From NCBI RefSeq assembly GCF_907164915.1, contig NC_061866.1, positions 20,700,429 to 20,764,428 of the forward strand: DNA of 64,000 bases, in the 5' to 3' direction. Numbering within the stretch: the first letter of the stretch is position 1; every line of letters begins with the position of its first letter. Positions 1 through 64,000 of this stretch are shown here, piece after piece. A model generated the notes under the pieces. The model was not told the DNA's origin. It saw only the letters and a program-made list of their open reading frames with translations, and made no database searches. The DNA is from Impatiens glandulifera. Its lineage: Eukaryota; Streptophyta; Magnoliopsida; Ericales; Balsaminaceae. The translations under genes and the position numbers were made by a program.

Positions 1-502
1 TATATGGAGACAGTAAGAGTGGTCGCCATAGAGTCCTCTATGACGATGGTCAGAGTGGTCGTATAGATTATTCTATGGCGATGGTGAAAGTCGTCGGCAT
101 AGAGGGTTTTATGGCGACGGTACTAAAATGGTCGGTATATGCGTTTTGGGGCAATAACGACAAGAGCAATGCCGACGACTAACGACTGTTTTTTTTGGGG
201 GGGAAACGACATAGCGTCATTTCATTATAAATTCCCAAAAACGGGAAAAAAATCACGAGTTTAAAAGATCATTTTAGACCGGCCTAGAATAATTTGAAGT
301 CGTAACATTCTAAATAAAAGCTAAAAAGTTAAAAAAACATAAATGAATTATCTGATTACAATGTTTTCAATTCTAGTGAGTTTAAAAAATGGTAAATTCC
401 AGTTTTTGCAATTATTTATGCCGTCCTAAATTATTTATAGAGACGATTTATATTCCAATACCGACGATCTCTACCGTCGTTATTGAGCTTTTTTTACTAG
501 TG
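1..502. mobile_element. CACTA (En/Spm) transposon, one terminal part
   Basis: The sequence ends at 502 in a terminus that reads CACTAGTAAAAAAAG on the minus strand, the classic CACTA start. Inside lie degenerate subterminal motifs around CTATGGCGACGGT, CCGACGATCT and CCGTCGTTATTGAG, as expected for transposase-binding subterminal repeats. No transposase ORF is present in the window and the other end lies beyond base 1, so autonomy cannot be judged. The first bases outside are CAA, a candidate 3-bp target duplication. A LINE tail has inserted inside this end at 189-419. Confidence 0.7.
189..419 (-). mobile_element. 5'-truncated LINE tail (3' end only)
   Basis: This copy matches 4961-5176, the 3' end of the large LINE at 4961-9594, with scattered substitutions. 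It starts with the T run (189-196, the poly-A tail on the minus strand), contains the same 3' UTR and the last few codons of ORF2, and stops matching near 419. It is a severely 5'-truncated insertion of the same family, dropped into the CACTA end. I could not see a clear target duplication. Confidence 0.85.
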
Positions 503-1169
503 CAACATGTTGAATGCAAGCAAAATTGCACATAATCCAAGATGAAGAGATAATTCAACAAATTTATATATAAACAAAGTTTTATAAATGTATTTACTTT
601 ATAAAATCAATAATAATAACTATTATATATATAGACAAAGTTTTATAAATGTACTTACTTTATAAATCAATAATAATAACTATTTATAATATATATTTAT
701 ATATATTCACTAATCATATAAAATATATTTTTTCTCATTAATAACTTTTATATTTATTTATTTATATATATATATATATAATATTACATATTTATATATA
801 ATAACCCTATATAAAAATTATATTAACAAAATTTTATAAATACAGTAACCTAATTATATATATTAATAATTTTCATCATTAATTTTATATAAATACATTT
901 TAACTTTTATCATATATTTTTTCTCTAATTATATATATTTAAAATTTCTTTTATGAGTATGAATAATTGGTTGATTAATATAAAGATTAACTGATTGATA
1001 ATAAATATTAAATACAAAATATATATAGATAAACAAAGTTATAAATTATTTCAGCAATTTAAAGTGGTTTAGCAGTTAAGGTGTTCACATTTCATATTTA
1101 AGACAATGTTAAAGAATGTATTCTTGAGTATAATATATGGTGTCACAACTTTTAAACAAGGGATAAAAG
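503..1169. other. AT-rich intergenic DNA
   Basis: Very AT-rich sequence with (TA)n stretches near 760-785 and a short direct repeat: about 60 bp starting near 560 recurs near 630 (the text around TAAACAAAGTTTTATAAATG). No gene or recognisable element seen. Confidence 0.6.
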
Positions 1170-3010
1170 GCGTATGAAAGTTTGAGGTCGTAATTATTGG
1201 TTATTTTATCGAACATTTGAAAGTGTGATGTCACGAGATGGAAGTCATGTGGGGGTATCAATGGATAAAGAGACATAAAAAAATTATGAGTAACAAGATG
1301 ATGATCAATTAAGGGTTAGTGGTTGGTTTTACGATTGATATAAAGTGTGTGGTCTATTGGGATTGATTGTTGATTTGTTGATGTATGGGTAAAAGAGGTC
1401 GACTAAGATTGATTAGTGGTTTTCCGATGGGATAAATGGGCATATGAGAGGATAAAGTGACATATGAAAATTGGTGGGTAGGTTTTGAGGAATAAAGGGG
1501 AATATAAAAAAATATGAGTCACAAGAGGTCGACTAAAATTGATGAGTAGTTTGCCAACGGGATAAGAGGTGTGTCAGGTCACGACATGAAACAGTGATTT
1601 GGATTTGGTAGTTCGTTTTTTGAAGTGAGGTTAAATATAAGAGGAATTTTTAAGAAATTAGATACTAGTGGTTATAACTATATGAATGAGAGGTTGATTG
1701 ACCGAAATGGTCGATTGGGGATTAATTTGTTGAAATGAGAGTAAAAAAGTCGTGATAAGGGTAAATATGATGAGATGCAAAGTGGAGATTTGTGGTTAAT
1801 TTGTCGGAATAAGAGGTTAGTAATAAAAGGAGATATAGATGGTTAAAAATATTTAAATGATATATTGATTGACTAGAGTGTAAAATGTGTGAGGTCACAA
1901 GATTAGAGGTCGAAATTAGGATTGGTCAGTGGTTTGTCGAAAGGATAAAAATACATTTGAAAAAGTGTGAGTCACGAGATGAAGAGTCAATTGGGGGGAT
2001 TGATACTTGGTTTTATGAGGGATAAGAGGTGTGTGAAAGTGTGTGTAAGGTCATGCGATGAGATGGGATGTCGGTTGAGATTTGGTGATTGGTTTGTCGG
2101 AAGTGTGAAATAATTTAAGAGGTTTGTATCAAATGAGATGTTAGTGGTTAAAAGTATATGAATGAGATGTTAATTGATCGAAATATAAAATTGTATGAGG
2201 TCACGAGATTTTAGGTCGATTGTGATTGGTGAGTTGTTTGCCGAGGGGACATAGAGACATATGAAAAAGTGCGATTCACAAGATGAGAGGTCTATTGAGG
2301 GATTGATGTTGGTTTTACGAGGATAAAATATGTGTGAAAGTGTGTGAGGTCACGAGATAAGATGTCAATTGAGATTTAGTGGTTGGTTTACCGAAGTGGG
2401 GGTAATAAAAGTGGTTGCGGTAATATAAAAGAGGATGGTAACAAATGAGATATTAATGGTTAAAATATATGAATGACATGAGATGTTGATTAATCGAAAT
2501 GTAAGAGTGTGTTAGGTCACGAGATTAAAGGTCGATTATTATTTGTGGGTATTTTCCAAGTGGATAAAGAGGAATATGAAAAAGTGTGAGTCACAAGATA
2601 AGAGATTGATTAGTGGTATTGGTGGTAAAAGAGGTCGCGGTAAGGGTAAAAATGATGAGATGAGAGGGGAGATTTGTGGGGATAAGAGGCCGATAATAAT
2701 GGATATATCGGTGGTTAAAAATAATATGAATGAAATTTTGATTGACCAAAGTGTGAAATTGTGTGAGCTCACGATATTAGATGTCGATTGAGATTGATTG
2801 TTGGTTTGTCGAGTGGGATAAGAGGCTAGTGAAAAATGTGAGTTCACGATATCAGAGGTTATTGAGATTGATGGTTGATTTGACAAGAGATAATATGTGT
2901 GTGAAAGTGTGTGAGGTCATGATATAAGATGTGTGTGTGATTAGTGGTTGGTTTGTCGAAGTGATGGTAAAAAGGTTATGGTAATGAATAAGAGGTCGGT
3001 AATAGTGTAA
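1170..3010. repeat. degenerate tandem array, GTCACGAGAT-type units
   Basis: Imperfect units recur with phrases such as GTGTGAGGTCACGAGAT, GTCGATTGAGATT, GGTTTGTCGAAGTG and GGGATAAGAGG. A landmark (TGTGTGAAAGTGTGTG) occurs near 2034, 2334 and 2896, suggesting a period near 280-300 bp with shorter internal repeats. The strand is unusually G-rich and C-poor. The short ORFs in it are by-products of the repeats. Related arrays lie at 53770-54110 and 55430-56460. Confidence 0.75.
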
Positions 3011-4189
3011 AACATGTCTAACATTACGTTAGATAAGAAGAAAATGTAACTTTAAATAAAATTTATAGTAACTAACAAGATACATTATGAAATATATTTG
3101 ATTCTTACACAGAAGAAATCTACATTTCTTTTTAAATGTTTTCAAACTCATAAAAAAAATTTAACTTTATATATTTGATAAATTTTAAAAAATATATATA
3201 TATATATATTAATATTAAATTTTAAATTTTTATTAACTAAAACTTTTTTTAATTAATTATATTTAAATAATATTAATTTTATCTATAATATTTATATATA
3301 AATAATATTTTGTTAATATATATATATAAGGTAGAATTGGAAAGGATACACAAATACCTCTTTGTTTCATTTCGAATTACCAATCAAATTGAGAGAAATT
3401 ACCACAAATGTCTCGAAAATTGTGTGCTTCTAGTAATGGTCATCTTTAATTAAAAATTAATAATTAAGAATAATATTTTATTTGGGCCATAATTTATTAC
3501 CTCATTTAGCTGAGATTCTCCATTTTTAAATAATTCCAAATGTTCAATAGGAAACTTTTATTTTATTTGATACCATAATTTTTACCCTTTCCTTGAGTTT
3601 CGATTTCATATTCCAACATCATTTTAATTATTAAAAAACAGTAATTGATACTAAATATATTTTCCTTGATCCTGTAACTTAATTCTTATATTTTTTTTAT
3701 TTAGTAACATTTATAAAAATTGTTTTTACCACGATTTTATTAGACATCATTTTTAAAGTATTATATATAATGCTCCGGTATATTTAACTAATTTTAAATA
3801 TTTTTTTATAAATAATTTTGTTTGAAATTTTTTCTTATACATTTATTTTTGATTAAAATAATTTTTTTTATTTCAACTAGTACAAAAATAATAAAAAAAA
3901 TGTAAGTATGAAAAATTTGAATTCTCTTTATAATTAATTGAAAATCATCTGTTGCCTAAAGTTTTAATTAAGTTTTGTTTATTATATTTGAATTAAAATT
4001 TATTTTGACTAATACATTCATTTCGTTTTTAAATTTAATTACTTTAATTTTCATGAGAGAATAAACATCATTTTGGTATAAATCTAGTCTAGTGAGTCGA
4101 TTCAACCATATTAAGGGTTTATATTACGATATCATATTTTATATTTTATTATCTTTATCATATTACGTACTTTTAACTATATAATTATC
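3011..4189. other. AT-rich intergenic DNA
   Basis: No coding, RNA or clear mobile-element signal. It contains (TA)n near 3191-3210 and long A/T runs. It ends at the ATATA target duplication (4190-4194) that starts the nested Copia block. Confidence 0.6.
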
Positions 4190-4194
4190 ATATA

Positions 4195-4237
4195 TGATAA
4201 AGTATTAAATAAATAAGATAAATTATTTATTTATCTC
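4195..4237 (+). repeat. Copia 2 5' LTR, left piece
   Basis: Begins TGATAAAGTATTAAATAAATA, identical to the start of the 3' LTR at 26318. It is cut after ATCTC (4233-4237) by the Sirevirus insertion and resumes after the duplicated ATCTC at 22055-22059. Confidence 0.9.
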
Positions 4238-4944
4238 TGTTAGGATCTAGGTCGCAGCTGAAGAACTGGGGTCTGACCGGTTAGCACTCAAAGGTTGGTG
4301 TTTAATCCAGTTAAAGATTAACACCGAGTTTCAATACTACACAAACTGTCACAAACCCTTGAACCGAGTTCAAGTGCGGAAGTGGTTTGTTTCAGGTTCA
4401 AACAACACACACACAAGATGAATAAGGCTGGATTTGGAAAAGTCGGTTTGGAATTTGGTGGTCGGTTTGTGGATTCAGTAAGTCGGTTTAAGTAAGATTG
4501 GTTAGAATGTAAGGCCGCAGAAAGTAAATAATAAGACATGTTTTTATGGATGTTCGGAGATAAACTCCTACGTCACCCCTTCCTCTCGAAACCGCGAGAA
4601 GGATATTCACTAAGGAATACACAAACACAATCCGATCGAGACTTATTTGCTGCTCGATAACACTCGTACAATTCTCACCGAAATTGTAATCTCACTTCAA
4701 ATACACACTTAAGCTCTTTAAATTTAGAGAGATAAAGACCACTTATAACTTGGGTTGGTGTAACTCTTAAATGTTTTCTCTTGTGACTTGTAACTGTGGA
4801 ACTGGTAACTGCATTTACTCCTATTTAGCTCCTTCTTTTACAGGTGAAATGTCCCAACAGTCACATTTCTTCTCCTTGAATCTGATTGGTTGAGCAGAGG
4901 TTTAGTGTTTCAGACCTGGCGGTCTAGAGTTCTAGTGTATAGGT

Positions 4945-4960
4945 CAAACCGGCTAGGTTT
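4945..4960. repeat. LINE target site duplication, left copy
   Basis: CAAACCGGCTAGGTTT, repeated exactly at 9595-9610. The final T residues cannot be told from the element's poly-A tail, so the duplication could be counted one to three bases shorter. Confidence 0.9.
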
Positions 4961-5108
4961 TTTTTTTGGGGAAAACGACTTAGCGTCATTTCATTAAAAA
5001 TTCCCAAAAACGGGAAAAAAAACCACGAGTTTAAGAGATCATTCTAGACAGGCCTAGAATGATTTTGAAGTCGTAACATTCTGAATAAAAGCTAAAAACG
5101 TAAATGAA

Positions 5109-8100
5109 TTATCTGTTTACAATGCTTTCAATTCTAGTGAGTTTAAAAATCGGTAAATTCCAGTTCCTGCAGATATTCCAGTTCTGCTCCGTGCTTGGAA
5201 TTCCTCTCCACTTCCCCGCGAGGGCGCTGCAATCCGATACAATATCTTTCCATAACTCGTCAATGCTCCTGCGGGTTCTGTCATATACCCTTGCATTCCG
5301 TTCTTGCCAAATGTTATACACCACTGCTCCAAAGCCGCACTTGAACACGCTTGTTGCAAATCTATTTCCCTTGGCTTTGAGTAGTGCCGCTTCTTTGATT
5401 TCATTCCATTCGCTCAGGAAACTGATCAGCTCCAGGCTTTTATAGAATCTGTCCCAAAGCTCCGAAGCAGTACAACAGCTCCCGAATAGGTGATCTATGG
5501 TTTCTTCATTTCCTATGCATAGAAGACAGCTCGCGTCCGGGATGCTCATATACTTACTGATACGATCACGTGTGTTGAGTCTTTCCCAGAAGGCGAGCCA
5601 TAGGATGAACTTGTGTCGAGGGATAATCTTCGTTGACCATACAAGAGGAGCCCATTCTACTTTCTGCGCTTTTTCCCGGATTACCTCCCATATTTTCTTC
5701 AATACCAGCTTCCCATTGTCCTCAGCTTTCTATTCATGAATATCCGGTCTGTCGTGTAGTTGTATGTTACTTATATGATCAAGTATCCTCTTTCCTTCTG
5801 GAATTCTTCTCAAGAGCAAGTTCCAATTCCCGTATTTGATGTCTCTGATTTTCGCTTTTGCGCAGTCCCTTCTGATACGAGTATTTTGAAACTGCTCCTT
5901 GTCGATGATGGGCTGGTTTTCAAACCAAGGGTCGTGCCAGAATAGAGTGCCTTTCCCGTCCCCTAGTCGGATGTCATAAAGATCTGCAATATCGCTTCTT
6001 AGTTTAAGAATCTTTTTTAGAGACCAGCTCATACCTTCGTGAATTTTGCAGGTCCAGATGCTGGTTTCGTGTTTCATAAATCTCGTATGCACCCATTTGA
6101 TCCATAGTGACTCCTGATTGCGCTCCAAAGCCCACAGATGCTTGAAGGTTAGAGCCTTGTTCCACTCGATACAGTTCTTCAAGTCGACGCCTCCCTCGTC
6201 CTTCGGTTTGTATAGAGCGGTCCATTTGACTTTCTTTCCTCCTCTTCCACTATTACCCCAGATAAAGTTTCTCATCAGTGTGTCGAGTTCCTTCATTACC
6301 TTCTTCGGAATGACCATTTGCTGCGCCCAATAGCCAACTATGCCCATAACCACGGTTTTGATAAGTTCGATCCTCCCTGCACAAGAAAGTTTTTTCGCTG
6401 CCCAGCCAGATATCGTGTTTTTTACCTTTTCAATCAGCGGCTTGCAGTGTGAGATCTCGATCTGCTTTGCAGTTAACGGAATTCCTAAGTACCTTATGGG
6501 AAATCTGCCTTCCTTGATGCCCATGATGTTGAAGATGTCCTGTTTTGTTTCGTCCTTCACGCCTCCATAAAATGCCACACTTTTGCTTTCATTAATAGTT
6601 AAACCTGTTACCTCAGAAAAGAACGTTAGTGCAGCCCTAATAGTTTTAATGGAATCAACGTCCGCGTGCGCTAGAATGAACAAATCGTCAGCAAAGCATA
6701 AATGTGTTACCTCCTCTACCTCACAGAATGGGTGAAAGATGTATGGACGATTCTTTCGGAACATCGCGAAGATGCTCTCAAAGATCGCCATGATAGCTAC
6801 GAAAAGGTAAGAAGAGAGGGGGTCCCCTTGCCTTACCCCGTTTTCACCCTTGAAATAGCCTCTGTGGACTCCATTGACGCTAACAACAAAGCAGGATGAT
6901 GAAACGCATTGCATAATCCAATCGATAAAAATCATAGGAAAAGCAGAAACAACCAGAAAGTCTCGAATGGCTTCCCATTTAACAGAGTCAAAAGCTTTCT
7001 TGATATCTATTTTGAAAGCCACTCTCGGGGATATTTTCTTTTTCCCGTAGCCTTTTAATAGGCTCTGCATGAGAAGAATATTATGAGAGATTGTCCTACC
7101 AGGGATGAATGCAGATTGATTAAGATTTATTATTTTTCCTATAACATTTTTAAAACGTTTAGAAATGATTTTGGAAATTATTTTATAAATCACATTGCAG
7201 CACGAAATTGGTCTGAAATCTTGTACTTTCTCAGGTACCGCAGTTTTGGGGATCAAGGTTAGGACCGCTGTATTCCATTGCTTTAACATCTTCCTGTTTT
7301 TGAAAAATTCCAGAACCCCATCAGTAACATCTTTACCCACAACCGACCAATTATCTTTGAAGAACTGTGCATTAAACCCATCAGGACCCAGACTTTTATT
7401 CCCATCAATACTAAACAGAGCTTCTTTAACCTCAACTTTTGTGACCACCCTTATCAACTCGCGACTATCTTCTGCAGAGATTTTCTTATCGATAATTTGA
7501 TACAAGGTATTCAGGTGACTTTGATGCTGCTTTCTTGTACCCATAAGCTGCTTATAGAAATCAATAGCCAGATCTTGGACACCCTTTTGACCCTGAACAT
7601 ATTCACCATCATCATTCTTCAGCCTGTACACATTGTTTCTCATGTTTCTAGCCTTGCATTTTCTGTAGAAGAAAGCTGTGTTTTTGTCACCCAACGAAAG
7701 CCAGCTCTGTCTTGATTTCTGTCTAACAAAATTCTCTTCAAGCAGACTCAGCTTCCTGAAGTTTTCAAGCGCATATCTTTCTGTTTCATTGAGTTGTTCA
7801 TCACTATCATCCCTTAATAACTTTTTCTGAACCTCTTCCAGTTCTTCTCTAGCAGCCAGAACTCTATTGGAGATATTACTGAACTTCTTCTTGTCAAAGC
7901 TTTGGAGATGATTCTTCAGGAGCTTAAGCTTCTCAGAAACCCTGTACATGTTGGAACCTCTGACATCTGTTGACCATACACTTTCGAGGATACCCTTGAA
8001 TTTATCGTTATCCATCCAAAAATTGAAAAATTTAAAGGGCCTTTTGAACCTTTCTTCCTTTTCCCAAAACAATTTAATCGGGCAGTGATCAGATATACCC

Positions 8101-8759
8101 GGATTCAAAACATGAAGTTGACTTCTCGGAAATTGGTTAATCCAGTTCTCATTTACCAGACATCTGTCAATTCTACTTTTTCTAATTTGTTCATTCCCTC
8201 TCGTAGAAGACCAAGTGAAGAAGTTCCCAGAATTGGTAGGCTCGATACAACCCATATCTCTGATGCAGTCATTAAATTCAATCATATCCCGAGTAATTTC
8301 AGATTCTGGGCTACGATCAGATTCGTTTCTAGTTACGTTGTAATCACCGAGGACAGCCCAAGATTTATCAATACCGATCCAGTTTCTAAGACAATTCCAG
8401 AGGAGTCTTCTTTCCGTGCTTGAGTTGCTACCATAGATAATAGCAAGATTAAACATGATTCTTGTGATTCTGTCTTTGACCTCCACCAGGATTGCTTGAT
8501 CATTCGAAAAAAGAGTCATCACCTCAACAACTTTGTTATCCCAAATAACCCAAATTCTGCCCGTTTTGTCATTTGAGTTATGAATGATTTCCCAGCTACT
8601 ATCAATACACAGTTTGCTAACCTTCTCAACGTTCCGACTTTTGACTTTTGTCTCAAGAATACCCATAATAGTGATCTTCTGATTCTCAATGATCCTCCTG
8701 ATTTCTTTACATTTTAGAGGGTCATTGAGTCCCCTTATGTTCCATGTCACTATATTCAT
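5109..8759 (-). pseudogene. LINE ORF2: endonuclease and reverse transcriptase, one stop
   Basis: ORF2 of an L1-clade LINE, which nicks the target and copies element RNA into it. Residues 1-230 form an APE-type endonuclease: N7 in TWNIRG, E36 in LETK, D139 and N141 in GDYN, and SDH at 223-225. The reverse transcriptase follows: LIPK near 502, D585 in KIDIKKAFDSV, and the catalytic FADD at 689-692. The last part (5109-5702) has the zf-RVT pattern CLLC...ETIDHLF. The frame runs from ATG at 8757-8759 to 5109, interrupted only by a TAG at 5730-5732, after which the same frame continues to the normal end. That stop separates the zf-RVT part from the catalytic domains. All endonuclease and RT key residues look intact. 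Confidence 0.92.
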
Positions 8760-9592
8760 GAATGAATATAAGTGTTGGGTTCCTGACTTTCCAGACTGTC
8801 CTGGACCTCTTCATCAGAGAAATCATAAGCATTACTTGCCTCACTATCCTCAATGGCTACAGTTTGATTACATGGAATACTATTGCCATTGAGTGAGGGT
8901 TGCCTCATGTAGATCTCATCTTCTCCCGTGATAGATTTAGTAGCTTCTGGATCCAGAATCTTTCTGCTTTGTCTTCGATTTTCATCTTGTTCTGCTTTAG
9001 TAGATCTTTTCTGACTTTGAACCTCTTCACTACTAGATTCATGTTTGTTATCGGTTTTTATTCGCCCTACTTCAGAATTAAGGCTCACTGCCTTATTCAA
9101 GACCAAATTGTCTTCTTCTGCATTTGATCTTTTGATTTCACAAAAGCCAAGATTTCCCAGTCCATTTTCAAGAGCTTCTTTATTACTTATTCCAAGATTC
9201 TCCTGTTCATCATCTCGAAAGGTGGCTTTGAGCCCAAGGGTCAGGTCATTTCGAACTTTGATGGCATTGTTTTTTAGGTTCCTGCTTGCATTCCTAGAAC
9301 TGTGAAGAGTAGACTCACGACCTATTGGAGTGCCTTCAGATCCAATTTTGCTTGTTTCATATGGGCCAAGTATTCCCCCCCGTCCCATAGATCTTTGAAT
9401 TTCAGAAACTTTGGAACTAGGACATGTAGTTACATCAAGACCAGTTCTTTGATCAGTATTGGGATTAGTGGAGTTAGGACCAACAATAGTATCATCCACA
9501 ATAATAGGACTTGTGCCAGTATTAGGACCAATATAGCCGGGATCAGCAATGGTTGCACATTTTTCATCAGGACCTGTAGTAGCAAGTCCGGT
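8756..9592 (-). pseudogene. LINE ORF1, C-terminal fragment
   Basis: An open frame of 278 codons from the insertion junction to TGA at 8756-8758, with no ATG at its beginning. In plant L1 elements ORF1 encodes a nucleic-acid-binding chaperone with an N-terminal DUF4283-type domain and a zinc knuckle. None of that part is seen here, only a hydrophilic, acidic and low-complexity tail. The stop overlaps the ORF2 start as ATGA, a layout compatible with termination-reinitiation. The identity rests on position beside a clear ORF2. The missing N-terminus comes from 5' truncation at insertion, not later decay. Confidence 0.75.
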
Positions 9593-10042
9593 AGCAAACC
9601 GGCTAGGTTTGTCTTTTACTCAATATGGCAACTGTCGGTTGGACAGTTGCCTGCACCTGGAGGGTTGCGCCTCTGATTTATCCCAGAGTGGAAAGATCTT
9701 GTCAGGCGGTCTTCTGCAGCCTGCAGATTGTCTTCAGACTTGTATGAATATGGCAATACTATGGTCTGTCCCTTTGATATCATCTTCAACAGATACTTAA
9801 GGTATTTGTTTGCACCGATCGGTTGTTTAGGTTAATCGGATGACTTCCGGTTTTTCACAGCTTCAGGTTAACCGGATGACCTCCAGTTTTGGCCTTGTCT
9901 TCTTGACCGGTCTTGTCTTCCTGACCGGTTGAATTCTTAACCGGTTGGATTACTTAACCGATCCTAGTTCTTTAACCGTTCTCCTACATAGGAAGTTTAT
10001 TTTGTTAGGTTATTATTTTTATCTGGTCTAATTTATCTAACA

Positions 10043-10220
10043 ATTTCTCCTTTTTTGATTATTTTATTTAAAATATTCAAAACCATGTAAGAATGAAGAT
10101 GTAGGCCGGTTTCTTTAAAAGTTCATTTGGCCGGATTTTTGGAAAATGACTTAGAAAAAAAATTTCGAAAAATTTTGTCATTTGGAAAATTTTTATCTTA
10201 TCAATTTCTCCCTTTTTGAT
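10043..10220 (-). promoter_or_regulatory. duplicated polypurine tract region of the Sirevirus
   Basis: Directly inside the 3' LTR the minus strand reads AATCAAAAAAGGAGAAAT (10043-10060), the polypurine tract that primes plus-strand DNA synthesis. About 160 bp further in, near 10203-10222, the same context returns with AATCAAAAAGGGAGAAATTG. It is followed by the same roughly 50 bp (TTTTATTTAAAATATTCAAAACCATGTAA on the plus strand). Repeated tracts before the 3' LTR are a known Sirevirus trait. Confidence 0.75.
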
Positions 10221-10521
10221 TATTTTATTTAAAATATTCAAAACCATGTAAAAATGAAGATGTAGACTGGTTTCCAAAAATACTTGATATATATATATAT
10301 ATAAAATTATACTAAGTTAAACATAGGCAATATATAATTAAACAAAACTTCTATCTCCTTTTCTTGGGCAGGTATTTATCTAGCATGTGTTCAGTCATCA
10401 TTCCCTTGCCCGGATTGCAGGGATCGGCGCCAGGTCTGGAGGAGGATCTTTGACCTCCTGAGGTACCGGTGAAAGGTGAAACCGGTGGAGCAAACGATCT
10501 AAGTGGAATCACTTCAAGACC

Positions 10522-13020
10522 TCACGTTCTTTTGAGTGGCGGTACAGCCTTTTCCTCAAATTCTTCATCGTCTTGTAAGATCGTGTTGAGTGGAGGTGAA
10601 GTGACCGGGTCAGTAGTGTTGTCCAGTAGCTTTTGAACTGCTGCCCTTTTGGAAGAAGCCGTTCTCTTTCTGGTGGTCGGTCCGGTTGATGGAGCTGCCT
10701 CCTTTGATTTCTTATGAGCATTGGCGAGCTCTTCGTATGTAAGCTGTTGGTCGAGTAGTCGAGCCGCATCCTCATTCCGCTGAACCTCTATTACCGGTTC
10801 AACATACTCTATATTTTGAACGTGTTGGGCCGGGCTTGCATCCGCTTGCACTGTTTCCTTTTGAATTTGGACTTGCTCGTCCTCGGCATCTTGAATCTTT
10901 GGAGCCGCGATTTCATTTACTTCTTCAAGTGCTTTGTCAGCTGCTAGCTTTGCCGCTACCATCTCCGCCAGTTGTTCGGTAACCGCCATTAGATCAGCTT
11001 CGGTCTTGGCATGCTTCTCTTCAAGCGTTGTAATTTTTTCGAGTATGGATCCAGCCTTTGACACCGGACTGAGACTGATTCCCTTCAATAGTATTCAGCC
11101 TTTGATCTGTTGTTATTAGGTGGAGATTTACCAAACAGACCTGTTGGTTGGTATGAGCAATATCGGTCTCCAACTTCTTAGTTACAGCCTCCAACGTCTT
11201 AGTTCTATCGGTTGTTTCGCCGAACAAAAGATCGGTAAGGCCGTATTTTTCCTCAACGGACGTAATTCGTTCAACCGCGGCTTCCAGCCGTTTATCGGTT
11301 GACTCAATCATCTCGATAGATCTTGTTGCAGTTTCCTTTATAATTCTTTTGACATGGAAGGATGGCTGCATTGACAAATTCCTCGATAATGTCCTTGACC
11401 CTATCCTCTGTTACAGCCGGCACCGAAGCATTGTCAGTTTGCGGAGATGCGTGCTGATCGGTGATCGGAATGCCCGTTTCGAATTCGGTGTTGTTGATCA
11501 CGGGTTCCAGTTGACGAAAGATATGTTCAGCTTCGGTCAGATTCGGACCGCCATCATCATCAGGATTAGATCTGGAGAAGAGTGATGCCTCTTGGTGATC
11601 GGGTTCCGCTTCCAACCGTGCCAGCTCATCGGTCAGTTCCCGTTCTTTGACTGTTAGCATATCCAGCACTAAGGTCTCGAACTAGGATTCCTCCGTCCCA
11701 GGGATGTGCTTTTCACGAAGATGTTGGATATGATCGGTGAGTTCTAGTAACCGGGCATGCGGTTCGACCATCTTACTTCTTCGAAGAGCGGTCACTACGC
11801 TCTTAGCCTTTGTAAGGTTGATGACTTCCGTTTCCATCTCAATCAATTTTTCGTATCTTCGGTCAACGGGATGTTCCGGTAGCATGTTGGTGTAGAAGAT
11901 TTCATGCCGGTTTAGAGCCCATTGAAAATAAACATCGCTCGCAGCGTGAGCGTGAACGTAAATTTGGTTCATGATTTGTTTGACGAGATCCTCTCCCATT
12001 TGCCGAATGTGTTCATCCGCGGATTCATTTCTTTCCGGTTGCCCGCCCGAACCGGTTTCAGTATCATCATTTCTGGCCGATTGTTTTTTGACCACCTTCT
12101 CTTTCCCTTTGCCAGACCGATCCGCCCCGGTGTTGTTTGAGAGAGTTCGGCCAGAGCTGGATGCCGAATTTTCCGTATTGAGGGTGTCGGACTGAGGATT
12201 AGCCGACCCGGTCGGTTGCTGATCCGCCTTGCTTCCGGATTATTCTTTTGCCGGACCTTTTTCTTTTTGGTTGTGACTTCCTTCGGCCGCTTTTACTGCC
12301 GGAGACCTTTGTTCTGCCCTGTTTGTCCTCCGGTCTAATAAAATGAGTGGATTTTATGATTTTACTTGGAGGAATGAAGACACCCGGGCCGGTTTCAGCA
12401 TTGATGTGGCGCGTTATCTTCCCAAGGGGAACGACGTATCCCCACGACCGTCTTGAAGATGGATCCGCCATCTCACAGAAGTTAGAAAAGATTACCTTAG
12501 CCCAGTTGATTTTAATGTCATTAATCAAACCGGCTATCATCTCGATCTTTAACCGCGTGAGGCTATCATAGTTGTCTCCTCTTCCCTGAACCGACTTTGA
12601 GAGAATCTCGCAAAGCGGTCTATATTCCGGTTTGAGGGAGTTTTTCTTACCGGACACAGCTATCGGTTCCTTGGTGTCCGAGATATCGCGGCAGACCGCT
12701 TGGAATGTTTCCTCGTCTGTAGACACCGAAAAATCCTTTCCTTCTATCAGTAAGTGTAGAACTTCAGCAGCTGACACTTGTGTTAGTTCAAACTGTTTTC
12801 CGCGGATTGTTGCAGATATAACTCCATTGTTGTGGATGGCGGTTTGGAAGAATTCGGTAACCGCGTCTTGATATTGAACGAACGGTCCGTTCAAGAAGTG
12901 TTCAAGACCGGAAGTGGATATAAGGTCTAGCACCCGTTTAGCTTCCGCCGATCCATTTGTTCTAATTTCCTCGAAGTCGACCTGGAAGATGTGGGTGAAA
13001 AGCACAGATTCGCGACCCAT
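10522..13020 (-). pseudogene. Sirevirus accessory ('envelope-like') gene, long form, third in tandem
   Basis: The longest of three related accessory genes. The first 273 codons (12199-13020) are uninterrupted from ATG and hold the shared N-terminal domain: a GLEHFLNGPFV stretch, then EFF, then a region ending in INWAKVIF near residue 190. A lysine/arginine-rich stretch follows. A frameshift just after 12199, a TAG at 11682-11684 and frameshifts near 11304-11377 and 11021-11088 break the rest. The broken part would carry long charged helices (heptad-like TEADLMAVTEQLAEMVAAKL) typical of coiled coils. Sirevirus 'env-like' proteins have such coiled coils. I see no signal peptide or membrane span, so an envelope role is not supported. 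The N-terminal part resembles the 'putative plant transposon protein' domain (PF20167), from memory. Confidence 0.75.
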
Positions 13021-13126
13021 TGTGATTTGGAGAGAACGAGAGATCGAGAGTTTGAAAGCTTGAGAAATTTGAGAGCTAGAGAGAGAAAGTTGTTTCGCGT
13101 AAGAATGAGATAAAATGACTAAGGAC

Positions 13127-13137
13127 GATATATATAG
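13127..13137 (-). promoter_or_regulatory. TATA box before accessory gene 3
   Basis: Minus strand CTATATATATC lies 107 bp upstream of the ATG at 13020. The sequence between is a pyrimidine-rich leader (CTCTCTCTAGCTCTC, CTCTCGATCTCTCG), as in plant 5' UTRs. Inferred core promoter; no transcript evidence. Confidence 0.5.
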
Positions 13138-13418
13138 TCGCGGGTTGGAATTTCAACCGCCGCGAACCGTCACATCAAGATTGGGCGGGAAATTTCCCTC
13201 CAAAAAGTTATTGGGCGGCAAGTTTTGGCGGCAAACATTGAGCTGGAATGCGGTCATCTTTGTAACCGTTGATTAAGAGAGTGGTGTTGTGGTGTAACCG
13301 TTTTATTTATGAGGCGGTTATTTAAACGGTGATGAAGCGATTAGCAATATTAACCAGTTGAACGTTTAAATCGGTATTTTAACTTTGCGATTTTGACCCG
13401 GTATTCGAACTTAGTAAT

Positions 13419-14207
13419 TTAAATGATCATTTGATTAAAAGAAAAGGACATAATAGACACCGATACACAGATCGGTTTAAAGTACACAAGATAAAAGATT
13501 ATAAAGTATGTAACGATTATTTTAGAGAGTTTGTCCTCCACCACTTCCTCGTTGAGAACATTTGAGAGGTTCACCGGGGTACCCGGTCTAAGATTTGGAT
13601 GGTGTGTACGAAGGAGCCGGCTTATGTGGGGGGCATAGCTCAAACCTTTCTTTGTCTCGACCATGGTTTTCAGGTTATTGAAGATGACCGATGACCAATT
13701 GATGGGGGTGATGCTGACGATGTAGGTCATCATGTCGAAGACTTTCTTAGAATAGTATTGGTTCGGAGATTGGCAGATGATAGATCGGTTGACGATCTCG
13801 TGAAGGAGTTGGATGTGATGGGCGAGGCGGGTTTTCAGACCATAGTTCTCCACCGGCACTTCGGTTCCGGAGAACATTTCCGCATAGTCAACTGTTGCAC
13901 TGCCCACCCGGGATGGGAAGTCGGAGAAACCTTCAGTGGGCAGATTGAACATCCAAGAGAATCCGCTTTCGTGAAGAACAAAGATGTGGTTTTTCACGAC
14001 GGAAGTAATGGCATCGCCGAGTATGGCTGCATTATTGAAGAATTCCATTACCTTTGGAATGAACATGGGTCCGGATTCTTCGAGAAAATAACGAAGGCCG
14101 GTGTCGGTGAGGGATTCAAACAGGAGTTCTCTCACTTCAAGATCCTCTATGTTGAGGACGGAGTCGAGATCGATGCATAGATAATTTTTTAGAGTACGGT
14201 TAGACAT
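13419..14207 (-). CDS. Sirevirus accessory protein, second in tandem
   Basis: An uninterrupted 262-codon ORF starting at ATG 14205-14207. It shares with its two neighbours the order GLRYFLEESGPMFI, then VMEFFNNA, then FNLPTEGFSDFP, then a HEIVNRSI region and INWSSVIF near residue 175. It lacks the coiled-coil tail of the third gene. After residue 230 the frame runs into a hydrophobic stretch (IIVTYFIIFYLVYF) that is either a membrane-anchor-like tail or translation of AT-rich noncoding DNA past a lost stop. The function is unknown. Its own TATA box lies 81 bp upstream. The ORF is intact although pol in the same element is badly broken. Confidence 0.65.
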   Translation of the reverse strand: MSNRTLKNYLCIDLDSVLNIEDLEVRELLFESLTDTGLRYFLEESGPMFIPKVMEFFNNAAILGDAITSVVKNHIFVLHESGFSWMFNLPTEGFSDFPSRVGSATVDYAEMFSGTEVPVENYGLKTRLAHHIQLLHEIVNRSIICQSPNQYYSKKVFDMMTYIVSITPINWSSVIFNNLKTMVETKKGLSYAPHISRLLRTHHPNLRPGTPVNLSNVLNEEVVEDKLSKIIVTYFIIFYLVYFKPICVSVSIMSFSFNQMII

Positions 14208-14634
14208 TCTTTCAAATCTTGCTAAGAGAGAGAGAGTTTAAGAAATTATAAGTTGTTTGGGGGTATTTCGGAATGAAAAGGGGGGTTCCTTATATAGATT
14301 TGAGATTGGAGGGAAAATAGAAGCATTTAATGCTAATATTCCGTTTTGTCTTATTAATGTTGGGTATATTTATGTTTCCAAAACCCTAGGAGCTCGAGGA
14401 GGAGAATCTAGTTAGGAAGTAACTAGGTTTGTGTAATTTCCCATGTAGTTGGAATTCAAAAGTTACTTTTCATTAATGAAAGTGGAGTTACAACAAACTG
14501 AAAAACACATAGATTAACCGAAAAGATCATAATGGAGTAGGATGACAATACAACCGGTACGTACAGCAAAATGACCGGTTGTAAGAAGGAGTGACTTAAT
14601 TTCTGGAAGAGTTGAGATGTCGGTTCTTCCTTTT
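14208..14634. other. spacer between accessory genes 1 and 2
   Basis: About 430 bp with no ORF. The part next to gene 2 holds its leader and TATA box. The part next to gene 1 would be the 3' flank of gene 1. No other signal recognised. Confidence 0.5.
14288..14297 (-). promoter_or_regulatory. TATA box before accessory gene 2
   Basis: Minus strand CTATATAAGG, a near-ideal plant TATA box, 81 bp upstream of the ATG at 14207. The leader between contains CTCTCTCTCTTAGC. Inferred core promoter. Confidence 0.55.
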
Positions 14635-15339
14635 TTAGGCCTTCTCGAACCGCTCATAGAACGAGTCGGCAACTTCCCTAGTTATGACTTGGGCCTGGTT
14701 CAGCCCTTCGCCTGGACAGAGCGGAACCCCGAGTTCCATGAGTAGGCAGCTGATCTGAGGAATGAGGCCTGTATGGCGAGTGGTGATCATCCAGATCAAG
14801 ACATCGAACAGCACCCTGGACCAGTTGACCGGCGTATCTGTTGTGATAGCGGTCATCATGTTGAAAACTGTGGCACAGTAAGTATTGGTCACATCCTTAC
14901 CCAGGATGCACCGACCGATGATATCATTGAGAAGCTGGTATTCATCCCTCAATGATGACCGAGCACCGTGGTCACTGATCGGATGGTTCGATCGAGAAAA
15001 GTTTAGAGAGATTTCGGCCTTTAGTTCGGTCGGAACATGCAGATCGGTGAGACCTTTCTTTGGAAGGTCGAAGCACCGAGCAAAATCACTTTCTGAAAAG
15101 TCAAACACGGTTCCTCCAACCCTTGATTGAATGAGGGTATCAAAGTACGGGGTACCGCGGAAGACCCTTGCATTGTTGAAAAATTCCAGAACAGTTTCAG
15201 GGAAGATGACATGTTTGTCATCTAGAAAGGATTTCAGACCGATGTTTTCAAGAGATTTGATCATTTTAAAGATCTCATAGTGTTCTGTCCCTTGATCAGA
15301 GTTGAAATCAACTCTGAGAATGTTTTGAAACTGAGACAT
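14635..15339 (-). CDS. Sirevirus accessory protein, first in tandem
   Basis: An uninterrupted 234-codon ORF from ATG 15337-15339 to a stop at 14635. It carries the family pattern: IGLKSFLDDKHVIFPETV, then LEFFNNARVF, then FARCFDLPKKGLTDL, then NDIIGRCILGKDV and a MMTAI...PVNWSRVLF segment near residue 175. It is essentially the N-terminal domain of the long third gene, without basic region or coiled coils. No signal peptide, membrane span or known catalytic motif is visible. It lies 528 bp past the RNase H stop with its own TATA box, so read-through from pol is unlikely to be its only route of expression. The biochemical role is unknown. Confidence 0.65.
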   Translation of the reverse strand: MSQFQNILRVDFNSDQGTEHYEIFKMIKSLENIGLKSFLDDKHVIFPETVLEFFNNARVFRGTPYFDTLIQSRVGGTVFDFSESDFARCFDLPKKGLTDLHVPTELKAEISLNFSRSNHPISDHGARSSLRDEYQLLNDIIGRCILGKDVTNTYCATVFNMMTAITTDTPVNWSRVLFDVLIWMITTRHTGLIPQISCLLMELGVPLCPGEGLNQAQVITREVADSFYERFEKA

Positions 15340-15400
15340 TTTTGTCTTAGTGAGATGATAAGTTGATACTTGTGAATATTTTGTCTGATGTTTACCTAAC

Positions 15401-15410
15401 TTATATATAG
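15401..15410 (-). promoter_or_regulatory. TATA box before accessory gene 1
   Basis: Minus strand CTATATATAA, 62 bp upstream of the ATG at 15339. The intervening leader is A/C-rich (CAAGTATCAACTTATC), like a plant 5' UTR, with no upstream ATG in the last 40 bp. Inferred core promoter. Confidence 0.55.
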
Positions 15411-15867
15411 TTTGAGGAATAACAGTATTATCCAGTGTATATTAGGTGATTTAATCTATTAACCATAGGATAAAACAAATTGCATGAATTAGGTGTGTCT
15501 ACAGCCTAAGGTGTTAGTCATAGGCCTGGACAGTGAGAGATATCATATATTCACGTCTTTTAAGGTATGACTATTTTGTTTTGAAAAATATCTTTTCAGA
15601 ACAGATACATCTAAACCCAGAAAGTTGTTCCACTTTTGTTAGGAGGCCAAATAATCCAAAATATATTATATTCAAACCGGTCGGTTTTCAGTCATTGGTC
15701 CCGATGCGGTTAATTAGTGCATGCACTAAGTAACCGGTCGGTTTACTGTAACTGATAGATAGAGTGGTTCTTCAATAAATACAATGATGAATTCGGTACC
15801 TGACATTTTAGGAAGAACTGTCGGTTTTGTCTGTCCAAACTGATTTTCCTTTTAGAGATTGAGAGTT
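15411..15867. other. pol to accessory-gene spacer
   Basis: About 460 bp between the pol stop and the first accessory promoter. No long ORF. Several CCGGT words occur, as elsewhere in the element. Any enhancer for gene 1 would lie here. Confidence 0.45.
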
Positions 15868-18800
15868 TTAAGAAATGAGTTGATTAATATCGGTTAAACC
15901 GAGGATGTTTCTGAAGTAAGAAAACTTAGCTTCCTGCAGAGGCTTTGTGAAGATATCGGCTACTTGTTGTTCTGTTGATACGTATTCCAGTCGGATATGC
16001 TTCAGCATGACATGTTCCCGAATGAAGTGGTGCCTTATGTCGATGTGCTTGGTTCTAGAATGTAAAACCGGATTGTATGTGATTGCAATGAAACTTGTGT
16101 TGTCACAGAAAATCGGTGATTCTTCGGCGGTGACACCGAAATCCTTTAGTTGTTGTTGAATCCATAGGAGTTGTGAACAACAACTTCCGGCTGCTAGATA
16201 TTCAGCCTCTGCGGTTGACGTAGCAACTGACATTTTCTTCTTGCTGTGCCATGACACAAGTCGATCGCCTAAGAATTGCATGTTCCGCTGGTACTTTTTC
16301 TGTCAACTTTACAACCTGCATAGTCTGCATCCGAGTAACTTGTGAGGTTGAAAGATAAGTCCTTTGGATACCACAGACCGACTTCAGGGATTCCCTTTAG
16401 GTATTTCAAGATTCTCTTAGCGGTTGTGTAGTGAAACTGTTTTGGATTAGCCTGAAATCGTCCATACACTCCAACCGCAAATAGTATGTCTGGTCTACTT
16501 GCTGTCAGGTATAGGAGTTAACCGATGATTCCGCGATAGGCCGTCAGGTCTACTGCCTGACCGTCATCATCTTTTTTCAGCTTAATTGATGAGCTCATTG
16601 GAGTGGCCGCGGAGGAGCATGTATCCATCCCAAATTTCTTTAGAAGTTCCTTTGTGTATTTGGGCTGACTGATGAAGGTTCCTCCTTCGAGCTGTTTAAC
16701 CTGAAGGCCTAGGAAGAAGCTTAATTCTCCCATCATACTCATCTCAAATTTGTTAGTCATCAAGGTTGAGAATTTATCACATAGCTTAGGATCGGTTGAT
16801 CCGAAAATGATGTCATCTACATATATTTGAACAAGTAGGATATGTCCCTTTTTCTCAAATTTAAATAAGGTTTTATCCACTAAACCTATGGTGAAATCGT
16901 GTTTTAACAGAAATGTGGTTAGTGTATCATACCAAGCTCTAGGAGCTTGCTTTAAACCGTACAATGCTTTATTTAGGCGGTATACATGATTAGGAAGATC
17001 AGCATTTTTAAAACCTGGTGGTTGTTCAACATATACTTCTTCACGTAGATCACCATTTAAAAATGCACTTTTAACATCCATTGAAAAAACCTTAAAGTTT
17101 TTGAATGCAGCGAACACTAGAAAAATCCTAATGGCTTCAATCCTAGCTATAGGGGCAAATGATTCTTCAAAATCAATGCCTTCTTCCTGTTTGTATCCTT
17201 GTGCCACTAATCTAGTTATGTTCCTCGTGACCAAACCGTCTTCATTGAGTATATTTCTGAATACCCATCTTGTTCCTATGACCGGTTGATCTTTCGGTTT
17301 AGGGACTAGGTACCAGACTTTGTTACTCTCAAACTAGTTTAACTCTTCTTGCATTCCCAAGATCCAATCCGGATCTGACAATGTTTCATCCACCCTTTTC
17401 GGCTTAATCTGGGATATAAAGGTGGAATTAAAGTATTCCTCCAGTATTTGTTGCCGAGTTTGGACAGGTTTTGAAGGGTCGCCTATAATAAGCTCAGGAG
17501 GATGGTTTGTGTTCCTTTTGAGATTCGGTTCAGGAGTGTCTACCAAATCACCGTTTATTTGATCAAGGATAGACATATCGGTAGGCTGAACAATAATGTC
17601 AGACCGACCGATTTCCTTAGTTTGAACCGAGGTGTCAGTTCATGCTGTGTGGCAGCTTGATCCGGATGGGTTTCATCATCACCCATTTGGTCATGGACAA
17701 ACCGTCTGAAAACCGGAACATCATCTTCACTATCAAAATAGATATTGTTATTTTCCAATCTGTTGTGTAGATCAAAGGATGATGCAGTGTTACTTTCAAC
17801 CAATTCATCGAATACAACATGAAGAGATTCTTCCACGGTTAAAGTTCTAGTGTTATACACTCTATATGCTTTACTAACTGCTGAGTAACCTAGCATTATC
17901 CTAATATTGGATTTTGCATCAAAAGCAGATAAGTAGTTTTTGTCATTTATATGAATGTAACATTTACAACCGAAAATTTTAAGATACCTAATGTTAGGGA
18001 TCCTATCAAAGTATACTTCATACGGTGTTTTGTTGTGAAACTTGTTAATCAAAGACCGGTTTTGCGTGTAACATGCAGTATTGATAGTCTCAGCCCGGAA
18101 TTTTTGAGCAACCCCCGAATCGGCTATCATGGACCTTGCGGCTTCCTTGAGAGTTCGGTTTCTTCTCTCGGTCAGGCCGTTCTATTGAGGAGTCCTAGCA
18201 CTACACAACTCGTGTCTAATACCGGATTCATCAAGAAATGCATTTAGGATACTGTTTGTAAATTCGGTTCCTCTATCACTCTTAATGTTGTTTATGCGTG
18301 TTGATTTTTCATTCTGTGAACGCTTAAGCAATGTGATTAAGTTTGATGCGTTTTCACGTTTGGATGCTAAAAATATTACCCATTTATATCTAGAATAATC
18401 ATCAACAACTACCGTAGTGTAGAGCATACCACCTAGGCTGATGAACCTAATTGGTCCAAATAGGTCCATGTGAAGGAGATCTAAGCATCGGTTAGACTAA
18501 AAATGTGTCCTTTACTCTTAAAGGTTGACTTAGTTTGTTTACCCGTTTGACATGCTGAACAAACCTTATCCTTGTTAAATACTATATTAGGAATTCCTTC
18601 AACTAGCTTTTTACCGCGGATATAATTTAAGGTTTTGAGGTTCAGATGATTTAGCCTTTTATGCCACAGCCAGATTTGATCGGTTTTAGCTATCATGCAA
18701 ACATGATGTTCTACTTCATTTTTCCAGTCTACCTTGTATATATTTCCCAACCTATTTTCGGTTAGTAGTATGTTACCCTGAGAGTTTTTGACTAAACATG

Positions 18801-19134
18801 CATGTTTAAGAAATTCTACTGTGTATCCAACATCACACATCTGACTAATGCTTAGTAGGTTAAAATGTAAATTTTCAACTAAAAGTACATTATCAATTGT
18901 TAAATTACCATATACAATCTTACCCTTGACCACAGTTCTACCTCTTGAGTTGTCACCGAAGACAATCATTGCACCGGTTTCTATTCTGATGTCGGTAAGA
19001 AGGTTGTTGTTACCAGTCATTTGTCTGGAGCAACCACTATCCAGATACCACTCAGAGTTTCCTAACCGTTTCTTCATATCCTGCAAAATATATATATTTA
19101 CAACTATTTGGTACCCACATTTACTTGGGTCCAC
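15868..19134 (-). pseudogene. Sirevirus pol (protease, integrase, RT, RNase H), multiply broken
   Basis: Copia-order polyprotein that would mature the particle, integrate the DNA and make the cDNA. Visible in order: protease WYLDSGCSRQMTG; the WHKRLNHLN pre-integrase zinc region; integrase core with VVVDDYSRYKW, SDRGTEF and, across a stop, NG..ERRNRT; reverse transcriptase with [15 protein letters not shown] and the catalytic YVDDIIFGS; RNase H with SYSDADYAGC, STAEAEYLA and CDNTS, ending in a TKHIDIRHHFIREH region. Lesions: a frameshift near 18470-18485, TAG at 18179-18181 where TPQQNG is expected, a frameshift near 17560-17600, TAG at 17334-17336 where ELNQFE is expected, a stop at 16518-16520 and a frameshift near 16270-16280. 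The active-site residues survive but no full product is possible. Confidence 0.92.
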
Positions 19135-19163
19135 AATTGATTAGTCCCTTAGGTATCCAGACT

Positions 19164-20861
19164 TTAATAAGTCGGACAACTTTCCCGGTTAGGTTTGACG
19201 TCTTTCTGTTTTCCTAAGAGTGCCTTATTTGGAGGTGGCCTTTGGTTTATCCTATGTGGTCGTGGATCGGTTTGCTTACCTTTGGGTCGGTTCGCTTTCC
19301 TTTTCTCAGGATGAAGCCATTTTTCTGAGTCAGTTGGACTTACATAGGTTACTTCGTCTTCCGGTTTTGAATCACTTTGTTCCTCATCATCGGTTGAAGA
19401 GATCTTGACAAATCTTACAAAGGGAAGTTTGTCTTTTGTAAGCTTCATTTTGTCCGAATGGTTCCGATTGGTGGATTTGTTGTCTTTGTATCCAAGACCA
19501 AATTTGCATGTGGGATGTCTTTTATACTTAGACAACTGATTCACCATTTCACTGGATCTTTTCCATGCAGCTATTCGATACCAGGTTCGGGCATCTTCCT
19601 CTTCGGTCAACTCTTGAACTGACTCTTTGAGCTGTTTGGTCTCAAAGGATAGTTCAGGTATTGCCTTGGTTTCTAGGATTTTATCAGGTTGGATAGTTTT
19701 TGGTTCGGACAGGGTTGGTGCTATGGGGTCGGTTCTAAAGTTGAGTTGGGTTGGTATTAAGGTTAATAGGTTCTTATACTCTGCTACCATGTCATTCAGT
19801 GCATTAAATAACTCATGTTTAGTAAATTCTTCACAGAGAGAGTCAAATACATGTTCCTCATTTGCCATGAGACATGTGAGTTCATCATCACTGTCACTGT
19901 GAGCCCATAAGCTTCCTCCATCATCGGCTATCAGTGCTTTCTGAACTTCACTTCCTTCACCGGTTTGTTGGTAGTTATTTCTGTGATTCTGATCATCCGG
20001 TTTCCGGTCATCCCGTCTTGATTTTCTGCATTCCCACCTGAAATGTCCCAAACAATTGTAATTATAACATCTAACATTAGATTTATCACTGTAGTTAGTG
20101 TTTGTCGGTTGGCTTCTTTTCATGAATCGGCCAAATTTCTGTGCAAGCATTGCCATGGCATCCTCGGTGAATTGTTCAGCGATTTTGATCGGTGTTGGAG
20201 CAACCGATTCCATGGATGTGACTAAGGCTTTTGTAGAGGTTGAAGCTGAAACTTCATCTTTAATCCTAGATCTCATCTCAAACTCATATGCCTTAAGATC
20301 TTCGAATACATCGTGTAGCTTTATCTTGCTTAGGCAGTTTGATTCCCTCATCACCATCGTCTTTATGTCCCATGCACTTGGAAGAGACCTTAACGCTTTC
20401 ATGATAGTTTCATTGTTGTCATACTTCTTTCCAAGAGTTGATAACTCGTCTATCACATCTGTAAACCGGTCACTGTACTCCATCATTGTTTCTCCCGGCT
20501 TCATCTTAATGTTTTCAAACTTCTGGGTAGCTACCATCAATTTGTTTTCCTTGGTTCTTTCGTTTCCCTCATGTATTTGAATCACCATCTCCCATATTTC
20601 CTTTGCGGTTTTGCAATCTCTGACTTTACAGAAAGTATTCCTGTCCAAACCGTTGATGATGTGATTTCTAGCATGGTTGTCCAGATTATTTCTTCTCCTG
20701 TCATCTTTTGTCCAATCCTCCCTATCTTTATCAATCTTTATCGGTCCTTCAGCCAGGATGAATGACATCTCATCATCCATAATGATTAAGTGCAGATGTA
20801 TGTGTAACTTCCAGTTGACAAAATCATCACCTTCTAGCATTGGAGGCTTATCAAGAGTCAT
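19164..20861 (-). CDS. Sirevirus gag (nucleocapsid), nearly intact
   Basis: A 565-codon ORF from ATG 20859-20861, the structural protein that packages element RNA. Residues 10-200 form the UBN2-type gag domain, with KEIWE, EGNERTKENK and a WDIKTMVMRES region. The zinc knuckle at 265-278 reads CxxYxxxxHxxxxC: the second cysteine (residue 268) is tyrosine (codon 20058-20060), so zinc binding is probably lost. The C-terminal half is charged, with a QLKESVQELTEEE helix. The frame ends at 19164, but a one-base shift reopens a conserved KVWIPKGLI segment that runs to a stop near 19143. The last few residues here are therefore probably frameshifted. The primer site lies about 25 bp upstream of the ATG. 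Confidence 0.88.
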   Translation of the reverse strand: MTLDKPPMLEGDDFVNWKLHIHLHLIIMDDEMSFILAEGPIKIDKDREDWTKDDRRRNNLDNHARNHIINGLDRNTFCKVRDCKTAKEIWEMVIQIHEGNERTKENKLMVATQKFENIKMKPGETMMEYSDRFTDVIDELSTLGKKYDNNETIMKALRSLPSAWDIKTMVMRESNCLSKIKLHDVFEDLKAYEFEMRSRIKDEVSASTSTKALVTSMESVAPTPIKIAEQFTEDAMAMLAQKFGRFMKRSQPTNTNYSDKSNVRCYNYNCLGHFRWECRKSRRDDRKPDDQNHRNNYQQTGEGSEVQKALIADDGGSLWAHSDSDDELTCLMANEEHVFDSLCEEFTKHELFNALNDMVAEYKNLLTLIPTQLNFRTDPIAPTLSEPKTIQPDKILETKAIPELSFETKQLKESVQELTEEEDARTWYRIAAWKRSSEMVNQLSKYKRHPTCKFGLGYKDNKSTNRNHSDKMKLTKDKLPFVRFVKISSTDDEEQSDSKPEDEVTYVSPTDSEKWLHPEKRKANRPKGKQTDPRPHRINQRPPPNKALLGKQKDVKPNRESCPTY

Positions 20862-20886
20862 GCTTGCTTGAGTATTGAAACTAACT

Positions 20887-20898
20887 GCTCTGATACCA
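20887..20898 (-). promoter_or_regulatory. primer binding site of the Sirevirus
   Basis: Minus strand TGGTATCAGAGC, complementary to the 3' end of initiator methionine tRNA, two bases inside the 5' LTR. It primes minus-strand cDNA synthesis. The same 12-mer is used by the two other Copia elements here (22249-22260 and 33040-33051). Confidence 0.92.
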
Positions 20899-20900
20899 AT

Positions 20901-22054
20901 TGTTAGGATCTAGGTCGCGGCTAGGGAACCAGGGTCTGACGGTTAGCACTTAAAGGTTGGTGTTTAATCCGGTTAAAAATTAACATCGGGTTTTAATACT
21001 ACACAAACTGTCACAAACCCTTGAACCGAGTTCAAGTGCGGAAGTGGTTTGTTTCAGGTTGAAGCAGCACACACATTGGATGAATAATGCTGGATTTGGA
21101 AAAGTCGGTTTGGAGTTTGGTGGGTCGGTTTGTGGATTCAGTAAGTCGGTTTAGTAAGATTGGTTAGAATGTAAGGCCGTAGAAAGTAAATAATAAGACA
21201 GGTTTTTATAGATGTTCGGAGATAAACTCCTACGTCACCCCTTCCTCTCGAAACCGCGAGAAGGATATTCACTAAGGAATACACAAACACAATCCGATCG
21301 AGACTTATTTGCTGCTCGATAACACTCGTACAATTCTCACCGAAATTGTAATCTCACTTCAAATACACACTTAAGCTCTTTTAATTTAGAGAGATAAAGA
21401 CCACTTATAACTTGGGTTGGTGTAACTCTTAAATGTTTTCTCTTGTGACTTGTAACTATGGAACTGGTAACTGTATTTACTCCTCTTTAGCTCCTTCTTT
21501 TATAGGTGAAATATCCCAACGGTCACATTTCTTCTCCTTGAATCTAATTGGTTGAGCAGAGGTTCAGTGTTTCAGACCTGGCGGTCTAGACTTCCAGTGT
21601 ATAGGTCAAACCGGCTAGGTTTGTCTTTTACTCAATATGGCAACTGTCGGTTGGACAGTTGCCTGCACTTGGAGGGTTGCGCCTCTGATTTATCCCAGAG
21701 TGGAAAGATCTTGTCGGACGGTCTTCTGCAGCCTGCAGATTGTCCGCAGACTTGTATGAATATGGCAATACTATGGTCTGTCCCTTTGATATCATCTTCA
21801 ACAGATACTTAAAGTATTTGTTTGCACCGATCGGTTGTTTAGGTTAACCGGATGACTTCCGGTTTTTCACAGCTTCAGGTTAACCGGATGACCTCTAGTT
21901 TTGGCCTTGTCTTCTTGACCGGTCTTGTCTTTCTGACCGGTTGAATTCTTAACCGGTTGGATTACTTAACCGATCCTGGTTCTTTAACTGTTCTCCTGCA
22001 CAAGAAGTTTGTTTTGTTAGGTTCTTATTTTTATCCGGTGTAATTTATCTAACA
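20901..22054 (-). repeat. Sirevirus 5' LTR
   Basis: 1154 bp, TGTTAGG to TCTAACA as read on the plus strand. It aligns over its length with the left LTR once the LINE is removed. It still shows the unoccupied LINE target (near 21605-21621), which proves the order of insertion. Confidence 0.95.
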
Positions 22055-22059
22055 ATCTC

Positions 22060-22248
22060 CTATTAATTAGGCTAAATATAATAACCAATTCCTATATTTT
22101 CTCAATTTAGTTATTTCTCTATTACTATTATAAATAGATAAACTATTGTAAAAATTATTCATTCCATCAATAATATTATTTCAATCTTTCTCTTCAAGAA
22201 CTCAATCAAATAGTTCTTGTTTATTTTATCAATTCAAGAAACCTAACT
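22060..22248 (+). repeat. Copia 2 5' LTR, right piece
   Basis: Continues the 4195-4237 piece and matches 26360-26563. The two pieces add up to about 232 bp. The 14-bp difference from the 246-bp 3' LTR is a duplicated CAAATAGTTCTTT in the 3' copy. Confidence 0.9.
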
Positions 22249-22260
22249 TGGTATCAGAGC
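22249..22260 (+). promoter_or_regulatory. primer binding site of Copia 2
   Basis: TGGTATCAGAGC immediately after the LTR end CTAACT, complementary to initiator methionine tRNA. Confidence 0.92.
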
Positions 22261-22291
22261 GTATAAGAGAAAACTCCCGAAAACGATTTCA

Positions 22292-23463
22292 ATGGAAGAA
22301 CAATATCACTCCTCAGTTCTACCAATAATATCTGGAAGCGTAAAGCTTGATAAATATAATTATATCTATTGAAATCACAATTTACTCCAATCATGATAGG
22401 TTATGATTTTATGGATATAGTAGAAGGAAATCTTGAAACTCCTCCCAAATTTCTTCAAGAAACAGATGGTCAAAATAATACAATTCAAATCAAGAATCCA
22501 AAGTTTAAACAATGGCGTATCCAAGATCAAAGGGTACTTGCATGGCTCTTTTCAACATTGACCGACGAGATTCGTCAACAAGTCTCAAAATCATCTTCGG
22601 CACAAGAACTTTGGAAAACCTTAGAGAAAATCTATGTTTCTCAATTAAAGAGCCGACTATTTGAGTTAGGGAGTCAACTCCTAAACACACACAAAGGTAG
22701 TGATTCTCTTCTTAACTTCATTCAACACATCAAAAACCTAGCAGATACACTTATCGCTGTAGGAAAATATGTTTCTGATCAAGATCTGCAACTAACTCTA
22801 CTCAACGGGCTTGGAGACGAGTTCGAGCAGATGATATGTGCTCTAACTTCCGGACAAGATCTATTGTTTAATGAGATGACAAACATCCTTCTAAATTATG
22901 AACAACGACTCATATTCAAGAAAAGAAAATTCCATTATGAAAATATTTCGCGCTCAAACGTTTCGGCGAATGTTGCTTATATTTTTAGGCATGGAGGCGG
23001 AAAGAACCAAAGACAGAACCGAGACAATAATCGTCCGCAATATAATTTTTTTCATAAAATTGGTCATCGCTCCGAAAGTTATTTTTATAATCCATCTTGT
23101 CAAATATGTAATGTACAAGGACATAGTGCTCTCGAGTGCCCTCGTTTTAATCCTTCTACAAATCCTACGACAATGTTAGTTACATCGTCTACTATTGTAG
23201 ATCCCACTTGGTGTCCAGATTCAGGTGCTACCGACCATATTACTTCCGATCTTAAAAATCTACATGTACATGCTCCTTATACAGGTACTCAAACTATCAA
23301 AGTCGGAAACGGTATGCCTCTGAATATTTATAATATTGGTACGACTAAAATTTTAAATCAACAAAAATCTCTCTACTTACGTAATATCTTACACATTCCG
23401 AATATTACTAAAAATCTGATGAGTGTCGCGAGATTTTTATCAGATAATAACGTATTTTTTTAA
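22292..23463 (+). pseudogene. Copia 2 gag and start of protease
   Basis: Starts at ATG 22292. After 26 codons a single missing base (near 22370, where a tryptophan codon is expected) shifts the frame, and the main open frame then runs to a stop at 23461-23463. It contains the gag domain (WxxQDQRVLAWLFSTL, AQELWKTLE), an intact CCHC knuckle CQICNVQGHSALEC, and the aspartic protease start PDSGATDHIT. Gag forms the particle and binds RNA; the protease would release the products. Confidence 0.88.
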
Positions 23464-26310
23464 TTCCACCCAAATATTTGTCTTATTAAAGACCGAGATA
23501 TGAAGATAGTGTTTCTTAAGGGATTACTCAATGACGGACTTTATTGCGTTGAACCTACTGAAAGTTCATTTTCAACATGTTCTAATAAATAAGCATTTAT
23601 TGGTATTAGATCTCCAGCTCAAATTTGGCATTCACGACTTGGACATCCTTCTAGCGCTACTACATCCTTAGTTATATCACAATTTAAATTACCAATTTCA
23701 GGTAGTAATACTATTTCTTTTTGTGGATCATGTCAATATGGGAAAGCACATAAACTACCTTTTTCAGCTTCAAAATCTACATCTATGGCTCCTTTTGACC
23801 TAATTTATTCAGATGTTGGGGACCTGCTCCTGAATTTTCATCTAATGGTTGTCGTTATTTCGTACATTTTGTGGATGATTTTAGCAAATTCACGTGGATA
23901 TATCCGCTAAAGAAAAAGTCGGATGTTTTGAATACGTTTATCAATTTTCTTCGACTTGTTGAAAATTTATTTAGTCGTAAAATCAAAATATTGCAAACTG
24001 ATTGGGGAGGAGAATATAGAAATTTCAAATCATTAACAGATAATCATGGTATTTTACATCGTTTATCTTGCCCACATACTAGTGAGCAAAATGGCATTGC
24101 TGAACGAAAAATTCGTCATATTACGGAAATTGATTTCACTTTATTGGCTCATTCATCTATGCCACTACATTATTGGAGTGAAGCTTTTGAAACAGCCACA
24201 TATCTTATCAATCGTCTTCCTACTCCGACATTACATCAACGTTCACCATTCGAGACTATATTTAACTCTTCTCCTGATTATGGTTTTTTGAAAACATTTG
24301 GGTGTTTTTGTTATCCACTCACACGACCATACAATCAACACAAATTCGATTTTCATACTACTGAATGCAGTTTCCTTGGTTACAGCTCATCTCATAAAGG
24401 TTATAAGTGTCTTCACATTCCATCTGGACGAATATTTATCTCTCGACATGTCACTTTTGACGAACTCATTTTTTCTTTCAAAAGTAAGGACCTTGTGCGC
24501 TTGTCTAAACCACAAGAAGATAATGAGACATCTCTTCCAACAACTATACTTAATTTATCAATACCACCTCTATTATCTCATATCACTTCACCGTCTTCAT
24601 CATCACCTTCTTCACCTCAACAACATCACCAAACACTATAACATCTTCTTCTACTATTATTACTGTTCCTTCAACACAACCAGTTATCACAACAGTTAAT
24701 GCACCTACATCTTCTACTCATCAGATGATCACACGCAATAAAGCACGGTTTATGTCCTCATCAGCTCTCATTGCTACTTCTTCCGCTACTACACCTACAT
24801 GTTTTACTAAAGCTAATAAGGATCCGCAATGGCGTTTTGCCAAGACAAATGAATATAATGCTCTTATTCAGAATAAAACATGGTCTCTTATTCCTCGTAC
24901 ACAATCTCATAATATTGTTGGATGTAAATGGGTTTCAAACTCAAGCATAAAGTTGACGGATCTATTGATCGACATAAAGCACGTCTCGTGGCTAAAGGAT
25001 TCCATCAACAACAAGGTATTGATTATGAAGAGACATTCAGTCCTGTGGCAAAACCCACAACTATTCGTGTTATTCTTTCTTTGGCAATATCTTATCAATA
25101 GTTCATTCATCAACTTGATATTAGCAATGCATTTCTTCATGGGTCTCTACAAGAAGAAGTTTACATGGCACAACCACCTGGTTTTGTCCATCCAGATTTT
25201 CCTAATCATATATGTAAACTTCATAAAGCAATATACGGTCTTAAACAGTCTCCTCGTGCCTGGTATGTTACTCTCCGGATTGCTCTACTATCTCTTGATT
25301 TCATAGAATCAAAATCTGACACGGCTCTCTTCACGTATCATCACCTCAAATAACAGCATACTTTTTAGTATATGTGGACGATATTATTCTCACAGGCAAA
25401 TCTAAATCGTTTCTAACAAAAATTATATTTCAATTAAATAAATTATTCTCTGTTAAAGATTTAGGTCAATTACATTACTTTCTTGGAATGGAAGCCACTC
25501 GTACCAAAGATGGCTTATTTCTTTCTCAATCCAAGTATATTGACGATATTCTCACTTGGGCTGATATGATTCAAGCAAAGCCATTACACACTCCCGTCTG
25601 TGCTGGCTCATCCCTTTCTAAACATGATGGTGATCATTTATCTGATTCGTTTCTCTATCGTATTATAGTAGGGGCTCTACAATATCTTACACTAACTCGT
25701 CCTGAGTTAGCCTTTGCTGTCAATTCATGCAAACTCCCACATCTTCTCATTGAGGAGCGGTTAAACGTATTCTTTGATATCTTCGTCATACTCCTCGTCA
25801 TGGGATCTTTCTTCGTCCAAATTCACAATTTACTCTTGCTGCCTACTCTGATGCTGACTGGCAGGATGTCCCGATGATCGTCGTTCAACAACTGGATTTT
25901 GTATTTTTTTAGGTGACAATCTCGTTTCTTGGAATTCTAAGAAACAACAAGTAGTTGCTCGCTCTAGTACTAAATTTGAATACCGTGCTCTTGCATATAC
26001 AACTGCTGATCTTTGTTGGATTCAATCTCTACTTAGTGAACTTCGAGTTTCACTTTCTTCTTCCCCGGTTCTATGGTGTGATAATATTGGTGTTGCATTC
26101 TTATCAGCAAACCCGGTATTTCATGCTTGCACAAAACATATTGAAATCGATTTTCACTTTGTTCGGGAAAAAGTTACTCGTAAACAACTACTCATTCAGT
26201 ATATTCCTACTGAAGATCAAGTGGCTCATATCTTCACCAAAGGTCTTTCTTCTCATCGATTTGCTCTTTTACGTAGCAAGCTCACGGTTTGTGCTTCACG
26301 TTTTCGCTTG
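23464..26310 (+). pseudogene. Copia 2 pol, broken
   Basis: The frame continues from gag with homologous sequence: WHSRLGHPS pre-integrase; integrase core with FVDDFSKFTW (near 23865), TDWGGEY and EQNGIAERK; reverse transcriptase with [24 protein letters not shown] and catalytic VYVDDIILTG (near 25370); RNase H (25850-26280) with a CDNIGVAFLSANP region and TKHIEIDFHFVRE. There are stops near 23461, 23590, 25100 and 25350. One-base shifts occur near 23818, between 24640 and 24725, near 24950 and near 25870. No full polyprotein can be made. Confidence 0.9.
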
Positions 26311-26317
26311 AAGGGGA

Positions 26318-26563
26318 TGATAAAGTATTAAATAAATAAGAGAAATTATTTATTTATCTCCTATTAATTAGGCTAAATATAATAACCAATTCTTATATTT
26401 TCTCAATTTAGTTATTTCTCTATTACTATTATAAATAGATAAACTATTGTAAAGATTATTCATTCAATCAATAATAGTATTTCAATCTTTCTCTTCAAGA
26501 ACTCAATCAAATAGTTCTTTCAAATAGTTCTTGTTTAGTTTATCAATTTAAAGAAATCTAACT
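26318..26563 (+). repeat. Copia 2 3' LTR with polypurine tract
   Basis: 246 bp, TGATAAAG to CTAACT, preceded by the purine tract GAAGGGGA (26310-26317) and followed by target duplication ATATA (26564-26568). Confidence 0.9.
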
Positions 26564-26568
26564 ATATA

Positions 26569-27874
26569 TTTTTTTTTCAATGTTAATATTTTGAATTGTT
26601 TATAGATGATTTTGGCAACCTAATACACTGTAACTAATATAAAATGAGACAAATGAGTAATAATATCGTTGTTTTAGTATATAATATTATTGTTTGGAAA
26701 ATAAAACATATTAGATGCATCATCGTTTATGCATGTAGTTGAAAAGTAATCTCAAAAGCGAAGGTGAAAACTTTACTCGTAGTAGGACTTAGAAAAATTA
26801 AAAAAGGATATAATGTATAAGACGTATTTATACATATTTTCAACCCAAATTAATGATTTTAGATATTTAGGATATAATTTCAAAAAATATATATATAAGA
26901 AATAATTTAAAACAAATCATTTATAAAATATATTTCCTATAGAAAATATTATATTATTATTCCAATTTGTATCAATTAAACTACTTTTAATAAATTTAGT
27001 CCTATGATTACCTAAGTAAAGCCACATAGACTACTTAGGCCACTCCTCCTTCAAACACTTAAAAAAAAAAAAAAAACTAATATTTAAACTTGATATCATA
27101 CTAAATATTATCATAAAATTTAACTAAATTATTATTATTATTATTATTTTGTTAATTATAATATATTTTAAAAATAATATAAAATATATCAAGTTAAATA
27201 TTGTTTTAAACGATAGATATTACTTAAATTTGAATTAACAATTTTTTTTTTAGTATATCCATTTTTATTACTTCGATTTTGTTTGACAAAGTACACTATA
27301 TATTAATAATTTAGCCTATACAATACAATAAATTATTTTTAAAAATAAGTATTTAGAGAACTTTTTCATGAGTATTTTATTCTCTAATTTATTTATTTTT
27401 ATCTTGAAAATACGAATTATATGAAACTTATTTTAATTTACTTTTTAAAATTTCAAATAATATAAATTCTATAATGGAAATAAACACCAGAGTCTGACCC
27501 CATTTCAAAATCAAATATTTTATATCGTATCTTTCAAGTTAAAATTATTGATTTAAAATATAATTGCTTTGAATTATTTTTTAATTTATAATTTAAATTT
27601 AGACTTTATTTAGTATAAAATATTACGATATCTTATGTAAACCATATTATATTATTTATTAAAATGTCAATAAAATAACAACTTAGTCAGATTTATAGGA
27701 ATCGTGATAATATATTTAGGCAATTTCGTTATTTGAAAAGTATTTAATATTTACCGAACGTTATAAGATTTTATATTACTAAATATTTTCTACATTCCCA
27801 AACGTCTTTCTTCTTCTTCTTCCCAAAATTTCGTTTAAATTCAAAAAAAGCATAATTAGTTAAACCAGTCTCTA
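26569..27874. other. AT-rich upstream region of the TBL gene
   Basis: About 1.3 kb of AT-rich DNA with no ORF. The stretch CTTTCTTCTTCTTCTTCCC at 27805-27823 looks like a pyrimidine-rich plant leader about 50 bp before the ATG. I do not see an unambiguous TATA box because the whole region is AT-rich. Confidence 0.5.
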
Positions 27875-30800
27875 ATGGCGGATGGATCAAAGCATAACGG
27901 AGGCAGTCTAACAATAGAAATCAAGCACGGTTTCTATCTTTTAAGGGCGAAAAGAATTGCTTCCTTCGCTTATGGCTTCATTTTCGTTTTCATCGCCTTC
28001 ACCGTCTTCCTAGCTTTCAATCCATCTTCAAACTCATCATCGCCATGGTTCACCGACAACTTCTCCAATACTGTTACTTCCCCTCACTATTCCTCTATTT
28101 TCTCTTACTTTTCCCCTGATTCTTCTTCCCAACAAGAATACCACGATGATAATAACGATATTATCGGATCACAGAACAACACAAGGAAAATACAACCTCA
28201 GAGTCACGAACTGAAGGATGATAAATTCTCAAATAATAGCAGAATTCAGTCGCCGGAGCCGATAAACCAGCCGTCAAGTAGCAATTTGACATCATCCTTG
28301 GCGAATAAGAAGAATAACGAATCGAATTCCGGGTTTTCTGCGGTTAATTCGGTGGAATCGTTGTTGGGTTGTGATCTGTTTGATGGAGAGTGGGTTAAAG
28401 ATGAATCATATCCTCTTTATAAACCTGGTTCTTGTTCATTGATTGACGAACAGTTCAACTGTTTCCTAAACGGTCGGCCGGATAATGGTTACCAGAAATT
28501 CAAATGGAAACCTAGAGGCTGCACTATTCCGAGGTAAACCCTTTCTTTCTTTGAATATTGTTATAAGAGTGAGTGAGGCAAGGAAAGAAAAAGACACAAA
28601 ACATCCCATTAGCCATTGTTTTATTTGAAAGTCTTTAAATATGTTCATATAGGTTAAATGGTACACATATGTTGGAATTGTTGAGAGGAAAAAGACTGGT
28701 TTATGTGGGTGATTCTCTGAATAGAAATATGTGGGAATCTCTTGTCTGCACACTTAGAAGCTCTATAAAGGATCAAAAGAATGTTTATGAAGCTTATGGA
28801 AGATATCAATTCAGAACTGAAGCATCATATTCTTTTGTGTTTAAGGTAACAAATTAATGAATCATTTGATGTTTTTGTTTTTGATTCATTCATTATTTTG
28901 AACTTGCATTGTTTAATTGGTTAGGATTATAACTGCACGGTTGAGTTCTTTGTTGCGCCATTTTTGGTGCAAGAGTGGGAATTTTCAGAGAAAAATGGAT
29001 CGAAAAAGGAAACACTTAGACTTGACATAATTGGAAGATCGGCTGATGGGTATAAGAATGCGAATATCATAGTTTTTAACACTGGGCATTGGTGGACTCA
29101 TGACAAGACATCAAAAGGGTATATATAAAATTCTCGAGAACTAAATGATTGAACTTTTTTTGAACTAAAATAAGTATTTTTTTTTTTGCAGGAAAGATTA
29201 CTATCAAGAAGGAAGCCATGTTTATGGTGAATTGAATGTTCTTGAGGCATTCAGGAAAGCTCTGACCACTTGGGGAAGATGGGTTGACGCAAATGTTGAT
29301 CCTAAAAGGTCTCTTGTCTTTTTCAGAGGTTATTCAGAGTCTCATTTCAGGTAAAACTTCAACTCAAACATAATTGCTTTAAATGTTATTATTTTCTTTG
29401 AATTGAATGGAGAAAATTGAGTGATGTTGATATCTTTCTTTGGTTGTTTCTCCTTCTATGAAGAAATTCTAATAATTTACTATTTGATTAGATGTTTGAA
29501 CATAGTACCCATATTCCAACAGCAAGCAGACCAAGTTTGACTAATTTTCGAGAAAATTTATGACTTAATTCATTAGTTTCTCCGTGGTGGTGATTTGATA
29601 TTTTTTTATAATAAAGAGCCAGCCATATTTAAGAGCTAGTTTGATTTAGGTTTTTTTGGAACATTTACCTAAAATCTAACAATTCCATACTAATTATTTT
29701 TAATTATTAAATCAATCAATTCATCAAATAAAATTTTCCAATTTATTCTTATAAAATTTTAATTTTAAAATACAAAATAAATTTATATTAATTTAAATAA
29801 TTAACCCAAATATTATTTTTTTCTTCTCTTTTTCTTGTTTTCATATTTTTTGGTTTTTTTTTTCTAATGTATGTTTGTGTTATTATTTTTATATGATTCT
29901 TATGATTTTCCAATATACATTAATCATTCAAAAAGAATTCAAATAATTATGTTTTTCCATAAACAAGATGTTTTTAGTAACTCCCATTATAAACCTTTTG
30001 GATAACCCAAGTCAAGTTCTTAATGATAGGATTTGGATCTATTATAAACAATTTACTCTCTATTACATATAATCACATCATTTAAATATCAAAAATACTA
30101 AAATACTATATATTTAAAAAAAATACATTTATTTATTTTATATTTTTATTCGAACAACAATTGAATAACCTATCCCAAATTTGTATTTAATCTTCAATAA
30201 TTTACTATTCCATCCAAATTTAACTGGGTCACAAAATTCAACTAAAATACTTGAAACGTTTTGTTCATTAGTTATAACTTGTACTCCTAATTTAACCCAA
30301 TTTTGAATAAAGGGATGATAGGGAACACTACTTTGGAGGAGCGACTCGTACAGCGAAAGTGACCTCGTTGTTATACGTAAGTGACTTCGCTGTTATACAA
30401 AAGAGACCTCGTCCCTTTTGTATAACAACGAGGTCTCTTTCGTATAACAGCGATGTCACTTTCGTATAACAGCGATGTCACCTTCGCTTTACGAGTCGCT
30501 CCCCCAAAGTAGTGCTCCCAATCATTTTTGTTGTTTTGAATAGTTGACACCAATTAAGGTTATTTGGAAAGAACTGAATTTCTTTTGTTCATTAATTAGT
30601 TATAACTTATACCCCTAATTTAACCCGGCCAATTTTGAATAGTAGACACCAATTAATGTTATTTGAAAAGAACTGAATATGAAATTGTTGTGGGCAGCGG
30701 TGGGCAGTGGAATTCTGGGGGACAATGCAACAATGAAACGGAACCCATAAAGGAGAAGAGTTATCTAAGGGAATACCCGGATAAGATGATTACTCTTGAG

Positions 30801-31043
30801 AGGGTACTTCGAGGAATGAAGTTCCCTGTATCGTATCTGAACATAACGAAGCTGACTGATTATCGTAAAGATGCTCATCCGTCGGTCTTCAGGAAGTTGA
30901 ACTTAACCGAGGAAGAGAGAAAATCGCCTTTGATGTTCCAGGATTGCAGCCATTGGTGCCTTCCTGGTGTGCCTGATGCTTGGAATGAGCTCCTCTATGC
31001 ACAGCTTTTGATCAGAAATCACCTACAAAAACCACATTCCTGA
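27875..31043 (+). CDS. TBL: TBR/TBL-type polysaccharide O-acetyltransferase (5 exons)
   Basis: Type II Golgi enzyme of the trichome birefringence-like family, which acetylates cell-wall polysaccharides. Predicted exons: 27875-28533, 28653-28845, 28925-29118, 29192-29350 and 30698-31043; all introns are GT-AG and the joined frame is open (516 residues). A short basic N-terminus is followed by a membrane anchor at about residues 30-50 ([18 protein letters not shown]) and a low-complexity stem. The PMR5N domain follows from [11 protein letters not shown] to CTIPR. The esterase GDS motif is at 239-241 and the second motif, DCSHWCLPG, has D484 and H487 as the likely catalytic pair. The conserved FNTGHWWTH and [10 protein letters not shown] blocks are present. 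Sequence blocks fit the TBR/TBL1/TBL2 clade best. Intron 4 is long (1.35 kb) and holds a MITE. The gene looks intact. Confidence 0.92.
30260..30680. repeat. intronic direct duplication of about 90 bp
   Basis: The text from GTTCATTAG...TATAACTT, through TAATTTAACCC and TTTTGAATA, to GACACCAATTAA and GAAAAGAACTGAAT occurs twice: once split by the MITE (30260-30309 plus 30534-30580) and once intact (30587-30680). The intact copy shows the site before MITE insertion. Confidence 0.8.
30310..30533. mobile_element. MITE with long inverted arms, Mutator-like
   Basis: 224 bp, almost entirely one imperfect palindrome: the left arm GGGAACACTACTTTGGAGG mirrors the right-arm complement GGGAGCACTACTTTGGGGG, continuing through the GTTATAC repeats. 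A 9-bp direct duplication TTTTGAATA flanks it (30301-30309 and 30534-30542), which suggests a Mutator-type transposase. It has no coding capacity and sits in intron 4 of the acetyltransferase gene. Confidence 0.75.
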
Positions 31044-32079
31044 TCATAGAATTATTTCCCTTGATTTTATCTCTAGAATATAATCATATACTGTATATAT
31101 AAAGGAAAAACACAAACCAACCAACCCACGGAATATTATTATTACTATTATTATGTAGATTGTTTATATTTATACACAATATTTAAAATTATTTTACCCT
31201 CAGATTAAAATTAGTTAAGCTAAAAGATTGTGATATTTGACTTTACACAAAATAATTTGTTATAAGTGTGTCTAAGACAAAATCATATTTTGAACTTGTA
31301 CATACATGTAGATTTATTAGGTACATGTTGACATTTGTAAATGATTATAGTAACTTAGATATTCTTATTAATATGTTAATTCTTTTCAAATCATTTTCAA
31401 ATCAATAATAAATCCATTAATACTATTCCTATTAGAATTCATCTATTCGGAATGTGCTGAACTTTTCTAATATCTATCAATCCAATATGATTGGTGTACA
31501 TAATAAAAACCACTTAGATTTTTTTTAGTAGGATTTAGGTGGGTCACTTGGAAATCGAAAAATCTTAAAAATAAATAAATTAGACTATATAGTAAAAAAA
31601 AAAACCATAACTTATCATCCGACCAATTTCATCCGAGATTAAGAATTAATGATAGATTTAACATAGGTCTTTTTAGCTTTTTTTCAATTTTTAAAATAAA
31701 TCTCATGACAAAGGGTCGTCACCTATTTTTTCTCGCAAATTAGAAAAATATAATTTTGATGTATAAATACCAAGAAATCGGATTACGTATGGAAAAATGT
31801 ATCGACGCTATACCCCATACACTCGTCTAGTTAGACGGTCTCTACTATTATATTTTTGCCTCCTTTTCTGATCATGTAAGGGAAATTTTCGATTAAAAAC
31901 CATGTCATGGAAGGTTTTTCGATCGAAAAGTAGGCCATGGCTGAAAAAATCAATCGAGTACGAGGCTAGTGAAAAATCTCGTTCGGGTAGCTAAAAATAT
32001 TGTCGGATGGCTGAAAAATTTAGCCACGACTGTATTTTATCGATTAGAAGGTTGAATGATTGAAAAACTTGGTCAGAAA
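31044..32079. other. 3' flank of the TBL gene and degenerate repeat
   Basis: AT-rich DNA. Possible poly(A)-type signals follow the stop within 150 bp. Between about 31690 and 32060 lies repetitive text (GGTCGTCACCTATTTTT, then several versions of GGCTGAAAAA) that looks like decayed LTR-retrotransposon sequence. No ORF supported. Confidence 0.45.
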
Positions 32080-32340
32080 CTTAACTAGTGTCATTGTTTT
32101 GGTACCAATCAAGTATATTAAGTATAATGAAGCTATTGACTACATCCTTACACTTTAAAACAACTTTCAAAACAAAAAAGGATAGAAGCTACAAATGTTT
32201 TGGTACAAATGTTTTGAACGATTTTTGGCTACAAATTGTTTTAAACGAATTGATTATAACTAGGTCGATTCATACATTGGGATAATGTTCTAAGTGTTCC
32301 TGAGAGCTTTGTGAAGCTACATAAGCCCTTGGATAAAAGT
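32080..32340 (-). repeat. inverted copy of mosaic block 5
   Basis: The reverse complement matches 45380-45600 and 48390-48610 (the stretch around CTTATATCACATATACTTGATTGGTATCAAAACAA and the TTCACAAA...CCTAGAAACATGTTGAT context). It places a fragment of the large repeat mosaic in opposite orientation left of the pol-less element. Confidence 0.75.
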
Positions 32341-32852
32341 ATCCTCCATCAAAATTGCAAAACCTGCAATTTTGATGTTCTTGAGGACTAGGAGGTCTGA
32401 CCAAAAAATTCCAACAAGGTTAACCCTCATAATCAAGAGGAAGTCTCTTTCTACGAAGACTCCGACGAAGATTTCGACCCCACAACACATGTCTAACAAG
32501 GGATGCCCGAGGAAGAACTCAACCCCATAGGACCACATGGGATATTTATTCCGATAGCAGTACAACCACCTTCTATGAAATACGAACATTAAATGACTCA
32601 AGTTCAAGCCATGCAAGCATAAATGCAGTTGCAGCTAGGAAAGATAGTTAAGAGAAAAAGCACCGACAAACATTATGACTTGAAAGATGTTATGAAAACT
32701 ACCGAATGAGCAATTATTCCATTAGGCGTCAAATTGTCATCCATATTCAAATACATTGGAAAAAGAGATCCGTCTGTTTTCTTCAAGATGTATATGTCTA
32801 CAATGACTCTGTCGCGACTTGGAGAACCAACAGTTCTCCACTTGTTTCCCAA
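32341..32852 (+). pseudogene. probable Gypsy gag remnant
   Basis: The plus-strand frame around 32640-32852 reads PLGVKLSSIFKYIGKRDPS followed by FFKMYMSTM and GEPTVLHLFP. This resembles the start of the Ty3/Gypsy retrotransposon gag domain (KFxYxGxxDPxxxLKxY...). Stops are scattered (for example TGA at 32707-32709). The sequence upstream (EEVSFYEDSDEDF, near 32440) is acidic and may belong to it. It is cut off at 32852 by the LTR remnant. Assignment by pattern only. Confidence 0.4.
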
Positions 32853-33037
32853 CATTCTTGGTTCTTAGCTTCAAAACTAAGCAAACGTTTCCGCACTTGA
32901 ATAGTTCAAGAGTTTGTAAGGGTTTGTGTAGAATAGAAAGTGATTTAAATCTTTAACATGATTTCTATCAAACCGTTTTTCCGAAGCCGTCATCAATAGC
33001 CAGGCCCCCGTCTCTATCGATAACGCCGATCCTATTA
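32853..33037 (+). repeat. 5' LTR remnant
   Basis: About 185 bp matching the last part of the 3' LTR (from ATTCTTGGTTCTTAGCTTC to GCCGATCCTATNA). The first 1.6 kb of the LTR, including the minisatellite and TATA region, is missing. Confidence 0.9.
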
Positions 33038-33039
33038 GT

Positions 33040-33051
33040 TGGTATCAGAGC
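33040..33051 (+). promoter_or_regulatory. primer binding site
   Basis: TGGTATCAGAGC two bases after the LTR end, complementary to initiator methionine tRNA. Confidence 0.9.
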
Positions 33052-33081
33052 TCTGTTTCTATTCTCAAGCTTTCACTAAGA

Positions 33082-34865
33082 ATGACGACCATAACCAAAT
33101 ATGCTAGTGCTACCGCAATCCCCACATTCTTTAGAGAAAACTATATCGTGTGGAAGAAGATAGTTCGTGCTCATCTCTCGTCTCTTCATGGCGACATGTG
33201 GAGTGTCATCACAGATGGTCCTATCAAGATCGGTAAGGAGAAATCCGAATGGACCAGTGAAGACAAGAGGAAGAACAACTTCAATAACTTGGCTCTAGAT
33301 GTTCTGTACAGGTCTCTTGATAATAGCATGTTCAACTACATCATCGAGTGTGATACTGCTAGGGAGATATGGGACAAACTCACTCAACTGTGTGAGGGCA
33401 ATGAGAAAACAAAGGAGAACAAGATTATGGTTTCCACTCAACAGTTTGACTATTTCAAGATGCGTGCTGGAGAATCGATGAACGAGTTCGACACAAGGTT
33501 CAGCCAGATTGTGTCCACCCTATCTATCCTCGGCAAGACCTATAGCAACATGGAGCTTGCTATCAAGGTCAAGCGTGCTCTTTCAAGGGAATGGGACATA
33601 AAGATGATGGCTATGAGGGAATCTAAAGACCTCAACAAGATCTTTCTCTTCGATTTGTTCGTTGATCTCAAGGCCTACGAGATCGAGTTGAACTCTAGGA
33701 TTGAAGAAGATCAATCCACATCCATTATCATTGCCAAAGCGTTGGTGACTTCTGAAGAGCCTCATGCCGCACCTGATGTGCAGACAGTAGTGATGCTATG
33801 TCTCTCTTCGTGAAGAAGTTTGGTGACTTCATGAAGAAGAGCAACTCTAACTCAAGCTCTTCAAATTCTAATGATAATAAGAAATCCAAAGCTAATGTTA
33901 AGTGTTATAACTGTGGTATTTTAGGTCAATATCAATCGGAATGTCGGAAGCCAAAGCGTGAAGAGAAGAAGAATGACAATGAAAAGGAGCTGAAGGCGCT
34001 TATGGCAGGTGAAGGGAATAACATAAGAAACCACCATGACTCGTACTTCTCATCCAGCGACAGTGATGAAGACGAAGTGGCTTGCTTCATTGCAAGAGAA
34101 GAAGAAGAAACTCAGGAAACTGAGGTATTTGATTTTTCTTCCGAAAAGTTTTCAAGGGAACAACTGATAGTTGCACTAGATGACATGGTCATAGAGTACA
34201 GAAAGCTAGCAGAGTCCCTAAATGAAACAAAATCTTTACCCAAAGAGTCTCAACCGGTTTCATCTCAAACTTCTAAATCAAATGTTTTTGAAAAGAAAGT
34301 TGCAGAGATCTCATATGAGAATAAGATGCTCAAAGAACAGATTCAAACTCTTTTTGCTGAAAACAAACGGTTAAATTATGTTGTAAGTGCTTGGACAAGG
34401 TCTGGAGAAGCTATCAAATATCAGATCAGTCTATTAAAACCTGCTGAATTTAGATCCGGTTTAGGATTTGATAGCAATGACCCAAACCGGTCCTGCAAAA
34501 AGTCAAACTCAGCTACCAACAAGCTTAAGCCAATGAGCTTTGTTAAAGGGAGTTTAACTGATATTGAATATGATCCCATTCATGAAGAAGTAGCTTTGAA
34601 GAATGAAATAACTTATGTTCCGCCGATTGTTAGCTAACTGAAAAATAAGTTAGAAGCAGCCAGCAAGTCTGGCAATTTAAAACATGACTCAAAGTCAAGG
34701 AGTTTTAAAAGAAAATCATCCTCAAAAGCTAAAGGATCAGTGGCTAGTAGGAAGGCGTCTGCTAAGTCAAAATCATATGTATTAATCACAACACAAAATG
34801 GGAAATCCATCACAATATCTCAAATATGGATTCCTAAGGGACTAATTGATCGAGGACCCAATTGA
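33082..34865 (+). pseudogene. gag of the pol-less element
   Basis: Homologous to the gag at 19164-20861 (GPIKI, EIWDKL, EGNEKTKENKIMV and a WDIKMMAMRES region). ATG at 33082. A one-base shift near 33780-33795 moves the frame. The second part carries the zinc knuckle CYNCGILGQYQSEC, where the expected histidine is glutamine (codon 33927-33929). An in-frame stop at 34635-34637 interrupts the tail, after which the same frame continues through a lysine/serine-rich stretch to IWIPKGLIDRGPN and a TGA at 34863-34865. Gag would form particles; as it stands only a partial protein is possible. Confidence 0.85.
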
Positions 34866-35712
34866 ATGTGGGTACCAAAGTTTGTAAATAGTTTCTTGTG
34901 TAGGTGATGCAGGAGAACCGCGGAAAGGAAGCATGGAGAATACTCTTCTGAGTATACAGTTTAGAAGATCAACAATGGCCTTTGCAATTCCAGAGGACTA
35001 AGTGTTTTTATGTGTTAAATATATTTTTGGTCTTAAGGACCTCAAAACAGGTGTTTATTCATTTTGTACATGCACAAAATGAGAGGGAAATTTTATTTTG
35101 GAAATAAAGATACACTCAGACAAAAGGCCTTAATCGGTCTATTAGACGGTGTCATCTAAGAGAAAAAGCGTGTACTTAGACGTATTTTTGCTCACACTTT
35201 ATGCATCTAAGTCTGTGTGTCTTGGTTAATAACCTACGCGGTTAGACGTACACGTCTAATAGAAGTTAAACATTTTTACGTCAAGAGAAAGTGTATGATC
35301 ACATCTAACCAAACACACATCTAATACGTGTTGTTCATGCGTAATTAGACGTCGACGTCTAATAGATGTTAGACGTTTTTAAGACACGTGATTAGACGCT
35401 TGCGTCTAATAGACCCATGCGTCTAATAGACATTTAGATTTTATAGGTTGGTGTAAGTAAGAAAAACGTCTAACTACGTGTGTAGTAGATTGATCAAGGA
35501 CAACTGTCCCACGTGATTTGATATCTGATTTTCCCGTTCAAACATAAACATAGCCATCTCCGTATAACCTGAAGACATGTGTCTTTCAAGTTAAGAGATA
35601 ATGACTAATATACCCTCAATATAATGATGACTACATGGAAAGGACGTCTAATATTAATTGATGGGACATACCCCTAGGAAATATGACGGTTATTTCATAC
35701 GACTCTTGAGAG
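34866..35712 (+). promoter_or_regulatory. palindrome-rich segment upstream of the accessory gene
   Basis: Noncoding. Between 35135 and 35475 the motif TTAGACG/CGTCTAA recurs about ten times. Three are full inverted pairs: TTAGACGTACACGTCTAA near 35241, the perfect palindrome TTAGACGTCGACGTCTAA near 35344, and TTAGACGCTTGCGTCTAA near 35392. The same core builds the LTR minisatellite. A CACGTG-like ACGTG sits near 35386 and 35510. A regulatory role is inferred from its place before a TATA box. Confidence 0.5.
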
Positions 35713-35722
35713 TTTATATAAG
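35713..35722 (+). promoter_or_regulatory. TATA box of the accessory gene
   Basis: TTTATATAAG, 123 bp before the ATG at 35845. The leader is pyrimidine-rich (CTTTTTCTCTCTTAAG, CTTCGATCTTCTTTCTC). It mirrors the layout before each accessory ORF of the other Sirevirus. Confidence 0.55.
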
Positions 35723-35844
35723 GTCTCTTTGCATGAGATTGAAAAAGCTTTTTCTCTCTTAAGTTTTCTAAGAAACCTAGATTTCTTCGATCTTCTTTCT
35801 CAGAAACCCTTGTTTATCTCGTGTCTGTTCGTATTCTGTTAAAA

Positions 35845-38531
35845 ATGGGAAACAAGAGAATCACACTCGATCATTGTACTCTGCAGGTTGATTTTCCTTC
35901 CGTCTACACGTTCGATCAGCAAGATGTGGTCGAAATGTTCAAAAGCCTTGAATATTCCGGTCTCGGGAAGTACCTTGGTGGGCCGTTCATCTTCCATCAA
36001 AATGAAGTGAGGGAGTTCTTCAAATCGGCGACGATGGTTGGCGATTCGATTGTTGCAACTATGAATGAAACTGAAATCTCTTTCAACGAAGCTGTTTATG
36101 CAGAGTTCTTCGAACTTCCGTCGGAGGGGCACACATTCAACCTGAATCTGCCTTCTGTAGTCACTGTAGAGATGAGGACGGTTTTCTCCGCCGATGGCTC
36201 GGAGATTCGACTTAATAGGAGCAAGAATGATCTAAAACCTCAGTTTATTTTGTTGAATGACGTAGTGGATAAAGCGCTACAAGGGAAGGCAGGGTCTTTC
36301 CATTTATACAATCAAGATCGTTTTGAATACATGTTGGCTATTTCAAAAGGGATTCAGGTCAACTAGGCCTCAACTTTGTACCAGAATCTCTGCTTTGCGA
36401 TCAATCAGGAGAACAAGGAAAGTGTAAACTTTGCTGCTCAACTAAGTAGGTGGTTGGAACATTTGGAGATCCCCATGGGGGATTCAGAGCCGATCAACTC
36501 GACCAGGGTGTTCACTATCTTCACCGTTGCCAACACCCTCGTCAGAATGAAGAACAACAAAGAATCGCTCTTGGGAGCCTCAAGCCAACGGAGAGGAGGA
36601 AGGTCTGTTACTCGTTCCAAACTTTCAACGGCCTCTGTCCTGTCTACAGGAGCCAAAAGATCTAAAATTGTCAACGAATCTGAGGCTAGTTCTACTAGTC
36701 TTAAGAGTTCTTCGAAGAAGGATTCGATTCCAGAGTCAGGCTATGTCCAGTCGAACTTGCTGCTGTTCCCATGTCTCCTTTGTCTCCAGCCGTGAGTTAA
36801 TTGAGAAAGCCATCTAGGTCCTCTATTTTAAGAGGAGAAAAATCAAAGGCACCCAAAGCGTCTAAATCGGTGAAAGCGTCATCGAAGGTAACCCCTCCCC
36901 AATCTCAGGCCAAAGTGCCTAAATTTAATGTTCTTGTGTTGGAACAAGATGTATCTGTTTTTATTCCTGTTGAGAAATCTGCTGCTGGGCCAACTGTTGA
37001 GCCAGTTGGTCTAAACACTAAAAATTCTGACAGGACTTCATCTCCTGTCCGTCAACCCGATCTTGTAGCCGCTAGTGCTATAGAGTCTGCTGAACCAGAG
37101 CAAGGTGCAGTTCTTACCCTTGTTGCTGGTGGTGAATCTGAAAAGGCTATTTCTATGATAGTCGAATTGCCTTATGTTCCAAATCATGTCCCAACAGAGT
37201 CATTAGTGACTAGTAAGATTGTTCCAGCCGAACCTACACCGGGAATGTTTGTCAAACCCCTTTCTGCCCACAAAATCATAAGTTCCACAAGACAAGCTGC
37301 TGGAATCACAATTGGGGAACCAAGGGCCATTCCAAAGCCGACTAAGGTTATTGGAAAAGGGAAGGGTGTTGCAATGGACACTAATTAGGATGTTTCTGAA
37401 GCAACCTGTATCGTCAATCTTATGATGGATCAGGCCAACATTATTGCTAGTGAAAAGATAGAGATCTTTGACACTTGGGTATTGAACAAAATGTCAATCA
37501 AGTACGATGAGGTCATCAAGGGCAAGAGCATTAACAGTCAATAGTTAAAGCTTGCAAGCAATTAGAAGAGAGTCTTGAAATGGGCCAAGACATCAGAGGT
37601 ATATGAAGCTCTTAAGAGAAAATATCTAGTTGAAGTAAACCTGAGAGAAAGAGCTCTCTTCCCGATTTTGCAGGCCAAAAGAGCCAACTTTAACCCGCTT
37701 GAGAAGAGTGCTAAGGCAAAAGAAAAAGCTTTAAAAAGACTGGAAGAAATTATGAAGGATTACATTTCTGTTGTTACCCGGTGCGTTCATGGAGCAAATT
37801 GCTCAGGGGCCAGTCCATTTGGAAGTTCTTCAGATGAAGATGAGCTTATGGATCTGTCCGATGATCATGGTGTTGGTGAAGATGAGCAAGCTACTGCTCT
37901 TCTTATAGAAATGAGAAGTTTTTCAGCAGAGGAAAAACGTCTAATGACTCAACCCCGTATTGAGCAATCTGTGGAGCCCGTTCAAGCCAACCCGTTTATC
38001 GAAGAAGAAGAAGTCGTTAAGGAACCCGATCAAGTTGTTATTAATCAGGAAGAGGAAGTTTTGGAGTCTCCTGTTCTTGAAGCAGAAGCACCTCCAGAGA
38101 AAGAGGTTGAAGTGAGTTATCCTGATAAAAGCAGATCAGAGGGGGAACCCTCAAAAGACAAGGAATCAGAGAAGAGTTCCTCATCTGAGGGGGAACAAAC
38201 TAAAAATGATGGATCTTCCAAGCCTCTACCATTTCCTAGTATCACTACTGCAAATATTCATGATAATATTCTTAACCCTTATCTTGATTCAGGAAATTTG
38301 TCCGATATAGTTCACAAGGTATGTGAAGATGTTTTGGAAGAAGAAGATGAAGAAAAATCTGAAAATGAGTCAGAGAATGATGGACTCGAGAAGTCCATGC
38401 AAGTTGATACACACATCAGTCCCATTCAAACCGGTCTAGTAGATTCTCAAGAGATTTCATCTAACGAAGGATCATCTACTGACAGTACGAAGCTTATGAA
38501 GTCCATGACAACATTGATGGAAACTCTTTAG
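35845..38531 (+). pseudogene. accessory ('envelope-like') gene, long form
   Basis: Same family as the three ORFs at 10522-15339. ATG at 35845 (MGNKRITLDH). Family pattern: YSGLGKYLGGPFIFHQNEV, then REFFKSA, then EFFELPSEG, then LNDVVDKALQGKAG, and IQVN followed by TAG where the family has tryptophan (36364-36366). The same frame then continues as an ASTLYQNL stretch. Beyond lie basic and serine-rich stretches, a frameshift near 36796-36800, stops at 37386-37388 and two more before 37575, and finally an acidic, glutamate-rich tail (37575-38531). No signal peptide or membrane span is seen. The function is unknown; the product is broken. Confidence 0.75.
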
Positions 38532-38798
38532 AGGAATATGGCTGTAATGGAATCCAATATGATGAAGAACTCACTATGAAGGATCTCGCTTCCCAATCAA
38601 CCCACTCATAAAAGGGAAGAACAATAATCTCATTTCCCTTAAACTATCTTCTATTAGTTCATGAACTTGGTTCCTTGAATTCTGTTTCTGAATACTGGTT
38701 TTGGAAAGTGTTTTTGTATGATGGGTGAACAAGTTTGACTCTTTCTTTTATATGATGGATGCCTATTTTGTTACTTATGCAATGTTTTAACATTATCA

Positions 38799-38814
38799 TC
38801 AAAAAGGGGGAAAT
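38799..38814 (+). promoter_or_regulatory. polypurine tract
   Basis: CAAAAAGGGGGAAAT directly before the 3' LTR start TGTTGGGTC, the expected plus-strand primer. Confidence 0.85.
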
Positions 38815-40584
38815 TGTTGGGTCAAATTATTTTGACTAAGTGTCAGAGTATTTTGACTATTGGAATTTTGATGATGAGTGTGTATAAAACTTAATCTATA
38901 CCGTCTAATCGTTTTTGGTACAGGTGTATATAAAACAGGTTATATTGGATTAAGTCTAAATGAGGTTCATTAGACTGATTGGCCATTAGATGCATTGAGT
39001 TAGACGTGCAGTCTAACAGATACGTAGTTAGACGTGCAGTCTAATAGATATGTAGTTAGACGTGCAATCTAACGGATACGTAGTTAGACGTGCACTCTAA
39101 CGGATACGTAGTTAGACGTGCAGTCTAACGGATACGTAGTTAGACGTGTAGTCTAATGGATATGTAGTTAGACGTGCAGTCTAACAGATACGTAGTTAGA
39201 CGTGCAGTCTAACGGATACGTAGTTAGACGTGCAGTCTAACGGATAAGTAGTTAGACATGTAGTCTAACAGATACGTAGTTAGACGTGCAGTCTAACAGA
39301 TAAGTAGTTAGACGTGCAGTCTAACGTATGAGAGTTAGATGTGCAATCTAACGTATGAGAGTTAGATGTGTAGTCTAACTCCTTCAGATTAGTCTGAAGG
39401 GATACGTAGTTAGACGTGCAGTCTAATGTATGAGAGTTAGGCGTGTAGTCTAACTCCTTCAGATTAGTCTGAAGGGATGCGTAGTTAGACGTACAGTCTA
39501 ACGTATGAGAGTTAGACGTGCAGTTTAACTCCTTCAAATTAGTTTGAAGGGATGCGTAATTAGACGTGCAGTCTAACGTATGAGAGTTAGACGTGTAGTC
39601 TAACTCCTTCATATTAGTCTGAAGGGAACCGTAATTAGACATGTCGTCTTATCCCATTAGACCAGGTGGTCTAATGAATCCTGCTATTAGACGTGGGCGT
39701 CTAATTTCATTAGACGAGGTCGTCTAAGTGAAATACGTTTAATGCCATGCTTAAAGCAGTTGCTTGAAGGTAGCACACGTCTACCCACGATCAACTAGTT
39801 GTACGCTACTCCTGCTCCACTTTCTAGTGAAGATCAGTACGACAGTCAGTTGCAACCATTTGATTAATGCAACGTAAGAAAATATTCTTCCCACGACTTG
39901 TTTTTGCAGGAATATCATAGAAGAATATTTGGCGCACTACCAGATTGATACAGCCACAATCCTGGTGCTCAAAGTCTGTTGTGTACTATGGAGGCGTTCC
40001 AATGGAAGCTCGCCACGTGTCATTATGAAATATTCGACCGTTGGTACCTGTTTCCTATTTAAAGATCTTGAAGGATGAAGAACTGCCAGAAAAACTACTA
40101 CTGAACATAATTGCTGAATACTGAATTTACAATCTTAAGAACTGCTTTCTTGCTTTACTGTGTGTTTATCAAGAGAGCTTCAGAATCAAAGCATTGTTTT
40201 AGCTGAGTGATATACTTCATCATATTATATGTTGAATGGAGTCTGTTCTATTCAACAGTGAAATAATCGTGCGACTGTATTTTATTCTAATAAAAGTATA
40301 GTGAATCCTTTCGGTGGTTGGAAGAAGGGGTGATGTAGGAGAGTTTGCTCCGAACATTCATAAACAAACTGTTGTGTTGTTTACGTCCTGTCATCTTCTC
40401 ATTCTTGGTTCTTAGCTTCAAACTTGAGCAAACGTTTCCGCACTTGAATCGTTTAAGAGTTTACAAGGGTTTGTGTAGAATAGAAAGTGATTTAAATCCT
40501 TAACAGGATTTCTATTAAACCGTTTTTCCAAAGCCGTCATCATTAGCCAGACCCCCGTCTCTATCGATAATGCCGATCCTATCA
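38815..40584 (+). repeat. 3' LTR of the pol-less element
   Basis: 1770 bp, TGTTGGGTCAAATTATTTTG to GCCGATCCTATCA. It contains the minisatellite (38995-39640) and a TATA-like CTATTTAAAGA near 40054 about 530 bp before the end. It aligns with the solo LTR at 50265-52492; most of the length difference is in the minisatellite. AAAAT follows it, but the left target copy is lost with the truncated 5' LTR. Confidence 0.92.
38995..39650. repeat. LTR minisatellite with hairpin units
   Basis: Units of about 27-28 bp, GATACGTAGTTAGACGTGCA plus GTCTAACG/A, each containing the inverted pair TTAGAC-GTGCA-GTCTAA. From about 39330 a longer compound unit (around 100 bp) alternates this with a second palindrome, CCTTCAGATTAGTCTGAAGG. 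Apparent ORFs here are products of the repeat. Confidence 0.92.
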
Positions 40585-41340
40585 AAAATATAAAAATTTC
40601 AAATTCAAACGATAAATATAAATTAGAGGTTGATTGAAACCTTACCAAGGATTGGAGAACACTCCTTGATCCTTAGAGATGCTTTCTAGATACTCAGATC
40701 TAAGCTTTGAGACTTTGAATATAAAATTCGCAAAATTCGAAGCTTTAATAGCGGATTTTGATTTTCTTCGATTTAAAGGTGCTATGTTGGTTCCTTAGCT
40801 TCAGAATGACTTGAGAGTGGTATTCATACTACTCCTAAGTCGGTTGGAGAAGCCATGTGGGCGGAATCAGTCAAAAGTCATTAATGGCTTTGGAGTGTTC
40901 TTGGCTTGTAGTTGCCGAAATAGGCAGTGACAAAGCCTACTCTTATAGGGAGAATGATCACCATCATAGGGTGATCGTTATGAGCTTTGAATGAGTTGAT
41001 TTTGTGGACCAACAAGGGAGTTTATAAAAGCCAAAATCAACACAGTTCTTCATGTTTATCTAGAAGGTGTCACAATGAAGAAGGTGATGGAAGCTAAAAA
41101 CGACGTCATTTTGATGGGGTCCTAGAATTCTCTCTTGAAGTTGTGGCGTTCGAGCGGTTCGTTAGCGTTTCATCTAATGGTCATTTGATGATCGGTTTCC
41201 TCACGTATGCGCACTTCCGCCTCCACAACGAGTTTTGTGGAGCGCTAATGTGTGCTGGATGAAAATCTAGCGCTGATCCAAGGGTCAAGAATCATGCTGC
41301 ATCAAACCTTACATGTTTCATTATTTAGATTGATTGATCG
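40585..41340. repeat. mosaic block 1, copy A
   Basis: First of four direct copies of a roughly 0.75-kb block. Landmarks: GAATTAGAGGTTGATTG, CCTTGATCCTTAGAG, AGTCGGTTGGAGAAGCC, AGGCAGTGACGAAGCCTAC, GATCACCATCATAGGGTGATC and GTGTGCTGGATGAAAAT. It starts directly after the LTR. GATCACC...GGTGATC is a perfect inverted repeat kept in all copies. No protein-coding evidence. Confidence 0.85.
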
Positions 41341-42190
41341 GTTTTATCCTATTTTGATAGTTTTTAAATCATCTAGGGATGAATTCTCAACCATAAAACA
41401 TCATAAACAACAAACATACAAGCTTATGCAATTTGAAATATAAAAATTTCAAATTCAAATGATAAATATGAATTAGAGGTTGATTGGAACCTTACCAAGG
41501 ATTGGAGAACACTCCTTGATCCTTAGAGAAACTTTCTAGATACTCAGATCCAAGCTTTGAGACCTTGAATATAAAATTCGAAAAATTCGAAGCTTTAAAG
41601 CTTTAATGGAGGATTTTTATTTTCTTCGATTTAAAGGTTCTATGTTGGTTTCTTAGCTTTAGAATGACTTTAGAGTGGTATTCATACAAATCCTAAGTCG
41701 GTTGGAGAAGCCAAGTGCGAGGAATCAGTCAAAAGTCACTGTTCTTGGCTTGTAGTCGCTGAAATAGGCAGTGACGAAGCCTACTCTTATAGGGAGAAGG
41801 ATCACCATCATAGGGTGATCGTTTTGAGCTTTGAATGAGTTGATTTTGTGGACCAACAAGGGAGTTCATAAAAGACAAAATCAAAACGGTTCTTTATGCT
41901 TATCTAGAAGGCGTCACGATGAAGAAGGTGATGAAAGCTAAAAACGACGTCGTTTTGATGGGGTTCTAGCGTTCTGTCTTGACGTCGTGGCGCTCGATCT
42001 GTTCATTAGCGTTTCAGCTAATGGTCATTTAATGATCGGTTGCATCACATATGCACGCTTCCTCCTCCACAACGAGTTTTGTGGAGTGCTATTGTGTGCT
42101 GGATGAAAATCCAGTGCTGATCTAAGGGCCAAGAATCATGCTGCAACGAATCTTACGAGTTTCAGATGTACTGGATTACTGATTTAATTT
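41341..42190. repeat. mosaic block 1, copy B
   Basis: Begins with about 80 bp of the end of block 5 (GATTGATCGGTTTTATCC) joined abruptly to copy A, then a full block 1 with the same landmarks. The A-B junction skips the other blocks and looks like a deletion. Confidence 0.8.
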
Positions 42191-42645
42191 TTATTTAAAG
42201 CCTTAAGAGTTTATTTGAAATTAATTGTTTCTTTCACCCTTTTGCCTTTAATTTTGATCTTTTAAAATATACAAAATATTAAAATTATTATGGAAAATAT
42301 TTTACCAATTTATTTTATTTTATTTTTGTATATTTTTAGGGTTTAAAAAATAATTGTTTTTAGATGAAATGGGTACAACAATTCATTCTAAATTATTTAT
42401 TTTGTCCCTTGATTTTTCTAAAATTATTTTTATATAAATGAGTACAACATTTATCTTAAATACTTTTATTTTTCTTATTTTAACCATTTTCTTGAATTAA
42501 TTAGGCTTTAATTATCACAATATTTAGCCAAATTAATTAATTTAATTAGTCTTTGGCCATGGGTTAATTATTTTGACTTTGTTTGTTAAAAAAAAGTCAA
42601 AATAAATGTTTTAATTTTATAAATTGGGATATAAATTTTTAGTGC
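42191..42645. repeat. mosaic block 2, copy 1
   Basis: AT-rich block that recurs at 46640-47110 and 49640-50120, with landmarks AATTGTTTTTAGATGAAATGGGTACAACAATTCATTCT and AATTTTAGTGCTTA at its end. Noncoding. Confidence 0.75.
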
Positions 42646-44275
42646 TTACAAAGTGCCCCTCTCGAATCGTGTTTGAATATAACAAACTGATTTTTGAAAA
42701 TGTTGATTCGTGTATTACATCAAATACTAGGCTATCTATCCAATCTATAATGAGGGAGTTAGGAAAGATGGAACCTATAGCGTGTCGTGGTTGAAGTGAC
42801 CTGCTAATGTTATACATAACACTCGTCGAGGTGCTTCGAAGCGTTGCTTTAGAAAATCCTTTCCTTAGTGTTTTATCCTAACAAGGATAATTCTTAAAAA
42901 TCCTACATTACAGATCTTAACATAGTATCCCTAAAATCCATTGGATAAAGGTGATTATAGGTATTGAAATATTATTTCCTATTTTCATGAATATCAACAT
43001 TTTATTCATGTTTAGTGATGTGTAAATGGCTAAGGTCTTGGCATAAGTTAACAAATTTTTCGTGGAACTCACATAGGCGAGGTGTGAAATGATCATGTAT
43101 AAATGATTGTGGTGCCATCGATAGATAGGCGTTCGTGTCATTAGGAATTGGGAACGTAACGTTTATTGGAGAACGGGATTGAAACATGACAATATTAGAG
43201 AAAGAGAACTTCATTAGAGTACCTACTATGAGATAGGATTATCGAACATAGAACATGACTTCATTAGAGTACCTATCGAGAGATAGGATTTAAACATGAT
43301 TATATATAAATAATCGATGTGTTTGTCAACAAAAAAAGGCTTTGAGGTACCTATTCGTGTGACAAGGTTTGTGATACATATTCGAGCGATAGGGTTTTGT
43401 TCAAGAACCTATCAAGGGATAAGATTTGGTTAACTATCGAGCGATAGGGTTTTGTGATAATTAGATGGTTGAGTATGGGTAGGATCATGTAAAAAAATAA
43501 TCACTATGATTGTTAACAAATAGGGCTTAAATGTTATCGAGGGTAGGCTTTTGAGGTACTTGTTCGTGTGACTGAGTTTGATCATGTATAAATGATCGAT
43601 GTGATTGTTGACAAATAAGACATAACTTTGTGATTTGGGAGATGTACCTATGGAAGAATAGTGTTTTGTCCGGCTATGCGTTTGTTTGAATACTTATGCG
43701 AGTGATAGGGTTTAGAATACTTATATGAGCAATATAGTTTTATTTGAGGACCTATCGAGGGATAGGGTTTTATGATACCTGTTTGGATGACATGATTTTA
43801 TTTCCCTATTCGGGCGATAAGGTTTCGTATGATTGGATCATGTACGAATGATTTGTGTGAATGATCTATATGTTTGTGAATAAACAAGGCTTGAAGATCT
43901 TTTAAAGGATAGAGTTCAGAATACCTATTCGAGTGATAGGGTTTTATTTACCTATTCGGGCGATAGGTTTTTATGTGATTGAATCAGGTACGAATGATCT
44001 TAAGGCTCATCGACAGACAAGGCTTTGGGATTTATCAACATATAGTTTGGTTGGCATTAATGTTGTGAAAGAGGATACTTATCGAGAGATAGAGTTTTAG
44101 CGGAATCATATATAAATGATGTCTCGACCAATTGACCAATAGAGTTTTCTGTGGGATATAAATCAAGAGATAGGGTTTGCTTGAGTACCTATACGAGTGA
44201 TAGGGTTTGAGATACCAATTTGAGTGATACGTTTTTTGTTTGAGGACCTATCGAGGGATAGGGTTTCGTCTTTGT
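42646..44275. repeat. mosaic block 3, copy 1: ACCTATCGAG-N-GATAGGGTTT array
   Basis: A degenerate array of short units in which CCTATCGAG/GATAGG form a small inverted repeat followed by GGGTTTT. Interspersed are GGATCATGTACGAATGATC and GACAAACAAGGCTT phrases. At least eight TAGGGTTT words (telobox, AAACCCTA on the other strand) occur between 43380 and 44265. Its start (42760-42840) is the unoccupied version of the solo-LTR target. Confidence 0.75.
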
Positions 44276-45370
44276 TCAGGATCCTCGGTCTAGATGTTAG
44301 GGTCCCTTAATCGAGGTACTAAGGACTCTTGGTCCTTGGATGATCTTACTAGTATATGAGTAAAAACCTACCGGTTTTAGACTAGTATAGGGCTAGGTTT
44401 CTCGTTCGAGGTGTATAAACTTCTCAGTCCTGGACTAACTTTGGGCTAAGTTCCTCGGTCATGGGTTTGGGACTATCGATCCTAGGGTTTGGGATTCTCG
44501 ATCCTAATCTTGGGATTCTCTGTCCCAAGGTTAGACCTCTCGGTCCTAGGTCGGACTTCTCAGTCCTATGTAATAATTCTCGATTGGACCTCTCGATCCT
44601 AACTTAAGAATAGGGGTGCAAACGAACCGAATCGAACCGAATAATACAAAAAAAAATGATATTCGAACTCGAGCTCGAAAATTATGAATGGTATTCGAAT
44701 TCGATTCGAAGTTCGATAATTCAATAAAATTTGGCTCGAGCTCGATTCGAAATAAAGTTCGAACTCGAGTTCGATTCGAATTGTTCGAACCTTGATTCGA
44801 ACAATTTCGAATCATAGCTCGAAATAATTCAAATTCGAGTTCGATTCGAAATATGTGAACATATTAATTCGAGTTCGATTCGAAATATGTGAACATATTC
44901 AAATTCGAGTTCGATTCGATTCGAAAGAAATAAAAATAAAAAATATATAAATATTAAATGAAAGTTCGCGAGCGGCTCGTGAATAATCGAACAAAATAAT
45001 TTGGGTTCGAGTTCGGCTCGAAATATTATCGAACATATTCGAATTCGGCTCGAATTCGATAGATTCGAACTCGAATCAAATATATAGAGAGCCGGTTCGA
45101 AAAGCTCGTGATACAGCTCGGTTCGTTTGCACCTCTACTTAAGAACATCGGTTGGACCTCTCGGTCCTAGCCCAAGAACATCGGTCCTAGGCTAAGGACA
45201 TCAGTCGGACGACTTGGTCATATGTTCGATTTTTCTTTGTCTTAAATTTTAGTCCAGACCGAGGATCCTCCGTCCGATCTCTCATAACTAGGCTAAGAAC
45301 TTCAGTCCTCAAGAACACCAAAGTTCAGTATTTTTAAATTAGTTTTTTAACTCTAATTCTTTGATCCAAG
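44276..45370. repeat. mosaic block 4, copy 1, split by a hAT MITE
   Basis: Short degenerate repeats built on CTCGGTCCTAGG, GGACCTCTCGGTCC and AAGAACATCGGTCGGAC. It recurs at 47740-48360. The MITE occupies 44611-45137. Confidence 0.75.
44611..45137. mobile_element. non-autonomous hAT element (MITE)
   Basis: 527 bp with terminal inverted repeats TAGGGGTGCAAACGAACCGA and, at the right end, its complement with two mismatches (TCGGTTCGTTTGCACCTCTA). It is flanked by an exact 8-bp duplication CTTAAGAA (44603-44610 and 45138-45145), the hAT signature. The interior is made largely of TTCGAA/GAGCTCGAA words, and one unit of about 50 bp (ATTCGAGTTCGATTCGAAATATGTGAACATATT) is repeated. No transposase. 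Confidence 0.9.
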
Positions 45371-45850
45371 AGCTTGGGTAGCTTCACAAATTTCCTAGAA
45401 ACATGTTGATTATCATCTTAAGGTATCAATCGACCTGGATGATGATTAATTTAATCAAAACAGTTTGTGATAAAAATTTGGGTTTTTGATTTAAAAGTTA
45501 ATTTTGAAGTGAAAGGAGTTATCTAATAGCTTCCTTATATCACATATACTTGATTGGTATCAAAACAAAAACACTAGTTGTTCGTTTTAACCAATAAAAG
45601 AAATCAAAATTTCAATTTAAAAAAAAATTGATTTTGTTCAAACATAATCAAGATGGATCAAACATGATCCAAACTGTTTCCTAACATGTTTACAATCATG
45701 TTGAGAAGCTTTATGTGTTGTGATTCGATCGAATTATCCCAAGAACAACAAACCCGTTTTTTATTTTTGAAACTCAAATTTGAGTTTTTTATTTAGTTCA
45801 TTTGATCGGTTCTATCATTTCTAGATAGTTTATATATCATCTAGGGATGA
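45371..45850. repeat. mosaic block 5, copy 1
   Basis: Landmarks CTTTGATCCAAGAG, AACATGTTGATTATCATC, ATCGACCTGGATGATGAT, CATATACTTGATTGGTA and GATGAATTCTCAACCAT. Recurs at 48361-48890 and, inverted, at 32080-32340. Noncoding. Confidence 0.75.
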
Positions 45851-46640
45851 ATTCTCAACCATACAAAACATAAAAAAACAAGCATACAAGCTTATATAAT
45901 TTGAAATATAAAAATTTCAAAGTCAAACTGTAAATATGAATTAGAGGTTGATTGGAACCTTATCAAGGATTGGTAAACACTCCTTGATCCTTAGTGAAGC
46001 TTTCTAGATGTTCAGATCCAATCTTTGAGACCTTAAACAAAAAATTCAAAAAATCCAAAGCTTTGAAGCTTTAATGGCAGAATTTAATTTTTTTTGATTT
46101 AAGGGTGCTATGTTGGTTCTTTAGTTTCAGAATTATTTTCGGGTGATATGTATATTACACCTAAGTCGGTTGGAGAAGCCAAGTGGGCTGAATAAGTTAT
46201 TGGATTTTGACTCTTCTTGGCTTGTAGTCGTTGGAATAGGCAGTGACGAAGCCTACTATTATAAGGAGAATGATCACCACCGTAGGGTGATCATTCTGAA
46301 CTTTGAATGAGTTAATTTTGTGGACCAACGAGGGAGTTCAAAAAAACCCAAATCAACACGGTTCTTCATACTTCTCCAAAATTCGTCATGATGAAGAAGG
46401 TGATCGAAGCCAAAAACGTCATCGTTTTGATGGCGTCCTAGCATTCTGTCTTGACGATGTGTCATTCGAGCGGTTCGTTAGAATTTCAGCTAAAGGTCAT
46501 TTGATGATCGGTTGCCTCGCGTGTGCATGCTTCCTTCGCTACAATGGGTTGTGTGGAGTGCTCCTGGGCGCTGGATGAAAATTCAGCACTGCTATGAGGG
46601 CCACGAATCCTACTTTAGCAAACCTTCTAGGTTTTGGCTG
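45851..46640. repeat. mosaic block 1, copy C
   Basis: Third copy, about 4.47 kb after copy B, with the same landmarks and more substitutions. The GATCACC...GGTGATC inverted repeat is near 46270. Confidence 0.8.
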
Positions 46641-47740
46641 CACTGTATTACTAATTTAAATTTTATTTTAAAATCTTAAGTGTTTATTTGAAATTGATTT
46701 TTCTTTTACCCTTATGGCTTTAATTTTGATCTATTCAAATAAACAAAATATTAAAATAAATATGACAAATACTATACAAATTTATTTATTTTTATTTTTT
46801 TTTATATTTTTAGGGTTTAAATAAATAATTGTTTTTAGATGAAATGGGTACAACAATTCATTCTAAAAAAAAAATTTCCCTTCATTTTTCTAAAATTATT
46901 TTTAGATAAATGAGTACAATATTTATCTTAAATAATTTTATATTTATTATTTTGACAAATTATTTTAATTAATTAAGCTTTAATTATCACAATAATTAGT
47001 CAAATTAATTGTTTTAATTGGCCTTTGGCCATGGGGTTAATTATTTTACATTATTTATTCAAAAATAAGTCAAAATAAATATTTTAATTTTATAAATTGG
47101 GATGTAAAATTTTAGTGCTTAAACGGGGATTTACTTTAATCAAATCACAATATGATTTTTTAGAAATCTGTTAGTTCAAATTAATTAAACATAATTAATT
47201 TAAAATATTATTTATTTTGAAACAGAGTTGCCAATTAATTTTTTGAAAATCAATTAAAATTGGTGTACGTATACAAATATATCGACCAGAGTTTTCTTTC
47301 AGTTCGTAGTTTGGTGATATTTAGGAAAGGGCTTTCGTGCTTCATCCTCTGTACCCATTTTAAAAACGATATCTACTTATAAAGTTTGGCTTTTGAAAAA
47401 TCGGTCGTATAACGTTTTATTTTACCAATTATTCTTACGGTCCTAAGCATGCAAAAGGTTTGTGCGTTATTTAAATATTGAAACAACAATTTTTAAATGT
47501 TGGTACTTGTTGCTGAAGATTACTCAAGGAGGAAATACATGAAGAATATCATTCATTCTTAAAGTCATTAGGTTTTTGAAATAAACACTAAACAAGTATT
47601 TGGCAAAATAATTTTAGATGACAACATTCCAAAATATTTTTAAAACATTTTCTATTTTTTGAAATTTTAGAAAATGGTTTAGGGGTCCAAAATTAGAAAA
47701 ATAATTTTGGGTTTTGAAAAGTAGAACCAAACAGACCTTA
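46641..47740. repeat. mosaic block 2, copy 2, plus unique tail
   Basis: Block 2 to about 47120, then roughly 600 bp not found elsewhere in the window (CAGAGTTGCCAATTAATTTT, TTCATCCTCTGTACCCATTTT, CCTAAGCATGCAAAAGG). This tail resembles text common in plant Gypsy LTRs; that is impression only. Block 3 is absent from this unit. Confidence 0.6.
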
Positions 47741-48360
47741 GGACCGGAGTCCTATGTCTCGGGCTCGTATTCAATGGTCAAGGTCAAAAGACTCTCAGTC
47801 CAGGTCAAGGAGCCTCTCGATCGAGGCTCGAGATCCTCAGTCTAGGTGTTGGGGTCCCTCAGTCTAGGTGCTAAGGACTCTCGGTCCTTGGATGAGATTA
47901 CCGATCTATGCGTATAAACCTATCGGTCTAGGGTTAGCTAAAGGCTAAGTTATTTGGTCGGGGTGCATAGCCCCATTGATCATAGGTTAAGTTTAATCGG
48001 TCTTAGACTAAAGGAGTTCTCGGACCTAGACTTAGTTCATCGGTCTGGTGTATAAACTCATCAGTCCTAAGTTAAGTTTATCGGTCTTAGGTTAAAAGAA
48101 TTCTGAGTTCTAGGCTAAGATCATTAGTCTGTGTGTATAAACCTATTGGTCCTATGTTAAGTTTCCTGGTCTTATGCTAAAGGAGTTATTGGTCCTAAAT
48201 TAAAATCCTATATCGGACCTCTTTGGCCTAACTCAAGAACATCGGTCGGACGCCTCGGTCCTAGCTTAAGAACATCGGTCGGACTCCTCAGTCCTAATGA
48301 AATCTTCGATCGGACTCCACAATCCTAGGTTAACAAGCCTCGGTCTTTAAGAACACAAAG
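47741..48360. repeat. mosaic block 4, copy 2
   Basis: Same CTCGGTCC and ATCGGTCGGAC text as 44276-45370, without the MITE. Confidence 0.75.
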
Positions 48361-48890
48361 GTTCACTTTTTAAATTCATTTTTTTTGCTTGGATTCTTTG
48401 ATCCAAGGGTTTCGTTAGCTTCATAAAACTCCCAGGAACATGTTGATCATCATCCCAATGTATCAATCGACCTGGATGATGATCAATTTGTTCAAAATAT
48501 TTTGTGATAAAAAAATTGGGTTTTTGATTTTTAAGTTGTTTTGAAGTGTAAGGAGCATCACATAGCTTCCTTATACTACATATACTTGATTTGTACCAAA
48601 ACAAGAACATTGGATGCTTGTTTGAACCAATTCAAGAAATCAAAATTTCAATTTATTTTTAAAATTTTTATTTTGATCAAACTGATCCAGATAGTTTCCC
48701 AACATCATTATAATCATGTTTGGAAGCTTTTGGAGCTGTGATTCAACAGAGTTAGCCTAATAACAGCAAGTCCGTTTTTTTTAATTTAAAATTGGGTTTT
48801 AGTTATTTAGATTGATTGATCGGTTATATCATAACTAGATAGTTTCTAAATTATCTAGGGATGAATTTTCAACCATAAAATACCATAAAC
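48361..48890. repeat. mosaic block 5, copy 2
   Basis: Same landmarks as 45371-45850, ending AACCATAAAATACCATAAACAACAAGCATACAAG. Confidence 0.75.
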
Positions 48891-49640
48891 AACAAGCATA
48901 CAAGATTATATAATTTGAAATATAAAAATTTCAAATTTCAAACTATAAATATGAATTAGAGGTGATGGAAACCTTACAAAGGATTTGAGAACACTCCTTC
49001 ATCCTTATGGAAGCTTTCTAGATGCTTAGATCCAAGCTTTAAGGCTTCAAACTGAAAATTCAAAAAATCCAAAAGCTTGAAGTTTTAATGGCGGATTTTT
49101 GATTTTCTTCGTTTTGAAAGGTATGAGTTGATTCCTTACCTTCGTAATGATCCATGGGAGCTATTTATAGATGTCCAAGATTGGTTGGAGGAGTCAAGTG
49201 GGATGAATCAGCCAAAAATAGTTAATGACATTTTGGTTGTTCTTAAGTCAACTCACCGGAGTAGGTAGTGACGAGTCCTATACTCGTAAGGAGAATGATC
49301 ACCATCATAGGGTGATCATTCTGGGCTTTCAATCAGTCAAAACCGTCGACCAATGGCCGAGTTCCAAAAATCCAAAATCAACAAAGATTATCTGCTCGAC
49401 GTCGCGATGAAGACGAAGGTGGAACTCAAAACAATGTAGTTTTGAGCACTTTCCAGCGTTCCGTTGGCGTTCCGTCAGAAGTTGGCATTACGTTAGCGAT
49501 CTGGATAAAGGATCGTTAGTCGATCAGCTGCCTCGCGTGCGCGCTCCTCCTTGGCTACAACCGGCTACACGGAGCATTCTGAGGCATTTGATGGGATTCT
49601 AGAGTCCATCCGATTGACGCGGTTCTTCCTATAGCATTTT
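48891..49640. repeat. mosaic block 1, copy D
   Basis: Fourth and most diverged copy; the AGAATGATCACCATCATAGGGTGATCATTCT palindrome near 49290 is longer here than in the other copies. Confidence 0.8.
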
Positions 49641-49793
49641 CTTCTATTTTTGGCAATACCTGGTTACAGATTTATTTTTATTTTAAAACCTTAAGGGTTT
49701 GTTTGAAAAAAAAATTCTTTCTCCCTTTTGACTTTAATTTTGATACATTTAAATACACAAAATATTTAAATAAATATGCCAAATATTTTACCA

Positions 49794-49860
<67 letters not shown>

Positions 49861-50259
49861 GGGTTAAATAAATAATTGTTTTAGATGAAATGGATACAAC
49901 AATTCATTCTCAATTATTTATTTTTGTCCCTTAATTTTTCTAAAAATATTTATAGATAAACAAAAACAACATTTATCTTAAAAATTTATTTTTATTATTT
50001 TCACCATTTCCTAATTAATTAGGTTATAATTATCATAACAATTAGCCTAATTAATTTTTTTAATTAGTTTTTGGTCATGAGGTTAATTATTTTAATATAA
50101 TAAATTGGGATGTAGATTTTTAGTGCTTATAGAGTACCCCTCTTGAATCGAGTTTGAATAAAAATAAAACTGTTTTGAAAACGCTAATTTGGGTATGATA
50201 TCTAACACTAGGTTATCTGATCCAATTTATAATGAGGGAGTTAGGAAATATGGAACATG
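49641..50259. repeat. mosaic block 2, copy 3, with (TA)n, and start of block 3
   Basis: Block 2 interrupted by a (TA)n microsatellite of about 60 bp at 49797-49857, then the start of block 3 from about 50140 up to the solo-LTR target. Confidence 0.75.
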
Positions 50260-50264
50260 TAGTT

Positions 50265-52492
50265 TGTTGGGTCAAATTATTTTGACTAAGGATCAAAGTA
50301 TACTGACTAATATAATTTTGATGATGAGTTGGTATAAAACTTAAATTAAGTCGTCTAATTGTTTTTGGTGCAGGTGTATCGAAAACATGTCATATTAGAC
50401 TAAGTTTGAATGAAGTTCATTAGACTTATTGGTTATTAGACGCATAGAGTTAGACGTGCAGTCTATCAGACGTAGTTAGACGTGTAGTCTAAAAGATGCA
50501 TAGTTAGACGTGTAGTCTAACAGATACGCAGTTAGACGTGCAATTTAACAGATGCATAGTTAGACGTGCAGTCTAACAGATACGTAGTTAGACGTGCAGT
50601 CTAACAGATACGTAGTTAGACGTGCAGTCTAACAGATACGTAGTAAGACGTGCAGTCTAACAGATACGTAGTTAGACGTGCAGTCTAACAGATACGTAGT
50701 TAGACGTGCAGTCTAATAGATACGTAGTTAGACGTGCAGTCTAACAGATACGTAGTTAGACGTGCAGTCTAACATATACGTATTTAGACGTGCAGTCTAA
50801 CAGATACGTAGTTAGACATGCAGTCTAACAGATACGCAGTTAGACGTACATTCTAACAGATACGCAATTCGACGTGCAGTCTAACATATGCGTAGTGAGA
50901 CGTGCAGTCTAACAGATACGCAGTTAGACGTGCAGTCTAACAGGCGTAGTTAGACGTGCAGTCTAACAGATACGTAGTTAGACATGCAATCTAAGAGAGA
51001 CGTAATTAGACGTGTAGTCTAACAAATACGTAGTTAAACGTGTAATTTAATAGATACGTAGTTAGACGTGCATTCTTACAAATAAGTAGTTAGATGTGCA
51101 ATCTAACAGATATGTAGTTAGACGTGCACTCTAACAGAGACGTAGTTAGACGTGTAGTCTAACAAATACGTAGTTAGACGTGCAATCTAATTGATACGTA
51201 GTTAGATGTGCAGTCTAACAAATGAGAGTTAGACGTGTAGTCTAACAGATACGTAGTTAGACGTACAATCTAACAGATACGTAGTTAGATGTATAGTCTA
51301 ACAGATACGTAGTTAGATGTGCAATCTAACATATGATAGTTAGACGTGCAGTCTAAATCCTTCAGATTAGTCTGAAGGGAAACGTAATTAGACGTGGCAT
51401 CTAACTGATGAGAGTTAGACCTGCAGTCTAACTCCTTCAGATTAGTCTGAAGGGAAACGTAGTTAGACGTGTCATCTAACAGATGAGAGTTAGATGTGCA
51501 GTCTAACTCCTTCAGATTAGTCAAAAGGGAACCGTAATTAGACGTGTCGTCTAATTCCATTAGACCTGGTGGTCTAATGGATCCTACTATTAGACGGGGG
51601 CGTCTAACTTCATTAGACTTTTCAGTCTAAGTGAAAAACGTTTAATGCCACGCTTAAGCAGTTGATTGAAGCTAGCATCCGTCTACCCACGATCAACTAG
51701 TTGTATGCTACTTCTGCTCCACTTTTCAGTGCAGAACAGTACGACAGTCAGTTGCAACCAATTAACTAATGCTACATAAGCAAATATTCTTCCCACTACT
51801 TGTTTCTTGCAGCAATATCCTAGAAGAATATTTGGCACACTACCAGATTGGTACGGACACGATCCTGGTGCTTAGAGTCTACTGTACCTGTGTACTATGG
51901 AGGTGTTCCAATGGAAGTTTGTCACGTGTCATTATAGAAGATTCGACTGTTGGTACCTGCTCTCTATTTAAAGATCTTCAAGGACAATGGATGAATGGTC
52001 GTTGGACACTAAAAAATACGCATACGAACGAACTTGCAATCTCACGAATTTCTTTCTTGCTTTACTGTGTGTACATCAAGAGACAGAGTTAGAATCAAAG
52101 TATTATCTAGCTGAGTGATATTCTTCAATATATTTTAAGTTGAACAGAGTCTGTTCTGTTCAACAGTTAGCTAGCCGTGCAACTGTATTTGATTCTAAGA
52201 AACATATAGTGAATCCTTCTGGTGGTTGGAAGAAGGGGTGATGTAGGAGAGTTTGCTCCGAACATCCATACACAAACTGCTGTTTCATTTACATTCTGTC
52301 ATTCATTCTCTCGTTGCTTCTTAGCTTCAAACCTGAGCAAACGTTTCCGCACTTGAATCGTTCAAGAGTTTGCAAGGGTTTGTGAAAATAGAAAGTGATT
52401 TAAATGCCTAACAGGATTTCTATCAAATCATTTATCTGAAGTCGTAATCAATAGCCAGACCCCCGTGTCTATCAATTACGCCGATCCTATCA
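50265..52492 (+). mobile_element. solo LTR of the pol-less Sirevirus family
   Basis: 2228 bp, TGTTGGGTC to GATCCTATCA, flanked by an exact 5-bp duplication TAGTT (50260-50264 and 52493-52497). There is no internal sequence, so it arose by recombination between two LTRs of one insertion. TATA-like CTATTTAAAG lies near 51963. The orientation matches the element at 32853-40584. Confidence 0.93.
50450..51550. repeat. expanded minisatellite in the solo LTR
   Basis: About 1.1 kb of the same 27-28 bp unit (ACGTAGTTAGACGTGCA plus GTCTAACAGAT), roughly 1.7 times the length of the array in the other LTR. The compound units with CCTTCAGATTAGTCTGAAGG again lie at its right end (51355-51530). Confidence 0.92.
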
Positions 52493-52497
52493 TAGTT

Positions 52498-53770
52498 TGT
52501 CACGGTTGGAGTGACCTACTAATACTATACATAACATTCGTCGAGGGATTCCTAGCGTTGCTTTAGAAAATCATTTCCTTGGTGTTTATCCTAACAAGGA
52601 TGATTCTTGAAAATCCTATTTTACAGAACTTAACAAAGTATCCGTAAAATCTATGAGATAAAGGTGATCTTAGGATTGAAACATCAATTCCTATTTAGCA
52701 TTAATATCAATAGATTATTCATATCTTAGTCATATATAAATGGATAATATTTTTTACGGAAGTTAACAAACTTTCCGTAGAACTCACACACTGGTGAGGC
52801 GGGAAATGATCATGTATAAATGATTGTGGTGACATCGATAGATATTCTTTTGTATCATCGTAAATGGGGAACATATCGGAGAATGGGATCGGAACATGAT
52901 TATATTAGAGAATGGGACTACATTAGAGTACCTATCACAAGATAGGTTTTCGAACAGGACTTTGTTAGATTACCTATCGGAGGATAGGATTTAAACAAGA
53001 TAATATACAAATAATCGATGTGCTTGACAACAAACAAGGCTTGAATACCTATCAAGGGATAGGGTTTGGAATACCATTACGAAAGATAGAGTTTTGCTGA
53101 AGTACCTATCGAGTGATAGGATTTTGTTCAAGGACCTATCAAGGGATAGGGATTTGTGATTATCAGATGGTTGAGTTTGGGCAGTATCATGTAAGAATGA
53201 TCGTTGTGCTTGTTGACAAACAAGGCTTTAATGCTTATGTGATTTGGGAAATGTACTTATTGAAGAATAGGGTTTTGACCGGATACCTATCAAGTGATAT
53301 GGTTTTCTTGAATACCTATGTGAGTGATAGAGTTTGAGATACCCATTCGAGCGATAGGGTTTTGTTTGAGGACCTATCAAGGGATAGGGTTTTGTGATAA
53401 CTATATGGATGACAATGTTTGGTTACTAATTCGAGCGATAGGGTTTTGTTTGATTGGATCATGTACGAATGATTTATGGGTTTGTCGATAGACAAGGCTT
53501 TGGGACCTATCAACAAATAGAGTTTGGGGTACCTATTCGAGTGATATGGCTTTATTTACCTATTCGGGCGATAGGGTTTCGTGTTATTGGATCATGTACG
53601 AATGATCACCAGATTTATTGATAGACAAAGCTTTGGGGCCTATCAATAGATAGAGTTTGGGATACTTATTCCAATGTTAGGGTTTTTGTATTTGAGATAT
53701 TTAGTCGAAGTGATGTTGCGGGAAAGGATACCTATCATGAGATAAGGCTTTAGCGGAATTGTATATTAAC
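52498..53770. repeat. mosaic block 3, copy 2
   Basis: Continues the block interrupted by the solo LTR: GTCACGGTTGGAGTGACCTACTAAT, then CCTATCGAG/GATAGGGTTTTG units and GATCATGTACGAATGATC phrases. About seven more TAGGGTTT words occur between 53060 and 53690. Confidence 0.75.
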
Positions 53771-54664
53771 AATGCCTAGACCTATTAGTTGAAGTGATGA
53801 TAAGAAAAGTTGGATTTTATATTATAAAATATGTGAGGAGATGGGTTGTTTGATCAAAGTGAAGTTAATATCTCGAGATAAGAGGTCAATTGAGATTTGT
53901 AGATAAATATTGAATGAGATGCTTGGTTAGTCGAAGTGAACGTAATCTCTCAAAATAAGAGGTCAATTGAGATTTATGAATAAATATTAAATGAGATGGT
54001 TGGTTAGTCGAAGTGAAAATATAAGTTAATGAGATGAGAGGTCGATTGGGGATGTGTGGGCCAAAATGAGAGTAAAAGAGTTTGATAATATAAAATAATA
54101 TTTTAAATTAATTATTTAGTGAATGATTAATTGGATTAGGAGTGGGTGAATCTTTAAGAATGATTTTTTTACTTTTGAGGTAGAATCCTTATTAGTCTCT
54201 TTTTTTTGGATGTTTTAAGCTTACTTTAACGTTAACGTAAATATGGCCCAAATTATGTATAACGTCTTTGATATATTTGAAAGGAGATGGTTCACAAATA
54301 TATTTAATAAAATATTTTTTGTTTTTTGGTGTTAAAATTATTAATTATATATATATAATTTATAAAATATAATAAATAAGTAATATATAAATATTCAAAT
54401 AATAAAACCACAAAAGATATTTTAAGTGGAGTCTACTGAGAGATCTTAGTTGATATTAGACAAGAAACAAGACTATTAACATAATCATTAAACACTTATA
54501 AGGTCTCTAGGCCATCTCACTGTGAATACGTCTTGCAATTTGAATTTCTTTAGGCATAATTGTCTCAGATTTAACGTGAATGGTATAGAGATTAGTGTCT
54601 TTAAATAGACCGACTAAATAAGCCTTAACCGTCTCCTAGAGAGAAACTCCGGTAAACTCTAAAA

Positions 54665-54714
<50 letters not shown>

Positions 54715-56460
54715 GTATTATTAATTATATAATGTTATTAATCTTATTTTTTACTTTTTTTTTCTTCTTTATATTTATAATTTAAGGGCCACCAAATTTA
54801 AATTTGTATTAGCCCCGAATATCTGAGAATTAGTAAATTTAATTAATTAATAAAAAATGTTTTTTTTTCTTATATTATTTATAAGTAAATAAATTAAATT
54901 AATAAATATTTAAAAATTGACATTATAATTATATATATATATATAACCTTAACCATTCAAGAATTAATAATTTTTATCACTAAAAACTTAATTTAAACAT
55001 ATTAAAATAATAAATATTTATTATATATTTAAAAAATACAAATAATATACATATATATATATATATATATATAATTAATAATATAAGAGCTTGAATATCT
55101 ATACAAATATTTGTTAAAATTGAGTTTAATTAATTGGGAAAGGAATTAAAAATATATATATTATTTTATTTCTGTATTTATTATAAAAATAAATATAAAT
55201 AAAATTAATAATTCGAAATTTATTTAAAATAGTATTAAAAATTAACATTAATATATATAATTAACCTAATATTGCAAGAATTAATAAATTTAAATATATT
55301 GAAATATTTAATATTTATTATATATATAAGTGTTTTTCAAAATTATTATTCATATAAATTATATATGTATATAGAGGTTAAAATGTTCAAGATACATAAT
55401 TAAGACTAATATTTAAATCCCGTACAAAAATGATATTGGTGGTTAAAATTTGCGAAAGAGATTAATTGTTTGATCGAAGTATTAGTAAGGTCACGAGATG
55501 AGAGGTCGATTAAGATTGGTGGATAAATTTATAATTAAATAATCGATTAGTCGAAATAAAAATAGTGTCACGAAATGGGAGGTCGATTTTGGGGATTTGT
55601 GGGCTAAAGTGGGGATAAAAGAGATTAACCGAAGTGAAAGTATAAGGTCATGGGACGAGAAAGGTCGATGGGTGGATAAATGTGGAATGAGATGGTTTTA
55701 ATTAGTTGAAATGATGATAAAAAAAGTTGGGTTATATATTGTAAAATATGTGAGGATATGAATTGTTTGATCGAAGTAAAGGTAATATTTCGAAATAAGA
55801 GATCAATTGAGATTGGTGGATACATGTTAAATAAGATGGTTGGTTAGTCGAAGTGAATGTAATGTCTCGAAATAAGAGGTCAATTGAGATTGGTGGATAA
55901 ATGTTAAATGAGATAGTTGGTTAGTCGAAGTGAAAATAAAGTAACAAAATGAGAGGTCGATTGGGGATTGGAGGACCAAAATGAAGGTAAAAAAGTTTTA
56001 TAATGTTAAAAATGGTTGATTTAATCAAAAATAAAAAAGTAAGGTTAGGAGATGAGAGGTCGATGTGGTGGATAAATGTGAAATAAGATGGCTTGATTAG
56101 TTGAAATGAGGAAAAGAAAAATTGGATTGTATATTGTAAATTATTTGAGGAGATGAGTTGTTTGACTAAAGTTAATATAAAATCTTGATAGATGAAAGGT
56201 CAATTGAGATTGATGAATAAATGTTAAATTAGATATTTTTGTTAGTCAAAGTAAAAATAAAGTCATATAAGATGATAGATCAATCGAGTATGATTGGTGA
56301 GCCTAAACGAAGGTAAAAGAGTTTGTTAATGTTGAAAATGGTTAATTTGATCAAAGTGAAATTATAAGGTTACGTGACAAGAGATCGATTCAGATTAATG
56401 AATAAAAATATAGAATACAATGGTTGGTTAGACGAAAATGAGGATAAGAAATTCAGGTGG
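53771..56460. repeat. degenerate tandem array with AT-rich centre
   Basis: 53771-54110 and 55430-56460 consist of units such as AAGAGGTCAATTGAGATTGGTGGATAAATGTTAAATGAGATGGTTGGTTAGTCGAAGTGA, roughly 80-100 bp each. They are related to the array at 1170-3010. The middle (54110-55430) is AT-rich with (TA)n at 54668-54709, 54935-54953 and 55050-55072 and no other signal. Confidence 0.7.
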
Positions 56461-57200
56461 TATTTTTTCAAATTGAAATACATATCTCTTAAAATTATTG
56501 TAAAAATATTTGTTGTATTTTGTCAATTTGAAATACATATCTCTTAAAATTATTGTAAAAAAATATTTTAATTTCTTTTTTCGTTTTTATCTTTATCTAT
56601 ATGGGAATTCACCTAGTTCAGTTAAAAATATTTGAAGACAAGTTTAGAATAATCTAGGGTAACAGGCTGAGATTTATTCAAAGATTATTTTAGATTAGTA
56701 GAATTTTGCTACCAAATCTAGTGGTCAAGTTAAGATAATGTATAGATGGTATTTTTCAGCTTATTAGATGTAATTGCTACCAATTTGATTCAGCTAATTT
56801 GCATTATTTTTTCTTTTCCTTTGTCATTATAAAATCGTACAGTCCATAGTTTCCTTCAAATAATAAGAATTATTTTTAAAATATTAATTATATATTATTA
56901 TTTATATATAATTAATTAAAAAATAAGCTAAAAAAATTTGTTACATAATTAAATAGATGTAATAATTTGTTTAATTTTCAAAATATAAATTCAATCATAA
57001 AATTTAACTAACTAACTTCTAGAAGAGACTAACATTTAACACCAACAAAAAAAACACCACCACCACCCCTTGACTACAATTCAATCAATAGTATAAATTT
57101 GTATTGAAAATACAAATATTTAGTTGGTATAAATAAATGTAGCTAGTTTTATGATTGAGACCTCAATTTAATAAACATACATTTTTAATATAAAACCCTA
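56461..57200. other. AT-rich intergenic DNA
   Basis: A direct repeat of about 45 bp (AAATTGAAATACATATCTCTTAAAATTATTGTAAAA) occurs at about 56474 and 56527. Nothing else recognised. Confidence 0.55.
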
Positions 57201-57857
57201 TCTATTCTAAACGAAATATATATACGATTGGATACATAAAGAAGATGCAACAAAAATATTATTCAAGAGAAAAAAATTCACATAAATAAACCAGAGTATG
57301 ACAATTAAATTTGATTTAAGTTTATTAATCAAAGACTTTAAACACTGCTCAAACTTTATAGGGGAGTAAACCTGACTAAGATCTTGAAAGGCATACACAT
57401 AATCGTTTTTTTCTTTTACTAAGAAAAGACATACATGGATTTAAGACAGTTCTGCTATTGTTGCTGGTATGATCATATAATCTGCTTGAAGCCCAATGGT
57501 CATCAGAAGACCCAGCTTTCCATTGGTGCTCTGTCTTTACTCCTAAGATATAAATCAAGAAAATACAGCCTCAAAACAAGAATTGCAGTTGCAGCAGCAG
57601 CAGAAGAAGAAGAATAAGCAACAAATTACATCGATCCCCTTTCACTCAAGAATTATTTTCTTTTTGAAAAGGAATTTCACTCAAGAATTATACAAATCCA
57701 ATTATGGGTTTGTTGTATCAGCTCATTACATGCTAACCTATGAACAACAACAACAAGGAGAGATGATTGTTTGGAGAACACACCAACAAAAAAATATTAA
57801 CATAAAGTAGAATATGATTGAGAAGAAAAAAATGACCTTTTTGGAGTTCTATGAAGT
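57201..57857 (-). other. likely 3' UTR and 3' flank of the RING gene
   Basis: Noncoding on the minus strand after the stop at 57858. It contains a CAGCAGCAGAAGAAGAAG stretch (plus strand, near 57593) that yields small spurious ORFs. The end of the transcript cannot be placed. Confidence 0.4.
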
Positions 57858-59216
57858 TCAGTTGATTCTTCTCCTCCTTGGTGGCCTGGAGTCTCCACTA
57901 TCAATTTCAGTCGAAACCCTAGCACCATCGTACCTTCTTCTGGACGATGATGTGGAAAACGAGACAGCAGAATCAATCTCCATTGCATTATCAAATGTAT
58001 GGCTCTCCGATTGTATAACTGCAGCTATGCTCGAAACCGAGTCTCTATCTTCAGTAGATAGTGGTGGCTGCTGCTGTTGCTGATCTTGATTCCTCTCTAT
58101 AGTATGATGTCGAAAGAGCGGTTGAACTAACCTCCGTTCAGAAGAAGTGAATACAGAAGGCACACTCCAAACAGTACCCGCTCTATGAGCATGAGGCCTT
58201 CTCAGCAGGAGAGATGAAAGTCTTCTACTATTATCACCTATTTCAGAATTGGAAGGGCTACTGCTTTCTGTTAAATCCACAACCTCATCTGGATTAACTG
58301 AGAGATTCTGTTCTCTACGTAATCCTCTAGAACTCAGAAGCCTATTAAGCAGAAAGTTATTCCTCTCCGGCGAATCTGGGCCGTCCATCTCCTGTGGATG
58401 AGCTTGAACCAGATCTCGGGTCAAGTCGAATCTATTACCCAATCGCCTAATCATTTCCTCAACAGGAAATGGATAAGCGTTTCTCTGAATAGTTTGCCTC
58501 CAGCTCTCAACCCTATGGGCTTGAGGTCTCGAAGGTATCTTGAGAGATAAGTCCTCTTCAAGCTCACGACTACTATTACTATTGCTGCTGCTACGACCAT
58601 ATATGGGTGTAATTGTCTTTGTTGTGACCTCGCCTTTGCAAACTGGACATTCCTTAGCATCCGAGTGAATATGAAGCCAACGGTAAAGACATGTCCAGCA
58701 AAAGAGATGGCCGCAACAAGTCACAACAGGGTTCTTCGATATATCCAAGCAAATGTTGCAGTCGAAGAAAGAACCTTCATCGCGGTTTGCCTTTTGGTGG
58801 TCATCTTCCTTTTTCGAAAACTCTTCCTCATTGAAATGGATTGGATTGTTGTCGCACTTCTTTATCCTTTCATCTGCAGGGACACTTCCTTCCCCGGTTT
58901 CCAATAGCTCAAGGGCCATATTGCCAGTCTCCTCCTGTGGAGTTGGTAGAGGAACTTGTCTCCAGACAGATCGCCAGTGAAGCCTAGCTCTACGCCTGTC
59001 AGCTTCTCTTGAGTGATTGGCACGCCCGACAATCCAATCTTCCAAATTCACAGATAATGAATCTGATGATGGCTCATTGTCGGGCGAGGGGAAAGAGCCT
59101 AAATTCAAGTCCAGATTCATCGTATTTGGTGTCTCATCCCCCATTAGAACCTGAACAAATGACGATTTTGAAATAATACTTCCATAATCCGTCTTCACAA
59201 TTCGATCAAGATTCAT
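57858..59216 (-). CDS. RING-type E3 ubiquitin ligase with EAR-like motif
   Basis: Single-exon ORF of 452 residues. The C3HC4 RING finger is complete: C153, C156, C168, H170, C173, C176, C190 and C193 (CNIC, CGHLFCWTC, CPVC). It would recruit an E2 enzyme for ubiquitin transfer. The finger type (ISKNPVVTCCGHLFCWTCLY) is that of RNF5/RMA-like plant proteins. Overall layout (N-terminal LDLNLG, HWRSVWRQ, GEGSV, RING, then PSRPQAHRVESWR) recalls the Arabidopsis At2g42030/At3g58030 (MUSE2/MUSE1) group, from memory. The C-terminal hydrophobic anchor of true RMA proteins is absent; the tail is serine/glutamine-rich and ends in RPPRRRRIN. LDLNL at 35-39 fits the LxLxL EAR motif. ATG at 59214-59216 is the first in frame; M26 is an alternative start. 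The gene looks intact. Confidence 0.88.
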   Translation of the reverse strand: MNLDRIVKTDYGSIISKSSFVQVLMGDETPNTMNLDLNLGSFPSPDNEPSSDSLSVNLEDWIVGRANHSREADRRRARLHWRSVWRQVPLPTPQEETGNMALELLETGEGSVPADERIKKCDNNPIHFNEEEFSKKEDDHQKANRDEGSFFDCNICLDISKNPVVTCCGHLFCWTCLYRWLHIHSDAKECPVCKGEVTTKTITPIYGRSSSNSNSSRELEEDLSLKIPSRPQAHRVESWRQTIQRNAYPFPVEEMIRRLGNRFDLTRDLVQAHPQEMDGPDSPERNNFLLNRLLSSRGLRREQNLSVNPDEVVDLTESSSPSNSEIGDNSRRLSSLLLRRPHAHRAGTVWSVPSVFTSSERRLVQPLFRHHTIERNQDQQQQQPPLSTEDRDSVSSIAAVIQSESHTFDNAMEIDSAVSFSTSSSRRRYDGARVSTEIDSGDSRPPRRRRIN

Positions 59217-59770
59217 ATTTCAACAATAAATTATAAAAGCCCTAACTTTGCCCACGAAAGTAAGCGTAAATGAGATACAAATGAAACTCTGAAAACAGTT
59301 GTAAAAGAGAAAACGAACTGAGAAATCAGTCTCTTTGCATCAGAGATAAACAAAACGGAAGACATTTAGGGTTTAGAAGTCAAATCTACACAGAAAATGA
59401 GAGACCGCAACTCTTATGACACAAAATGACAACATAGGAACGAACCTGGGTAATAAGGGACCGCTCCGGAGCTGAAGAATCAATCAATCGAGGCTCGGAA
59501 TTGCAAGGGGAGCGTGAAAAATGGCTAATTCTCGTTGGCCTTGCGAAATTGAAACAAAAACGACATGGCGGGGAGGGCCCTTATGTGTTGAGCCACAGGC
59601 GATCTTGAGAAGGGAGAGCGCAAAGGATCAGAGATATCCCAATCAGGTTTTGTTGTCAGATAGATAGAGAGAGAGAGGGAACGGACAGGACAGAGAAAGA
59701 AAACTAGTGCAAATTAACCCTGTCTGTCTGTCTGATAGAGCGCAGGGAGGGAAAATATTTCGGGGGCGAT
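59217..59770 (-). promoter_or_regulatory. leader and promoter region of the RING gene
   Basis: On the minus strand a CCCAG|GTTCGT donor-like site (near 59446) and a GTTAG acceptor-like site (near 59245) could bound a 5' UTR intron. A CTCTCTCTCTATCTATC tract (near 59660-59680) is typical of plant leaders. No clear TATA box. Low certainty. Confidence 0.35.
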
Positions 59771-61729
59771 TCAGTGCGACGCATTTAGACTTGTTTCATC
59801 GTGTAATAAAGGAAATCAATTTCAATGTCACCAGCTAAATATAAATTAATAATCAAGCCCAATAGGAAGCTCTTAAACAAATCAAACTCTCAATATTTCA
59901 GGATCAAGCCCAATAGGAACTTCTTTAAACAAATCAAACTCCAAGATTTCATGATCAAGCACACTAACCTCTAATTCTTATTTAGTTACCAATTTGTATA
60001 TAATCTAATAATAATAGTTAGAGGATTGGTTTGGATATTATATTATTTTGGCGTTATAATATATTATCACGAATTTTTACAAGTTAATAAAACATGGCTT
60101 TCTCTCTCGGAAAATTATACTTGTTTTGAAATCTTTGAAATTAATTCGATTCTTGTTCTTAATCGATTTTGTATTCATTTTAAAGTTGATTATATTTTTA
60201 GATATTGTGTCAAGTCATGAAAAAGATTCTCTAATTCTTCACGAAAAATCTAAACATTGCACTGATCACCATGTTCCTCTATAGTTAAGTCCATCAAAAA
60301 TATATTGTTAAACTTTAGTTAGGTTTCATCATTATAGAATGAAAGATTTTTAAGAAACATAATGGGAAGTTACTCAATTCAATCTAAAAGGATATTATAG
60401 AGAACTATAGATTGACTATGACATCTAATACTTTGAAATAAAGTATAAATGATATTTGAATGTAATAATAGAAGTTGAACAAAAAGTTTGTATGGTTAGT
60501 ACGTACTTAATGCTTTTAAAATGCTACTAAACGTTGAAAATAATATAACAATGAATATTCCATAACTGAATATCATACATCAAGACAGACAATTAGTTTT
60601 AGGGTTAGCATATATTTGAAACTGATGACAACTCCTTACATAGCTCACACATTCTTGTTCGAGATTTTGCCACTAATATCCTAGATCGAGTATTTTCTTG
60701 GAAAAATCCATTCCATTTATGTGTGGGTCGCATGTCCCTACATGAACTCTTTCCATGATTCTTTTAGATTTAGGATGAATAATGCAATGCATGTTTTGAC
60801 CGTCGAAAGATCAGCGGTAAAGCCTATTGGCAATTCAAGCGTAGTTGGTGGAATACTGACGTAATTGTTAGATATCTTGTCTTGAAAAATAACAGAAATA
60901 TATATATAAATTATGTTACAAATAGATGAAATAAATAAAATATATGAAAAACAATATCACCGAATAAATTATTGATTCGAGGCATGTGCTTAGCACATTT
61001 TCCTTAAAACAATTCCACCGTCTCCCCATGTGCTAGAGCTTATCACAGATGGCTGTCTCTCAGGGTACAACGAATCTAGTAGTGATTCAGCACCGAAATC
61101 ACTACACAACGAGCTTTATAAAATACCTGAACAATCACCGGGTTTCAACGGAAAAATCGAACAAAGAACTCGAAGAACACTCACAAAAACAAGAAGAAGA
61201 CTCTTGGAATTCTAGAGTGAGAAAGAATGAAAATGAAGAAGTGTTTTTGATTAGAGATGATAGGTTTTATATTGTTGAAAAGTTAAACTTTCATAAAAAT
61301 AAAATCAACCATTAATCTTTGATCCAACGGCTGACCTTGATTGCCTCTTCATTGCCCTTTGTATTTTCTCTTCGATAGAAAATACACGTTACATAATTTT
61401 CTTGCTAATAAATTGATAGCAATAATATCATAAAGGTTACAATGACAACTAGTAAAATACCCTACGTTGTACGGGAAAAAATATAAATGAAGTTTTTATA
61501 TGATATTTAATTTAATATGTTTATATATTTTGAAAGAAAATATTTATATAAAATTAATAATAAAATAATATATATTTATATTAAAAGAAAATATATATAC
61601 ATATATGAACTTACAATATTTAATTGTTTTATAAACGAATTTATATGAGCTAAATATTTTTATATAAATATAAACATGAACTTACACTATTTTAATTTCT
61701 TTATTAATTTTATAAATTTTGTTATTTTT
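59771..61729. other. intergenic DNA
   Basis: A short direct repeat (about 40 bp around GATCAAGCCCAATAGGAA) lies at 59850-59945. Between 61030 and 61320 the base composition is less AT-rich and an 88-codon plus-strand ORF (ATG 61049) exists, but I recognise no family in it or on the other strand. The rest is AT-rich with no signal. Confidence 0.5.
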
Positions 61730-63705
61730 AATGTTAAAGAATGAAATTTTTTAATGTAAATTTAGTGGTGTTCTGCAAAATGTATTCATAACAATCATTA
61801 AGAGATACTAAATCGTTGGAATAAGCTAAATTTAACCTCTTCAACAAAAATGGTGTCACCCTCCTTTTTACCAAGTTTAGACAAAAACTTCTATACCCAC
61901 CTGCTTCTAAGATGTGCTGAAATCTTTTTTTTAAATCTATGTAATTGTAATGAAAAGTGATCAATTATGTTTACATGTTGTGTAGATAAAAGTTAAGATT
62001 TTAATTCCATTTAGGCCATCTGGTCCATTAGAGTCATTCCATGTCATCTCCATCTGCAAAATGTGTTTACATAATTCAATCATTAAGAAGATACAAAATC
62101 TTTGGAAAAAGAAAAACCTAAATTTAACCTCTCCAACAAAAACGGTGTCACCTCCTTTACACCAAAATTTAGACAGAGACTTATATACTCCACATACTTT
62201 CAATACGTGCTGAAATCTGATACAACTAAAATCATTTCATTACACACTCTTCACAATTAACTACATTATAACTGTCACTTTATTCTCGTCACTATATTTA
62301 ACCCTAATACCTTTTTCTCTTGTGTCAAAATCTTCTTTCTGAATCTATGCAACTGTAATGAAAAGTGGTCAGTTATACAATTATCAATTCAAGTTTAGTA
62401 ATGAAAAGAGAATCCAACATAAAAAAATAAAGGGTTTATGTTTTGTATCATCATCACAACCAAAAATATGTTTATAGGTTCATTCATAAACACTTTTGCA
62501 TTCTACTTCTGAAAAAACGTTAATAAATTTATGGATACAAAAATATGTATTTGGTTGAGATACAATGAAAATAGAAACCTCCCATTCTAAAAGAAAGTAA
62601 TATTTGAAAACAAATTTGTATCTAAACATTAATATGATACTTCAAATATTCTAGAGACATTAAGATTTCTTTTAAAAAAAGGTAAGACCTTGATTTATAT
62701 TGTTTTCTTTGAGCCAATATGAGTTTATAAGCTGCATATATCACTTCTAAGGTACCATTTCCCGTGACAACACTCATACAAAAACATTTAATACCACATC
62801 CTTCAAAATTTCCTTGAATGATACCCATTTTTCATGTGCTTCTAGATGATCCATTTTGTTATAAACTACCAAAAATGTTTCTGAATCTATGTAACTGAAA
62901 TGAAAAGTTGTCAGTTATATAATTATCAATTCATGTTTAGTAATGAAAAGAGAATCTAACATAAAAAATAAGTTTATGCTTTGTATCATCATCACAAACA
63001 AAAATATGTTTATAGGTTCATTCATAAACACGTGTGCAATATACTTCTGAAAAACTGCTAATAAATTTATAGATACAGAAAGATGTATCTAGTTGAGATA
63101 TAATGAAAATTGAGACATCCCACTCTAAAAGAGAGCAATATTTGGAAACAATTTTGTATCTAAACATTAATATAAGATTTTAAATATTCTAGAGATATTA
63201 AGATTTCTTTTAAATAAAGGGTAAGAACTTTATTTATATTGTCTTCTCTTTGAGCCAGTATGAGTTCATAAGCTGCAGGTATTGTGGGTACTCTTTCCAG
63301 TGACAACACTAATACAAAAAAACATATAATGTCATGTCCTTTAATATTTTCCTTGAATGATGCCCATTTCTCATATGCTTCTGGAAATTTATTTATAATC
63401 TACCCAACATGGTTTTTCAGAAAGCTCTAGAATAAACAATTATATTTCAAGCCGAACTGAATCATATTCGTATTCTGGCTGTTCAGATGAACCATCAATA
63501 ACTTGTACCTGGTTTTCATAATGGTTATAAATAAGTAGTAGCACAGTATGATGACATTAATGAATATATAGTTTCATTTTACCAAAACAAAACATCTTTC
63601 TGTGTGACTAAGAAATTCATGGATTAAACCAAAACCTTGGTGAGCTCCCTCGAGTAAATCAGATAAATCTGTGACAACCATTGTTATGTCATAATCGAAT
63701 TAAAC
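61730..63705 (-). pseudogene. chloroplast-type Obg GTPase (OBGC/CPSAR1-like), rearranged pseudogene
   Basis: Minus-strand fragments match plant Obg GTPase, a ribosome-associated GTPase. In gene order: 63583-63705 reads [15 protein letters not shown] then [15 protein letters not shown], where the G3 motif DxPG is changed to DLSD. A 74-bp GT-AG intron follows (63509-63582). 63190-63508 reads VIDGSSEQPEYEYDSVRLEI, then two stops and a frameshift through the expected NKMD region, then EAYEKWASFKE and AAYELILAQRE. A diverged second copy (62622-62880) keeps VVYNKMDHLEAHEKW and FCMSVVTGNGT, separated by a frameshift. C-terminal pieces occur at least twice: KRFQHILEAGG (61915-61945), VCGVYKSLSKF...GGDTVFVGEV (62105-62203) and MEMTWNDSNG (62015-62055). 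Retained introns argue for a DNA-level duplicate. Upstream exons may lie beyond the window. Confidence 0.72.
62340..63400. repeat. tandem duplication of about 543 bp in the Obg remnant
   Basis: The text from GAATCTATGCAACTGTAATGAAAAG at 62340 recurs from 62883 (GAATCTATGTAACTGAAATGAAAAG) and stays alignable for about 520 bp with many substitutions, including the exon with AAYxLILAQR. Shorter echoes of the flanking segment occur at 61930 and 62060-62220. Confidence 0.85.
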
Positions 63706-64000
63706 AATGCCTAAAGTTGGAAGTAAAGTGATGAATTTTTATATAATCTCATAATTAACCCTAGATTCAATTATAAAAAAAAAGTTTAAAATTGGCTCAA
63801 ACTTTAAGCAATTAGGAAGAATATAATTTATTTAGCCAACTTTTAGAATCAAAAGTTGAGAAAATGGTGGAAGGTGCACTCTCATCTGAAAATTATATAA
63901 AAGTTTTATTTATTAAAAGAGATAAGAAAGTAAGAACTTCTCTTTGTCATTTCGTCGAACACTTGGTATCCTACAACTATCACATCACTCCTCCGATTCT
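63706..64000. other. right edge, no supported gene
   Basis: AT-rich with long A runs. It may be intron sequence of the Obg remnant, whose earlier exons would lie to the right. Confidence 0.4.

What the first reader, a model, noticed from the sequence alone, without database searches (positions are those of the whole stretch)
10522..15339. Three tandem paralogous accessory genes in one Sirevirus
The ORFs at 14635-15339, 13419-14207 and 12199-13020 share one domain in the same order: GL-x-x-FL near residue 35, EFF, a LP-x-(E/K)-G segment, and NW-(S/A)-x-V-(I/L)-F near residue 175-190. Only the third continues into basic and coiled-coil sequence. Sireviruses are known to carry one env-like ORF; three copies with two short forms suggest gene amplification inside the element. 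No membrane or signal features are visible in the first or third, so a nucleic-acid or host-facing role may be likelier than an envelope.
Basis: partly seen in the sequence, partly recalled or inferred. Interest (0 to 1): 0.78.

Follow-up and report, generated by a model that had tools for sequence, protein, structure and literature searches.

The report
Three self-promoted retrotransposon accessory genes
A common jumping gene of a balsam plant carries three related helper genes in a row, each apparently with its own switch and kept working by selection, and their predicted shape resembles a plant transposon protein that lifts DNA silencing rather than a virus envelope.

The parts
20901..22054 (-). 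5' LTR, TGTTAG...CTAACA, with a TATA box at 21505
9595..10042 (-). 3' LTR, first part
4238..4967 (-). 3' LTR, second part, separated from the first by a LINE insertion (4968-9594)
20887..20900 (-). primer binding site, initiator-Met type (TGGTATCAGAGC; assignment recalled)
19164..20861 (-). gag, PF14223
16518..17234 (-). reverse transcriptase, PF07727
15868..16281 (-). end of pol, RNase H-type (name recalled; no Pfam match at E 1)
15400..15410 (-). TATA box of O1, about 68-71 nt before its ATG
14635..15339 (-). O1, short single-domain protein; stops 13 codons earlier than in 17 of 20 other copies
14288..14297 (-). TATA box of O2, 90 nt before its ATG
13419..14207 (-). O2, short single-domain protein; the last ~28 codons are peculiar to this copy
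13128..13137 (-). TATA box of O3, 117 nt before its ATG
12199..13020 (-). O3, domain plus start of the basic region (residues 226-273, pI 12)
11685..12239 (-). O3 tail piece T1
11307..11681 (-). O3 tail piece T2 (behind an in-frame stop)
11024..11410 (-). O3 tail piece T3 (shifted frame)
10525..11094 (-). O3 tail piece T4, coiled-coil-like by eye, basic end (shifted frame)
10043..10056 (-). polypurine tract before the 3' LTR; a near copy lies in the repeat at 10192-10274

Best explanation
The three ORFs are an ancient, selected set of three paralogous genes of a high-copy Ty1/copia (Sirevirus-type) lineage of Impatiens glandulifera, each probably transcribed from its own core promoter. Shown by sequence: homology, order, conservation in three families, purifying selection, a conserved TATA-type box and mostly ATG-free leader per gene, conserved short length of O1 and O2, long tail on O3. 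Inferred: the shared domain has the fold of VANC21 and works like it, that is, the proteins enter the nucleus (O3 by its basic stretch), bind a short motif scattered over the element (best candidate (A/G)ACCG(A/G)T) and keep the element's DNA from being silenced; O1 and O2 would be single-domain binders, O3 would add a coiled-coil-like tail for assembly. They would be anti-silencing factors, not envelopes.
Confidence: 0.45

Rival explanations
1. Envelope-like or movement proteins: they help particles cross membranes or plasmodesmata, as proposed for Sirevirus and Athila env-like genes.
For: Position between pol and 3' LTR; literature calls such ORFs env-like and mentions transmembrane and coiled-coil parts (PMC3414828, passages; PMC7264820, section 4). 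O3 has a coiled-coil-like tail by eye, and relatives bear names such as rootletin-like or myosin-like.
Against: No conserved hydrophobic segment was seen by eye in O1, O2 or the O3 domain (no predictor was run; the tail was not examined for it): the one at the end of O2 is peculiar to the window copy. No match at E 0.001 in the library of predicted viral protein structures. Best fold match is to a DNA-bound protein.
Confidence: 0.15
2. Transcriptional activators or integration-targeting factors of the element: same fold and DNA binding, but acting on the LTR promoter or on target choice rather than on methylation.
For: AACCGG clusters in the 5' LTR (8 against 0.5 expected, 0 of 200 shuffles); as a share of CpG words ACCG is highest in the gaps before the ORFs.
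Against: The motif is spread through the whole element, coding parts included.
Confidence: 0.2
3. RNA-binding or particle-assembly accessory proteins (chaperone-like), with three copies for different steps.
For: A chaperone role has been proposed for env-like ORFs (PMC7264820, section 4); basic stretch in O3.
Against: Separate promoter-like regions would be odd for proteins needed together with gag (inference); acidic domains.
Confidence: 0.12
4. Degenerate leftovers or a rearrangement in this copy only.
For: The window's O3 is broken and O1/O2 have copy-specific ends.
Against: Same triad in 18 of 20 copies and two other families, with dN/dS of the three domains below the noncoding baseline.
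Confidence: 0.01

Closest known systems
Sirevirus (SIRE lineage) env-like gene / eORF-3'F
   Same: Ty1/copia element, gag-pol, sense ORF between pol and 3' LTR with coiled-coil-like tail; such an ORF was found in 74% of SIRE elements (PMC6317226, passages)
   Different: Three tandem paralogs, each with its own conserved TATA-type box; two are short single-domain forms; PPT is of the type AAAAAGGGAGAAAT, not AGGGGGAG
VANC anti-silencing proteins of VANDAL (Mu-like) transposons
   Same: Transposon-encoded, diverging faster than the enzyme genes (here RT 76%, RNase H 84% against 34-46% for the triad; for VANC against VANA a figure legend in PMC5735166), predicted fold closest to VANC21, element-wide short motif
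   Different: Host element is a retrotransposon; no DUF1985 match; function untested; motif lies in coding parts too, and tandem arrays of it were not looked for beyond close pairs
PF20167 Transposase_32 / Athila ORF1 (PF03078) proteins
   Same: Same weak profile match; a sunflower Athila 3' ORF is described with PF20167, called related to Athila ORF1 (PMC11728184, passages)
   Different: All three ORFs fall below the Pfam cut-off. That paper also says plant elements may have three 3' ORFs for env-like proteins; whether those are tandem paralogs I did not see
Dorcoceras hygrometricum predicted proteins (50 of 54 hits)
   Same: Domain 22-38% identical, some with basic and acidic tail
   Different: Roughly equally distant from O1, O2 and O3; genomic arrangement unknown

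Membership tests
Sirevirus / SIRE lineage | Ty1/copia gag-pol with PF14223 and PF07727 | tested here: met
Sirevirus / SIRE lineage | sense ORF(s) between pol and 3' LTR | tested here: met
Sirevirus / SIRE lineage | PBS complementary to initiator tRNA-Met | tested here: met
   sequence after the LTR; match to the tRNA recalled
Sirevirus / SIRE lineage | multiple PPT octamers AGGGGGAG (PMC2829016, passages) | tested here: not met
   0 exact matches in the window; in the last 1500 nt of 21 copies only 4 words within one mismatch, in L021, L022, L023 and L028; a variant tract is present, with a near copy upstream in the window. So I say Sirevirus type, not Sirevirus
Sirevirus / SIRE lineage | several CCHC knuckles in gag | tested here: inconclusive
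   a simple pattern found none in the 565-aa gag ORF; the gag-pol border is broken into ORFs
Sirevirus / SIRE lineage | place in RT/RH/INT tree | not tested
   no reference set at hand
VANC | common fold with VANC21 | tested here: inconclusive
VANC | DUF1985 domain | tested here: not met
   no match for the three ORFs at E 1; not among the 25 of 37 families shown for 40 relatives; profile comparison not significant
VANC | encoded by a VANDAL/Mu-like element | tested here: not met
   it lies in a copia element
VANC | sequence-specific DNA binding and methylation loss | not testable with these tools
   needs experiment
PF20167 Transposase_32 | score over the gathering cut-off of 45 bits | tested here: not met
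   21.9, 15.7, 33.6 bits
retroviral-type envelope | conserved transmembrane segment | tested here: inconclusive
   O2's hydrophobic end is copy-specific; none other seen by eye in O1 or the O3 domain; no predictor run, O3 tail not examined

The most novel reading that the evidence does not exclude
The 'env-like' genes of Sirevirus-type retrotransposons are not envelopes but VANC-like, sequence-specific anti-silencing proteins, a class I know only from Mu-like DNA transposons. In Impatiens the element carries three of them under separate promoters, and the CGG-CCG repeated motifs long known in Sireviruses are their binding sites.
Probability: 0.35. Interest if true: 0.93.

Novelty: new variant of a known kind. 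Interest (0 to 1): 0.78.

Why it matters
What plant env-like genes do is unproven and disputed (PMC3414828, PMC2829016, passages). A VANC-like fold, a candidate target motif and three selected paralogs make a clear alternative that can be tested in vitro. If right, anti-silencing by self-encoded DNA-binding proteins arose or spread across both classes of plant transposons and may help explain the success of Sireviruses. Three separately promoted paralogs in one LTR element would also be an unusual gene organisation. That extra ORFs of LTR elements might act on silencing or methylation has been raised in print for other lineages (PMC11728184, PMC12844716, passages); a VANC-type fold for env-like proteins I did not find in print.

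Tried and rejected
Gene amplification in one copy: rejected. Membrane anchor on O2: rejected, copy-specific. O1 with its own long tail, suggested by P0053/P0054: rejected as genome structure; in L035 the P0053 model joins the O1b end to the O3b tail across O2b, so it is a gene model, possibly spliced, not an ORF. Protection of ACCG sites from CpG decay: not seen. ACCG as a mark unique to these elements: weakened by the random stretches L063-L067, shares 0.180, 0.138, 0.047, 0.000, 0.091; the highest turned out to hold family C, but L064 (0.138) holds no match. Sequence-level link to DUF1985: not significant (one search shows 25 of 37 families). Viral contigs: one pattern match, no relative; viral structure library: none at E 0.001. 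PDB sequence search: four matches at E 0.5 or worse. Selection bias: family A copies were chosen by O1 protein similarity (20 other copies out of 150 scored matches, from 18,851 first-look candidates), which may lower O1 dN there; family B copies were chosen by tail and give a like result. TATTTAA was added as a box type for family B after one search had shown no TATAWA before O1b. Rows dropped: L015, L016 and L021 from the 18-copy alignment (and the gap shares of 129); the relative at 35845 fell out for length. Tails: in L019 piece T1 is inverted and L024 has no T4 match. Papers: no link between env-like ORFs and VANC seen in the listings of searches (8 of 9 papers listed; 15 of 1,008; 0; 12 of 13; 1); nothing on tandem env-like paralogs in the listings of 8 (3), 25 (17) and 138 (12 of 2,030). 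These are listings, plus passages of the papers cited; the library holds open-licence papers only, so absence is weak evidence. PMC9016345 is not held.

Full report
What is there. The window holds a Ty1/copia element on the minus strand from 22054 to 4238 with 5-bp target duplications ATCTC on both sides, an initiator-Met-type primer site after the 5' LTR (assignment recalled) and LTRs that agree at 94.7% and 96.0% over two blocks. A LINE (ORFs at 5730-8759 and 8756-9499; LINE named by eye) sits inside the 3' LTR. gag (PF14223) and reverse transcriptase (PF07727) were recognised. The three ORFs of the finding lie between pol and the 3' LTR. They are homologous beyond doubt and match Transposase_32 weakly.

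Host and relatives. Protein searches gave 50 Dorcoceras and 4 Impatiens glandulifera proteins (5 Dorcoceras) and then 56 hits, all listed as Impatiens. Contig lengths of the window's assembly equal those of the Impatiens records, so the host is almost surely I. glandulifera. O1 has a very large family: 150 scored matches, all 82% or more identical, out of 18,851 first-look candidates.

Is the triad general? Of 20 other copies read over 6.8 kb, 18 have O1, O2, O3 and tail pieces in that order (in one a tail piece is inverted, in one the last is missing), one has lost O2 and the start of O3 by deletion, one has O1 and O2 only. A second family (B) has the same triad in 4 of 4 copies, with O1 61-69%, O2 47-50% and O3 44-46% identical to the window and an O3 gene open over 927-936 codons. 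A third (C), met by chance in one of five stretches taken at round coordinates, has RT 76% and RNase H 84% but O1 35%, O2 34-46% and O3 38%. On a tree of about 100 residues of the domain the labels O1, O2 and O3 need only the minimum of two changes (0 of 200 shuffles as low; O2 92/92, O3 89/95, O1 not resolved as one group). The triplication is therefore older than the three families, and the accessory genes diverge much faster than pol.

Are they genes? Median dN/dS in 18 family A copies is 0.117 (O1), 0.269 (O2), 0.224 (O3) and 0.34-0.50 (tail pieces) against 0.163 for the RNase H part; shifted frames of O1-O3 and RNase H give 0.98-1.71. Noncoding gaps read as if coding give 0.49-0.69 before O1 and O2 and 0.70-1.25 before O3, so the baseline is below 1; the three domains lie clearly under it, the tail pieces only partly. 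Family B, chosen by its tail, gives 0.045-0.153, 0.187-0.526 and 0.131-0.291, tail 0.24-0.35. Synonymous distances differ strongly between modules of the same pair of elements (L038 against the others: O2b 1.1-1.4, O3b domain 0.17-0.34), which points to exchange of single modules. Stops near codon 247 (O1, 17 of 20 copies) and 234 (O2, 17 of 19) are shared, so the short forms are real.

How are they expressed? In the window, on the sense strand of 9595-22056, the pattern CTATAWA occurs five times: two in the LTR and one 71, 90 and 117 nt before the ATG of O1, O2 and O3. Over the copies a TATAWA box lies within 160 nt of the start in 20 of 21, 19 of 20 and 18 of 19 cases (O1 mostly at -66 to -71, in L018 at -28), and the stretch from 25 nt after the box to the start lacks ATG in 20, 19 and 17 of them; the start ATG itself is intact in 18 of 21, 18 of 20 and 16 of 19. 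In the gaps the box is well conserved: for O1 the four best of 513 nine-base windows lie on it (the window I had set beforehand ranks 14), for O3 it ranks 1 of 387, for O2 18 of 419. Family B has TATTTAA at -69 to -74 before O1b, TATATA or TATTTAA at -84 before O2b and TATAAA at -110 or -111 before O3b in 11 of 11 mapped starts; the twelfth could not be mapped, and TATTTAA was allowed after a first look. Bousios and others wrote that an internal promoter for the Sirevirus env gene had been proposed but not conclusively found (PMC2829016, passages). This is sequence evidence only; no transcript was seen.

A candidate target. ACCG makes up 213 of 904 NNCG words (0.236) in 9595-22056, against 12 of 242 (0.050) in the LINE and 132 of 2176 (0.061) in the rest of the window; a model that keeps trinucleotides expects 149. 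Pooled shares are 0.201 in 20 family A copies, 0.192 in four family B loci, 0.038 and 0.034 in two sets of 12 DUF1985 loci (the first mostly near-identical), 0.117 in five random stretches, one of which proved to be family C. In fixed windows over 18 copies it is highest in the gaps before the three ORFs, 0.324, 0.377 and 0.243, against 0.12-0.19 in O1-O3 and tail. Codon shuffling that keeps protein and codon use leaves an excess in gag and O3 (0 of 1000), pol b (3), T1 (9), O1 (16) and RNase H (28); pol a, RT, O2, T2 and T4 were reached by more than 50 of 1000 shuffles, and the two LINE ORFs show no excess. The wider word is (A/G)ACCG(A/G)T. Sirevirus repeated motifs with a CGG-CCG core, clustered in the LTR and before the env gene, were described before (PMC2829016, passages); I suggest they and this word are binding sites of the env-like proteins. 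Against a protective effect, ACCG sites decay across copies like other CpGs. In sunflower, SIRE elements show a strong drop of CG methylation between the LTRs; the authors cite VANC and ask whether extra ORFs of Tork and Athila elements shape methylation, but in the passages I read do not link this to SIRE env-like genes (PMC12844716).

Verdict. Confirmed and broader than reported: an ancient, selected set of three paralogous genes with separate promoter-like starts. The best reading is a VANC-like, self-directed anti-silencing system in a retrotransposon; confidence 0.45 for that function, well above 0.9 for the anatomy.

Noticed in passing
window 4200-4237 and 22055-26519: The element seems to sit inside the LTR of a small copia element on the plus strand (repeat copies 22055-22218 and 26356-26519, 97.6% alike; a stretch like the one before 26356 lies left of 4238).
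   Followed up: partly
window 33121-36800, + strand: A second element with gag 31-46% like that of the first (33121-34634) and a fourth env-like domain at 35845-36594, with too little room for pol between them; perhaps a pol-less derivative. ACCG share of 33500-37000 is 0.075.
   Followed up: partly
L038 1608-2299 against L035 2951-3655: O2b only 55% alike while O1b is 94-99% and O3b 87% alike: single accessory modules seem to be exchanged between families.
   Followed up: partly
L035 2189-2440 and 5459-6970: NCBI gene model P0053 joins the end of O1b to the O3b tail, skipping O2b; P0054 on another contig looks alike. A real splice would let several domains share one tail.
   Followed up: no
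P0052: The annotated Impatiens 'PR5-like receptor kinase' begins with an O1-type domain (66% over 149 aa); probably a gene model fused to an element copy.
   Followed up: no
G000, L039-L062: DUF1985 genes are very numerous in this genome (150 scored of 1391 candidates, all over cut-off), many alike and open; perhaps young Mu-like elements.
   Followed up: no
window 38998-40584 and 50894-52492: Tandem arrays of 28- and 75-bp units in two stretches 84% alike over 1.6 kb.
   Followed up: no
L064: Random 2-kb stretch with a high ACCG share (0.138) and no match to the element; unexplained.
   Followed up: partly
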